Shown: piece after piece, positions 1 to 64,000 of the stretch
How positions within the stretch are numbered: position 1 is the stretch's first letter
How the letters are laid out: each line of letters starts with the position of its first letter
NCBI GenBank assembly: GCA_036245805.1
Contig: BTRK01000005.1
Location: 42,891,216-42,955,215 of the forward strand
DNA from: Pristionchus mayeri
Lineage: Eukaryota; Nematoda; Chromadorea; Rhabditida; Neodiplogasteridae
Length of the DNA stretch: 64,000 nt
Direction of reading: 5' to 3'
Position numbers and translations under genes: made by a program
Notes under the pieces: model-generated
Database searches by the model: none
What the model saw: the letters and a program-made list of their open reading frames with translations, nothing else
What the model was told of the DNA's origin: nothing

Positions 1-3000
1 GGAGAGGGAGAGAGAGGGAGAGAGGACGATAGGGAGGGAGAGGAAGAGAGAGAGGAAGAGACGGAGAGAAGGAGAAAAAGAGAGAAGGAGAGAGAGGGAG
101 AGAGAGGGAGAGAAGGAGAGATGGAGAGTTGAGAGAGTGAGAGAAGAGAGGGAGAGAGAAGGAGAGAGGGGAAGAGAGGGAGATAAGGAGAGAAAGGGAG
201 AGGGAGAGGGAGAGGGAGAGGGAGAGGGAGAGGGAGAGAGAGAAGGAGAGATGGAGAGTTGAGAGAGTGAGAGAAGAGAGGGAGAGAGAAGGAGAGAGGG
301 GAAGAGAGGGAGATAAGGAGAGAAAGGGAGAGGGAGAGGGAGAGGGAGAGGAGAAGGAGAGGGAGAGGGAGAGAGGAAGAGAGGGAGAGAGAGGAAGAGA
401 GGGAGAGAAGGAGAGAAGAAGAGAGGGAGAGAGAGGGAGAGAAGGAGAGATGGAGAGTTGAGAGAGTGAGAGAAGAGAGGGAGAGAGAAGGAGAGAGGGG
501 AAGAGAGGGAGATAAGGAGAGAAAGGGAGAGGGAGAGGGAGAGGGAGAGGGAGAAGGAGAGGGAGAGGGAGAGAGGAAGAGAGGGAGAGAGAGGAAGAGA
601 GGGAGAGAAGGAGAGAAGAAGAGAGGGAGAGAGAGGGAGAGAAGGAGATAAACAGAGAGGAAGAGAGGGGGAGAGGGCGAGAGGGAGACAGGAAGAGAAG
701 GAGAGAGGGAGAGAGGGAAAGAGGGAGAGAGGAAGAGAGGAAGAGAAGGAGAGTTGAGAGAGTGAGAGAAGGAGAGGGGGAGAGGGAGAGAGAGGGAGAG
801 AGGACGATAGGAGGGAGAGGAAGAGAGAGAGGAAGAGACGGAGAGAAGGAGAAAAAGAGAGAAGGAGGGAGAGGGAGAGAGAGGGAGAGAAGGAGAGATG
901 GAGAGTTGAGAGAGTGAGAGAAGAGAGGGAGAGAGAAGGAGAGAGGGGAAGAGAGGGAGATAAGGAGAGAAAGGGAGAGGGAGAGGGAGAGGGAGAGGGA
1001 GAGGGAGAGGGAGAGAGAGGAAGAGAGGGAGAGAGAGGAAGAGAGGGAGAGAAGGAGAGGGAGAGAGAGGGAGAGAGAGGGAGAGAAGGAGAGATGGAGA
1101 GTTGAGAGAGTGAGAGAAGAGAGGGAGAGAGAAGGAGAGAGGGGAAGAGAGGGAGATAAGGAGAGAAAGGGAGAGGGAGAGGGAGAGGGAGAGGGAGAGG
1201 GAGAGGGAGAGGGAGAGAGAGGAAGAGAGGGAGAGAAGGAGAGGGAGAGAGAGGGAGAGAGAGGGAGAGAAGGAGATAAACAGAGAGGAAGAGAGGGAGA
1301 GAGAGGAAGAGAGGAAGAGAGGGAGAGAGGGCGAGAGGGAGAGAGGAAGAGAGGGAGAGAGGAAGAGAGGGAGAGAGGAAGGGATGGAGAGAGGAAGAGT
1401 GGGAGAGAGGGAGAGAGGGAGAGAGGGAGAGAAGGAGATAAACAGAGAGGAAGAGAGGGAGAGAGAGGAAGAGAGGAAGAGAGGGAGAGAGGGCGAGAGG
1501 GAGAGAGGAAGAGAAGGAGAGAGGGAGAGAAGGAGATAAACAGAGAGGAAGAGAGGGAGAGAGAGGAAGAGAGGAAGAGAGGGAGAGAGGGCGAGAGGGA
1601 GACAGGAAGAGAAGGAGAGAGGGAGAGAGGGAGAGAGGGAGAGAGGAAGAGAGGAAGAGAAGGAGAGTTGAGAGAGTGAGAGAAGGAGAGGGGGAGAGGG
1701 AGAGAGAGGGAGAGAGGACGATAGGGAGGGAGAGGAAGAGAGAGAGGAAGAGACGGAGAGAAGGAGAAAAAGAGAGAAGGAGGGAGAGGGAGAGAGAGGG
1801 AGAGAAGGAGAGATGGAGAGTTGAGAGAGTGAGAGAAGAGAGGGAGAGAGAAGGAGAGAGGGGAAGAGAGGGAGATAAGGAGAGAAAGGGAGAGGGAGAG
1901 GGAGAGGGAGAGGGAGAGGGAGAGGGAGAGAGAGGAAGAGAGGGAGAGAGAGGAAGAGAGGGAGAGAAGGAGAGGAGAGAGAGGGAGAGAGAGGGAGAGA
2001 AGGAGATAAACAGAGAGGAAGAGAGGGAGAGAGAGGAAGAGAGGAAGAGAGGGAGAGAGGGCGAGAGGGAGAGAGGAAGAGAGGGAGAGAGGAAGAGAGG
2101 GAGAGAGGAAGGGATGGAGAGAGGAAGAGTGGGAGAGAGGGAGAGAGGGAGAGAGGGAGAGAAGGAGATAAACAGAGAGGAAGAGAGGGAGAGAGAGGAA
2201 GAGAGGAAGAGAGGGAGAGAGGGCGAGAGGGAGAGAGGAAGAGAAGGAGAGAGGGAGAGAAGGAGATAAACAGAGAGGAAGAGAGGGAGAGAGAGGAAGA
2301 GAGGAAGAGAGGGAGAGAGGGCGAGAGGGAGACAGGAAGAGAAGGAGAGAGGGAGAGAGGGAGAGAGGGAGAGAGGAAGAGAGGAAGAGAAGGAGAGTTG
2401 AGAGAGTGAGAGAAGGAGAGGGGGAGAGGGAGAGAGAGGGAGAGAGGACGATAGGGAGGGAGAGGAAGAGAGAGAGGAAGAGACGGAGAGAAGGAGAAAA
2501 AGAGAGAAGGAGAGAGAGGGAGAGAGAGGGAGAGAAGGAGAGATGGAGAGTTGAGAGAGTGAGAGAAGAGAGGGAGAGAGAAGGAGAGAGGGGAAGAGAG
2601 GGAGATAAGGAGAGAAAGGGAGAGGGAGAGGGAGAGGGAGAGGGAGAGGGAGAGAGAGGAAGAGAGGGAGAGAGAGGAAGAGAGGGAGAGAAGGAGATAA
2701 ACAGAGAGGAAGAGAGGGAGAGAGAGGAAGAGAGGAAGAGAGGGAGAGAGGGCGAGAGGGAGAGAGGAAGAGAGGGAGAGAGGAAGGGATGGAGAGAGGA
2801 AGAGTGGGAGAGAGGGAGAGAGGGAGAGAGGGAGAGAAGGAGATAAACAGAGAGGAAGAGAGGGAGAGAGAGGAAGAGAGGAAGAGAGGGAGAGAGGGCG
2901 AGAGGGAGAGAGGAAGAGAAGGAGAGAGGGAGAGAGGGAGAGAGGAAGAGAGGAAGAGAAGGAGAGTTGAGAGAGTGAGAGAACNNNNNNNNNNNNNNNN

Positions 3001-5330
3001 NNNNNNNNNNNNNNNNNNNNNNNNNNNNNNNNNNNNNNNNNNNNNNNNNNNNNNNNNNNNNNNNNNNNNNNNNNNNNNNNNNNNNNNNNNNNNNNNNNNN
3101 NNNNNNNNNNNNNNNNNNNNNNNNNNNNNNNNNNNNNNNNNNNNNNNNNNNNNNNNNNNNNNNNNNNNNNNNNNNNNNNNNNNNNNNNNNNNNNNNNNNN
3201 NNNNNNNNNNNNNNNNNNNNNNNNNNNNNNNNNNNNNNNNNNNNNNNNNNNNNNNNNNNNNNNNNNNNNNNNNNNNNNNNNNNNNNNNNNNNNNNNNNNN
3301 NNNNNNNNNNNNNNNNNNNNNNNNNNNNNNNNNNNNNNNNNNNNNNNNNNNNNNNNNNNNNNNNNNNNNNNNNNNNNNNNNNNNNNNNNNNNNNNNNNNN
3401 NNNNNNNNNNNNNNNNNNNNNNNNNNNNNNNNNNNNNNNNNNNNNNNNNNNNNNNNNNNNNNNNNNNNNNNNNNNNNNNNNNNNGTAGGGAGAGGGAGAG
3501 GGAGAGGGAGAGGGAGAGAGAGGAAGAGAGGGAGAGAGAGGAAGAGAGGGAGAGAAGGAGAGGGAGAGAGAGGGAGAGAGAGGGAGATAAGGAGAGAAAG
3601 GGAGAGGGAGAGGGAGAGGGAGAGGAGAGGGAGAGGGAGAGAGAGGAAGAGAGGAAGAGAGGGAGAGAGGGCGAGAGGGAGAGAGGAAGAGAGGGAGAGA
3701 GGAAGGGATGGAGAGAGGAAGAGTGGGAGAGAGGGAGAGAGGGAGAGAGGGAGAGAAGGAGATAAACAGAGAGGAAGAGAGGGAGAGAGAGGAAGAGAGG
3801 AAGAGAGGGAGAGAGGGCGAGAGGGAGAGAGGAAGAGAGGGGAGAGAGGAAGGGATGGAGAGAGGAAGAGTGGGAGAGAGGGAGAGAGAGGAAGGGAGGG
3901 AGAGAGGGAGAGAGGGCGAGAGGGAGAGAGGAAGAGAGGGAGAGAGGAAGAGAGGAAGAGAGAGGGTGAGAGAAGGAGAGAGGGAGAGATGGAGAGATAG
4001 GGAGAGAGGGAGAGATGGAGAGAGGGTGAGTTGAGAGAGTGAGAGAAAAGAGGGAGAGAGAAGGAGAGAGGGGAAGAGAGGGAGATAAGGAGAGAAAGGG
4101 AGAGGGAGAGGGAGAGGGAGAGGGAGAGGGAGAGAGAGGAAGAGAGGGAGAGAGAGGAAGAGAGGGAGAGAAGGAGAGGGAGAGAGAGGGAGAGAGAGGG
4201 AGAGAAGGAGATAAACAGAGAGGAAGAGAGGGAGAGAGAGGAAGAGAGGAAGAGAGGAGAGAGGGCGAGAGGGAGAGAGGAAGAGAGGGAGAGAGGAAGG
4301 GATGGAGAGAGGAAGAGTGGGAGAGAGGGAGAGAGGGAGAGAGGGAGAGAAGGAGATAAACAGAGAGGAAGAGAGGGAGAGAGAGGAAGAGAGGAAGAGA
4401 GGGAGAGAGGGCGAGAGGGAGAGAGGAAGAGAAGGAGAGAGGGAGAGAGGGAGAGAGGGAGAGAGGAAGAGAGGAAGAGAAGGAGAGTTGAGAGAGTGAG
4501 AGAAGGAGAGGGGGAGAGGAAGAGAGAGGGAGAGAGAATGATAGGGAGGGAGAGGAAGAGAGAGAGGAAGAGACGGAGAGAAGGAGAAAAAGAGAGAAGG
4601 AGAGAGAGGGAGAGATGGAGAGTTGAGAGAGTGAGAGAAGAGAGGGAGAGAGAAGGAGAGAGGGGAAGAGAGGGAGATAAGGAGAGAAAGGGAGAGGGAG
4701 AGGGAGAGGGATAGGGAGAGGGAGAGGGAGAGGGAGAGGAAGAGGGAGAGGGAGAGGGAGAGAGAGGAAGAGAGGGAGAGAGAGGAAGAGAGGGAGAGAG
4801 AGGAAGAGAGGGAGAGAAGGAGAGAAGAAGAGAGGGAGAGAGAGGGAGAGAAGGAGATAAACAGAGAGGAAGAGAGGGAGAGAGAGGAAGAGAGGAAGAG
4901 AGGGAGAGAGGGCGAGAGGGAGAGAGGAAGAGAGGGAGAGAGGAAGGGATGGAGAGAGGAAGAGTGGGAGAGAGGGAGAGAGAGGAAGGGAGGGAGAGAG
5001 GGAGAGAGGGCGAGAGGGAGAGAGGGAGAGAGGGAGAGAGGGAGAGATGAAGAGAGGAAGAGAGGGAGAGAGGAAGAGAGGAAGAGAGAGGGTGAGAGAA
5101 GGAGAGAGGAGAGATGGAGAGATAGGGAGAGAGGGAGAGATGGAGAGAGGGTGAGAGAAGGAGAGGGGGGGGAGAGAGAGGGAGAGAGGAGGATAGGGAT
5201 AGAGAGGAAGACATGGAGAGTGAGAGGGAGAGAGGGAGGGAGAGATTGGGGGCGAGAGATAGGGAGAAGGAGAGGTTAGAGGGTGAGGGAGTTGAGAGGG
5301 AGGGTGAAATGTTAGTGGAGTTTGAGAGAG
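1..5330. repeat. Polypurine GA-rich satellite with higher-order structure
   Basis: The + strand is almost purely A and G for 5.3 kb, built from GAGAGG, GGAGAG and GAAGAG units. A higher-order unit recurs: a landmark beginning GAGTTGAGAGAGTGAGAGAA is followed by a GATAAGGAGAGAAAG segment and a run of GGGAGA repeats; the landmark is seen near 126, 253, 448, 903, 1098, 1667, 1816, 2396, 2540, 2965, 4029, 4489 and 4620. The array degrades and ends near 5330. Long open frames here encode only Arg/Glu/Gly-rich low-complexity sequence and are a by-product of a stop-poor repeat. Confidence 0.95.
2985..3484. other. Assembly gap (500 N)
   Basis: Exactly 500 N inside the polypurine array. This round number is typical of a scaffolding gap of unknown length, so the true array size is not known. 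Confidence 0.99.
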
Positions 5331-5384
5331 ATTTTACATCCGAAAAAAAATAAAACGAAGGCTAAGAACACATCCCGGAACACG

Positions 5385-5424
5385 CCAGTCGATTGCGCGC
5401 GCCGAGGCGCGCGCAATCGGCTGG
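5385..5424. repeat. Perfect-type GC-rich hairpin
   Basis: Two 19-base arms (5385-5403 and 5406-5424) with one mismatch flank a 2-base loop. The stem core is alternating GC around GATTGCGCGCGCC. It stands alone between the GA array and AT-rich DNA, with no gene next to it. It could be a remnant of a foldback element end or a cruciform-prone site; no function is visible. Confidence 0.85.
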
Positions 5425-5604
5425 TATAATAATAATTAAACAATATAATAATAAATATATTGAATAAATATTAGTAAAAATATTAGAAAAGATAAATTAA
5501 TTAATTAGTTAAACTGGAACTTTCTTTTCTCGTCTACAGGATAATGCTTCGCTACAGTTACATTCACATACAAAAAAATAGAAAAAGGTCAAATACGTAC
5601 CTCT

Positions 5605-5690
5605 CGAAGGAATTGTCCTGGTCAAGTGCAATGCGAGCACATCCTCGAGAGGACGAAGTGAAAGCTCTGAAGAAGAAAGTCAATTATAGA
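5605..5690 (-). pseudogene. UBC7-like exon 1 remnant
   Basis: Read on the minus strand, this segment gives ELSLRPLEDVLA followed by a degenerate tail and a GTACGT donor-like site. It is homologous to the segment at 25264-25332, which reads ELTLRPNEGVLASSVNENN. That matches the N-terminal part of UBC7/UBE2G enzymes (pattern P-x-E/D-G-x-x-A-G-L-x-D-D-N-D). No other UBC exon is next to it. I infer a lone decayed exon copy; the identification rests mainly on the better-preserved paralogue. Confidence 0.35.
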
Positions 5691-5699
5691 CTGATTTCA

Positions 5700-6170
5700 T
5701 TACCAGGCTATCGCATTCAACTACTCTCATGCAAGTTATTTAGTGCTCACAATCGAGGAACTATCAATTCCGACATTGAATTGAACTTTAAGCAATCCAA
5801 TAACTAGAAGTAAGTTATAAAAGATAGTGTTTGATGCCATTACACAGATTCAAATGTATAAATTGCAGTATTCAAGAATCTCCTGTCCTTCCGTAGGCCC
5901 ACATAACTACAGTACCCCTGGCAGCTGTTCTCGTATCCAGTCGTTTCGGAGCGGGGATGAAGAAGCACATTCGACAGTCAGCATTCATATTCGGTTCAAG
6001 AGATCGCAAGTTAAACTGGAGAGAGCGGAAGATCATATATCATGGTTCAAACGTCAATAAATTTTAAAAAAACGTTCTAAACATCTATAAAGCTAAATGG
6101 CGACGGTTCCTTCTGAAGTATAGCCAAATAATAGAAGAAGGGATAAATAAAACAAAACATTTACGAATGG
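5700..6170. other. No recognisable gene
   Basis: AT-rich sequence with only short uninformative open frames. I see no family motif, repeat or RNA gene. Confidence 0.5.
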
Positions 6171-6179
6171 CACAAAATC

Positions 6180-6285
6180 GAATTAATGCAAAAGAGGAGA
6201 AAATTCCAAGGCAAAGTCTGACTGCACGGTAAATCTATCAGGTCTAATCGAGCAGTGTGGTTCAATTTTTCTGTCTCCCCTCTCT
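6180..6285 (+). repeat. Recurrent short exon-like module (KSGCT...LIEQ)
   Basis: Reads AKSDCTVNLSGLIEQCG on the plus strand. Related peptides occur at 12290-12350 (interrupted by a foldback), 19440-19545, 30290-30400 (mirrored on minus at 49189-49299), 58430-58540 (minus; QVKSGCTIILSALIEQF) and 62159-62256 (minus; KSGFIGILSGLIEES). This is a dispersed conserved coding-like block. It might be the last exon of the UBC7-like gene (pattern E-F-x-x-x-V-x-x-C), but the match is weak and I leave it unassigned. Confidence 0.4.
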
Positions 6286-6289
6286 CGAA

Positions 6290-6854
6290 AATATTACAAT
6301 AAAAAATATAACAGTCTTCTTTTTTTCTGGTAACGATTTGCAAGAAATACTCTCCGATCGTGATTTTCTTGCTTCAGGAGCCAATCCCCTCTCCTCACCT
6401 CAACTTCTCGAATCGGGAGTGAACCATGGCGAACTTGGCCTTGATCTGTGAGTGCGTATTCTCGAGGATTTAACTTGCGCGATCCGTTGCTACATATATG
6501 AAAGATCAATTACCAAAGAATATTGTCTGCAAATGAAAAAGATACTTCTTACGCAAAAATTTCAAACTGAATTACCAAAATCGTCGGCGCAAGGAGTCCG
6601 GAATGGTACATTATGTAATGCTAATTAACCGATTCTTAATTTTCCGAATATTTTAACTTGTTCATTTGCAGTCGCACCCTCACATTGAATAGCATTACCC
6701 TTGGTAAGAGGCAATTTTCATTCTTCACCAACCTCCATGGAAAAAAATCACCACACAGCTACCAAAGTATATTAACCTCAGCATAAGCGTGCGAACCATA
6801 TACTTAGCCCAGTCGATTCGTTGCCTCGTCACCACATCAAATACTTCGAACTTA
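6290..6854. other. No recognisable gene
   Basis: AT-rich, short open frames only; nothing identifiable before the satellite begins. Confidence 0.5.
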
Positions 6855-9600
6855 GAACGCTGAATTTTCAATGTATGTATACTTATTGATCTGGAAACAC
6901 TTTCGAATGACTAGTCTAATCATTTGCATCTTCCTGGGTGCTGTGGAAGCAATGAAAAATCGAAATCCGAAAAAGTCAAAAATTCGAAATTCGAAAACAG
7001 CCCAAAAGTTTGGAAAATCATAATAACGTTAAAACATGTTTTCAAGAGCTTTCATGTGAAAAAACGGTATCTACGAGTGAAAATACTCCAGAAAACGTCT
7101 TCTATTGATGCTTTTGAGATTTCGACTTTTTTGGTTCATTTTGCTGGGTCGAAGAAATGAGATTTCCAATTTTGCTAATTATCATCTCTCTTTACATTGT
7201 AATATGAAGATGTAACAAAAATAGATTTACTGAGCTGTTTTCAGACTTTTGGATGCATTGGTTTCCAAAATACAACGTTCTATATGGCGGAATGTTTGTC
7301 GATTTACCCCAAAAATCGATGTTTGGACCAAAATATCTAAAATATATGTCATTTTATAATTCTGATTTTCTCAGACTAGGGCCAACTTTTTATGCTGATT
7401 TCAAAAATCGCATGGAGAGACCAGACATTGCGGAAATCAATGAAGTAATAAAATATTTTTTTCATAATTTGGTAGAAATATTACCGATGTTGCAAATTTT
7501 CATTATGAAGTACGAATACTGCGGCCAGAAAGTACCGGCCAACTTTGGGGGTCGAAAAATTCGATATCTCAGAATTGGACGAGATAAAGATATTCTCGTG
7601 TATTTTCACTCGTAGAAAACGAATTTCGATATTAGAATGCGAGAAAATGCGAAATGAAAAATATAACGTTAAAAAACCACTTTTTTGGTCAATTTTTGCG
7701 AATAATCGATATTTTATAATTTTCTGCGCAGTCTCTCCATGCGATGTTTTGAAGTCAGCATAAAAAGTTGGCCTTAGTCTGAGAAAATCAGAATTTTAAA
7801 TTGACATATATTTGAGATATTTTGATCCAAACTTCGTTCTTTGGGGTAACTCGGCAAATATTCCGCCATATAGAACGCTGAATTTTCAATGTATGTATAC
7901 TTATTGATCTGGAAACACTTTCGAATGACTAGTCTAATCATTTGCATCTTCCTGGGTGCTGTGGAAGCAATGAAAAATCGAAATCCGAAAAAGTCAAAAA
8001 TTCGAAATTCGAAAACAGCCCAAAAGTTTGGAAAATCATAATAACGTTAAAACATGTTTTCAAGAGCTTTCATGTGAAAAAACGGTATCTACGAGTGAAA
8101 ATACTCCAGAAAACGTCTTCTATTGATGCTTTTGAGATTTCGACTTTTTTGGTTCATTTTGCTAGGTCGAAGAAATGAGATTTCCAATTTTGCTAATTAT
8201 CATCTCTCTTTACATTGTAATATGAAGATGTAACAAAAATAGATTTACTGAGCTGTTTTCAGACTTTTGGATGCATTGGTTTCCAAAATACAACGTTCTA
8301 TATGGCGGAATGTTTGTCGATTTACCCCAAAAATCGATGTTTGGATCAAAATATCTAAAATATATGTCATTTTAAAATTCTGATTTTCTCAGACTAGGTC
8401 CAACTTTTTATGCTGATTTCAAAAATCACATGGAGAGACCAGACATTGCGGAAATCAATGAAGTAATAAAATATTTTTTTCATAATTTGATAGAAATATT
8501 ACCGATGTTGCAAATTTTCATTATGAAGTACGAATACTGCGGCCAGAAAGTACCGGCCAACTTTGGGGGTCGAAAAATTCGATATCTCAGAATTGGACGA
8601 GATAAAGATATTCTCGTGTATTTTCACTCGTAGAAAACGAATTTCGATATTAGAATGCGAGAAAATGCGAAATGAAAAATATAACGTTAAAAAACCACTT
8701 TTTTGGTCAATTTTTCCGAATAATCGATATTTTATAATTTTCTGCGCAGTCTCTCCATGCGATGTTTTGAAGTCAGCATAAAAAGTTGGCCTTAGTCTGA
8801 GAAAATCAGAATTTTAAATTGACATATATTTGAGATATTTTGATCCAAACTTCGTTCTTTGGGGTAACTCGGCAAATATTCCGCCATATAGAACGCTGAA
8901 TTTTCAATGTATGTATACTTATTGATCTGGAAACACTTTCGAATGACTAGTCTAATCATTTGCATCTTCCTGGGTGCTGTGGAAGCAATGAAAAATCGAA
9001 ATCCGAAAAAGTCAAAAATTCGAAATTCGAAAACAGCCCAAAAGTTTGGAAAATCATAATAACGTTAAAACATGTTTTCAAGAGCTTTCATGTGAAAAAA
9101 CGGTATCTACGAGTGAAAATACTCCAGAAAACGTCTTCTATTGATGCTTTTGAGATTTCGACTTTTTTGGTTCATTTTGCTAGGTCGAAGAAATGAGATT
9201 TCCAATTTTGCTAATTATCATCTCTCTTTACATTGTAATATGAAGATGTAACAAAAATAGATTTACTGAGCTGTTTTCAGACTTTTGGATGCATTGGTTT
9301 CCAAAATACAACGTTCTATATGGCGGAATGTTTGTCGATTTACCCCAAAAATCGATGTTTGGATCAAAATATCTAAAATATATGTCATTTTAAAATTCTG
9401 ATTTTCTCAGACTAGGTCCAACTTTTTATGCTGATTTCAAAAATCACATGGAGAGACCAGACATTGCGGAAATCAATGAAGTAATAAAATATTTTTTTCA
9501 TAATTTGATAGAAATATTACCGATGTTGCAAATTTTCATTATGAAGTACGCATACTGCGGCCACAAAATACCGGCCAACTTCAAAGCGAAAAATAGTCCA
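6855..9600. repeat. 1,018-bp tandem satellite, about 2.7 copies
   Basis: The landmark GAACGCTGAATTTTCAATG starts units at 6855, 7873 and 8891, giving a 1,018-base period. Units 2 and 3 are nearly identical and unit 1 differs by few substitutions (for example at 7386 and 7472). Unit 3 is cut at about 9560, where a sequence shared with 10759-10908 takes over. Open frames such as 7253-7615 recur in each unit and have no recognised homology, so I do not call genes. Confidence 0.93.
7273..7877. repeat. Inverted repeat inside each satellite unit
   Basis: Arms of about 150 bases (7273-7425 and 7732-7877) are reverse complements around a loop of about 305 bases; one arm starts ACGTTCTATATGGCGG and the other ends with its complement. 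A second shorter pair sharing CTACGAGTGAAAATA lies at 7069-7090 and 7596-7617. The same structure repeats in units 2 and 3. The satellite therefore looks like a tandemly amplified foldback element. Confidence 0.85.
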
Positions 9601-9680
9601 TACTTTCTTGTTATTTTATCGTCGCATTATCCTTGTTAACCTATCTCACTTCCCCTATGCACTCTATCGACTATATCACG
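9526..9680. repeat. Direct repeat flanking a foldback, copy 1
   Basis: About 150 bases running from a TTGCAAATTTTCATTATGAAG landmark to CCTATGCACTCTATCGACTATAT are repeated at 10759-10908 with few changes. Copy 1 is the tail of the satellite. The two copies bracket the 9730-10757 foldback. Confidence 0.85.
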
Positions 9681-9729
9681 CCTCTCACGAGAGAATCGAG
9701 CTGACCGTGGGAATGGGAGGAAAAGTCAG

Positions 9730-10757
9730 AGTTGGGATTATAATGAATTTAGGGTGCTCTAGGGACGTAACTTCGACTCCCAAAGCAGAAAAACCAGAAC
9801 TTCATTCTGGGCACCATGGCACCGGGTCGGCCGTTCTGGTACCTGTCTTTGAACGCGTTTATCTTTCTTCTGGGGCGTTTTTGAGAGAAATCCTCTGAAG
9901 ATGACCCCCCTTATTTCCCACGCTCTATCGAACTGTACAAACCCGATCTTTTAATTTTGACTCTGAACAACGCTACATTCAAAGGCACTTTTCTAAAAGA
10001 TATAGGTAAAGATTCCGTTAAGCCTTGATCAATGAATAGAGCTCGTCATGCTCTTTAAAATGAGTGGTTTGCGGTTAAAATATCGTACGACTGGGATGAG
10101 TTATGTCCCTCAGAGTTCGAGATGATTTGAAGTCCATTTAATTCCTTATTTCCACCGCGCTGTTATTTGTGAGCAGTGTGGAATGAAAATGAGAGATAAT
10201 TGAAATGAGTTTCACGTAATACTTAACTGAAAAAGTCTGGGATTTTATTAGCACCCAGAGAAACTCATTTCAATTCCGCACCCTCCCTCTCTCATTTTCA
10301 TTCCACACTGCTCACAGATAAGAGCGCGGTGGAAATAAGGAATTAAATGGACTCCAAATCATCTCGAACTGTTTGAGGGGCATAACTCATCCCAGTCGTA
10401 CGATATTTTAACCGCAAGCCACTCATTTTAAAGAGCATGACGAGCTCTATTCATTGTTCAAAGCTTAACGGAATCTTTACCTATACTTTTTAGAAGAGTG
10501 CCTTTGAATGTAGCGTTGTTCAGAGTCAACATTATAAGATCTGGTTTGTACAGTTCGATAGAGCGTGGGAAATAAGTGGGAGTCATCCTCAGAGGATTTC
10601 TCTGAAAAACGCAACAGAAGAAATATAAACGCGTTCAAAGACAGGTACCAGAACTGCCGACCCGGTGCCATGGATCCCAGAATGAAGTTCTGGTTTTTCT
10701 GCTTTGGGGGGTCAAAGCTACACCCTAGAGCACCCTAAATCCATGATAATCCCAACT
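9730..10757. mobile_element. 1.03-kb foldback element
   Basis: The left half (AGTTGGGATTATAATGAATT onward) is repeated in reverse complement through to 10757, with the axis near 10243. The central turn is flanked by TGAAATGAGTTTC (10201-10213) and its complement (10260-10272). Arms of nearly 490 bases differ by scattered substitutions. No transposase frame is visible, so it is non-autonomous. It sits between two direct copies of a 150-base satellite-derived segment. Confidence 0.88.
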
Positions 10758-10758
10758 G

Positions 10759-10908
10759 TTGCAAATTTTCATTATGAAGTACGAATACTGCGGCCACAAA
10801 GTACCGGTCAACTTCAAAGCGAGAAATAGTCCATACTTTCTCGTTCTTTTGTCGTCGCATTATCCTTGTTAACCTATCTCTCTTCCCCTATGCACTCTAT
10901 CGACTATA
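10759..10908. repeat. Direct repeat flanking a foldback, copy 2
   Basis: Second copy of the 9526-9680 segment, starting immediately at the foldback edge. Its position suggests duplication of satellite sequence around the foldback, or insertion of the foldback between tandem copies. Confidence 0.8.
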
Positions 10909-11669
10909 TTGGTGGGATTGATGCCGAATTCGGTTACCATCTCATTAGTGTAAAGGCAACTCTAATTGATACCAAAAATTACACCAATTGTTATTGCATA
11001 TGAGATACGTTTTTTTTCATTTTTTTCTAGAACTGACTAAAACTGCCATTTTGATCTTCCGTCTTTTCCGACTCTCACAAAATTAATAATCGTATGAGTC
11101 AATATATAGACTTATAAGCCTTTAACCAAAGGCAAAGATTAAAGATCTCTCACATTCCCTTCCATTACCTCCTGACCTATTCAAATCGTCTGTAATGAGT
11201 GGAGATGCCCGATGAAAGGGGCATACTTTTTGAAATTGCTACATGGCAATGTTCAGGAAACACAGTGATTGATTATTTTGTTTCTAGATGTCGAGCCGGC
11301 AATACATCTCTGAGCGAAAACCCTGTACCTCATACATTCATCCCTATTTTGCGCATTCTTAGTCGCTACTCAAAGAGCGTTAACATCATGTACAAATCGA
11401 GCAATAATTTAATATTATATTTCTTGGATTCGAAAGGCCACGAAGATCACTCCGCGCAAAGGAGATATCTCATATCTCACAGTCGCAGCACCAATGTACC
11501 AAGCCATTCACAGCTCTCTCGCACCGCACTAAAATATTATTCATATCCGGCATGCGGCTTCTAATTGCTAGCTATTAAGGCTTAATAAATTGTTAATATA
11601 CTGACCTCTCACTTCCTCGAGGTGTCTTCCATCGAGTGGTGCAGCGCCTACGTCACCATCCTTTCCCCG

Positions 11670-12290
11670 AAAGGCAAAGAGAGAGAGAGATTTTCGATCA
11701 ACAAGGAAACAGGTAAAGTTACGTTAATGCATGTTGTGAAATTAGTTGTTTTGAAAAAAAAGTAGCTGCAATTTCAAAATTAATGGACACCGGAAATCTC
11801 AATTTAAATAAATCGGCAATGCTCAACTTTACAATGTGTCCGTGTTTCGCCATTCGTTAGAAAAATCATTATTCTTGCATGTAAGAAGCCTGTCCGGCGC
11901 CGTCTTTGTCTGCCTTACTCCACTCACCATTTCCGAAGCTCCGATTACTATGGCAACAACGCCTCCGATTTTCTTTCCAGTGTAGCCCGTCCATGAACAT
12001 TAACGTTTATTTCTGACCCTATCCATTTCACGCTCTCCGTTGTTCTCTCTCACGGGCAAGAGAGTGCCGAAATTTAGAGACCTCATCCCGTAACCTAGTG
12101 CAGTAAATATTCTCACCTGGAATGAGGGATGAAGGTCTTCTTAGTAGTGGAGGACGACGGGTGCTAGAGATAAAAAAAGAGGTTACGAAATAGTGGGAAA
12201 GAGTGAGGGGAATATTTTTAAGAGAATGAATAGAAGTACGAAAAGCAAAAACAAGTCAAGATAATCGGAAGAAGAGCTAAAGATTAGCGC
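11670..12290. other. No recognisable gene
   Basis: No convincing coding, RNA or repeat feature seen apart from low-complexity GA stretches near 11680. Confidence 0.45.
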
Positions 12291-12350
12291 AAAGGCAACT
12301 TAATAGAACCAGAAGTGAAAATCAACAACTTGACAAAGTCTGGTTGCACT

Positions 12351-14347
12351 ATTAAAACGCGTTATCCTTTAGAACGGGACGGGGGTGGCACAGATTTTTC
12401 AAAATGACCTCCCGACAGCCATACTTTAGGTATGGAGTCACCAAGAGTGGACTACACTTCAGCCGGAAAACTGTTCAACAATTTTAACTTTTTGGCGCGA
12501 AATTTGAGAAAAAATATTTCCGATTTCAGAAACAAGCTATATACCTAGACTCCCCAAGCTCCGCCCACTTTCCTCTGACACATTTCCCCTCGAAAGCGAG
12601 ATTTAGGAATCACAAGCTTCATTCGCAACCAAATCACTCGCTCAAAAAAGGATTCGGAAGCTCTTTCCATTACCTTTCGATATAGCCCTGGCCCGCTGGT
12701 AAAAGTGTTCTCTGAAAAGGTCAGCATACGATAATTAAGTTGCGAAAACGCTGGAAAACGCTGGTTTGGCGCGCTCAGCGAGCATAGACATACGGGACAA
12801 GGCTTGCCTGATAGCCTATCGGTATTCTAGTACCTCTATCAAGAAAACTCGATAAAATATTGTTTCGTTGATTTGTGATTCAAAAGAAACCAGTTCGCGA
12901 TACACTGATTAGGCGGAGAGAGCGGAGTGCATTCTCTCTCTCCCCTCCTCCCTCTTTTGCACCAGTTTCTGCCCCGGCGCGTGTAGAGAGCGCCTGGGCC
13001 TGCAAAAGAGCGCGCTTGCATCCCTTCCTCGTCTTACCTAATGGGGGTGAGGCGCATCCGGGAAAGGGCAAACCCCTGCCCAAATTTTTGGCGATTTGAC
13101 TGGAGAGGCAGCGGAATTGGCTCCGCCCCTTTCTTCCTCGTCTCGCTTTTCTGCCGCTTTCCGTTGACACTTTTTCACGTACTTTATGACCTCTAGCGCG
13201 ATTCAGAGATGAGATATCGACAAACGGCCAAAAGTATGATCTTATTTGGATCCCAGCGGGCATTTTGGGTATAGTTAGGGTGGCATAGGTTCATTTCGGC
13301 TATACCCCTTGTGGTCCCTATATATACCATTTGAAAGCGCGTGAAAAAGTTATGACTAAACCTCAGACAGTTTTCAAATTTATCAAAATTTGACTAAGCA
13401 ATGTCGAAAAAAACAAAATTTTTGATGACCTGCTGTGATTATCATCTCACTGCTCTTCTGAAACTCAAAAGCCAATCCTGAATTTTTGATATGTGGAGCT
13501 CTGCTGCATGCAGATTCTGAATCTGTGCTGAAAATTGGCAATTTCATGGACAGGACATGCTTTTCGGTTGGTTTTCTAGAGCGCAATCGCCGACCAGGGT
13601 TCGATCCCCGCCGGTGCATATCTTTTGCAGAATGTGTTCCTTGCTTTCAATCATTGCGGCGGTAGGGCGATACGTTTTTACTTTGGTGAGTTTTTCGATC
13701 AGATGCTGCCGGAAATCGATATTTTTATGTTTATTCCCCTAATGTATACAATATAGATTTCCGGCCGTAGATCGCATCTGATCGAAAAACTCCTAGAAGT
13801 AAAGAAGTCTTAGAATTTGTTCGCCGACGTATCGCCCCTACCGCCGCAATGATTGAAAGCAAGCAAAACATTCTGCAAAAGATATGCACCGGCGGGGATC
13901 GAACCCTGGTCGGCGATTGCGCTCTAGAAAATCAACCGAAAAGCATGTACTGTCCACGAAATTCCAAATTTTCAGCGCAGATTCAGAATCTGCATGCAGC
14001 AGAGCACCACATATCAAAAAATCAGGATTGATAATCACAGCAGGTCATCACAAATTTTGGTTTTTTCGACATTGCTTAGTCAAATTTTGATAAATTTGAA
14101 AACTGTCTGAGGTTTAGTCATAACTTTTAACGCGCTTTCAAATGGTATATAGCTCGAATCTGAAATCGGAAATATTTTTTCTCAAATTTCTCTCCAAAAA
14201 GTTAAAATTTTTGAACAATTTTCCGGCTGAAGTGTAGTCCACTCTTGGTGACTCTATACCTAAAGTATGGTTGCTGGGATATCATTTTGAACAACTGTGC
14301 CACCCAGTAGCATTTTTGTTACATTCTTACAGAGAACGCGTTTTAAT
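12351..14347. mobile_element. Foldback element with ATTAAAACGCG termini
   Basis: The ends ATTAAAACGCG (12351) and CGCGTTTTAAT (14347) are inverted. The outer arms 12357-12535 and 14153-14345 are complementary, and the inner arms 13329-13625 and 13845-14137 continue the pairing around an axis near 13738. Each inner arm carries a tRNA-B-box-like GGTTCGATCCC motif (near 13597 and 13898). The element splits the recurrent KSGCT module between 12350 and 14348. A hAT-like element sits in its left arm. Confidence 0.85.
12546..13320. mobile_element. Non-autonomous hAT-like element, copy 1
   Basis: A 775-bp interspersed repeat shared with 58614-59376. It is flanked by a perfect 8-bp target-site duplication TATATACC (12538-12545 and 13321-13328). 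The termini are TAGACTCC and GGTCCCTA, forming an imperfect short TIR starting TAG. Eight-base duplications and short TAG/CAG-type ends are hAT hallmarks. The opposite arm of the surrounding foldback provides the empty site. No transposase frame is present. Confidence 0.82.
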
Positions 14348-14465
14348 CTATCAGGTCTAATCGATTAGGGATCGCCAATTTTTTGCGCTTCAGCGGGCAC
14401 AAACTAAATAGCAAAAAGCGACTCAGGAGCCTACACTTACTACATTCGCTCACCTAGAAACAATA

Positions 14466-14524
14466 TATTTATATATTTATCTACGCTCGGCGGCGCAACG
14501 AAAGACGAATAATTACTTATGTGT
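14466..14524 (-). mobile_element. 5'-truncated LINE 3' end
   Basis: The reverse complement matches the last 57 or so bases of the LINE at 34329-38712, including the GCGCCGCCGAGCGTAGATAAA 3' end. Only the extreme 3' terminus is present, as expected of a very short target-primed reverse transcription product. This independently marks the LINE's 3' end. Confidence 0.85.
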
Positions 14525-14699
14525 CTTTAATTACTTTAATTACTTTAATTACTTATGATCTCAACTGAAGCAGCTTTTACCTGGGCTTCAACCTGATTGA
14601 GCAGATCAAAAAGAGATCAACGATAACTTTTTAGAAAGTAATGGCCTCTTTCACCGTCAGATGACCCCAAAGGGAATATAAAAGTGTATGAAAGTCAAT

Positions 14700-15431
14700 A
14701 ACGTAATGCCGACCCAATCTCCTATTTTACAAGGAGCAAACACATTTACACGTCCTTCCAACTTGATACCTCTCTATTTGTCCCTCCAGCGAAGGATGCG
14801 AAAACCCTCTGGCAGGGATGCGTGCAAGGGGGGGAAGAGACAAAGCGTGCGGAGGGGCCAGAGGATAGAGGGAAGGGTGCCTTTCCATTATGAGAACGGA
14901 TGCTTCCAAGCTGAGAGCAACGCATTTCCTTACGCTATGGGAATAGACTATTGAGTTTATCGCTGGCCGGTAAATCTGAGATATTTTCATGCGAACTTTT
15001 GGTGCGTAATTTATTACAAACATTCTCTCCAGCTTTTGAAAAATGTGCGATTGGTAAAATACTGAGATTATAGGGCGTTTTAAAAAGTTTGAATCATGGC
15101 GCACCAACCATTGCTGACACCGGGGTGGGAACGGAAAATATTCACTCTGTAGCCGCAACACGCCAGGCGAATATTGAAGCGCGATGTACTCCGTTCTCTC
15201 CAAAATTTCAGTTAACCCATCATTGTGTAGTACGGGAAATAATAGGAATTGTTTATCATGACTTGAAGGTTAGCTGAACGATGTAACCCACGTCTACCAG
15301 GTTATACAATTAAAGGGGTGCTCCGGGGAATCTTCAGTCACCCATAGTGACAGTGTGGATATTGTATAGGCTACTAACCCGATCAGAAATCACTTTGCCC
15401 GAAGTTCCGCAGAGGCCTCTGAGGCTATTTA
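14700..15431. other. No recognisable gene
   Basis: Contains a 158-codon open frame on the minus strand (14727-15203) with no recognisable family signature and an overlapping frame on the other strand. I do not call it a gene. Confidence 0.5.
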
Positions 15432-16674
15432 TTAGGTTGGCCGGAAAGTCTTTGTATATTTTTCAAAACTTTATTTCTTGGGGAACTGAAAAGCATATGT
15501 TCAATTATACTTGTCATCGTTATTGGCAATATGTTACCAACGTACCTGCAATGCATGGATCTCCTCCCTTTAGAACCTGCCTGGGTGCGAATGACAGTAT
15601 TGTTTGAGTTCAACCTCGAGACTTTGACGTGAATTAAAGGCCCTACCTCGAACAGCATGGGTCAGCTCTGCGAAAAGCCACTAATCGGAAGGGGACAAGT
15701 CAGGAGAATACGGGGGGTAAGGGAGAACCATCCGTCCATATTCAGCCAGTTTCTGCTTCACTTGATTGGAGTCCTGGGGACGGGGGTCATTTTGCTTGTT
15801 ATACACTTTCTTGTCCTTCAGCCTTGAACGACCGACTTCGAACTTCAAATTATGTAGACATGTGACGTGCTTGGTCCCGGTAATTACCATGCCCTCAGGG
15901 ATTAGCTCCGATTTGATCACTCCATCCGCTCCCCACCACATTCCCAGCTTGTTTTTCTTGTTGTCTAGGTCAAGTTTGGGGACACCCAGCGGGGTCCCTC
16001 CTTCTCCATCCAACTGGGCTCTGCTGTGGTTGTTATCACAGAGGATCCACTTCTCATTCCCCGTTATGAGCCGTTCCAGCCATCGATCCCCACCTTGGAG
16101 AATGAGATGAGTAATGGAATCATCGATTCGACGGTCTCGGCTGGCTTGGCTCAGATCATGGGGTATGAATCGACCGATAAATTTCCTAATTTCAATAGAT
16201 CTCAAGCCTTCTCTGGCAGTGATATGGTGGACTCTAAGTGCAATAGAAATTTCACGGGCACTTTGAAGAGGGTCCGTTTCAACAGCTTTCTTCAAAGTCT
16301 CAAAATGCAACGAAGACGGTCTCCCAGATCGATCCCATTCATTGAGGGAAAAGTCGTCTTCTTCGAAGCGATGGATCCAATTCCTGAAGGTGTTGTAGAG
16401 GGGGTATGTGTGTTATAAATATTCTTCAGTAGGGTCTCCGAATCCTTCATCGTGGTGTAGGATATAGTGAGGTATAGCAGAACATGTCGGAAGTGGGTGG
16501 CTCCAGTAAAATACATCGATACTCTACTAGAGCCTGACTGAAAGGAAGGGAATGGGGAGTTGCTTACTATAACGGCCCCTCACTGTTTGTTATTCACTAG
16601 GAAAGAGCCAAAATGCATTAGGGACGAGCAGCCTTAAAACAAAATCATATACAAAGACTTTCCGGCCAACCTGA
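15432..16674. mobile_element. Mariner element (1,243 bp), TIRs intact
   Basis: TIRs of about 26 bases begin TTAGGTTGGCCGGAAAGTC (left) and TCAGGTTGGCCGGAAAGTC (right, complement). They are flanked by TA dinucleotides (15430-15431 and 16675-16676), the standard Tc1/mariner duplication. The length is normal for mariner (about 1.25-1.3 kb). It contains a disabled transposase on the minus strand. Confidence 0.93.
15681..16520 (-). pseudogene. Mariner transposase, inactivated
   Basis: The 209-codon frame 16310-15681 carries mariner landmarks: PHDLSQASRDRR, the WILCDNN block and YSPDLSPSD. Upstream (16300-16510) another frame continues the N-terminal helix-turn-helix part, including a WIHRFEEDDFSLNEWDRSGR segment, so there is at least one frameshift. 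The family's first catalytic Asp lies in TGDEKW; here it is TGNEKW. The HDNARPH block of the second Asp is degraded to KQNDPRPQ. Two of the three D,D34D acidic residues are therefore lost and the protein cannot be catalytic. The TIRs remain recognisable, so mobilisation by a related transposase is possible. Confidence 0.9.
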
Positions 16675-16859
16675 TACATTCTACGGGTAAAGTCGCGCTG
16701 AACTCTCTCTAATTCTTTAGTTAATGCTACACTATGTATGTGATTCCAAATAATCGAGCAATATTCAAGATTTGTGCTTCGCGAATTTATGAAGAGGACT
16801 CGACTTATCAGGAGATCAGTCCTCCTTCGCATCTTCTTTCTAAGAAGAAAAACAAATAA

Positions 16860-16950
16860 TTTTAAATAACACTTAATGCATAAATCAAATCACTGGAACA
16901 AGTTATTCTCGTCGACGTATCAGGCCTGGAGAAAAATCAATTATCGATTG
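16860..16950 (-). pseudogene. UBC7-like exon 1 remnant
   Basis: On the minus strand one frame reads FSPGLI and, after a one-base shift, VDENNLFQ. UBC7/UBE2G proteins have GFSAGLIDDNDLYRW at this place. A single frameshift joins the two halves. No neighbouring UBC exon was found, so this is a lone decayed fragment. Confidence 0.5.
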
Positions 16951-17340
16951 ACTTAAATACAAGGTAATCGTATTCGACTATTCTCGTTCTAGTTTTATTA
17001 GTTGCTTTAAATAAAAAAAGTGATCGACATGCAAATGAATATTATAAAAATGATTATTTTAATATCCCGACATTATGACATAAGTCTCACAATGGAGGAG
17101 ACATAAGTCCTGCGAATTCGCTTTACACGATCCAATAACTTGAAAAGAGTGATAAAATACAATGATGAATTAATTCGCTTCGCTGTACCATGTTACGTCC
17201 TCAAAAGCTCAATTAACCGAGGAGTAAATGCAAACGCGCGCCCGGTTGGAATATGTTTCACCTAGGGACGCACTCTCTTCAAGTCGTGTGCTATCTCGCC
17301 CCTTCCCTAAGCTTTCCCTGATCTGGTTCCCAGCCAACTA

Positions 17341-18578
17341 TCAGGTTGGTCATAAAGTTTTGCGCGATTTTGACTAAAGTGCATTCTTGCATCTACAATC
17401 GTTCGTTGTTGTCCAATCAACGTAGATCTTTTAGTGGTAGATAGAGGCTTTTATACTCTCTTTAGAGTACACTATCATAGATCTGTGCGATCAAGGAAAA
17501 GAATAAGGCGATGTACCAAAATTCATGTGGATGATCAACGACCTGACTTTTCAAAGGATTTGATTTTCATTTAGAACGGAGATATGACCCAATCTAAACC
17601 ACAGTAGTAAAGTATGATGGGAATATATCGTACTGGTGATGTTGAGACTGACCAGCCACAAAGGGCATATTAGAAATATGCGCGTAATCCGATCTGTGGG
17701 TTTTAATGGCACTTGTCAAGATAAATTTTGGAGTACTATATCTATGCCGACAGTTCTTGAGATTTCAATTATTCATGATTGTGAACTACCTTTCCAGTAC
17801 AAGTCACAATTCCCTTTGGGGGATAATGGGGCTCTCCATTCACGAACATGGTTCTTCGGATTTTAGGTGCCCAATTTAGAACATCGAAATACACACTTTA
17901 GGCTTTTTTGTGCTAGACATGTGGTTTGAACGGCGCTACTTTCCTGTTAAAATTAACGAACAACCCTTGCCCTATCACTCACTACTTAGGAATATTGTGG
18001 AGGTCGCTACTTTTTCTAGGGTGAGCCGTGCTTGAAGACCCTCCATGTCAAGTTTTTTGACGTTTTCTTTGCAAAATAATTGAGTTACAAATATCACGTT
18101 TTTAGATGAGAAAGAAAACTGGGCTCTTAAATATTGATATAATAGAGAACCATGCAAGTATTGATTACAGCGCCCATAGGTAGAGGTCACCTGCGTCAAT
18201 CCTCGAAACAGGTGATTTGCTCGATAGAAATCTTATTTTTCTAAGTGCCTGGGTTTCATTGACCTCTACGAAGCCCATTTAGAATTCGGCAGGTCTCTCT
18301 TTTTGAAACTAGGTAGTGTACGCCTAGTGCTTTTTAATAAACTTTGTGAGTCTCCATCTAAAAATTTATCTGCGAAGTACAGCAACTTTAAATAAAATTT
18401 TATTTTTTCTGAAAAATTCACAGTTACGCAGATCTTGATTTCTCGCATAGTAGAGATACTTGGAATATTTCAACTATATTTTTCTAAAGGTCGAACATGT
18501 CCCTATATAACATCAAAATAAAATATACGAACTCAAAATTGGGGTCCGAAATCGCGCAAAACTTTATGACCAACCTAA
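17341..18578. mobile_element. Second mariner-type element (1,238 bp), decayed
   Basis: TIRs begin TCAGGTTGGTCATAAAGTTT and TTAGGTTGGTCATAAAGTTT (right end, complement), continuing TGCGCGATTT, flanked by TA on both sides (17339-17340, 18579-18580). It differs in TIR sequence from the 15432 element and so belongs to another subfamily. A plus-strand frame at 17815 reads LGDNGALHSR, which may be a relic of the HDNARPH block. Otherwise the transposase is unrecognisable. Confidence 0.87.
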
Positions 18579-19339
18579 TAGCTATAACTGTGTTCGGAAT
18601 GGAGATATCAATGTGAAAATTTCGGAGCTTCTTATCGTTGTGGAGCTCTAGGCAGTGCATATGATAGCTTCAAAAAGTGAATTTTGAGTTTACCCCTTCT
18701 TTTAAACAGAAGAAGCGAAGAAATGTCGATCCTACCGTCATCTAAAATACACAAAATCAGAAGCCAGAATGCATATCACAGATTTCTGGCCTTTGTACTC
18801 CGTCATAAGTCTCTTGAACGCTTAATAAGAATCGCAAGAATTATTTCTGGAATGGATTTGATAGAAACGTTCCCAGCTGTTTTTTCCTCGGGTTTAAATA
18901 TCAAACGTTCTCACACCAACTGAGCACGAATCGGAGGTGGGATCATTATCGAACTCGTACTTGATCTGCAGCGGCCTCGTCTGTCGGTTTCAAGTGAACG
19001 ACCAGACCGAAAAGGTATCAAAGATTAATTATACGAAATTAATGAACATATATTCATCAAACTTCTATGATTAATTGAAGCGATCTCATTCAAGTGTATA
19101 TATCCACGTCGCAGCCAAAACGGCCAAGAAGACTCAATAATGTGCTCAAGAATAACTACCCCCGTTACAGTGAAACAGTGTGAAACTGATAAACTTTTGA
19201 AATCAACGAGTGATGCAACTAGTATATTTTAGAATCAATAAGTCAGGTCCATTGATTGAGATGAAGTAGGAACGTAATCTATCCACACTGCAGTCACAAA
19301 GAAGATGGGGTAGATCTGCAAGAGATTGTTTAATATATC
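18579..19339. other. No recognisable gene
   Basis: AT-rich; only short open frames and no repeat or motif that I can identify. Confidence 0.5.
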
Positions 19340-19563
19340 GGAAATGAATATTGAAAGGGAGAAAATATATAAAAAGAATACCAAATAATAGAATTAGGCT
19401 AAGTGAAACAAGTAAAAAACTGAAGGAGGAAATAATTACGCGAAGGAGAATACATGAAACAAGAGGAGAAATGATGCACCAGGCAAAATTCGGCTACACT
19501 TTTAATTTATCAGTTGTAATCGAGCAGGGTGAACCAATTGACGCCATTTTTTCTGTCGATTAA
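19340..19563 (+). repeat. Recurrent exon-like module with upstream leader
   Basis: Contains MMHQAKFGYTFNLSVVIEQGEP, another copy of the KSGCT-LIEQ module, preceded by a lysine/arginine-rich segment that also recurs upstream of the copy at 30240-30300 (shared AAGTGAAACAAG and CGCGAAGGAGAAT motifs). The open frame spans 70 codons. Function not recognised. Confidence 0.35.
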
Positions 19564-22090
19564 AATAATACAATATACAATCATATTAGAGGAGGGATGC
19601 GAGAGATCTGTAGTACTGTGCTCAAGTCAAGAGAGAAATCGTACTTATTTCCTAATATTTATTCAACAATCAGAATTGTTTATATTGTTGTTGGAAACCC
19701 GGGCGCTAGACTATTGCTTTCCTACGTAGCGAACATCTCTTCATAATTTCACAAAACAGAAGTTTCACGAGTGCGATCTCTCGAAAAACTCTCGAAAAAG
19801 TTGTACTCGATGCATTGACGTGAAATTATTCGAAACTATACTCGCAAACCTTCCTGCGAGATTTCGTGTATCGGTATACTCCTGGCAGTTTGTGGATGCA
19901 AAGTGAACAGTTTACGTTCCAATCCCAGTGTCAGCAATGATCCCGTCGTAGGTATTGGAGCATAAATAATTTGCCTCGTTCTTTGATCTCAGCAGTTTAT
20001 CACTCGCACACTGATTCACTATGGGCGGTAAATATTCTTGAGCATGTTTTTTTCTGTAATTTTGACATGAGCTCTTTCGACTCGATGTGGATTGACAAAA
20101 ATGAATGTGATCGCTTCAAGTAATCATAGAAGTGTGATTTATATGAAGTTCATCTGGAATGATTCCCACTTTCCAGTAATTAACAGGAAATTGATTATCA
20201 CCCTATCCGTACTCTCGTATTGATTAACAACAATGTCTAAACTATGAATATTAGTGGTAGAATTTTCGTTTCGATCCGTGGCTTATTGTTCTTATGTGAG
20301 CCGTTCGAAAAATATAGTAAGACCATGTCCAACGTCGATTCAGCGGAATATTTCTGGATCTTTTTATATGATCAGATGTAGTTAGCGATTGAGGCGTGGC
20401 TCAACTTCCAAAATAACAAGGTGCTTACAGATGATGTTTACGGAAACAATGAGCATTTCAGATTCAGGCAACAAACTTGCGTCCCCTGGAAATTATAACT
20501 AATCTAGAGTGTGTGGCCTAACGTGGACATTACATATTTGTATTGGCCTTGTAGTCAGGACCAACAACGATTGCAAAGTAGTGTCTGACAATTAAACACA
20601 TGCACTATTTAGGACAGAGTGATTGGCAATTGTGACATGTCTGGCTACAGTTATGCAAGGAAAAATTAAATATGGCCTGATAAGACAACAATTTCTCCAA
20701 ACGAGTGCCCTAATCGGCCAGCGACCCTGTCTTGTCATATCTGATTCTTAGGGCTAATCTATCATATGTATCCGTGAGAGTAGATTCTCAACTACTCCCT
20801 ATTCTAGCCCGATTCCACTCACTTTGGTCATTGTGCGTCACTGGACCAATCTTGCCCGTCCACACCCCTCCGCAGCGACATGCGCATACTCCTACTGACT
20901 CAGACTGTTACCGCCGCATAGGATATCGTATCGAGAAGCCAACATTGATTAATGCTGCTGATATATTCATTGATAAAATGTTATTGTTAGAACACGCTGG
21001 GTGAACGTATACTTAAACAGCTGATCAAAGATCTTGTAAAAGTAATTCTGGCGCACCCTGTATTTATTTCATTCCTGGAAATGCCTTCTGTGCACTATCC
21101 ATAGTGGATGTTTCATCATCTCGCACTGTCTCACTGAGAATGATCCTCTGCCTGACTCTCTAAATACCGTAAGCTCTCTCGCTCTGTCTGATCGACTAGA
21201 GAGAGAGTGGACGGAATGGATCATCGGCAAGAAATACGATTAATCAAGAACGAAAAAAGTGTTACGGAAAGGGGTGCTCCAATGTGTGAAGATTTTGTTA
21301 TTTTGTTTACTTTAAAAACATCCTTTTCGCGCATATCAAACCTTGATCCTCGAGCTGGCCATGTAGCAAACCCATAACCTCCATTCACCAGCTAGAATTG
21401 TCATCCAAAGTCCAATGTGCACTACATTCCCATAAATTCAACAGCTTACAACCCAGGCCCTACTTCTATCAATATCAATAAGCTCTGCCAAAAAATTCGA
21501 TAGTCGGATACAGTGACTACCTTAAATTGAACCATCCCTCACCTGGAAAGCGGGGTCTGAAGTGAGGGCCATCTCTGAGAAGGAAGAGGGATGAGTAGGA
21601 TGTTAGAGAATATGGGTGTTTTTATTAATGAGAACGGTAATAAATACTATAATAAATTAGATGTTGTCGAAATATTAGTAAACTTGGAAATCAACTCATT
21701 ACAAGAATTATCACATATCTAGGTTTCTAGTATACTCAAGTTGGCTGAAGACGATCAATCAACAGAAATGCGGTTCCCTCATATCTCACAGTCGTAGCAA
21801 CAAATCTCCAATTCATATTTAACTCACTTACGAAAAAAATACTTTGCACGACTTTAAAATATAATTTTAAGGAAGGGATAATCAAGCTGGGTTCGAGAGA
21901 GCGGAGGAACCGGGTGCGGAGTAAGTGAACTCATATCGAACGAAACGCGTTGCAAATTGCAACGGAACCCCCCCCCCCCCCTGTACATTTCTAATTCGAG
22001 ATTGCGCGTTCGCATTGTCAACCCTATTGCAAGTGGAGTTCCGCAGCTCTACGAATACTCAATACTCGTAATCATCTTTCCCCTAATTAT
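19564..22090. other. Long stretch without recognisable genes
   Basis: About 2.5 kb with scattered short frames. Near 21765-21810 (minus) is a small block reading ATTVRYE, also seen near 11455, 28570 and 29310 beside GPI pieces, so part of this stretch may be eroded GPI-intron sequence. A poly-C run lies near 21969. Nothing else is supported. Confidence 0.45.
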
Positions 22091-23699
22091 AGTTGTCCGT
22101 TCCCGTCTAAAGAGCTATCCTTCTCTGACTCCATATTCCGTATCACCCATCCTTCTACGGTACCTCTCGCTATCACTTTTATATTCAGTAGGATCTGAAT
22201 GTGAGTAGAATGGATATTCGCCCGCGTAGATACCTCTCGCCACATCTTCGCAGCGCTCACGTTAGCCGTCGACTCGTCGTTGGGCTCTGCAGAGAAATAA
22301 ATTATGCATCTAAAAACGCCTGAGAAACCAAGTGCAGTGATCAACTCGATAAACCGAGATACAACTGCAATGAGCCTGGAACTATTCACTCTATCGTCGA
22401 CATAAAAATGTGTAATATTTTTACGAGATACACAAAGGAACTATCGATGTTTCCGTGCTCTCTATGTACCATGAACCATTCTCGCAACGTCTATGCTCCT
22501 AGTCTACTCTTTTCGAGATGAACCTGGAATCTCAAAGTTTGCCAATAGAATCGGCACTCGAAAAATCATACTACACCCTTCTTATCTGTCGTATTCTCCC
22601 CCTCACCTGCGAGCATGCTCACCACCGACAGCAGGATCTTCTCCACCGAATGCACGGGAGACCATCTGAGACGGAGCATGATCGGGTCTGATCCTCTCCA
22701 TTCCGAACGCTCTCTCGCTCTCGTTGATGGGTAATAGTGTGCGAGACTCAAATAAATGAAATACAACTAGACAACATACAACATTTTTGTCAATTTACAT
22801 CATTTATTTTGTATTTGATACTATTGAAAATCAAATGCTAAGTGCATCAAATGCCCTCTCACAAACTGAAAAAATATTTGTCACATAGCCTCACTGTACC
22901 GTGTAGAAATTTTCCGCACAAACAGATTTCCGCTCGTATTTTTTAATAGTCCCAAACACCCATGTATTCCGTACCGTATCCTTCGTGTCCATTGTATCCC
23001 TCTCACTCACCGTCCAGGATGCTTACCACCGACAACAGGATCTTCCTCACCAAAAAATATGAGAGAATCTGAGTGAGAGTGAGCGATCGACTACCTGCCT
23101 TCCTTCCACACGCGCTATCGCTCTGTCTCATCGTCGAGATAAATGGAGAGCAATGAAGTAACTTCCAGGAAAGACACACGGTTAGAACAATAAATACAGA
23201 ACGGCTGGTAATTGTGATTCATACTGCTTTTGTTACTTTTTGCAAACACGTTCTACTCAGATCGAATTTTCTTTCACAAACTCATAATGAATTAGTTTGA
23301 CAGCACGAATTCGTCGGGTAACAGTTTCAGTACACTTAGTTCTCGTAATAATTTCAGCAAAACATCAATGTATAGCACTTCCGTACTAAATCGCAGAAAG
23401 CTTAAATGCACGCTACCGTATACCACACCACACACTATGGTGTGATATACTAAATCGCAGAAAACTTAAATGCAAGTGTGATGCACTTACTCGAAATGCT
23501 TCATTCTCGCCCTTTCGTCAGCAGCTCACCTCCACCCGCACTACTACTGTACTCGGTTCTCGAAAAAACTTTTTTTTCTCAAAACATTTATAAAGTAAAT
23601 TGACACATTTCAATAGCAGGATCTCATAAACTGCCATGGAATAGCAACAGAAGTTCATACATGTTGGAAAAAAGAACAGAGAAGCGAGAAAAAAGTTGG

Positions 23700-24198
23700 C
23701 AAAAAGTTCATGCCATTGGGCGGAATCGAATCTGAGTCGACGATTGCGTGCTAGTTTTTAGTCGAAAAGTGTATTTGTGGTACCGATTTCGGCAATGACA
23801 TATTTTTCTTTGAATTCTTCATGAAATTTTACATAACATATCTTATTTTCACGCCGGGGTATTCATTGGAAAGTGGTGCTTTATTTTTTCGAAATTTGAA
23901 AACATGCAAATTTTTCAGTTTTTCTCATATTTCATGAAAACCATGCGCTCCACGACTTCGAAAACTTGGATTCTGACATAACTTTTTATGCTCTTTCGAT
24001 TGATGTATAACACAGAGGGCTAAAATAAGTTTGAAAATTTCGGGTTCCAAAGTGCAAAGATCAACTTTTGGGTCCAGTTTTTTGGCTGAAGTGTATCCCA
24101 CCCATAGGCACTCCAACCATAAAGTTTGAACTTCGGGGGAATGACTTTTAACGATTGTGCCACCTACCCCTCCGTTCTTACAGAGACAGCGTTTTAAT
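23700..24198. mobile_element. Solo arm of the ATTAAAACGCG foldback family
   Basis: Ends with GTTTTAAT at 24198 and shares the tRNA-like motif, the GTGTATCCCAC...ACTCCAACC block and the GTGCCACC...TTCTTACAGAGA terminus with one arm of the 12351-14347 element. The second arm is absent. Mirrored at 55359-55857. Confidence 0.65.
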
Positions 24199-24784
24199 AT
24201 TATCTTTTACTGTTCGTCATTGACTTCCTTCACTTATCCTAATTATATTGTTTAGTAGTGGATAAGTACGACAGCTCGAATTCACCGTTTATTCTTCCTT
24301 TCTTCAGCTCATACCATACCTCTCGCTGCTGCTCTCGTATCCTTTCGATCGTCACCGGTAGCGTGAAGGATGGAGGTGAACACTCGAACATCAGCGAGAG
24401 ATATTAGGGCGGAAGATACCAGAAGTGAATCTGAAGAGAGAAAGAAGATCAGATATGGAATACGAAAAGGCAAATGCACAATCAAAAAATCTAGTAAAAA
24501 AGTAATGATGACTTGTTCCCGATGAGCGAAAACATTTACTCGCACCACCTAGTTGCATCGTTGCTTCACCGTCACTTCAAATGCTCCGAAGTTTTACGAA
24601 CAGTAATACCTTCTTGCCAATCATGCCTGAATAAGCAATTACGCATTACTCTAACCCTCCATTTACAGTAAGAAGTCCACTGCACCTCTTTTAGGGCGGA
24701 TGGAGTGGGTAATCCTACTCGAAGGGGATTAAATCAGGGAAGACTCCATTGGCGAAGACAGTCTAATCGGAACCCGTGATCAGA

Positions 24785-24818
24785 TACACTTAGTGAGTAC
24801 TGTTGCACTCACTAAGTG
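24785..24818. repeat. Short hairpin
   Basis: ACACTTAGTGAGT and its complement ACTCACTAAGTGT flank an 8-base loop. Mirrored in the right arm near 54739-54772. Another inverted pair, GTCGGATGAGAAC and GTTCTCATCCGAC, lies at 24872-24884 and 24923-24935. Confidence 0.75.
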
Positions 24819-25354
24819 TTTATAAAATATTAATCAATATATTGCGGCTGAAAGCATGAATTGACACCAGGTCGGATGAGAACTAAGAAATCATGCCGCC
24901 TTTGTATATCATGACGTCATGTTCTCATCCGACATAGTGCACACGAATTGGATGCAACCATTTGATCTGTTCAACCTAACACAACCGGTTGTAATAAGAC
25001 TTCAACCAACTGAATTCGACGAGATGACGAACAAGGAAGAATCGAAATACATTTCGAGTTTAAAAATTCCATCACTGCATTCGCGCACGATTTTTGCGAG
25101 TTTCAAACCAACTCGCACACCCATGAAACTTGTGCTTCGCGAAATCATAAATAGGCCTTGGCTTATCAGGAAAGAAATGCACGGACAGCTTTAGAGCATC
25201 AATAAAACAATTCAAAATAATTAAGTGGTAACTAGCAAAAGCAGCTTTTAAAAATGAGCTCACCTCTGGAAGAAGTTGTTCTCGTTGACGGACGATGCGA
25301 GCACTCCCTCGTTAGGACGAAGTGTCAGCTCTACAGAAGTCGGACAAATATCGA

Positions 25355-27632
25355 TTTATGAGCCCGTTCGCGTAAGAGTCGAACAAAATCTTGAAGGGCC
25401 TGGCACATCAAATTTTCGAAAATTTGCCTAAGGGGTTTTCGAGGGTGCTGATCATCATGATCAACTTCATTTTGCACGATCTCGATCAGTTGAGCCAGGC
25501 TGCATGTAGGCTGCATCTATAGTTATGTCCATATCTCGGCAACCGTTTTATGAAACTATTTGTGATTTTCACATCTGATAGATATGACCCTAACTATGTT
25601 TTAGAAATAAAATATTCATATTTTACTATGCGACAATCTCATGAAATCGACGTTCTCGAATATAAGGCAAAACTTAAAACCGAGAACTGCATGGTAAGAT
25701 GCTTCTTGGATCATTTTATATATGCTATGTTGGGTATTTGAGCTAATCACATTTTTGCTATAAGTGGTTTTCAGGTGTAATTTTCATCTCTGCAAAGAGA
25801 GTCTTGCGCTTTCGATGTGTTTTCGAGTTAAGTTTCAACTTCGATTAATATAGTTTTCCCAAACACCTTGCCCCTGAGAAGAAACATATCAATTGAAGTA
25901 AAAAAACTTAACCGGAAAACACATCGAAAGTACAAGACTCTCTTGGCAGAGATGAAAATGACACCAGAAAACGACTTGCAGCAAAAAAGTGATTAGCTCA
26001 AACACCCAATATAGCATACGAAAAATGATCCCCAGAACACGACGCATCTTACGAGAGACTATCTGAGTGAATGACATTTTTGTGTAGATGCTTGGCAATA
26101 GGCCAAAAATCGAAATCCTCCTAAATGTGCATACATGTAGTACTTGGTGAGTATAGCTCAGGCGTGGATTATTTAGTGTTCTAGATCACTCATTGAGAAG
26201 TGCGCCGCACTTTAGTCCGAAAACGTTAATTTTCGAACTTTGCCATTTCGCTATCGACCCGAACGGTTAATACCTCTAAAAATCCAGAATATTCAAGTGA
26301 TCACACCTACCAAGTTTCATAAAAATTCGATAGAAACTCTTTCTAAAACAATGAAAATTCGTTATATTTTGGGTTTTATCGAATTTTCTCGCATTCAACT
26401 GGGAGGAAATGGACCATGTTCTTTCATTGTATTTGGAGCTCAGGTTACTAACTAGCCATACGCGCAAAATAATTAAAATTAAAAAGATAAGTTTAGGAGA
26501 AATCGACAAACAACGGCCGGCAACTTGAAATAAAGTCAGTTTGTAATAAGGACCTGCCTACCGTAACCTAGAACAGAACTGTAGGACAGGTGTTCTAGAA
26601 TTACCCTACAGGGAGTACTGGATGAGGCAAATCCACCAGAACCAATTGAATTTCGAATGGCATCCTCGCGCGCCAGCGCGCTGATGTTGAAAAGCTACCG
26701 TAATTTCTCGAAATTATTTAACATCAGCGCTCTCGCGCAAGCGGAAGCATTTCGAAATTCAATTGGTTCTGGGGGATTTACCTCATCGAGTACTCCCTGT
26801 AGGATAACTCTAGAACACCTGCCCTCCAGTTCTGTTTTCGGTTATGGTAGGCAGGACCTTATTACAAACTTACTTTATTTTAAGTTGCCGTCCGTTGTTT
26901 GTCGATTTCTCCTCAACTTATTTTTTAATTTTAATTATTTTGCGCATATGGCTAGTTAGTATCCTGAGTTACAAATACAATGAAAGAAAATGGTCCATTT
27001 CCTCCCACTTGCATGCGAGAAAATTCGATATCACCCAAAATATATCGATTTTTAATTGTTTTACAAAGAGTTTTTATCCAATTGTTATGAAACTTGACAG
27101 ATGTGATCACTTGAATATTCTGCATTTTTAGATGTATTAACTGTGTTTTCGGACTAAAGTGTGGCGCACTTCTCAATGAGTGATCTAGAACACTAAATAA
27201 GCCACGCCTGAGCTATACTCACCAAGTACTACATGTATGCACATTTAGGAGGATTTCGATTTTTGGCCTATTGCCAAGCATGTATTCATTGTCTCAGATA
27301 GTCTCTCTTACAATGCAGTGCTCGGTTTTAAGTTTTTCCTTATATTCGAGAACGTCGATTTCATGAGATTGTCGCATAGTAAAATATGAATTTTATTTCT
27401 AAAACATAGTTATTGTCATATAAGATGTGAAAATCACAAATAGTTTCATAAAACGGTTGCCGAGATATGGGCATAAGTATAGATGCAGCCTACATGCAGC
27501 CTGGCTCAACCGATCCAGATGGTGCAAAATGAAGTTGATCATGATGATCAGCACCCTCGAAAACCCCTTTATGCAAATTTTCGAAAATTGGATGCGCCAA
27601 GGTTTGTCCGACTCTTACGCGAACGGGCTCTT
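25355..27632. mobile_element. 2.3-kb foldback with nested hairpin
   Basis: The outer ends GAGCCCGTTCGCGTAAGAGTC (25358) and its complement (near 27630) start arms that pair through 26690, where the turn contains TTTCGA...CGCGCGCCAGCGCGCTGATGTT and its imperfect complement. The left arm is longer because a separate hairpin element (25694-26052) is inserted in it. Central parts are shared with the foldback at 60855-62098. Mirrored at 51925-54202. No transposase frame. Confidence 0.85.
25694..26052. mobile_element. Hairpin element nested in a foldback arm
   Basis: Starts TAAGATGC and ends GCATCTTA, with arms complementary around an axis near 25873. The opposite arm of the host foldback (27320-27330) supplies the empty site, where CATTGTAAGAGAG is uninterrupted. 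Mirrored at 53505-53863. Confidence 0.8.
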
Positions 27633-28160
27633 ATCTACAAAGCCACCATAATCTTCTAATGTATCTAAATTTTTCAAATGTGTCAGAACATATTTCAAAT
27701 CATAAAGTTACAGCAGAACTTCAGGGAAACTCTGAATCCACACAGAGAAATTCAGCCCCATCTCATCGGGGTTTCGAACAATCTTAATAATCCCCACACA
27801 CGAATGACAGTCAATACATGAGCATGAACATGAGGCTATCCGCTTTACCATTTAAAAATCAGCGATATTCGAATCTGTAACAATTAGAACATCAGAGTTT
27901 CGAGAGTCTTACTTCAGCATGAACGCTCTATGCGATTCAATGAGCAGATAGTACTTTCGCAAAATAACCATTATGATTCTAACGTCAACTCCACTACTTT
28001 TAAGTTGTGATTCATTAAAATGTGATGGTCGAAAAGATGTTCGATTATAAGAAATTTATAATCCGTAAAATAATCCTTCTAGCTTTCTATAGTTATGTTC
28101 GAATATTTTCATATATGCCCATTGTATTCTTATAATCTCCCGTATACATTTCTACCTTAC

Positions 28161-30086
28161 TCCATTCACCAGATTCGATCCTCGGGTGCCGAAGTTGACG
28201 GTATCTGTGATCTTCTTTTCAGTGTATCCCCTCCATTCGCCTGCGGCGAATGCATCCCTCTCTATTGTATCTTTTTCTAGAAATAGATGTACACCGTTCC
28301 TCTCTTTGTAATGTGAATAAAGTGTTCTGCATCGCGCCCTGTCGTGTACCGTGCCATATCTCCACCACCCTACATGGTTTGGCAAGGAACGAATCCTTGG
28401 CAGTCTCTCGATGCAACGATGAAAAGAGGCATCTCGGAAGAGAGACGATATGTCACAAGAACTTGTCGGAATTGAAATAGTATGACGTTTCGGAAGTCCC
28501 ATAATGATCGAGTATTTATCTAGTGAAACAAACCGATACTATCAAAATCGCCGAGATAAAATCCAGTGACTCATATCCCATAGTCGCAGCGTCAATCCCC
28601 CATGCCAATACCGACAAACTTTCGATATTTTGTGTTTGACGACTACAAATAGGCAATCAAAAAATTTCGGTCTATGACTCTCTCAATAGTAATTCTTTAT
28701 CTATCCCAACGGTGCTGCCTGTGCCATCAACATTGCTAACAATGAAGACGATTTAACTGAACAAAAGTATCTTCAGTGGAGAATTATGACTGCACTAATG
28801 CTCTATCAGGCTGACCTAGCAGATTGAGTCAATTTCTTGGCGTCAGGCAGACGAACAAAACACTACAATGAAAGGTGGAATGGAAAGGTGGGTCAAAGCG
28901 GTCAGCTGAAAACAATCTCTATGTGTTTGTCCTTTTAACCAATCCTACTATATTTGGCGAACTCGTCCTTGATAAGCAATGTATTCATGCCGGACTCCAC
29001 ATCCGCCATCAAATGCCGCAATGGTGAAACACTACACTAGACAATCGATGAACTAACGGATCATAAGGCAGAAGTATGACCGTGCTGCATGGTTTGCACC
29101 GCACACTGCAGTACCTCGAACTACAGCACACCACCTGCACCCTACCTTTCCCTGAATAGGAACCATTCCTTGCTCTACAGTGCCCAAAACACACCTTCTG
29201 CCGAACCTTGAACCACTCCCTCCTGCGCTGAGAAAGTCTTCGATGTGCACAATTATTGTTTGTTTTATGTCTAGAGCCAAGCATGCAAGTGCAGCTGAAC
29301 CGAAATGCATATCTCACATTCGCAGCGACAATCCTCCAAATAAATATTTGAGCAAAGTTAGATTTGTGCACAATAATAAATAGTTGTTAGCTTTAGAGTA
29401 GTCGCTAACAATTAACATAACAATATTAAATATTCACTAAATACACCGGCGATGTGTACTCCATCGACGTTTCTGACAAAGTGGTCGCTGGGGCCGATCT
29501 GGTAGTGGCGCAGCGTCTCAGTCACAATCAGATGACCTCCAAGGGAAGACGGGATTATTTATATATACAGAAAAAAAATCAAGAATCATCTTTCAATTAT
29601 TTGTTGAGTCAAAATTTCAAAGATGATGCTTGATGCCAAAATACCCGGTGCATCGGAGCCGCTTCCATGGGATACTAATCTGAACGCGCTGTTATGTTAA
29701 TTATTTCCAGAGACTTATTTGCCAAAAAATAATATTACACAGCAATCGCAGTGATGTGGTTGTAAGAACTGTGAAAGGTCGCCTTCAAGAATTGATGACG
29801 TAATTTCCAACTTACAACTTGTTAGGGAGCTTTTATGAAATCGTTGCTTATTTGAGAGGTTAGCCATTCCGGCCTGTGAAATTGATGGTTCATTAAGAAT
29901 TCAATATCGGGCTAAGTATTGAAGCAACAATGGTTCATCCATCATGGTCGGTAAAAATATAATCCCTCCCCTCTCCACTCACTCACATCCCAGAACTCCA
30001 ACATATTGGAGGGGTTGATGCCGAATTCGATTGGGGACGTTGGTGGAGAGAGTGACGAAGTGATTCGCCACGTCGGCAGATGAGAC
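28161..30086 (-). pseudogene. Shuffled GPI fragments (left-arm copy)
   Basis: Mirror image of 49503-51396, described there. From high to low coordinates: 30086-29985 (ADVANHFVTLSTN and EFGINPSNMLEFWD), 29540-29450 (VTETLRHYQIGPSDHFVRN), 29117-29012 (LLPYDPLVHRLSSVVFHHCG) and 28355-28161 (AAGEWRGYTEKKITDTVNFG). All are conserved GPI blocks but not in GPI order, so this is not one collinear gene. A 32-bp block near 29315-29350 is missing from the right arm. Confidence 0.72.
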
Positions 30087-30289
30087 GCCCTGAGAGATAT
30101 GATGAATACATAGACTTTTTCACACGACAAATCGAATCATTGCGAAAAACAAATTACGCAAAACTGATAGTATATTTACGCAAACGCAACATGGTGACCA
30201 AATATGTATGGTGGTGACCAAATAAATATTAAAAACTTTAACGAATTGAATTACGATAAGTGAAACAAGACTCGAGGATCTAGAGAATG

Positions 30290-30400
30290 ACGCGAAGGAG
30301 AATTAATGCAACATGCGGAGAACACCAGACACCAGGTGAAGTCAGGCTGTAGAGATAATTTATCAAAACTAGTCAAGTAGGGTGAGTCAATATCTTGCTT
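30290..30400 (+). repeat. Recurrent exon-like module
   Basis: Reads ENTRHQVKSGCRDNLSKLVK then a stop. Another copy of the KSGCT-LIEQ block. Mirrored on the minus strand at 49189-49299. Confidence 0.35.
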
Positions 30401-30539
30401 GACAGCCATACGAAAACAATATAACGTGGTTTATGAAAGACAAAAAAACATAATTTCGGGTTTCCAATGACTAGCTGAAATTTGAATTAGCTTTGGATTA
30501 CAGTGACTTTTTAAAAATGATCGATGAAAATATATATTA

Positions 30540-31597
30540 CACGGTGGCTGATAAATATTGCGCCACTTTTCTTGTTTCTCAATTTCCATTCTCTGTAGGC
30601 ACCATTGCATCAAATTTGGTAACTATGTTGGTAAGGGACAAAAGTTATTAGCCTATAAATATTATCTGGATTGTTCAAGTATTTCAAGAGTTATCACTTC
30701 TGAAATATTTTGTTTTGGAATTGGGACTTTTCTGGGCACATAAACGTATCTGATAGTTTATGCCGCCTTACAGCAAGGAATTACATACAGGACTCTTCCA
30801 TTTATTCCTAATAAGAACAACCATTTACACGTATAAATATGTGATCTATTATATTATGAGACTCGGAACTTTCTCAGAAATGCTTTAAAATTATTTCATT
30901 ATGAACGGCTCTCTATAAAAAATAATAATATTTCGAAGCCGCATTCTTCGAACACATTAGCTATTGGAATTGTTCTATTTTATGCATGATACTCCATCAT
31001 TCTTTATTGTGAAAATGCATTCCATTTGGTTGGGCATATTGATTCGGAACCAGAATAAGTTGCGAAATGCTGCGAAGCGCCGCTTTTAGCGATATTTTGA
31101 GGTGCCTACTTCTACCATTAATTCAATGTTTACATTCAATTTGATGCAACAATATTTCATAACTCGACTCTGTTAATAGCTATGCAACATTATACGGCGG
31201 TATCAACATTCAGAATAAGAAATTCCGAAAAGTGAGTTTTTTGCATATGCGTGACTGAAAGTCATCAAATTTATCTCTCGTTGTTTTCAGAGACCCTATA
31301 TCGCATTTGACAAGATTATCGCTTAGTGGAAGGGTTACTCTTCATATTCACCTCGGTTGCAATTTCGATGGACATTGAGATCATTTTATATATCGAAAAA
31401 TGTGAACGGCGCATTGAGTAAAAATGTAGACTACTTTTTGCCTCCATGCTAAGAGGTCAGTCGATACCATGAAGCCTGCGTCTAGTAATTGTTTTGCACG
31501 GTACTGATATATATTTAAACGCAATATGATAATTATCATTTTATTTGTTTGCGAGATATTATTCAAAAGGTGGACGCAATATTTATCAGCCACCCTG
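30540..31597. mobile_element. 1,058-bp non-autonomous TIR element, TA target
   Basis: TIRs CACGGTGGCTGATAAATATT (left) and CAGGGTGGCTGATAAATATT (right, complement) continue as GCG. TA flanks both ends (30538-30539, 31598-31599). No transposase frame is visible. TA duplication and TIR style suggest Tc1/mariner-related mobilisation. Mirrored at 47992-49049. Confidence 0.8.
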
Positions 31598-31663
31598 TAA
31601 ACCAATTATGCAATCATAATCCTCATTGCCGAATTTGCCTCTCTCAACTAGCCGAATGTCTAT

Positions 31664-31724
31664 CTCCTTTCGCCACATCTTTACTGCACTCACATTATCC
31701 GCCGAGTCGTAGATTGACTCTACA
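31664..31724 (-). pseudogene. UBC7-like exon 4b remnant (left arm)
   Basis: Reads DSADNVSAVKMWRKE on the minus strand, matching EPNDESTANVSAAKMWRE at 22286-22234 and the UBC7 family's SPANVDAAKMWRE. The rest of the UBC gene is not adjacent; the Harbinger element begins about 370 bases away at 32096. Mirrored at 47865-47925. Confidence 0.55.
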
Positions 31725-32340
31725 TCAAATCAAATTGAAACATGAAAAATGCTAGGGCTGGGGTACTATCGCAATTATCAATTCACTAAGTAACACCGAT
31801 GCAAAAACAATGTTCATGCAGCGACTTCAGCATTGAATACATCGTGGATAAATATGAATTATTCTTGAACTCAAGAATCAAGCACACATAATATTGCAAA
31901 TGCAGTGAACACTCCATTAAGCGACTACGCTGTAACCGCGAAATTCCTGGAGCTTCAAAAACCAATTGTAAACGAACAGACTTCATCGCCTCTTAATCGC
32001 CAATTATACCGTGCTTTCTCTGTATCACCTCTCCACCGTGCCCTTCAACTACCGTACCACTCATATCCGCTTTATATCCCTTCTCTAATGCGATGTTAAA
32101 AATCGCGCAAAGATCGGATCTTTGTCGAAAAGGGTGTTAAAAAAATTTGCAAAGATCGGATCTTTGTAACGAGTGGCATTTTATCCTACACGGAATACCC
32201 TGACGAATTGCTCTGGGTTACTGTAGATCTGGCCATTGAAGGCCGCCAGCTTCCGAGGCGATCTTTATCGATTTCCTTTGTTTCTTTCTCCTTTTCCGCG
32301 AAAATTTTAGGACAAGTGCTGCCCCCATTTTGATTGCCGG

Positions 32341-32935
32341 AATCATGTCCTTCTCGGTTTTACGCAACCCTGGCATGCTTCCCCTTGTGCCAACTAGCTA
32401 TTGCGTATAAATTACGTGGGTATCTACCAAATATCACGCGTGTTGCAGCACTCACGCGTGCTTCCGACGTGCGGAGAACCTTCTGCGAGGTCGTCAGCGG
32501 CTTCTCGTCGAGGAGCAAGCGGTGAGTACTCACTTATTTCCATCCTTTATATTTTTCTTTATTAAAATACTGTAAATATCGATGTCCTTCTCGGTTTTAC
32601 GCAACCCTGGCATGCTTCCCCTTGTGCCAACTAGCTATTGCGTATAAATTACGTGGGTATCTACCAAATATCACGCGTGTTGCAGCACTCACGCGTGCTT
32701 CCGACGTGCGGAGAACCTTCTGCGAGGTCGTCAGCGGCTTCTCGTCGAGGAGCAAGCGATGAGTACTCACTTATTTCCATCCTTTATATTTTTCTTTATT
32801 AAAATACTGTAAATATCGATGTCCTTCTCGGTTTTACGCATCCCTGGCATGCTTCCCCTTGTGCCAACTAGCTATTGCGTATAAATTACGTGGGTATCTA
32901 CCAAATATCACGCGTGTTGCAGTCATGAGTGCCAG
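32341..32935. repeat. 237-bp tandem repeat in Harbinger 5' region
   Basis: The block beginning TGTCCTTCTCGGTTTTACGC recurs at 32345, 32583 and 32820. Each full copy contains TATTGCGTATAAATTACGTG, a conserved upstream segment and a GTGAGTACT donor-like site, so it may hold the promoter and a non-coding first exon of the MADF gene. The right arm has one copy fewer (46905-47245). Confidence 0.85.
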
Positions 32936-33383
32936 AAAAACCGCTCATACATCGGAGGAAGGAGAAGATAATGGACTCGAAGTTCAACTAATTGGTGGTG
33001 TAAGTACTGACTTATTGCACTTTAAAAAAATGTTTGTTAATATCTTTGAACGCTCTATTTATACGATTTAAATAAATATTTTGAATTATGACACTTTTTT
33101 TCAGTGGAGGGACATTCCCGATGAGGTAATGAAGAAATTGATCGAGGAAATCGAAGTGACGGAGTGTTTATGGAAGAAGTCTAACGCTCTTTACAAGAAT
33201 GTGGCAGTGAAGGAGCGAATATGGAGGGAGTTGGAGGATCAGTTCGGCATAGAAAGTGAGTTGCGTTATTTTATAAGCTTAGTTGAATAACTCTGGCACT
33301 CTTTAGAAATATATAGCGAATATAATCTCTTAGAGTTGGTGAACTGTCGATAGTCCCTTTACTGACCACGTTTAAAGAATCGT

Positions 33384-33460
33384 TGGGTGGGAATCGAATC
33401 TGCATCATCTGATCGCTTTGGCAGCTGATATATCGCTGAGCTATGCTGTTTTCTACCCTC
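33384..33460 (-). repeat. tRNA-derived sequence in an intron
   Basis: Read on minus, about 77 bases contain an A-box-like TAGCTCAGCGATATATCAG and a B-box-like GATTCGATTCC at normal spacing, ending CCCACCC opposite a starting GGGTAG. The anticodon arm does not fold well, so it is a tRNA pseudogene or SINE head, not a confident tRNA. It sits in intron 2 of the MADF gene and is mirrored at 45877-45953. Confidence 0.45.
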
Positions 33461-34328
33461 TAGCGCTATGATCTTTGGAGGGTTGGCTAGGTCTATGACA
33501 GCGTCAAAAGTTCAAATTTGCTGACACTCCTTCTTTAAGCCGTAATCCACATGTAATGTCGTGTTATACGTAGCACCACTAATAACTTCGTTGATTTATG
33601 CATATTGGCGCATTCTTCAGGGGGCGTTGCTGCGAGCACTCTAAAGAGGCTGAAGCAAGCATTTGCTGCTTCAACCTCAAAAGATGACCTCCCGTCGGGA
33701 TCTGCTTGCCCATCTCCCAGAAGGAAGAAGGAATTCAAGTTCAAGGATAATCTTATGTTTCTGAAGAGTGTCGTACCTCAAACTAAGTGAGCATTTTGGA
33801 GTCATTCCTGGACGCATAAATTTAGATAATCACTTGTTATATTTCCAGCAAGCGGAAGTCGTCTACAGTTGCACAGCAGGACCAAGAAGATTGGGGAAGT
33901 TCCGATGAAGAAGTTGTCGGAATTCCAATCAAGAAAGAATTGAGTGAAGGAACAAAAAAAACGCGTGAGATTTTTTTTGTACAGTTTGTTTTGTTCTTTA
34001 GAAGGAATATTACAAATAAAGATAATCAGCATGCGATTTCTATTATTAGGGCGATCAATTATTTTGCAGTTACACACATCGGACCAATCATAGCCAAGGA
34101 GGGAGGAGAGCCTCTCGTAAAAACAAGCAGGATGAAGAAGCAGAAGAAGGATTCAAGTATCGAAGACCTGCTAAGTGAGAATTCCCATCAGATTGAAAGT
34201 GTAATGACATTGATTAGAAATAAGGAATCTTCATCATCCTCTCACACCGATATACATTCTAAACTAGATCAATGTTTATCTAGGATTCCTTCTAGATTCA
34301 TCGATGATTTTAAACTTGATGTTTATGC

Positions 34329-34455
34329 ACTCTCCTCTCGCCTCTCACTCTCCTCTCGCCTCTCACTCTCCTCTCGCCTCTCACTCTCCTCTCGCCTCTC
34401 ACTCTCCTCTCGCCTCTCACTCTCCTCTCGCCTCTCTCTCCTCTCGCCTCTCGTT
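34329..34455 (+). repeat. 18-bp tandem repeat at LINE 5' end
   Basis: About seven copies of ACTCTCCTCTCGCCTCTC form the first 125 bases of the element, followed by C/T-rich leader with initiator-like pyrimidine tracts to about 34700. Tandem 5' monomers act as promoters in some LINE families; here this is inference from position. Confidence 0.85.
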
Positions 34456-34702
34456 GCGATAGGACGCGCGCTTTTCTCTCTATCATTTAGCGCTAATTAC
34501 GGCTTATTAGCCTCTCTTCCTTCCGTCCTTCCTAATTCAAGCTTCTGACTCCCCCTACCTAGTGTATTCTACCCATTTTCATGCATTAATTCCCCTTAAT
34601 TAGCTCATAATTGTGTAACGTCTTATTTCCCGCCTCTTCCTCTCGTTTTCTCTCGCCCCTCTCCATCCCCTATACTCTCTCGCTCTCCCCCCTCTAGCTC
34701 AC

Positions 34703-35458
34703 GTGCACTCTCTCGGTACCATGTCCACCCCCACCCCCATCCTCTCCCTCCTCTCCACTCCCATCCCCCCTTTCCCCCTCCCCAACTCCGACGGTCGCAA
34801 GCGCCGCGCCACCCAGTCGGAGGAGGATTTCCGTGCTGCAGCCAAGACCCAGCTGGAGGCCGTCACCGACAAGCTGAGGGCATACCTCGACACGGAGTCT
34901 GAGCGTGCCTCTGACCCCCTCTACGTGGCTCTCGAGGCTTGTATTGAGGTGCTGTCGAATACTCTCGAGAGGCACCTGCAACCCTCCGAGAGTCCTGTGG
35001 AGGCGGAGAAGAGGGCACGCTCGATTGTGGTTGAGAACTTGGCTGAGTCGACTCATTCCCTCCCCAGTCAAAGAGTCGAGGCCGACTACGCCCACGTCAC
35101 TCGCTTCCTCGATCTCACCGGAATCGAAGTCCGTCCGGACACGGTCTTCCGGATGGGAGAGAGGAAGGAGGGACGACCCCGTCCTCTCAAGATCCTCCTT
35201 CCCCGCACCTCCTCGCAGAAGCTCCTTCTCACTCGCAGCAAGAAGATCACGGACCAGCGCGAGTACTCCTCACTGCGAATTCGCCCCTCCCTCTCAGAGA
35301 AGGAGAGGCATACGCAGTACGAGTTGAGGGAGAAGAAGCGCAAGTTGATTGAGGAAGGTAAGGGCATTTGGGTGATCTACGCTGGAGTTCTCATGAAGAA
35401 GGAAGAGGTACAGGCATTCAAGGCGAAGACAGCTAGCAAGGAGATGAAGGGAAACTAG
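34703..35458 (+). CDS. LINE ORF1 protein (251 aa)
   Basis: Probable nucleic-acid chaperone/coat protein of the retrotransposon particle. The N-terminus is proline-rich (about residues 1-28). Residues 30-125 are acidic, helical and likely to self-associate. Residues 128-235 hold an ORF1 RNA-binding-like block (TRFLDLTGIEVRPDTVFRMG, then RPLKILLP, then RKKLIEEGKGIWV-like Lys/Arg-rich end). No CCHC zinc knuckle is seen. A second in-frame ATG at 34721 has a better context (ACCATGT) and could be the real start. The stop TAG at 35456-35458 is immediately preceded by the slippery heptamer GGGAAAC. Confidence 0.8.
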   Translation: MHSLGTMSTPTPILSLLSTPIPPFPLPNSDGRKRRATQSEEDFRAAAKTQLEAVTDKLRAYLDTESERASDPLYVALEACIEVLSNTLERHLQPSESPVEAEKRARSIVVENLAESTHSLPSQRVEADYAHVTRFLDLTGIEVRPDTVFRMGERKEGRPRPLKILLPRTSSQKLLLTRSKKITDQREYSSLRIRPSLSEKERHTQYELREKKRKLIEEGKGIWVIYAGVLMKKEEVQAFKAKTASKEMKGN

Positions 35459-38385
35459 GATCCCCCTGCAGACCTCCCCCTATCCTCTCCTCGCTTTCTT
35501 CAATAACTCCCCCTTCCTCGACCCAAACTGTTTATCCCAGCTTAGTTTCTCAATACGATTCCCCCTCCACTCCTTCCTCTGATATTCTGCCAAAGATTTC
35601 TTGTCTCTATTACAACGCCCGATCATTAGTCAATAAGCTACCATATTTTCACTCTATTCTAAAAGTTGAACAACCAGACATTGTGTTTATCACCGAATCA
35701 TGGCTGACCTCTCGTATTCCTACCTCATTGATAATCGCTGATCTACCATATCATGCTATTAGACGTGATCGCTCAAATGGCCGTGGAGGCGGTACACTTA
35801 TTGTACTTCGTGACCATTTTCACTACTCTATCCTCGGTTCCATCCATAGTAGTCTTGAATCCCTCTCCATTGATTTGCTCACTTCCTCGTCCTCTTTCAT
35901 TCGTCTTTGTGTTGTGTACCGACCTCCTAGCTACAGTACGACCCAGACAGAAAACCTCGTTGATGGTCTCTCAGACCTTCTTACCACCAGTCCCCACCCA
36001 ATCATATTCATAGGAGATTTCAATAGCGACATCATTTCCAGTGCCATTCCGGCCACAGAACAATCACTTCACTCCTTCGTTTCTACTTCCGACCTCAGCC
36101 ATCTAATCCGTAGTCCCACTAGGATAGATCGATGCATTGATTGGCTACTTGCTAGTGATTCATCCATAGTACACAACCCCTCTGTAATTCCCTCCTTTCC
36201 TACATCCGATCATTTTGGTATATCCTTCTCAATTGATTCAAGATGCCTCCCTCCCGCTCAATCGTTAGTTAGAGATTTCGCACGCACCAACTATGACCAC
36301 CTCTCGTCCTTCCTTCTCACCTTCGACTGGTTTACAACATTTTCACAAGCTCCTGACCCTGAGAACATGTATTCTAACTTTGTCTCTGTAATCCACCACG
36401 CGATTGATCTTTTCGTACCGTATCACTGCCCTAAGCCTGCTACCCATTCTTATCCCCCTCATATCCGAAAGCTAATTAAACACCGAAATTCTCTGTTCAC
36501 AAAGTATAATTTACTCTCAATTCGCCTTCAATACGAGAAGTGCAGTAGAGATCCATTATTCCAAATTAAAAAATGGAACCAATTTTGCGAACATAAAAAA
36601 CTAAAAAACACTAAAGATCTCTACCGTCACATCCGTACCCTTACCCAACCGAAGCCATCCATCCCCAAACAACTTATTGATTCCTCTGGAAATATCGCAA
36701 CTAGTACCTTAGACATAGCAAATTCCCTTGCATCCCGATTTGCATCCCACTTCACACTTGATGACGGATTATTACCATCCATTCCCTCCCACCCCTTTTC
36801 CTCATATCTAAGAAATGTATCTTTCTTCCCCCATGACGTGTATAAGGCTTTAAAGCAGCTCTCACCATCATGCTCTACGGGCCATGATAACATTCCTCAG
36901 ATTGTCTTTCGTAAATGTGCACATGCCCTCTCCCTCCCCCTGTGCGATATTTTCAATATTAGTATGGAAACCGGCACTGTCCCATCACTATGGAAATTCT
37001 CACTCATTACCCCAATCCCCAAACCAAACAAGAATCCCCAAGTACCCGACTCTTATCGCCCTATCTCCATACTGTCTCCCGCCTCTAAAACAATGGAACG
37101 CCTTGTCAAGCATAAGCTTGCCCCTTACCTTTACCGCTCCAATATCATTCCTAATTACCAACATGGTTTTCGATCCGGTGCCTCTGTTCTTACCAACCTC
37201 GTAGACTGTGAAAATGACTGGACCTTCGCTCATTCCCGTAAAGAGCAAACTGATGTTATTTACCTCGACTTCTCTCGTGCATTTGACACCGTCCCCTTTC
37301 CCAAGCTTATCTCTAAATGCTTGCATTATGGTATTAATGGTAACCTTCTAAATTGGATCTCTGATTTTGTAACGGATAGGCACTTCTCCGTAAGGTTAGG
37401 TACTACCGTATCTAAGTCCTTCCCTGTTCTCTCCGGCGTACCACAAGGATCTGTACTAGGGCCTATTCTATTCTCTCTTTATATATCTGATATTACATAT
37501 GTCATTGCTCCCTTCCCCGATGTGTTTGTGAAAGCATATGCAGATGACATTAAGATTTATGTTTCCTATTCCAGTAAAAATAAAGCCTCTCGCACTGCCC
37601 AATTACAGTATGCCCTAGATGCTATCTATTCATGGACTGTATCCAATCAATTATCTCTCTCCGAATCTAAATGCACACATCTCCACATAGGTTCTTCTCT
37701 TGCCCCTCATTATCTCATTAATAATGTTATCCTCGAGCAAGTCCCTCAACAACGCGATCTCGGCGTCCAAGTACTGCCCACCCTAAATAACTCTGCCAGT
37801 ATTGATGATCGTGTAAAAAAAGCCACCACTGTCATGCATATTATGCTTCGTGCTGTATCCGTTAATGATCCCACTATCCTTATCAAATGCTTTAAAACAT
37901 ATGTTCTCCCTCACATTGAATTCGCTTGCCCCTTCTGGAACCCTCATATCAAGAAACAGAGTCAGAAGCTTGAGAAAATACAAGAGAAATTCACTCGTAT
38001 TCTATACTATAGATGCTTTCCATCTCCATCATATCCTCTTGGTCTTCCCTCCTACTCTCAACGTCTGTCCTTCCTCGGTCTTCAAGCGCTTTTTGAGAGG
38101 AGAGTCACTTATGATCTAGTCCTGGCCCGTAGGATCATGTATGGAGACACCATACTCGATAGAAGTAAATTTTTCCTGTTTGCTCCCCTAAGAGAAAGGA
38201 CCAACAACTTTGGAATCTATATTGAGAAAACCAGATCCACACCTCGATATCATTGTTTTTCTCGTAGAGTTGCTAGGATTTTAAACGCTCTCCCCACCCA
38301 TGTATTGTCATCCCCCAGCATCCCTGTCTTCAAGAAGAGATTGATAACTCTAGAATTTGATTTTCGGAAATATATTTTCCAATAG
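35437..38385 (+). CDS. LINE ORF2: endonuclease and reverse transcriptase, no AUG start
   Basis: The frame is open from just after a stop at 35434-35436 to 38385. An APE-type endonuclease domain begins near 35597 (YYNARSLVNKL, ITESWL, YRPP, GDFN at about 36013, SDHF). The reverse transcriptase spans about 36870-37700, with LDFSRAFD, SGVPQGSVLGPILF and the catalytic YADD at 37537-37548, followed by a C-terminal domain with HIEFACPFWNPH. The frame has no ATG before 36367, which lies after the endonuclease domain. The frame is -1 relative to ORF1. I therefore infer synthesis as an ORF1-ORF2 fusion of about 1,230 residues by -1 frameshifting. The domain assignment is sure; the mode of translation is inferred. 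Confidence 0.92.
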   Translation, partial: QGDEGKLGSPCRPPPILSSLSSITPPSSTQTVYPSLVSQYDSPSTPSSDILPKISCLYYNARSLVNKLPYFHSILKVEQPDIVFITESWLTSRIPTSLIIADLPYHAIRRDRSNGRGGGTLIVLRDHFHYSILGSIHSSLESLSIDLLTSSSSFIRLCVVYRPPSYSTTQTENLVDGLSDLLTTSPHPIIFIGDFNSDIISSAIPATEQSLHSFVSTSDLSHLIRSPTRIDRCIDWLLASDSSIVHNPSVIPSFPTSDHFGISFSIDSRCLPPAQSLVRDFARTNYDHLSSFLLTFDWFTTFSQAPDPENMYSNFVSVIHHAIDLFVPYHCPKPATHSYPPHIRKLIKHRNSLFTKYNLLSIRLQYEKCSRDPLFQIKKWNQFCEHKKLKNTKDLYRHIRTLTQPKPSIPKQLIDSSGNIATSTLDIANSLASRFASHFTLDDGLLPSIPSHPFSSYLRNVSFFPHDVYKALKQLSPSCSTGHDNIPQIVFRKCAHALSLPLCDIFNISMETGTVPSLWKFSLITPIPKPNKNPQVPDSYRPISILSPASKTMERLVKHKLAPYLYRSNIIPNYQHGFRSGASVLTNLVDCENDWTFAHSRKEQTDVIYLDFSRAFDTVPFPKLISKCLHYGINGNLLNWISDFVTDRHFSVRLGTTVSKSFPVLSGVPQGSVLGPILFSLYISDITYVIAPFPDVFVKAYADDIKIYVSYSSKNKASRTAQLQYALDAIYSWTVSNQLSLSESKCTHLHIGSSLAPHYLINNVILEQVPQQRDLGVQVLPTLNNSASIDDRVKKATTVMHIMLRAVSVNDPTILIKCFKTYVLPHIEFACPFWNPHIKKQSQKLEKIQEKFTRILYYRCFPSPSYPLGLPSYSQRLSFLGLQALFERRVTYDLVLARRIMYGDTILDRSKFFLFAPLRERTNNFGIYIEKTRSTPRYHCFSRRVARILNALPTHVLSSPSIPVFKKRLITLEFDFRKYIFQ
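35449..35455 (+). promoter_or_regulatory. Putative -1 ribosomal frameshift site GGGAAAC
   Basis: In the ORF1 frame the codons read AAG GGA AAC TAG, so the heptamer G GGA AAC has the X XXY YYZ form in the correct phase and touches the ORF1 stop. Slipping back one base gives GGG AAA CTA and enters ORF2, whose frame opens only 13 bases upstream. The overlap of the two frames is just 22 bases. The downstream 40 bases are C-rich with GGATCC and CTGCAG; I do not see an obvious strong stem-loop. Confidence 0.6.
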
Positions 38386-39021
38386 TATTCCCTCCTTCCA
38401 CTACCTTACCACATTCCTTCATTCTCACCCCCTCCCCCCTTTAGAGATCCCCTGACGCTGGATCTCGGAGCAGAGTCTACCTGGTCTACCTCGAGTGCCT
38501 CCTCCTCGATAAAACTCCCCATCAGAACAGACGAAGACAGATGAGACCAGCCGATTGGATCTTCGCATTTTACGATTGCACCTCCTTCCCCCCCATTCCC
38601 CCCTTCCTATCGTATTCGACCTCAGTGTGAGGAGAGTCAACTCTCTTGTATCATAACACATAAGTAATTATTCGTCTTTCGTTGCGCCGCCGAGCGTAGA
38701 TAAATATATATATATGCTAGTCTCACTTCTTTAACTAAGAAATATTGTGAGCCCGCCCCTTCAATGTACCCCTCCCCTGCTCTTTCTTCCCAATTCCCAT
38801 TTCCATATCCACCGTTTGGCCATCACCCTAATCCTTACCCTCCTATTTACCAGAATGCCGCTTACCCTCCACCGAATCAAGCCCCATCAGCTAACCCGCC
38901 TCAAACATTTGATAATCCACTCCATTATCTGCCTTGATTGTTGGTATTGTCTGCTAAGAGCAAATTTCTCGTTGTAAATTGAAAGTTGTTTTGTGTCTGA
39001 ACAATTTCGATAAACATGAAT

Positions 39022-40164
39022 TCATTTATTCTGAATGGGAAATTCTGAATTGAAATAAGTGAACAAGTAATCTATTTGCTCTGATTCATAAAATGAACAA
39101 TTTGCATATTTTGGACTATTCAGAGGGTAATCCACAGTATCGATCATTAAATTGTGAACAATGGCAAGGGAATATATGAGATTAGTACAATTTTGAATTT
39201 CTAAGTCAAGAGGGCGTAACAATAGTCTGAACTTATTCTTGAGCATTCCAAATGCATTTTCTACAACACGACGAGAGCGAGAAATTCGATAGTTGAAAAC
39301 ATTGATGTTGGCCACTTTAACGGGGTCGGGGTTCGGATTAGACAACGTATACTTTAATTCAGGTAATGGTTTGATTATGTGTATGCTACTGGGGAAAGCG
39401 TTGTCCGCTAAAAAAAATGAATGCACTGCCTTAGATCCTAGAAGTGGGATGATGGGAGGAGGGAGATTGAGAGAATTAGATATAAGCGACTTATAGAAGT
39501 TGGTAGATTTGAAAATGTTGGAATCATGCATACTCCCTGCAGATCCAACATCTAAATACAAGAATCTACCAAAACTGTCAGACACTGCCATACCAACTAG
39601 AGAAAAGTAAGATTTGTAATTAAAATATAGAGAACCACTATTAGGGGGACATTTTAAAGTGAAGTGACATCCATCAATACAGCCAAAAGCAGGGCATTGG
39701 GTACGAATAACAAACGCTTGCCTAATGAGAAGCCAATCAGATACAGAATGAGGAAGGGCAATAGCATGTGAAAGTTTGGAAGAAATTTTAGTAGAAATAA
39801 CACAAAAGTAATGGCTTAAGTCACGCAAATTCACACCGAAAGTCCTAGATATAGCACGAATATGCATACCTGACTGGCAATATATGAAAGATAAATAAAG
39901 AAAATGGACATCGGAAAGAGATTTATGCTTTCTAGGGGAAAGAGGAGAAATTGAGGAAGCGATTTGATCGAATACTTGAATAGATACTCCTGTAGACTCA
40001 CGAAATAAATGAGGAAATAGCCTATTCTCACTATAACTAAGCTTGAAACGGGCAACTTGGTATTTTCGCATGATCATGATACACCTCCTTTCATCCCTTC
40101 TCTTCTTATCTAGCAAGAGTAGTTTCCTCCGCTGCAGAAGAAGAAGAAGTAGAACTCGATTCAT
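39022..40164 (-). CDS. PIF/Harbinger transposase (DDE_Tnp_4, HARBI1-like), left copy
   Basis: 380 codons, identical in sequence to the right-arm copy at 43562-44704. The DDE nuclease residues are Asp164 (FGCIDG), Asp254 (FLADNAF) and Glu302 (VVENAFGML), all in typical family context; NYKSYFSLVGMAVSD supports the fold. The catalytic triad is complete. The first 12 residues (LLLLLL) are probably intronic: CTTCTTCTTCTGCAG before CGGAGG is a good acceptor, and upstream a frame begins MMDEHESSSTSSSS-like. With the MADF partner it would excise and insert the element at TTA/TAA sites. Confidence 0.9.
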   Translation of the reverse strand: MNRVLLLLLLQRRKLLLLDKKRRDERRCIMIMRKYQVARFKLSYSENRLFPHLFRESTGVSIQVFDQIASSISPLSPRKHKSLSDVHFLYLSFIYCQSGMHIRAISRTFGVNLRDLSHYFCVISTKISSKLSHAIALPHSVSDWLLIRQAFVIRTQCPAFGCIDGCHFTLKCPPNSGSLYFNYKSYFSLVGMAVSDSFGRFLYLDVGSAGSMHDSNIFKSTNFYKSLISNSLNLPPPIIPLLGSKAVHSFFLADNAFPSSIHIIKPLPELKYTLSNPNPDPVKVANINVFNYRISRSRRVVENAFGMLKNKFRLLLRPLDLEIQNCTNLIYSLAIVHNLMIDTVDYPLNSPKYANCSFYESEQIDYLFTYFNSEFPIQNK

Positions 40165-40437
40165 GTTCGTCCATCATCAATTTCTTGTTGCTTCTGCAAG
40201 ATATAGCAATAAATAATATTCAGCTAACAGCTAATAAGGTACAATAGGTCGTGAGTACAACGAGCACTATGCCAAGGATGATTAAAACTCAGAAGGAGAA
40301 CTATATTTGCAGTCATAGGTGATCACGCCGCCGGCGACAGGGGGTGCTGCGCATAGACGCACCGTGCGTCTGTGCGCACGCATGGTCATGGTAAAAATCG
40401 ATGGTAGGTTGTGGTAAGTCAAGACTAACTACCGTAC

Positions 40438-40862
40438 CCAATCGATAGTACAGTACCCCTGATACCGTATACCTCTACCGTAACCCCGAATATCGCAAAC
40501 TAACTTTATTTTTTAAAAAAGTCTTGGTATCGTGCGCAATCGATTCTACAGTACCCAAGTAACATTTTTTTTCTAAATATGTCAATCATTTTTCGAATAA
40601 TCCAAAATTGATCATAAACTGATTATACAGTAATATTTTAGGTTACTTTAAAATTTTTTTTTTATGCACGATTTTGGATTTTTAGAAAAAAATGTTTGAT
40701 CCAAGGAACTGGATCTGACCCGAGGAACTGGGTTACGGTAGTTACTTGGGTACTGTAGAATCGATTGCGCACGATACCAAGACTTTTTAAAAATAAAGTT
40801 AGTTTGCGATAATCGGGGATTACGGTAGTGGTATACGGTATCAGGGGGTACTGTACTATTAG
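40438..40862. mobile_element. 425-bp foldback (MITE) nested in Harbinger
   Basis: Arms 40441-40563 and 40738-40860 are inverted and share CAGTACCC, ACCGTATACC, CGCAAACTAACTTTATTTTT and GTGCGCAATCGATTCTACAG. It interrupts the conserved subterminal GTGGGTATCTACC sequence of the Harbinger element. Mirrored at 42866-43285, so it predates the palindrome. Confidence 0.85.
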
Positions 40863-41481
40863 GTAGATACCCACGTAATTTATACGCAATAGCTAGTTGG
40901 CACAAGGGGAAGCATGCCAGGGTTGCGTAAAACCGAGAAGGACATCGATATTTAGAGTATTTTAATAAAGAAAAATATAAAGGATGGAAATAAGTGAGTA
41001 CTCACCGCTTGCTCCTCGAAAGGAAGTCGCGGCGCGTTTCGAGTGCAAGGTAGAGCAGCTTAAAGATAATATTAGGCTAATCAATGAACGTGGAAGCAAT
41101 TAGATATAGTGCGTAAGCCAATAAACCATAATTTAAGGTGGATATCACAGCAACAGCAAGTAAAACTGTCCAAATCCGCAACAACTTAAAAGTTGAGTAC
41201 TTTAAACTATGATTCCGGCAATCAAAATGGGGGCAGCACTTGTCCTAGTCAGTGGGATCATAGTAAGAACTCGCGTGAACAAAAATTTTCGCGGAAAAGG
41301 AGAAAGAAACAAAGGAAATCGATAAAGATCGCCTCGGAAGCTGGCGGCCTTCAATGGCCAGATCTACAGTAATCCAGAGCAATTCGTAAGGGTATTCCGT
41401 GTAGGATAAAATGCCACTCATTAAAAAGATCCGATCTTTGCAAATTTTTTTAACACCCTTTTCGACAAAGATCCGATCTTT

Positions 41482-42244
41482 GCGCGATTTTTAACGCCAC
41501 ATAACCGCCCCCTTCCATTCTACAGCAAGCTCTCCTCCATCCCGTGCCACTCGTCGCTGCTCTAATGTCCAGTGGTATTCGTGATCGTGTCATGTGTTGT
41601 GAATTTCTCGAATATTTTTACTCTTTCTCGAATATTGTTTTATGCGACAGAATTGAAGTTACAACGGTACTAATAATATCTAAACTGTTTGAAGCAGCAA
41701 TTTCATTGCACAATCTCGAGATAACTTCTTGTTACTTTCTCTCTCTCTCATCACCACCCATCAAACAACATACATCGCACTCACTATTTTTTATGTTATT
41801 GTCACACTTCTAGTTAAATTTTCTGCATTATTGGCCTGGGGGGCGGACAATCCAGCAACGGACAATCCGGCAACGGAACGCCCCTCGCTGGGGATTCGAG
41901 CTATACAATTGGGCGTTGTTGCATTGTAATCAGTATGTGCTACCCTACCTTTGCATATATAATTCTTGTTAACAGGCGAACGTGAGTTTCACTCCATATC
42001 TATGTATGGTCCAAAATTGAGAATTTGAGTGGAAAATCATGTCTAGATAATCATAGAGTACCTAAATAAATCGGTATTCCAGTACCCTAGTTACTACTGT
42101 ATTCCAGAAACTTGGGTATCGAAATGTTATGGCAGTTTCCGTTTATCTAACCATAATTTTCCTCTCAAATTCTCAATTTTGGACCATGAATACATGGATA
42201 TGGAGTTCACCTGGTAACAAGAATTATATATGCAAAGGTAGGGT
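41482..42244. other. Palindrome spacer (763 bp)
   Basis: The only non-mirrored sequence between the arms. The left side begins with the outer 13 bases of the Harbinger TIR and then unrelated sequence including a tandem GACAATCC/GCAACGG motif near 41847-41878. The right side is a small foldback that abuts the right arm. No coding feature is supported; open frames at 41544-41929 look spurious. Confidence 0.85.
41941..42243. mobile_element. 300-bp foldback abutting the right arm
   Basis: TACCCTACCTTTGCATATAT (41941) and its complement ending at 42243 start arms of about 85-90 bases around a 127-base loop, with several mismatches. The element ends one base before the right arm, where the Harbinger TIR lacks its outer 13 bases, so it or its insertion replaced the transposon terminus. 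Confidence 0.8.
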
Positions 42245-42865
42245 AAAGATCGGATCTTTGTCGAAAAGGGTGTTAAAAAAATTTGCAAAGATCGGATCTT
42301 TTTAATGAGTGGCATTTTATCCTACACGGAATACCCTTACGAATTGCTCTGGATTACTGTAGATCTGGCCATTGAAGGCCGCCAGCTTCCGAGGCGATCT
42401 TTATCGATTTCCTTTGTTTCTTTCTCCTTTTCCGCGAAAATTTTTGTTCACGCGAGTTCTTACTATGATCCCACTGACTAGGACAAGTGCTGCCCCCATT
42501 TTGATTGCCGGAATCATAGTTTAAAGTACTCAACTTTTAAGTTGTTGCGGATTTGGACAGTTTTACTTGCTGTTGCTGTGATATCCACCTTAAATTATGG
42601 TTTATTGGCTTACGCACTATATCTAATTGCTTCCACGTTCATTGATTAGCCTAATATTATCTTTAAGCTGCTCTACCTTGCACTCGAAACGCGCCGCGAC
42701 TTCCTTTCGAGGAGCAAGCGGTGAGTACTCACTTATTTCCATCCTTTATATTTTTCTTTATTAAAATACTCTAAATATCGATGTCCTTCTCGGTTTTACG
42801 CAACCCTGGCATGCTTCCCCTTGTGCCAACTAGCTATTGCGTATAAATTACGTGGGTATCTACCT

Positions 42866-43285
42866 AATAGTACAGTACCCCCTGATACCGTATACCACTA
42901 CCGTAATCCCCGATTATCGCAAACTAACTTTATTTTTAAAAAGTCTTGGTATCGTGCGCAATCGATTCTACAGTACCCAAGTAACTACCGTAACCCAGTT
43001 CCTCGGGTCAGATCCAGTTCCTTGGATCAAACATTTTTTTCTAAAAATCCAAAATCGTGCATAAAAAAAAAATTTTAAAGTAACCTAAAATATTACTGTA
43101 TAATCAGTTTATGATCAATTTTGGATTATTCGAAAAATGATTGACATATTTAGAAAAAAAATGTTACTTGGGTACTGTAGAATCGATTGCGCACGATACC
43201 AAGACTTTTTTAAAAAATAAAGTTAGTTTGCGATATTCGGGGTTACGGTAGAGGTATACGGTATCAGGGGTACTGTACTATCGAT
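42866..43285. mobile_element. Nested foldback (MITE), right-arm copy
   Basis: Mirror of 40438-40862 with the same paired arms (42866-42988 and 43163-43285). Confidence 0.85.
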
Positions 43286-43561
43286 TGGGTACGGTAGTTA
43301 GTCTTGACTTACCACAACCTACCATCGATTTTTACCATGACCATGCGTGCGCACAGACGCACGGTGCGTCTATGCGCAGCACCCCCTGTCGCCGGCGGCG
43401 TGATCACCTATGACTGCAAATATAGTTCTCCTTCTGAGTTTTAATCATCCTTGGCATAGTGCTCGTTGTACTCACGACCTATTGTACCTTATTAGCTGTT
43501 AGCTGAATATTATTTATTGCTATATCTTGCAGAAGCAACAAGAAATTGATGATGGACGAAC

Positions 43562-44704
43562 ATGAATCGAGTTCTACTTCTTCTTCTTCTGCAGCGGAGG
43601 AAACTACTCTTGCTAGATAAGAAGAGAAGGGATGAAAGGAGGTGTATCATGATCATGCGAAAATACCAAGTTGCCCGTTTCAAGCTTAGTTATAGTGAGA
43701 ATAGGCTATTTCCTCATTTATTTCGTGAGTCTACAGGAGTATCTATTCAAGTATTCGATCAAATCGCTTCCTCAATTTCTCCTCTTTCCCCTAGAAAGCA
43801 TAAATCTCTTTCCGATGTCCATTTTCTTTATTTATCTTTCATATATTGCCAGTCAGGTATGCATATTCGTGCTATATCTAGGACTTTCGGTGTGAATTTG
43901 CGTGACTTAAGCCATTACTTTTGTGTTATTTCTACTAAAATTTCTTCCAAACTTTCACATGCTATTGCCCTTCCTCATTCTGTATCTGATTGGCTTCTCA
44001 TTAGGCAAGCGTTTGTTATTCGTACCCAATGCCCTGCTTTTGGCTGTATTGATGGATGTCACTTCACTTTAAAATGTCCCCCTAATAGTGGTTCTCTATA
44101 TTTTAATTACAAATCTTACTTTTCTCTAGTTGGTATGGCAGTGTCTGACAGTTTTGGTAGATTCTTGTATTTAGATGTTGGATCTGCAGGGAGTATGCAT
44201 GATTCCAACATTTTCAAATCTACCAACTTCTATAAGTCGCTTATATCTAATTCTCTCAATCTCCCTCCTCCCATCATCCCACTTCTAGGATCTAAGGCAG
44301 TGCATTCATTTTTTTTAGCGGACAACGCTTTCCCCAGTAGCATACACATAATCAAACCATTACCTGAATTAAAGTATACGTTGTCTAATCCGAACCCCGA
44401 CCCCGTTAAAGTGGCCAACATCAATGTTTTCAACTATCGAATTTCTCGCTCTCGTCGTGTTGTAGAAAATGCATTTGGAATGCTCAAGAATAAGTTCAGA
44501 CTATTGTTACGCCCTCTTGACTTAGAAATTCAAAATTGTACTAATCTCATATATTCCCTTGCCATTGTTCACAATTTAATGATCGATACTGTGGATTACC
44601 CTCTGAATAGTCCAAAATATGCAAATTGTTCATTTTATGAATCAGAGCAAATAGATTACTTGTTCACTTATTTCAATTCAGAATTTCCCATTCAGAATAA
44701 ATGA
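43562..44704 (+). CDS. PIF/Harbinger transposase, right copy
   Basis: Same 380-codon frame as the left copy, with Asp164, Asp254 and Glu302 present and no residue difference noticed. The gene points towards the MADF gene, and the two stop codons are 84 bases apart (44704 and 44789), sharing a short 3' region. Probable first exon and intron lie at 43552-43594, as in the left copy. The product is expected to be nuclear and to require the MADF protein for import and DNA targeting, as known for Harbinger elements. Confidence 0.9.
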   Translation: MNRVLLLLLLQRRKLLLLDKKRRDERRCIMIMRKYQVARFKLSYSENRLFPHLFRESTGVSIQVFDQIASSISPLSPRKHKSLSDVHFLYLSFIYCQSGMHIRAISRTFGVNLRDLSHYFCVISTKISSKLSHAIALPHSVSDWLLIRQAFVIRTQCPAFGCIDGCHFTLKCPPNSGSLYFNYKSYFSLVGMAVSDSFGRFLYLDVGSAGSMHDSNIFKSTNFYKSLISNSLNLPPPIIPLLGSKAVHSFFLADNAFPSSIHIIKPLPELKYTLSNPNPDPVKVANINVFNYRISRSRRVVENAFGMLKNKFRLLLRPLDLEIQNCTNLIYSLAIVHNLMIDTVDYPLNSPKYANCSFYESEQIDYLFTYFNSEFPIQNK

Positions 44705-44788
44705 ATTCATGTTTATCGAAATTGTTCAGACACAAAACAACTTTCAATTTACAACGAGAAATTTGCTCTTAGCAGACAATACCAACAA

Positions 44789-46901
44789 TCAAGGCAGATA
44801 ATGGAGTGGATTATCAAATGTTTGAGGCGGGTTAGCTGATGGGGCTTGATTCGGTGGAGGGTAAGCGGCATTCTGGTAAATAGGAGGGTAAGGATTAGGG
44901 TGATGGCCAAACGGTGGATATGGAAATGGGAATTGGGAAGAAAGAGCAGGGGAGGGGTACATTGAAGGGGCGGGCTCACAATATTTCTTAGTTAAAGAAG
45001 TGAGACTAGCATAAACATCAAGTTTAAAATCATCGATGAATCTAGAAGGAATCCTAGATAAACATTGATCTAGTTTAGAATGTATATCGGTGTGAGAGGA
45101 TGATGAAGATTCCTTATTTCTAATCAATGTCATTACACTTTCAATCTGATGGGAATTCTCACTTAGCAGGTCTTCGATACTTGAATCCTTCTTCTGCTTC
45201 TTCATCCTGCTTGTTTTTACGAGAGGCTCTCCTCCCTCCTTGGCTATGATTGGTCCGATGTGTGTAACTGCAAAATAATTGATCGCCCTAATAATAGAAA
45301 TCGCATGCTGATTATCTTTATTTGTAATATTCCTTCTAAAGAACAAAACAAACTGTACAAAAAAAATCTCACGCGTTTTTTTTGTTCCTTCACTCAATTC
45401 TTTCTTGATTGGAATTCCGACAACTTCTTCATCGGAACTTCCCCAATCTTCTTGGTCCTGCTGTGCAACTGTAGACGACTTCCGCTTGCTGGAAATATAA
45501 CAAGTGATTATCTAAATTTATGCGTCCAGGAATGACTCCAAAATGCTCACTTAGTTTGAGGTACGACACTCTTCAGAAACATAAGATTATCCTTGAACTT
45601 GAATTCCTTCTTCCTTCTGGGAGATGGGCAAGCAGATCCCGACGGGAGGTCATCTTTTGAGGTTGAAGCAGCAAATGCTTGCTTCAGCCTCTTTAGAGTG
45701 CTCGCAGCAACGCCCCCTGAAGAATGCGCCAATATGCATAAATCAACGAAGTTATTAGTGGTGCTACGTATAACACGACATTACATGTGGATTACGGCTT
45801 AAAGAAGGAGTGTCAGCAAATTTGAACTTTTGACGCTGTCATAGACCTAGCCAACCCTCCAAAGATCATAGCGCTAGAGGGTAGAAAACAGCATAGCTCA
45901 GCGATATATCAGCTGCCAAAGCGATCAGATGATGCAGATTCGATTCCCACCCAACGATTCTTTAAACGTGGTCAGTAAAGGGACTATCGACAGTTCACCA
46001 ACTCTAAGAGATTATATTCGCTATATATTTCTAAAGAGTGCCAGAGTTATTCAACTAAGCTTATAAAATAACGCAACTCACTTTCTATGCCGAACTGATC
46101 CTCCAACTCCCTCCATATTCGCTCCTTCACTGCCACATTCTTGTAAAGAGCGTTAGACTTCTTCCATAAACACTCCGTCACTTCGATTTCCTCGATCAAT
46201 TTCTTCATTACCTCATCGGGAATGTCCCTCCACTGAAAAAAAGTGTCATAATTCGAAATATTTATTTAAATCGTATAAATCCGTCCGTCCGTCCGTGGAA
46301 TCCGTCCGTGCTCCTCCTCTTGAAGTGTACCAAGTAGGCGATATTCTCCATTCTAGCGCTCGTGATGGGCGGTCGTCCCTGACCCCGCTCTTTTCCGACC
46401 TAGTTTGGGGAATCCTCTCCCGTCAGCTTGGGCAACCCGGAGAGTATCGCCTACTTGGTACACTTCAAGAGGAGGAGCACGGACGGATTCCCATCGTCTC
46501 GAGTGATCTACCGTCAAGAAAGCCCCGCTGTCTGCGTTGTGAGTTCCTAACCGGCGCAAGTCAGGTGTTCGGCGGCAGGATGATCTACTTCGATGCTCAA
46601 CGGAGATTCGTCACGATCGTCCCTACAGTTGACCAGAGAAGCCAAAGAAGATCCCATCCCTTGACCTAACGACGCTCTGAGACCGAAGATCCCCATTCCC
46701 TCCACACTGAAGTCACCCTCCTGCAGGACCATTGTGCCTGACGTCAGGATAAATATGATGATGATAAATAGAGCGTTCAAAGATATTAACAAACATTTTT
46801 TTAAAGTGCAACAAGTCAGTACTTACACCACCAATTAGTTGAACTTCGAGTCCATTATCTTCTCCTTCCTCCGATGTATGAGCGGTTTTTCTGGCACTCA
46901 T
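44789..46901 (-). CDS. Harbinger MADF (Myb/SANT-like) DNA-binding protein, intact copy
   Basis: Predicted exons: 46901-46827, 46232-46082, 45716-45551, 45488-45373 and 45267-44789, total 987 bases, 328 residues; every junction is GT-AG and stays in frame, with acceptors TTTTTTTCAG, TTCTTCAG, ATTTCCAG and TTTTGCAG. The MADF domain spans about residues 26-128: LIEEIEVTECLW, YKNVAVKERIW and, later, RRKKEFKFKDNLMFL. Residues 130-220 are acidic then Lys-rich (possible nuclear signal KKQKK); the C-terminal 80 residues are Pro/Tyr/Asn-rich. In Harbinger elements this partner binds transposon ends and escorts the transposase. Intron 1 contains a 483-bp insertion absent from the left arm. Confidence 0.85.
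45877..45953 (+). repeat. tRNA-derived sequence, right-arm copy
   Basis: Mirror of 33384-33460, here on the plus strand with the same A-box and B-box-like motifs; intronic in the MADF gene. Confidence 0.45.
46281..46763 (+). mobile_element. 483-bp retroposon-like insertion private to the right arm
   Basis: A 6-base duplication ATAAAT (46275-46280 and 46764-46769) brackets it, and the left arm at 33068-33073 is the exact empty site. It begins with CCGT repeats and ends with an ATGATGATG-rich tail, as retroposed SINE-like or 5'-truncated LINE elements do. Internally, a segment at 46304-46348 starting CCGTGCTCCTCCTC is inverted at 46436-46484, giving a stem with an 87-base loop. No convincing open frame. 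Confidence 0.85.
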
Positions 46902-47864
46902 GACTGCAACACGCGTGATATTTGGTAGATACCCACGTAATTTATACGCAATAGCTAGTTGGCACAAGGGGAAGCATGCCAGGGATGCGTAAAACCGAGA
47001 AGGACATCGATATTTACAGTATTTTAATAAAGAAAAATATAAAGGATGGAAATAAGTGAGTACTCACCGCTTGCTCCTCGACGAGAAGCCGCTGACGACC
47101 TCGCAGAAGGTTCTCCGCACGTCGGAAGCACGCGTGAGTGCTGCAACACGCGTGATATTTGGTAGATACCCACGTAATTTATACGCAATAGCTAGTTGGC
47201 ACAAGGGGAAGCATGCCAGGGTTGCGTAAAACCGAGAAGGACATGATTCCGGCAATCAAAATGGGGGCAGCACTTGTCCTAAAATTTTCGCGGAAAAGGA
47301 GAAAGAAACAAAGGAAATCGATAAAGATCGCCTCGGAAGCTGGCGGCCTTCAATGGCCAGATCTACAGTAACCCAGAGCAATTCGTCAGGGTATTCCGTG
47401 TAGGATAAAATGCCACTCGTTACAAAGATCCGATCTTTGCAAATTTTTTTAACACCCTTTTCGACAAAGATCCGATCTTTGCGCGATTTTTAACATCGCA
47501 TTAGAGAAGGGATATAAAGCGGATATGAGTGGTACGGTAGTTGAAGGGCACGGTGGAGAGGTGATACAGAGAAAGCACGGTATAATTGGCGATTAAGAGG
47601 CGATGAAGTCTGTTCGTTTACAATTGGTTTTTGAAGCTCCAGGAATTTCGCGGTTACAGCGTAGTCACTTAATGGAGTGTTCACTGCATTTGCAATATTA
47701 TGTGTGCTTGATTCTTGAGTTCAAGAATAATTCATATTTATCCACGATGTATTCAATGCTGAAGTCGCTGCATGAACATTGTTTTTGCATCGGTGTTACT
47801 TAGTGAATTGATAATTGCGATAGTACCCCAGCCCTAGCATTTTTTATGTTTCAATTTGATTTGA

Positions 47865-47925
47865 TGTAGAGTCAATCTACGACTCGGCGGATAATGTGAG
47901 TGCAGTAAAGATGTGGCGAAAGGAG
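47865..47925 (+). pseudogene. UBC7-like exon 4b remnant (right arm)
   Basis: Mirror of 31664-31724: DSADNVSAVKMWRKE. Upstream at 47500-47570 is a possible GPI-like block (GEWRGYTEK relative, frameshifted), too degraded to call. Confidence 0.5.
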
Positions 47926-47991
47926 ATAGACATTCGGCTAGTTGAGAGAGGCAAATTCGGCAATGAGGATTATGATTGCATAATTGGTTTA

Positions 47992-49049
47992 CAGGGTGGC
48001 TGATAAATATTGCGTCCACCTTTTGAATAATATCTCGCAAACAAATAAAATGATAATTACCATATTGCGTTTAAATATATATCAGTACCGTGCAAAACAA
48101 TTACTAGACGCAGGCTTCATGGTATCGACTGACCTCTTAGCATGGAGGCAAAAAGTAGTCTACATTTTTACTCAATGCGCCGTTCACATTTTTCGATATA
48201 TAAAATGATCTCAATGTCCATCGAAATTGCAACCGAGGTGAATATGAAGAGTAACCCTTCCACTAAGCGATAATCTTGTCAAATGCGATATAGGGTCTCT
48301 GAAAACAACGAGAGATAAATTTGATGACTTTCAGTCACGCATATGCAAAAAACTCACTTTTCGGAATTTCTTATTCTGAATGTTGATACCGCCGTATAAT
48401 GTTGCATAGCTATTAACAGAGTCGAGTTATGAAATATTGTTGCATCAAATTGAATGTAAACATTGAATTAATGGTAGAAGTAGGCACCTCAAAATATCGC
48501 TAAAAGCGGCGCTTCGCAGCATTTCGCAACTTATTCTGGTTCCGAATCAATATGCCCAACCAAATGGAATGCATTTTCACAATAAAGAATGATGGAGTAT
48601 CATGCATAAAATAGAACAATTCCAATAGCTAATGTGTTCGAAGAATGCGGCTTCGAAATATTATTATTTTTTATAGAGAGCCGTTCATAATGAAATAATT
48701 TTAAAGCATTTCTGAGAAAGTTCCGAGGCTCATAATATAATAGATCACATATTTATACGTGTAAATGGTTGTTCTTATTAGGAATAAATGGAAGAGTCCT
48801 GTATGTAATTCCTTGCTGTAAGGCGGCATAAACTATCAGATACGTTTATGTGCCCAGAAAAGTCCCAATTCCAAAACAAAATATTTCAGAAGTGATAACT
48901 CTTGAAATACTTGAACAATCCAGATAATATTTATAGGCTAATAACTTTTGTCCCTTACCAACATAGTTACCAAATTTGATGCAATGGTGCCTACAGAGAA
49001 TGGAAATTGAGAAACAAGAAAAGTGGCGCAATATTTATCAGCCACCGTG
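47992..49049. mobile_element. TA-flanked TIR element, right-arm copy
   Basis: Mirror of 30540-31597 with the same CAGGGTGGCTGATAAATATT terminus. Confidence 0.8.
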
Positions 49050-49502
49050 TAATATATATTTTCATCGATCATTTTTAAAAAGTCACTGTAATCCAAAGCT
49101 AATTCAAATTTCAGCTAGTCATTGGAAACCCGAAATTATGTTTTTTTGTCTTTCATAAACCACGTTATATTGTTTTCGTATGGCTGTCAAGCAAGATATT
49201 GACTCACCCTACTTGACTAGTTTTGATAAATTATCTCTACAGCCTGACTTCACCTGGTGTCTGGTGTTCTCCGCATGTTGCATTAATTCTCCTTCGCGTC
49301 ATTCTCTAGATCCTCGAGTCTTGTTTCACTTATCGTAATTCAATTCGTTAAAGTTTTTAATATTTATTTGGTCACCACCATACATATTTGGTCACCATGT
49401 TGCGTTTGCGTAAATATACTATCAGTTTTGCGTAATTTGTTTTTCGCAATGATTCGATTTGTCGTGTGAAAAAGTCTATGTATTCATCATATCTCTCAGG
49501 GC

Positions 49503-51396
49503 GTCTCATCTGCCGACGTGGCGAATCACTTCGTCACTCTCTCCACCAACGTCCCCAATCGAATTCGGCATCAACCCCTCCAATATGTTGGAGTTCTGGG
49601 ATGTGAGTGAGTGGAGAGGGGAGGGATTATATTTTTACCGACCATGATGGATGAACCATTGTTGCTTCAATACTTAGCCCGATATTGAATTCTTAATGAA
49701 CCATCAATTTCACAGGCCGGAATGGCTAACCTCTCAAATAAGCAACGATTTCATAAAAGCTCCCTAACAAGTTGTAAGTTGGAAATTACGTCATCAATTC
49801 TTGAAGGCGACCTTTCACAGTTCTTACAACCACATCACTGCGATTGCTGTGTAATATTATTTTTTGGCAAATAAGTCTCTGGAAATAATTAACATAACAG
49901 CGCGTTCAGATTAGTATCCCATGGAAGCGGCTCCGATGCACCGGGTATTTTGGCATCAAGCATCATCTTTGAAATTTTGACTCAACAAATAATTGAAAGA
50001 TGATTCTTGATTTTTTTTCTGTATATATAAATAATCCCGTCTTCCCTTGGAGGTCATCTGATTGTGACTGAGACGCTGCGCCACTACCAGATCGGCCCCA
50101 GCGACCACTTTGTCAGAAACGTCGATGGAGTACACATCGCCGGTGTATTTAGTGAATATTTAATATTGTTATGTTAATTGTTAGCGACTACTCTAAAGCT
50201 AACAACTATTTATTATTGTGCACAAATCTAACTTTGCTCAAATTTTTTGCATTTCGGTTCAGCTGCACTTGCATGCTTGGCTCTAGACATAAAACAAACA
50301 ATAATTGTGCACATCGAAGACTTTCTCAGCGCAGGAGGGAGTGGTTCAAGGTTCGGCAGAAGGTGTGTTTTGGGCACTGTAGAGCAAGGAATGGTTCCTA
50401 TTCAGGGAAAGGTAGGGTGCAGGTGGTGTGCTGTAGTTCGAGGTACTGCAGTGTGCGGTGCAAACCATGCAGCACGGTCATACTTCTGCCTTATGATCCG
50501 TTAGTTCATCGATTGTCTAGTGTAGTGTTTCACCATTGCGGCATTTGATGGCGGATGTGGAGTCCGGCATGAATACATTGCTTATCAAGGACGAGTTCGC
50601 CAAATATAGTAGGATTGGTTAAAAGGACAAACACATAGAGATTGTTTTCAGCTGACCGCTTTGACCCACCTTTCCATTCCACCTTTCATTGTAGTGTTTT
50701 GTTCGTCTGCCTGACGCCAAGAAATTGACTCAATCTGCTAGGTCAGCCTGATAGAGCATTAGTGCAGTCATAATTCTCCACTGAAGATACTTTTGTTCAG
50801 TTAAATCGTCTTCATTGTTAGCAATGTTGATGGCACAGGCAGCACCGTTGGGATAGATAAAGAATTACTATTGAGAGAGTCATAGACCGAAATTTTTTGA
50901 TTGCCTATTTGTAGTCGTCAAACACAAAATATCGAAAGTTTGTCGGTATTGGCATGGGGGATTGACGCTGCGACTATGGGATATGAGTCACTGGATTTTA
51001 TCTCGGCGATTTTGATAGTATCGGTTTGTTTCACTAGATAAATACTCGATCATTATGGGACTTCCGAAACGTCATACTATTTCAATTCCGACAAGTTCTT
51101 GTGACATATCGTCTCTCTTCCGAGATGCCTCTTTTCATCGTTGCATCGAGAGACTGCCAAGGATTCGTTCCTTGCCAAACCATGTAGGGTGGTGGAGATA
51201 TGGCACGGTACACGACAGGGCGCGATGCAGAACACTTTATTCACATTACAAAGAGAGGAACGGTGTACATCTATTTCTAGAAAAAGATACAATAGAGAGG
51301 GATGCATTCGCCGCAGGCGAATGGAGGGGATACACTGAAAAGAAGATCACAGATACCGTCAACTTCGGCACCGGAGGATCGAATCTGGTGAATGGA
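49503..51396 (+). pseudogene. Shuffled GPI fragments (right-arm copy)
   Basis: Four conserved GPI blocks lie on the plus strand. 49503-49604 reads ADVANHFVTLSTN then, after a one-base shift, EFGINPSNMLEFWD (family: VAKHFVALSTN, EFGIDPxNMFEFWDW). 50049-50139 reads VTETLRHYQIGPSDHFVRN then VDGVHIA (family: MVTEALKHY, GPxVHFVSNIDGTHIA). 50440-50575 reads LLPYDPLVHRLSSVVFHH (family: ALLPYDQYLHRFAAYFQQ). 51202-51396 reads AAGEWRGYTEKKITDTVNFG then GGSNLVNG before a GTAAGG donor (family: RSGEWKGYTGKxITDVINIGIGGSDLGP). The last block is N-terminal in real GPI, so order is scrambled. Several frames have shifts. Pseudogene pieces, not an active isomerase. Confidence 0.75.
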
Positions 51397-51924
51397 GTAA
51401 GGTAGAAATGTATACGGGAGATTATAAGAATACAATGGGCATATATGTAAATATTCGAACATAACTATAGAAAGCTAGAAGGATTATTTTACGGATTATA
51501 AATTTCTTATAATCGAACATCTTTTCGACCATCACATTTTAATGAATCACAACTTAAAAGTAGTGGAGTTGACGTTAGAATCATAATGGTTATTTTGCGA
51601 AAGTACTATCTGCTCATTGAATCGCATAGAGCGTTCATGCTGAAGTAAGACTCTCGAAACTCTGATGTTCTAATTGTTACAGATTCGAATATCGCTGATT
51701 TTTAAATGGTAAAGCGGATAGCCTCATGTTCATGCTCATGTATTGACTGTCATTCGTGTGTGGGGATTATTAAGATTGTTCGAAACCCCGATGAGATGGG
51801 GCTGAATTTCTCTGTGTGGATTCAGAGTTTCCCTGAAGTTCTGCTGTAACTTTATGATTTGAAATATGTTCTGACACATTTGAAAAATTTAGATACATTA
51901 GAAGATTATGGTGGCTTTGTAGAT

Positions 51925-54202
51925 AAGAGCCCGTTCGCGTAAGAGTCGGACAAACCTTGGCGCATCCAATTTTCGAAAATTTGCATAAAGGGGTTTTCGA
52001 GGGTGCTGATCATCATGATCAACTTCATTTTGCACCATCTGGATCGGTTGAGCCAGGCTGCATGTAGGCTGCATCTATACTTATGCCCATATCTCGGCAA
52101 CCGTTTTATGAAACTATTTGTGATTTTCACATCTTATATGACAATAACTATGTTTTAGAAATAAAATTCATATTTTACTATGCGACAATCTCATGAAATC
52201 GACGTTCTCGAATATAAGGAAAAACTTAAAACCGAGCACTGCATTGTAAGAGAGACTATCTGAGACAATGAATACATGCTTGGCAATAGGCCAAAAATCG
52301 AAATCCTCCTAAATGTGCATACATGTAGTACTTGGTGAGTATAGCTCAGGCGTGGCTTATTTAGTGTTCTAGATCACTCATTGAGAAGTGCGCCACACTT
52401 TAGTCCGAAAACACAGTTAATACATCTAAAAATGCAGAATATTCAAGTGATCACATCTGTCAAGTTTCATAACAATTGGATAAAAACTCTTTGTAAAACA
52501 ATTAAAAATCGATATATTTTGGGTGATATCGAATTTTCTCGCATGCAAGTGGGAGGAAATGGACCATTTTCTTTCATTGTATTTGTAACTCAGGATACTA
52601 ACTAGCCATATGCGCAAAATAATTAAAATTAAAAAATAAGTTGAGGAGAAATCGACAAACAACGGACGGCAACTTAAAATAAAGTAAGTTTGTAATAAGG
52701 TCCTGCCTACCATAACCGAAAACAGAACTGGAGGGCAGGTGTTCTAGAGTTATCCTACAGGGAGTACTCGATGAGGTAAATCCCCCAGAACCAATTGAAT
52801 TTCGAAATGCTTCCGCTTGCGCGAGAGCGCTGATGTTAAATAATTTCGAGAAATTACGGTAGCTTTTCAACATCAGCGCGCTGGCGCGCGAGGATGCCAT
52901 TCGAAATTCAATTGGTTCTGGTGGATTTGCCTCATCCAGTACTCCCTGTAGGGTAATTCTAGAACACCTGTCCTACAGTTCTGTTCTAGGTTACGGTAGG
53001 CAGGTCCTTATTACAAACTGACTTTATTTCAAGTTGCCGGCCGTTGTTTGTCGATTTCTCCTAAACTTATCTTTTTAATTTTAATTATTTTGCGCGTATG
53101 GCTAGTTAGTAACCTGAGCTCCAAATACAATGAAAGAACATGGTCCATTTCCTCCCAGTTGAATGCGAGAAAATTCGATAAAACCCAAAATATAACGAAT
53201 TTTCATTGTTTTAGAAAGAGTTTCTATCGAATTTTTATGAAACTTGGTAGGTGTGATCACTTGAATATTCTGGATTTTTAGAGGTATTAACCGTTCGGGT
53301 CGATAGCGAAATGGCAAAGTTCGAAAATTAACGTTTTCGGACTAAAGTGCGGCGCACTTCTCAATGAGTGATCTAGAACACTAAATAATCCACGCCTGAG
53401 CTATACTCACCAAGTACTACATGTATGCACATTTAGGAGGATTTCGATTTTTGGCCTATTGCCAAGCATCTACACAAAAATGTCATTCACTCAGATAGTC
53501 TCTCGTAAGATGCGTCGTGTTCTGGGGATCATTTTTCGTATGCTATATTGGGTGTTTGAGCTAATCACTTTTTTGCTGCAAGTCGTTTTCTGGTGTCATT
53601 TTCATCTCTGCCAAGAGAGTCTTGTACTTTCGATGTGTTTTCCGGTTAAGTTTTTTTACTTCAATTGATATGTTTCTTCTCAGGGGCAAGGTGTTTGGGA
53701 AAACTATATTAATCGAAGTTGAAACTTAACTCGAAAACACATCGAAAGCGCAAGACTCTCTTTGCAGAGATGAAAATTACACCTGAAAACCACTTATAGC
53801 AAAAATGTGATTAGCTCAAATACCCAACATAGCATATATAAAATGATCCAAGAAGCATCTTACCATGCAGTTCTCGGTTTTAAGTTTTGCCTTATATTCG
53901 AGAACGTCGATTTCATGAGATTGTCGCATAGTAAAATATGAATATTTTATTTCTAAAACATAGTTAGGGTCATATCTATCAGATGTGAAAATCACAAATA
54001 GTTTCATAAAACGGTTGCCGAGATATGGACATAACTATAGATGCAGCCTACATGCAGCCTGGCTCAACTGATCGAGATCGTGCAAAATGAAGTTGATCAT
54101 GATGATCAGCACCCTCGAAAACCCCTTAGGCAAATTTTCGAAAATTTGATGTGCCAGGCCCTTCAAGATTTTGTTCGACTCTTACGCGAACGGGCTCATA
54201 AA
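51925..54202. mobile_element. 2.3-kb foldback with nested hairpin, right-arm copy
   Basis: Mirror of 25355-27632, including the nested hairpin at 53505-53863. Confidence 0.85.
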
Positions 54203-54224
54203 TCGATATTTGTCCGACTTCTGT

Positions 54225-55220
54225 AGAGCTGACACTTCGTCCTAACGAGGGAGTGCTCGCATCGTCCGTCAACGAGAACAACTTCTTCCAGAGGTGAGCT
54301 CATTTTTAAAAGCTGCTTTTGCTAGTTACCACTTAATTATTTTGAATTGTTTTATTGATGCTCTAAAGCTGTCCGTGCATTTCTTTCCTGATAAGCCAAG
54401 GCCTGTTTATGATTTCGCGAAGCACAAGTTTCATGGGTGTGCGAGTTGGTTTGAAACTCGCAAAAATCGTGCGCGAATGCAGTGATGGAATTTTTAAACT
54501 CGAAATGTATTTCGATTCTTCCTTGTTCGTCATCTCGTCGAATTCAGTTGGTTGAAGTCTTATTACAACCGGTTGTGTTAGGTTGAACAGATCAAATGGT
54601 TGCATCCAATTCGTGTGCACTATGTCGGATGAGAACATGACGTCATGATATACAAAGGCGGCATGATTTCTTAGTTCTCATCCGACCTGGTGTCAATTCA
54701 TGCTTTCAGCCGCAATATATTGATTAATATTTTATAAACACTTAGTGAGTGCAACAGTACTCACTAAGTGTATCTGATCACGGGTTCCGATTAGACTGTC
54801 TTCGCCAATGGAGTCTTCCCTGATTTAATCCCCTTCGAGTAGGATTACCCACTCCATCCGCCCTAAAAGAGGTGCAGTGGACTTCTTACTGTAAATGGAG
54901 GGTTAGAGTAATGCGTAATTGCTTATTCAGGCATGATTGGCAAGAAGGTATTACTGTTCGTAAAACTTCGGAGCATTTGAAGTGACGGTGAAGCAACGAT
55001 GCAACTAGGTGGTGCGAGTAAATGTTTTCGCTCATCGGGAACAAGTCATCATTACTTTTTTACTAGATTTTTTGATTGTGCATTTGCCTTTTCGTATTCC
55101 ATATCTGATCTTCTTTCTCTCTTCAGATTCACTTCTGGTATCTTCCGCCCTAATATCTCTCGCTGATGTTCGAGTGTTCACCTCCATCCTTCACGCTACC
55201 GGTGACGATCGAAAGGATAC
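54225..55220 (+). pseudogene. UBC7-like gene, 5' exons only
   Basis: Mirror of the outer part of the left UBC7 copy: exon 1 at 54225-54293 (LRPNEGVLASSVNENNFFQ, GTGAGC donor) and an exon 3 piece at 55160-55220 (DVRVFTSILHATGDDRKD). Exons 4a and 4b are missing because the palindrome arm ends at 56172. Without the Cys exon intact and without a 3' half it cannot encode an E2. Confidence 0.6.
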
Positions 55221-55358
55221 GAGAGCAGCAGCGAGAGGTATGGTATGAGCTGAAGAAAGGAAGAATAAACGGTGAATTCGAGCTGTCGTACTTATCCACT
55301 ACTAAACAATATAATTAGGATAAGTGAAGGAAGTCAATGACGAACAGTAAAAGATAAT

Positions 55359-55857
55359 ATTAAAACGCTGTCTCTGTAAGAACGGAGGGGTAGGTGGCAC
55401 AATCGTTAAAAGTCATTCCCCCGAAGTTCAAACTTTATGGTTGGAGTGCCTATGGGTGGGATACACTTCAGCCAAAAAACTGGACCCAAAAGTTGATCTT
55501 TGCACTTTGGAACCCGAAATTTTCAAACTTATTTTAGCCCTCTGTGTTATACATCAATCGAAAGAGCATAAAAAGTTATGTCAGAATCCAAGTTTTCGAA
55601 GTCGTGGAGCGCATGGTTTTCATGAAATATGAGAAAAACTGAAAAATTTGCATGTTTTCAAATTTCGAAAAAATAAAGCACCACTTTCCAATGAATACCC
55701 CGGCGTGAAAATAAGATATGTTATGTAAAATTTCATGAAGAATTCAAAGAAAAATATGTCATTGCCGAAATCGGTACCACAAATACACTTTTCGACTAAA
55801 AACTAGCACGCAATCGTCGACTCAGATTCGATTCCGCCCAATGGCATGAACTTTTTG
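55359..55857. mobile_element. Solo foldback arm, right-arm copy
   Basis: Mirror of 23700-24198, beginning ATTAAAACGCTGTCTCTGTAA. Confidence 0.65.
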
Positions 55858-56089
55858 CCAACTTTTTTCTCGCTTCTCTGTTCTTTTTTCCAACATGTAT
55901 GAACTTCTGTTGCTATTCCATGGCAGTTTATGAGATCCTGCTATTGAAATGTGTCAATTTACTTTATAAATGTTTTGAGAAAAAAAAGTTTTTTCGAGAA
56001 CCGAGTACAGTAGTAGTGCGGGTGGAGGTGAGCTGCTGACGAAAGGGCGAGAATGAAGCATTTCGAGTAAGTGCATCACACTTGCATTT

Positions 56090-56740
56090 AAGTTTTCTGC
56101 GATTTAGTATATCACACCATAGTGTGTGGTGTGGTATACGGTAGCGTGCATTTAAGCTTTCTGCGATTTAGTAAATCACACCATGGTGTGTGGTGCGGTA
56201 TACGGTGGCGTGCATTTAAGTTTTCTGCGATTTAGTAAATCACACCATAGTGTATGGTGCGGTATACGGTAGCGTGCATTTAAATTTTCTGCGATTTAGT
56301 ACATCACACCATAGTGTGTGGTGTGGTATACGGTAGCGTGCATTTAAGTTTTCTGCGATTTAGTACATCACACCATAGTGTGTGGTGTGGTATACGGTAG
56401 CGTGCATTTAAGTTTTCTGCGATTTAGTAAATCACACCATGGTGTGTGGTGCGGTATACGGTGGCGTGCATTTAAGTTTTCTGCGATTTAGTAAATCACA
56501 CCATAGTGTGTGGTGTGGTATACGGTAGAGTGCATTTAAGTTTTCTGCGATTTAGTAAATCACACCATGGTGCGTGGTGTGGTATACGGTAGCGTGTATT
56601 TAAGTTTTCTGTGATTTAGTAAATCACACAATGGTGTGTGGTGTAGTGGGTGGTGCAGAGGGTGCATTTGAAGTTTCTGTGATTTGACAAAATGCACCTT
56701 GGTGTATGGGTATACGGTAGTCATAAGTATGACCCATGGA
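56090..56740. repeat. 64-bp minisatellite, about ten copies
   Basis: The unit contains TTTCTGCGATTTAGTAAATC, ACACCATAGTGTGTGGTG and GTATACGGTAGCGTGCATTT; the period counted between successive GTATACGG motifs is 64. The CACACCAtaGTGTGTGGTGTG part is itself palindromic. Later copies diverge (56620-56740) and the last motif persists to 56780. The left arm has only about one unit (23385-23475), so the array expanded after or during duplication. Confidence 0.92.
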
Positions 56741-57221
56741 ATATTGTCTGACCCAAGGCCAACTGTTATGGTATACGGTAGTTTGATAAACGTCACCGAC
56801 AAACAGACTGACAGACAGACGCTACGATATGCTTTCCTATAGGAATTTGATGTGCATTTGAAACATATCGCAATTTTACAAACGATGTTGGGAACCCGAG
56901 CTTAATAACTTGTGTTTCAGACTGACTTTGAAACGCATTATCCTGCAATACTTTTTATTAATACTTGAAAATGACAAGTGATCGACTCATTCCCTTCATT
57001 TTTATTATTTTTAACGTAATTTTAGAAAGTGAATTAGCGCAATCGTTCGTTCACATTATTATCCCATCACAGCTGCCCTAATTAAACGGGTAATTTTGTC
57101 CGATATTTAAAATTTCGGCTATAGGCTGCATTATGCTGTATTATGCCAAATTCGAAACGAAAGACACTTTCAAGCGCTTTGCGGGTTTATCACCGTTCGT
57201 TCTTCCTCATTATAAGAACTT

Positions 57222-57640
57222 TTGGTGATGACGGATCCACTGCACAACTTCCAGATCGGCGCCAACGTCCACTTCATCAGCAACGTCGATGGAATACACA
57301 TCGAGGAGGTGAGGATAAATGAGCAAAAATATTTTTATTTAGTGGCGAGAAGTCTGAATCTTTCAACTCCATTATGTCATTGTTCACAAAACAATAAGTT
57401 TAGTTAGTGTGCTTGGAGAATTGGCGCTACGACTATGAAATAAGAGAGATTGCATTTGCCTCCGCCGCTACAAATACAATTATCATCATAACGCAATTTC
57501 CTCAACTTCACCATGCCACACTTTCAACGATAATACTCTCCAAGGTGACTTCTCACCTCTCTGCCGATACTACTCTGTTCATCGTAGCATCGACGATTTT
57601 CACGACTCAAGAGACGATCACGAATATAGAGACTGCCAAA
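57222..57640 (+). pseudogene. GPI fragment: NVDG and TTQET exons
   Basis: 57222-57308 reads HNFQIGANVHFISNVDGIHI then EE before GTGAGG, matching GPI's GPxVHFVSNIDGTHIA. 57548-57640 reads SADTTLFIVASTIFTTQE then TITNIETAK, matching NPETTLFIIASKTFTTQETITNAxTAK, the GPI signature region. The two exons are in correct order, 240 bases apart. The first lacks the expected upstream GGSDLGP exon; downstream exons are not in place. Best-preserved GPI piece in the window, and the one that anchors the family assignment. Confidence 0.8.
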
Positions 57641-58429
57641 GGAGTGGATCGTCTCCGAAATGCGGAAGGTGGATGCATGAGGTACCGTCGATCCTGGAAT
57701 ATGCCCAATCATGGTTACAGTAGGAAGATATGTGCTGTGGTTCGAGTATAAAGTAGTGTGCGCTGCCGCGGAATTTTGAATTTGATGCCCGGTAGAGATG
57801 GGTTTTATCGTGCAGTTAACCTTGCGATGCAGTGGCCGCGATCGATTTTTTCGAGGATGCTTATTCCTATCAATAAAATAATCTGTTTCGAAGAATGACA
57901 TCAAAGATGCCTCAATAATGTTATGCACGATGCTTCCTCATGTATTGATATCTATTTGGCTTGTTTGTCCTGGATAGAAAGAAAAACATCGTTTCTCCAG
58001 AGTTCGGAGTCATATTGACAGACCAACGAATCAGTAATCTGACGAGTCAGATTTACATACTCTGAACAAGAGAATCATTTCATTTTGAGATTGCTACCAA
58101 TTAAATTACTTAATTGGTACATTTTTCTTTTTTTCCCCAACTACCAGTTTTCAGTTCTTCCGCACAATTATATCTAGTACATATGAATATTTCGCACTAT
58201 TAGGCACACTCTCTCGCAAGTCAGCGAGCGAGAGAATATATTAATGATATACTCAAGGCCCCCACTAGATTCTATAAGTTGAGGTGTTGAGAGAGGGAGG
58301 TGCATGATTGGAAACACAAGCAAAGACAAGCTGCAACTGAGATCGTTTCTAGTGGAGCGGTTTAAAGATGCATTATTCGAACTGGTTTTTTCTTAATTAT
58401 TTGTTTCACAAAGGAGCGACGGATAATTG

Positions 58430-58540
58430 TCGCGAATTGCTCGATCAGAGCTGATAGAATAATAGTGCATCCAGACTTCACCTGGTTGTCAAATTGCTCA
58501 CCTTGGTGCATTAATTTTCCTTTGAAAAAACCCCAGGATC
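58430..58540 (-). repeat. Recurrent exon-like module
   Basis: Reads HQGEQFDNQVKSGCTIILSA then LIEQF on the minus strand; the clearest copy of the dispersed KSGCT-LIEQ block. Confidence 0.4.
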
Positions 58541-58613
58541 CATCACTCACCGCATTTCAGCAGCTCTCCTGCATTTATACAATGAGAAGCAACTCAATAT
58601 GACTAGCTATGCG

Positions 58614-59376
58614 TAGACACCGCAAACTCCGCCCACTTTGCTTGGGCACGATTCCTCTCTAAAGCGAGATTTAGGGAGCACGAGCTTCATTAGCAACCAA
58701 ATCGATCGCTCTAAACTGATTCATCTAGATCTCCCCTCTATCTATCAGTGACCTGAGGCGGGACATCCATGTTCGTGTTTGAGTAGGTCAGCATACGACT
58801 TAAAGGTTGCGAAAAGGCGAAATCATCCCTCAAAGTGGAAGCACTTAGCTCCCCAGTTGGCCATTTATTACTCAAGGCCTAAGGCAACTTTCTATCAAAA
58901 CAGAACATTTAAAAGTTAAGGCGCTGAACCGTGCTTCAAAGAAGATCAGATTGAGGGGAGCTCATTAAGGGAGAGAGGCAAACGCGAAACTCCGCCTCCT
59001 CGCCCTCCCTCTTCTCGCCTGTTTCTGCCCCGGCGTGTTTAGAGATCAGCGCGCCTGCGAGAGAGCGCGGGCGTAGCCCCCATTCGCCCCACCTTAGTAG
59101 GGTGAGGTGCATCCGGGAAATGGCGAGGCTCTGCCAAAATTGTTGGTGATTTGACTGAGAGAGGGGCGCGATAGGCCCCGCCCCCTCTCTCCCTGGGCTC
59201 GCTTTTCTGCCTCTTTCTGTTAACAGTTTTTCACTTAGTTTTTGTGCTCTAGCACGATTCAGGGATTAGATATCAACAAACGGACAAAAACATGACCTTA
59301 TTTTGATCACAATGGTCAGTTTGAGCATAGTTGGAATGGTGGAACTGTATTTCGGCTATGCCCGTTGTGGTCCCTA
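58614..59376. mobile_element. Non-autonomous hAT-like element, copy 2
   Basis: Same repeat as 12546-13320: starts TAGACACCGCAAACTCC, ends GTTGTGGTCCCTA. Flanking octamers GCTATGCG (58606-58613) and GCTATGCA (59377-59384) match at 7 of 8 positions. Internal regions diverge considerably from copy 1 and contain small indels. Confidence 0.8.
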
Positions 59377-59695
59377 GCTATGCACTCAAGAAACTCACGA
59401 GATAGTGTGAGTCTCGCGATCTTTCATACCTTTTATTATTTTTTCTTTGAAAAATCTGATACACGCTCAGTATCGTTCATTTGCAGGCGACTTCTGTTGC
59501 GTGTCTGAATTCGATGGATTACAAGGTAGCATATGATACTGACTTTATCTTTTATTGCTGCTTCTTGGGGAACAATATATCGCCTGTTTTCGGATGTACG
59601 GAGGCACTAATCAGGATGTAATAATATGCATGAAACGATTTGCCGATGTGGTGCTGACTTTTCTTGTAAATTACTGTATAAGAAATATCGTAACG

Positions 59696-59718
59696 TCTGT
59701 CTGTCTGTCTGTCTGTCC

Positions 59719-59760
<42 letters not shown>

Positions 59761-59764
59761 CTGT
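59696..59764. repeat. GTCT microsatellite
   Basis: About 17 tandem GTCT units with three single-base variants. The opposite strand gives a spurious ThrAspArgGln repeat frame. Confidence 0.95.
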
Positions 59765-59769
59765 CACGC

Positions 59770-60060
59770 TTTTTCGTCAAATCGCTCTAATTCGGCTCAA
59801 ACTCATCCTATTTGCCTAAGACCTTGACGATATGAAAACCCTTCACGAGTGCTTTCAAAATTTGATCTTTGATCTTTGCAGTTTGTAGTTTGATCTTTTC
59901 CTTCAAATGGCTCTAACTAGGTTAGGACCTTGACCATATGAACTCCCTTCACGAGTACTTTCAAAATTTGATCATTGATCTTTGTAGTTTGTAGTTTGAC
60001 CTTTTACTTCAAATGGCTCTAACTCGGCTCAAACGTATCCATGCGACTTCGGACCTTGAC
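59770..60060. repeat. Tandem repeat of about 115 bp, 2.5 copies
   Basis: The segment CAAATGGCTCTAACTCGGCTC, followed by ACCTTGACCATATGAA, CCCTTCACGAG and CAAAATTTGATCTTTGATC, repeats at about 59780, 59905 and 60008 with substitutions and small deletions. It follows the GTCT microsatellite directly, and together they look like the end of one dispersed repeat. Confidence 0.75.
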
Positions 60061-60062
60061 CA

Positions 60063-60124
60063 TTGGCCTCCGCCACGAGATTCTACTCGCCAATTTCATC
60101 TCTCAAATTGAGGCTCTCATTACG
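60063..60124 (+). pseudogene. GPI fragment: HKILLANF exon
   Basis: Reads IGLRHEILLANFISQIEALI before a GTAAGG donor; GPI has [22 protein letters not shown] here. It lies upstream of 60631, although in GPI it comes after that block, so this is another rearranged piece. Confidence 0.7.
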
Positions 60125-60630
60125 GGTAAGGACATCTAAATGTGAGGAAGGAGAGCGTTCCGGAGAAGATCGCCACTCACAAGGCAAGAGATGAGCACTG
60201 ATTTCTAGAAAACTTTTTTCCCAAAAAAATAAAAAAACCTTTTCGTTGTCATTTTGCTGGAATAAGTATTTTCTTAAATTCGACTGGCCGGAATTGACTC
60301 ACCCGACTCGATAAAATCTAATATAATCACGTTACATCGTGATTTTGCCTAGTGTCATACTCATGTGAGAGATGAATCTATCCATGCTTACAGTAGTTCC
60401 TACAAAACTGCCGAATATTGAGCAAGCTTAAAGTTCTGAAATAAGAATATAAAAAAAACTTTAACTATTCAAGACACGATCACTAATGCATAGACTTCCA
60501 AGGAGTGGTTCCTTTCCACAGGAGTGGTTCCTTTCCACATAGGTATGATATAAAATTGATTTGCATGACCATAATCATGGTTGTGTAATGATCGGTATGT
60601 GGGGATACGCATGTTAATGTTGATACTAGG

Positions 60631-60738
60631 CGCCTCTTCTGCCGAAGAAGCCAATCACTTAGTCCCTCTCTCCACCAATGCCCCAAGGCCACCGAATTCG
60701 ACAGCAACACCGCGAATATTTTCGAGTTCTGTAAAATC
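60631..60738 (+). pseudogene. GPI fragment: LSTN/EFG block
   Basis: Reads SSAEEANHLVPLSTNAP in one frame and EFDSNTANIFEFCK in another; GPI has VAKHFVALSTN and EFGIDPxNMFEFWD. A frameshift lies between the halves, as in the palindrome copies, and the FWD motif is FCK. A decayed paralogue of 49503-49604. Confidence 0.65.
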
Positions 60739-60854
60739 AATGAGAAGTGGAAGGGATGTGGTAGATTATGACTGCAGGAAAGATTATATAAAAGCGACGA
60801 AGAATATGGAAAAGGCGTAGTAGAAGTGTGTGATTTGTTTGATGCATGCACGTT

Positions 60855-62098
60855 ATAAGAGAGACTTTGACTCAGTGAACATATTTGTGAAGATCCTTGG
60901 CATTACGCCAAAAATCGAATACCACCTACATGTGCCCACATGCAGTACTCGGTGAGTGTGGCACAGTGGTGGCATATTTAGTGATCTAGGTCAAGCGCTG
61001 AGAAGTGCATCGAACTTTGCTGGGGAAAATTACGGTATCCAATTTTCCCTCTTTCGCTCTCGCTTGGAACGGCGCATATCTAGAGAGACTCGCCGTACTC
61101 TGCTCATTATCTGAAACAAGTTCCATCTCAATTGGATTGAAATCCATCGACGGCAAAAAATTAAATTTTGAATTTTTATTTTAGCTCGGTCAGATGGGTG
61201 GGTAGATACGTTTTTTATTCCTTTGGTTTGTACTGCGGGCTGATAGCTATCTATTAAAATTTTCAAGAAAAATAAAAAAATTTTGAGAAAATGACAAAAT
61301 GTAGAAAAAAGTCAGTTCATGATCATGCCACCGGCCTACCGTACCCCAAACGAACCCGAGGAAAATTGTTCTCGAGGTATCCTACACGCAGTACTCGATG
61401 TGGGAATACCTGCAGCACCAATGAAATTTCGATAGGCATCCGCGCGCGCAAGAGCGCTGATGCTAAAAACCTACCGTATTTTTCGATAATATTCATCATT
61501 CACGCGCTGGAGCGCAAAGATGTGTATCGAAATTTTACTGGTGGTGATAGATTACCCTCGTCGATTACTGCGTGTAGCATACCTCTAGAACATTTTTCTC
61601 GGGTTCGCTTGGGTTACGGTAGGGCAGTTGCATGATCATGAACTGAGTTTTTTCTACATTTTTGTAATTTTCTCAAAAAGTGTATTTTTTTATTTTTCTT
61701 TAAAATTTTTAATAGATACCTATCAGCCCGCAGTACAATCCAAAGGAATAAAAAACGTATCTACCCACCCATCTGAACGAGCTAAAATTAAAATTTTTTT
61801 TTTTTGAAGTCGATGGATTTCAATCCAATTGAGATGAAAGGTGGGTCAGATAATGAGCAGAGTACGGCAAGTCTTTCTAGATATGCGCCGTTCCAAGCGA
61901 GAGCGAAAGAGGGAAAATTGGATACCGTAATTTTCCCCAGCAAAGTTCGATGCACTTCTCAGCGCTTGACCTAGATCTCTAAATATGCCACCGCTGTCCT
62001 ACACTCACCAAGTACTACGTGTGGGCACATTTAGGAGGAATTCGATTTTTGGCCTAATGCCAAGCATATGTTCACTGACTGAAAAAGTCTCTCATAAA
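60855..62098. mobile_element. 1.24-kb foldback, same family as in the palindrome
   Basis: TTATAAGAGAGACTTTGACT and its near complement at 62098 start arms that pair to an axis near 61477. The turn has GCGCGCGCAAGAGCGCTGATG and a partial complement. The sequence around 60890-61020 (GCCAAAAATCGAAT, CAGTACTCGGTGAGTGT, GAGAAGTGCATCG) is homologous to 26098-26220 of the palindrome foldback. No coding capacity. Confidence 0.85.
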
Positions 62099-62158
62099 CT
62101 GTTTGCTAATGTTAATGTGTTTCCGGAAAATATATCCCAGAAATTAACCCTTTTCAGT

Positions 62159-62256
62159 CTAGTGTTGCATTGTTGATACACTCTCCTCGATTAGACCTGA
62201 TAAAATACCAATGAAGCCAGACTTTGCGTGTTTGTTGAATTTCTCTTCTTGTCCGC
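62159..62256 (-). repeat. Recurrent exon-like module, interrupted
   Basis: Reads EEKFNKHAKSGFIGILSGLI then EES and a stop on the minus strand. It ends exactly where the LINE 3' fragment begins, so the LINE probably inserted into this module. Confidence 0.35.
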
Positions 62257-62420
62257 AGAAGAACGAGGACAAGGAAGACCACGCGAGAGATGGAGAAATG
62301 ACATCACACGGAGAAAAGGCGAACGTTGGTGGAGCCTTACAGATGAAGAATGGAACTCTTAAAGCCCAGATCAGCGCTAATAGCGACCCCTGATAAATTC
62401 TGTTCTGTTCTGTTCTGTCC
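62257..62420 (+). mobile_element. 3' end of a second LINE (RTE-like), truncated
   Basis: One frame reads EERGQGRPRERWRNDI then TRRKGERWWSLTDEEWNS and stop at 62360-62362. GRPRxRWRNDI near the C-terminus is typical of LINE ORF2 proteins. A short 3' untranslated part follows, ending in tandem TTCTG units (62397-62420), as RTE-type LINEs have short 3' repeats. The remainder of the element is missing. It is not the family of the 34329 LINE. Confidence 0.75.
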
Positions 62421-62439
62421 TCCGTTAGCAAGAGGTTTT

Positions 62440-63388
62440 TTTTCTCAGCAATTCTGCGGATCTTCCTCCAGTTCTCTTGACTTATTTTTGAACATGCTAC
62501 TTCTATTCATTTTCGATTTATTTTCCTTATTCTTCACCAATATTGCTGTATTATTTTTGTTTGTGCATATGTCCCTCATCACTTGTCTTCCGTTAGCAAG
62601 AGGTTGTGTGGGAAGGGCGACGAATGGTTGGGGTCACATGAATATCAAGTAGGAAGTTATAGCGAAATGTCACTTCGCTACTACAATTCATTCATAAAAA
62701 AATCAAAATAAATAATCATTCCAAAAAAAAAATAATATATTCATTTTACGATTCACTCTCCATAACGCAGTCATACTGTAGCCAAGTTCGCCGCGGCCTC
62801 TCGGCGCCTTTTTTCTTCCCTTCTATTTATTTGAACTTTCCCGCGTTCCTCGAAGCCATTCCAATATGTTCCGCCTTCATGAGCGTCATAAAAACGGCCG
62901 CGACTCGCGATGATTTTCTTTTTCAGGTGAACGAATCTCGGCGCAGCTCACGTCGCTTTTACGTCGCTTTCTTTTTCTTCTTCAACCATTCACTAGGCTC
63001 ACTTGCCTAATTCTCATCATCATTGCATTGCTTTACTTGCGTGCGGTCACACCTTTCACTCGTTCCATCCACCTTTTCCCATTGTCATCATTTCATCACT
63101 CAGGACGATTCCGCGAGTCGTTCGGGTATCATCAACAGCACTCCTCCCATCCACTCACTGACGACCTCCACAAGGCGTCGGGTATCCAAGGATTCAAGAC
63201 CTCATAAAGGTACTTCAATCTTTCTCAATCTTTTTCCAACCAATCAATAGTCACGTAAAAACCCCATTCCTTTCTTGTGATCTACCATTTACTTCGTGTT
63301 TCCCTTGTGAATTAAAGTAAATAAATATATTTTATTATCACCCCTTTTGCCTTTGCCTCACACCACAAAGACACGAAAATTGTCTACA
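62440..63388 (+). other. Possible 5' LTR and leader region
   Basis: CCGTTAGCAAGAGG occurs twice (62421 and 62590). A splice-like exon lies at 63103-63210 (CACTCAG acceptor, AAAG/GTACTT donor). AATAAA is at about 63322. At 63387 the sequence ACA/TGGTGCATCGGC resembles an LTR end (CA) followed by a primer-binding site starting TGG. If so, an LTR occupies part of this region. The 5' LTR boundary cannot be fixed without the other LTR. Confidence 0.3.
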
Positions 63389-63554
63389 TGGTGCATCGGC
63401 TTTTTTAAAACAATCCTAGCCATAATTATCAAGTCCCGCGTGGCCCAAAAGCATTCTACCACCAGTCACTCCATTTTCGCTCAGAAGCATTCCCAAACCA
63501 ATCACAATTGATTTTGCAATCCCTTCCTCTGTCAGCACCCGCCGCTCTCGCAAA

Positions 63555-64000
63555 ATGGGTGACGTTTTCGTGTCAGATTTCACTAATGACTACGACAAAC
63601 TCTATTCCCTTCTCGATGAGCTCAAGCCACTGTTCGACAAAATCAATCTCGAAACATCGAGACTGCCCCAGATTTCGAATCTAAACGATATCCAGTCACT
63701 GAGCTCCCACATGGTCACTACCATTGGTGACGCCGAAGAATTCTTCACCAGTTATGCAGGAATCGCCGAGTCGATCGAAGCGAGAATCGAAGAAATGGCC
63801 AAGAAGATCGAGGACAATGAGAAAGCTGGAAAGGAGAAGAACCATTACGACCAAGTAAAGAAGGCCGAGCATGGATCGAGCGGTCTTCCGATGGGCGCAG
63901 TCAGTTTGGCTTCTCTTCTCAAAAGTAAAGAGTCGAAATACGAAAATACCCTCACTAGATCGATACGACGCGTTCGCGCAGTGTCGATGCTAGGAAATTT
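63555..64000 (+). CDS. Start of an open protein, possibly LTR-retrotransposon gag (partial)
   Basis: An ATG in good context (CAAAATGGG) opens a frame that continues to the window end without a stop, 148 codons. The sequence is strongly helical and charged: MGDVFVSDFTNDYDKLYSLL at the start, a coiled-coil-like stretch IEARIEEMAKKIEDNEK at residues 76-92, and a basic end. GC at third positions is higher than in the surroundings, so it looks selected or recent. Nematode BEL/Pao-type gag proteins have such helical N-termini, and a candidate primer-binding site lies 166 bases upstream. A host gene exon is the alternative. Confidence 0.5.
   Translation, partial: MGDVFVSDFTNDYDKLYSLLDELKPLFDKINLETSRLPQISNLNDIQSLSSHMVTTIGDAEEFFTSYAGIAESIEARIEEMAKKIEDNEKAGKEKNHYDQVKKAEHGSSGLPMGAVSLASLLKSKESKYENTLTRSIRRVRAVSMLGN

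Follow-up and report, generated by a model that had tools for sequence, protein, structure and literature searches.

How is the second protein of this element made? For two-ORF LINE RNAs in general this is a long-standing question, and the usual answer is reinitiation. The element of Pristionchus mayeri described here lies in a window of 64,000 nucleotides (the whole stretch of DNA that was analysed), and its ORF2 is read in the -1 frame of ORF1, with its first ATG only past the endonuclease, just as the original prediction had it. The sequence record argues for an answer other than reinitiation, as the letters at the end of ORF1 evolved and a slippery pattern at the stop persisted. We therefore regard it as very probable that an ORF1-ORF2 fusion is produced by programmed -1 frameshifting at a GGGAAAC heptamer abutting the ORF1 stop.

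The element and its frame junction

The absence of a terminal repeat in a self-comparison of the element, together with an intact empty site with identical flanks in the same window (43926-46036), is what an APE-type non-LTR retrotransposon (LINE) should display, and so is the combination of an APE-like endonuclease and a reverse transcriptase in ORF2 (PF03372/PF14529 and PF00078, all above cut-off). Alignments with other genomic copies of the same family (family A) begin at about 34328-34436 and end at 38704-38716. These alignments break within the 5' tandem array, so the number of 18-bp units probably varies between copies. ORF1 was unrecognised by Pfam; its predicted fold, consisting of a helix, an RRM and a C-terminal domain as in L1-type ORF1 proteins, resembles human LINE-1 ORF1p. 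Rfam gave no matches within the window. The element may belong to the CR1 clade. In P. pacificus, CR1 LINEs are a prominent type (PMC9297572).

Table 1. Coordinates of the LINE, its reading frames and its empty site in the window
Feature	Position	Strand	Remark
Full-length LINE insertion, family A	about 34328..38712	+	bounds from genomic copies and empty site
5' end, about seven 18-bp tandem units (CACTCTCCTCTCGCCTCT)	34328..34452	+	
ORF1	34721..35458	+	245 aa, ends AAG GGA AAC TAG
-1-frame TAG	35434..35436	+	5' limit of shift window
ORF2 open frame	35437..38385	+	-1 to ORF1, 982 codons, endonuclease and reverse transcriptase
Slippery heptamer	35449..35455	+	G GGA AAC (0 frame), GGG AAA C (-1 frame)
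ORF1 stop TAG	35456..35458	+	directly 3' of heptamer
TGC AGA CCT (Cys-Arg-Pro)	35467..35475	+	ORF2 frame, six codons past heptamer start
Endonuclease match (Exo_endo_phos)	35611..36213	+	Pfam, ORF2 residues 59-259
First ATG of ORF2 frame	36367..36369	+	past endonuclease match
Reverse transcriptase match (RVT_1)	37015..37740	+	Pfam
Empty insertion site	45009..45013	-	other arm of an inverted repeat

At the junction, an in-phase X XXY YYZ heptamer touches the stop, as had been predicted; the adjoining TAG closes frame 0 and the -1 frame stays open for 982 codons, all of which is expected of a -1 signal. Since only 12 nt of open -1 frame precede the heptamer, any -1 shift is confined to a window of 12 nt plus heptamer, which contains one canonical in-phase heptamer. 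In family B the upstream part of this shift window is 15 nt long. In F3 and F3b its length is 0 nt, the heptamer being flanked directly by a -1-frame stop on its 5' side and the 0-frame stop on its 3' side. By chance such sites are rare: with the terminal site excluded, the open ORF1 frames of 12 representatives offer 2,230 in-phase positions, of which 2 hold canonical heptamers, and the terminal position is canonical in 10 of these 12 (11/13 when 13 representatives are counted).

The tRNAs on GGA and AAC would slip together to GGG and AAA, after which CTA (Leu) would be decoded. The resulting fusion would read ...MKGN-LGSPCRP... at the junction, in place of the ...KGN/KL... originally expected, and would comprise 245 + 976 = 1,221 residues instead of about 1,230; the fusion as such is supported by the comparison of families below. 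As folding found no local downstream structure in the A clade, the slip would be either inefficient or aided by the stop codon: entering the A site one step later, the stop would make the ribosome pause until release factor arrives. For an enzyme required in few copies a low yield would be fitting, and the ORF1 half could bring this enzyme into the ORF1p-RNA particle, by analogy with Gag carrying Gag-Pol.

The site within and between families

Using a search pattern that left heptamer and stop free, we found GGGAAAC in all 51 family-A places, with TAA as ORF1 stop in two of the 51 copies. Because these copies are young, this conservation is weak evidence by itself. Of 46 family-A loci, 44 have no ATG from heptamer to endonuclease, corresponding to 33 of 35 distinct places; L045 and L054 were left out as their ORF2 is broken before the endonuclease.

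The strongest support comes from divergent families of the genome, which keep the heptamer pattern with different letters while ORF1 tails and residues change. The site reads GGGAAAC with TAG in families A, B and C, GGGAAAC with TGA in D, GGGAAAA with TAG in E, TTTAAAC with TAG in F, and CCCAAAC with TAG in F2 and F3. A pattern X XXA AAZ with changing letters is thus found at the same place in related families, and the heptamer is canonical in 8 of 10, the exceptions being G, which has GTTAAAG, and H, whose GGTAAAC stands a codon ahead of the stop. Between families, ORF1 tails show no relationship in length or sequence, and heptamer, phase and abutment persist; the last ORF1 residues vary (GN, GK, LN, PN), as do those encoded at the site in the ORF2 frame (GK, FK, PK). 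In one clade, freeing the first three bases as Y-Y-N returned 94 places with 65 TTT, 28 CCC and 1 TGT, i.e., TTT or CCC in 93 of them and none mixed. Retention beyond neutral drift, with letters changed across families, is the behaviour of a -1 signal. The predicted conservation of heptamer, phase and abutment amid drifting flanking codons consequently holds for the young copies and, as a pattern, across families; a broken heptamer, named beforehand as a counter-indication, was encountered in none of the family-A places but in the two non-canonical families. As a separate observation, the P-site shifts of families G and H are similar to the variants that PMC5009743 names as G_UU(A) and G_GU.

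Past the heptamer, C-R-P is common to families A-E, G and H. Between heptamer and endonuclease the linker gives no clear sign of constraint on the protein (pN/pS from 0 to 1.52 in 12 pairs); for the start of the endonuclease, pN/pS is 0.07-0.51 in 11 of the 12 pairs, the twelfth being without synonymous change.

RNA folding agreed with the original prediction that no clear stem-loop follows the site. For family A, folding 112 nt starting at the heptamer yielded z -0.86, with no clear stem-loop downstream; the 100 nt from the stop gave z between -1.54 and 2.10 in seven families, and consensus folding of seven A-clade sequences yielded zero pairs. For the F clade, a 13-pair consensus stem with one compensatory pair is predicted to start 6 nt past the heptamer, from an alignment in which three of seven rows are near-identical. 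With unremarkable z values from -1.25 to 1.04 in five sequences, and with two F-clade sequences folded on less than 100 nt downstream (88 nt in L074), this predicted stem is a weak lead. In PRRSV, a poly(C)-binding protein is found at a C-rich stretch downstream of the shift site. A C-rich downstream stretch was considered here as such a protein site and dropped, the F clade having no such stretch.

Other routes to ORF2

SART1 is reported, and LINE-1 proposed, to start ORF2 by termination-reinitiation, using an AUG or near-AUG codon past ORF1 (PMC5972666), and four of the ten families (C, E, F, G) do carry an in-frame ATG shortly before the endonuclease, 9-44 codons past the heptamer, a feature named beforehand as a counter-indication. 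Frameshifting is for this reason not everywhere the sole conceivable route to ORF2, and the original statement that ORF2 is reached only by frameshifting stands for family A as regards AUG starts, where judged copies lack such an ATG, but does not extend to these four relatives. In F2 and F3, moreover, the position of the family-F ATG is ACG, a possible weak start, and in family A a CTG precedes SCLYYN by four codons. On the other side, the SART1/L1-type arrangement, with the AUG of ORF2 close to or at the stop of ORF1, occurs in C, E, F and G only; in A, B, D, H, F2 and F3 the stretch from the heptamer to the first endonuclease motif is free of ATG, and the first ATG of family A falls after the endonuclease. 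Its ORF2 frame contains neither AUG nor a one-base variant from its opening to codon 10 past the heptamer, so reinitiation would yield a product without the conserved C-R-P; it also leaves a slippery heptamer of changing letters at the ORF1 end unexplained. We consider reinitiation as the source of ORF2 unlikely.

Splicing could instead remove the ORF1 stop and join the frames, the heptamer being incidental, and three deposited gene models of relatives (P0006, P0011, P0018), which are predictions, do fuse ORF1-like and ORF2-like pieces. Yet no junction-spliced copy occurs among the 51 places, found with a pattern that would partly miss such copies, or among the 25 of 30 loci whose alignment spans the junction, and heptamer conservation would go unexplained; this route seems very improbable. 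Slightly less credit still is due to the idea that the heptamer is kept merely as an overlap of two frames whose proteins both need those residues. Overlap does constrain both frames, and the ORF2 frame of families A-E reads G-K-(L/I) and later C-R-P. However, the encoded residues vary as listed above and a homopolymer triplet before AAA nevertheless persists, and the ORF2 frame of F3 and F3b is open only from the heptamer onwards; in the absence of a shift it would have no coding sequence upstream.

Known and proposed frameshifting in LINEs and retroviruses

The proposed frameshifting at the ORF1 stop has close parallels. G_GGA_AAC ranks among the most shift-prone heptamers (PMC5009743), UUUAAAC is listed for arteriviruses (PMC5009743, PMC3835772), and GGGAAAC is tabulated for the gag-pro sites of MPMV, SRV-1, JSRV, FIV, CAEV and HERV-K10 (PMC3835772), consistent with its prior description as a retroviral slippery site. 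Family A shares with retroviral gag-pro the heptamer, its phase and a -1 enzyme ORF after an RNA-binding structural ORF. It differs in that its host element is a LINE, and in that the retroviral sites have a pseudoknot after a short spacer, whereas the A clade has an abutting stop and no local downstream structure was found.

Among LINEs, a -1 frameshift from ORF1 to ORF2, as proposed for family A, is already stated for Dictyostelium elements, and the present case is a variation on it; the extract of that account is without a heptamer, whereas heptamer turnover across families is documented in P. mayeri. Recoding in non-LTR elements has also been proposed for HeT-A of Drosophila and for Paramecium LINE groups (PMC5009743, PMC5405496). 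According to these extracts, however, the HeT-A frameshift lies within gag and is needed for gag, and for Paramecium a +1 frameshift or reinitiation is suggested; neither is a case of a -1 heptamer at an ORF1/ORF2 junction. SART1 and mammalian LINE-1 likewise have two ORFs, ORF1p-like first and EN plus RT second (PMC5972666), but their ORF2 starts at or near its own AUG, while family A has no AUG before the endonuclease. In the open-access literature searched, we found no account of a LINE with a slippery heptamer where ORF1 meets ORF2.

A broader picture, to which we give even chances, is that an entire nematode LINE clade has long used retrovirus-style -1 frameshifting, swapping GGG, TTT and CCC before AAA while function was retained, with the ORF1 stop as stimulator replacing a pseudoknot and an ORF1p-EN-RT fusion borne into the particle like Gag-Pol. 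LINEs and retroviruses would then have converged on one dosage switch, and a stop that follows the slippery site at once, with no pseudoknot, would be instructive as a minimal frameshift signal. With many young copies and culturable Pristionchus worms, frameshifting is directly testable.

A search for relatives in other sources found none in the viral contig collection; the genome contig collection gave three Holosporales MAG loci with 24-26% identity over about 200 RT residues, which were not used. Several relatives are known from protein alone (P0001, P0010, P0114-P0118, P0123, P0124, P0129). From 16 foreign ORF1 proteins, six were left out of the C-terminus count, four with an end identical to that of P0120 (P0122, P0125, P0126, P0127) and two without a C-terminus (P0119, P0128). 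In nine of the ten counted, the last three residues include a pair that could be encoded by a slippery heptamer, against a background of 140/2,538 per site, for a protein-only rule framed after the ends were seen; the misfit is P0118, ending in ...PSK.

The ORF1/ORF2 junction of the window LINE

Frame analysis of the LINE in the window bore out the original prediction that ORF2 lies in the -1 frame and opens at 35437, that ORF1 ends in AAG GGA AAC TAG with GGGAAAC directly before the stop, and that the first ATG of the ORF2 frame, at 36367, lies downstream of the endonuclease match. Since the -1 frame has a TAG at 35434, opens at 35437, and the ORF1 TAG begins at 35456, a -1 step into ORF2 is possible only from 35437 up to that ORF1 stop, and GGGAAAC is the sole canonical slippery heptamer (X XXY YYZ) in this stretch. 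On heptamers of this kind, the tRNAs on GGA and AAC are established to slip simultaneously to GGG and AAA.

For copies of this family (family A), a protein search of the 290.8-Mb nematode assembly listed 48 ORF2 matches; 30 loci were compared, and all 25 whose alignment crosses the junction carry GGGAAAC (stop TAG in 24, TAA in one). In a pattern search that specified the flanks but allowed any letter at the ten heptamer and stop positions, GGGAAAC was found at 51/51 places (TAG 49, TAA 2) with flanks altered at nine, in line with the proposed conservation of the heptamer amid drifting flanks. Because the copies are 97–100% identical over the element, however, this constancy is weak evidence alone. 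The predicted absence of an ATG between heptamer and endonuclease held for 44/46 loci (33/35 distinct places by coordinates), and the other two are broken ahead of the endonuclease.

Heptamers in related families

Most related families of the same genome retain the pattern, some of them with other letters. GGGAAAC TAG recurs with differing flanking codons in families B (L033, L044, L046) and C (L025, L037, L041, L051, L056, L063), family D (L032, L069, L070) ends in TGA after an ORF1 tail that is different and longer, and family E (L064–L068) reads GGGAAAA TAG. Of the 75 places listed by a junction-type search, whose pattern itself required most of the heptamer, all carry GGGAAA(A/C) except a single CGGAAAC. 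In the distant F clade, reached via a protein 48% identical, family F (L072) has TTTAAAC TAG, and F2 and F3 (L073–L075, L082–L086) have CCCAAAC TAG; L071 is a copy with a premature stop in ORF1. With Y-Y-N as the first three bases, 94 places were found (TTT 65, CCC 28, TGT 1), and with the F heptamer and stop left free, the 24 of 65 matches listed comprised TTTAAAC (23) and TGTAAAC (1). The triplets of G, T and C need separate triple replacements. In F3 and F3b, a -1-frame stop adjoins the heptamer 5' and the 0-frame stop 3', so that the shift window is the heptamer alone.

A canonical heptamer occupies the last ORF1 position in 8 of 10 families. Excluding that position, the open ORF1 frames of 12 representatives hold canonical heptamers at 2 of 2,230 in-phase positions; over ORF1 plus ORF2 stretches of 13 representatives the count is 14 of 6,249. 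As the families share kinship, no exact probability is claimed. The exceptions are family G (L076, L087; TCG TTA AAG TAG, giving GTTAAAG) and family H (L077, L078, L080, L081; TCG GTA AAC TGC TAG, giving GGTAAAC one codon ahead of the stop), while ORF1 is shifted in L079 of family H. Their P-site sequences are similar to variants named in PMC5009743, namely G_UU(A) in equine arteritis virus and G_GU in cardioviruses. An ATG precedes the endonuclease in families C, E, F and G (44, 23, 9 and 23 codons from the heptamer start, respectively), with ACG in its place in some F copies and likewise in F2 and F3, where an ATG follows 34 codons in, past the first endonuclease motif.

Precedent, mechanism and ORF1 relatives

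PMC5009743 counts G_GGA_AAC among the highly shift-prone heptamers. Folding found no RNA structure after the heptamer in the A clade, whereas the F clade gave one stem, a weak candidate; the adjacent stop codon, or simply low demand for ORF2p, might stand in for a pseudoknot. As proposed here, Dictyostelium TRE elements are stated to reach ORF2 via -1 frameshifting (PMC5911963, figure legend), and recoding has been stated for HeT-A and Paramecium LINEs. A search of open-access literature turned up no description of a slippery heptamer where ORF1 and ORF2 of a LINE meet.

Protein searches found ORF1 relatives in P. pacificus and in other records, contaminated ones among them. By a rule set after the ends were seen and applied to protein sequences only, 9 of 10 distinct ORF1 C-termini contain a heptamer-encodable residue pair in their last three residues (background 5.5% per site). 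P0115, P0117 and P0124, although recorded as Asterophora parasitica (a fungus), are closely related to the Pristionchus LINE ORF1, which suggests that the genome record of this fungus is contaminated with nematode DNA. Deposited Pristionchus gene models (P0006, P0011, P0018) fuse ORF1 and ORF2 pieces into one predicted protein, so the frame change is hidden.

Insertion site and surroundings

The 5' array of the LINE is reminiscent of the promoter monomers in rodent L1 elements; alignments of other copies break off within this array. In structure comparison, the predicted ORF1 fold matches human LINE-1 ORF1p best. The LINE is present in one arm of the giant inverted repeat only, and for more than 1 kb to either side the empty and filled sites have identical flanks, which share TATG at the junction. 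The arms are 99.6–100% identical in their main blocks; the repeat may be a real palindrome or an assembly artefact.

Features of the window
Feature	Position	Strand	Remarks
GA-type repeats	1-5245		long purine-only-like tract; GC skew up to 0.97
60-nt copy of LINE 3' end	14465-14524	-	98%; strongly 5'-truncated insertion
Giant inverted repeat	23384-41481 and 42245-56173		centre ~760 bp
Tandem array	32345-32922		237-bp units
LINE (family A)	~34328-38712	+	ends from alignment of genomic copies
Tandem array, 5' end of LINE	34328-34452		18-bp units
ORF1			245 aa
ORF2			endonuclease and reverse transcriptase; Pfam match
383-codon open frame	39022-40173	-	DDE_Tnp_4 transposase match, E 9.9e-26; within inverted-repeat arm
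Empty counterpart of LINE site	43926-46036	-	pristine; other inverted-repeat arm
Tandem array	56083-56644		64-bp units
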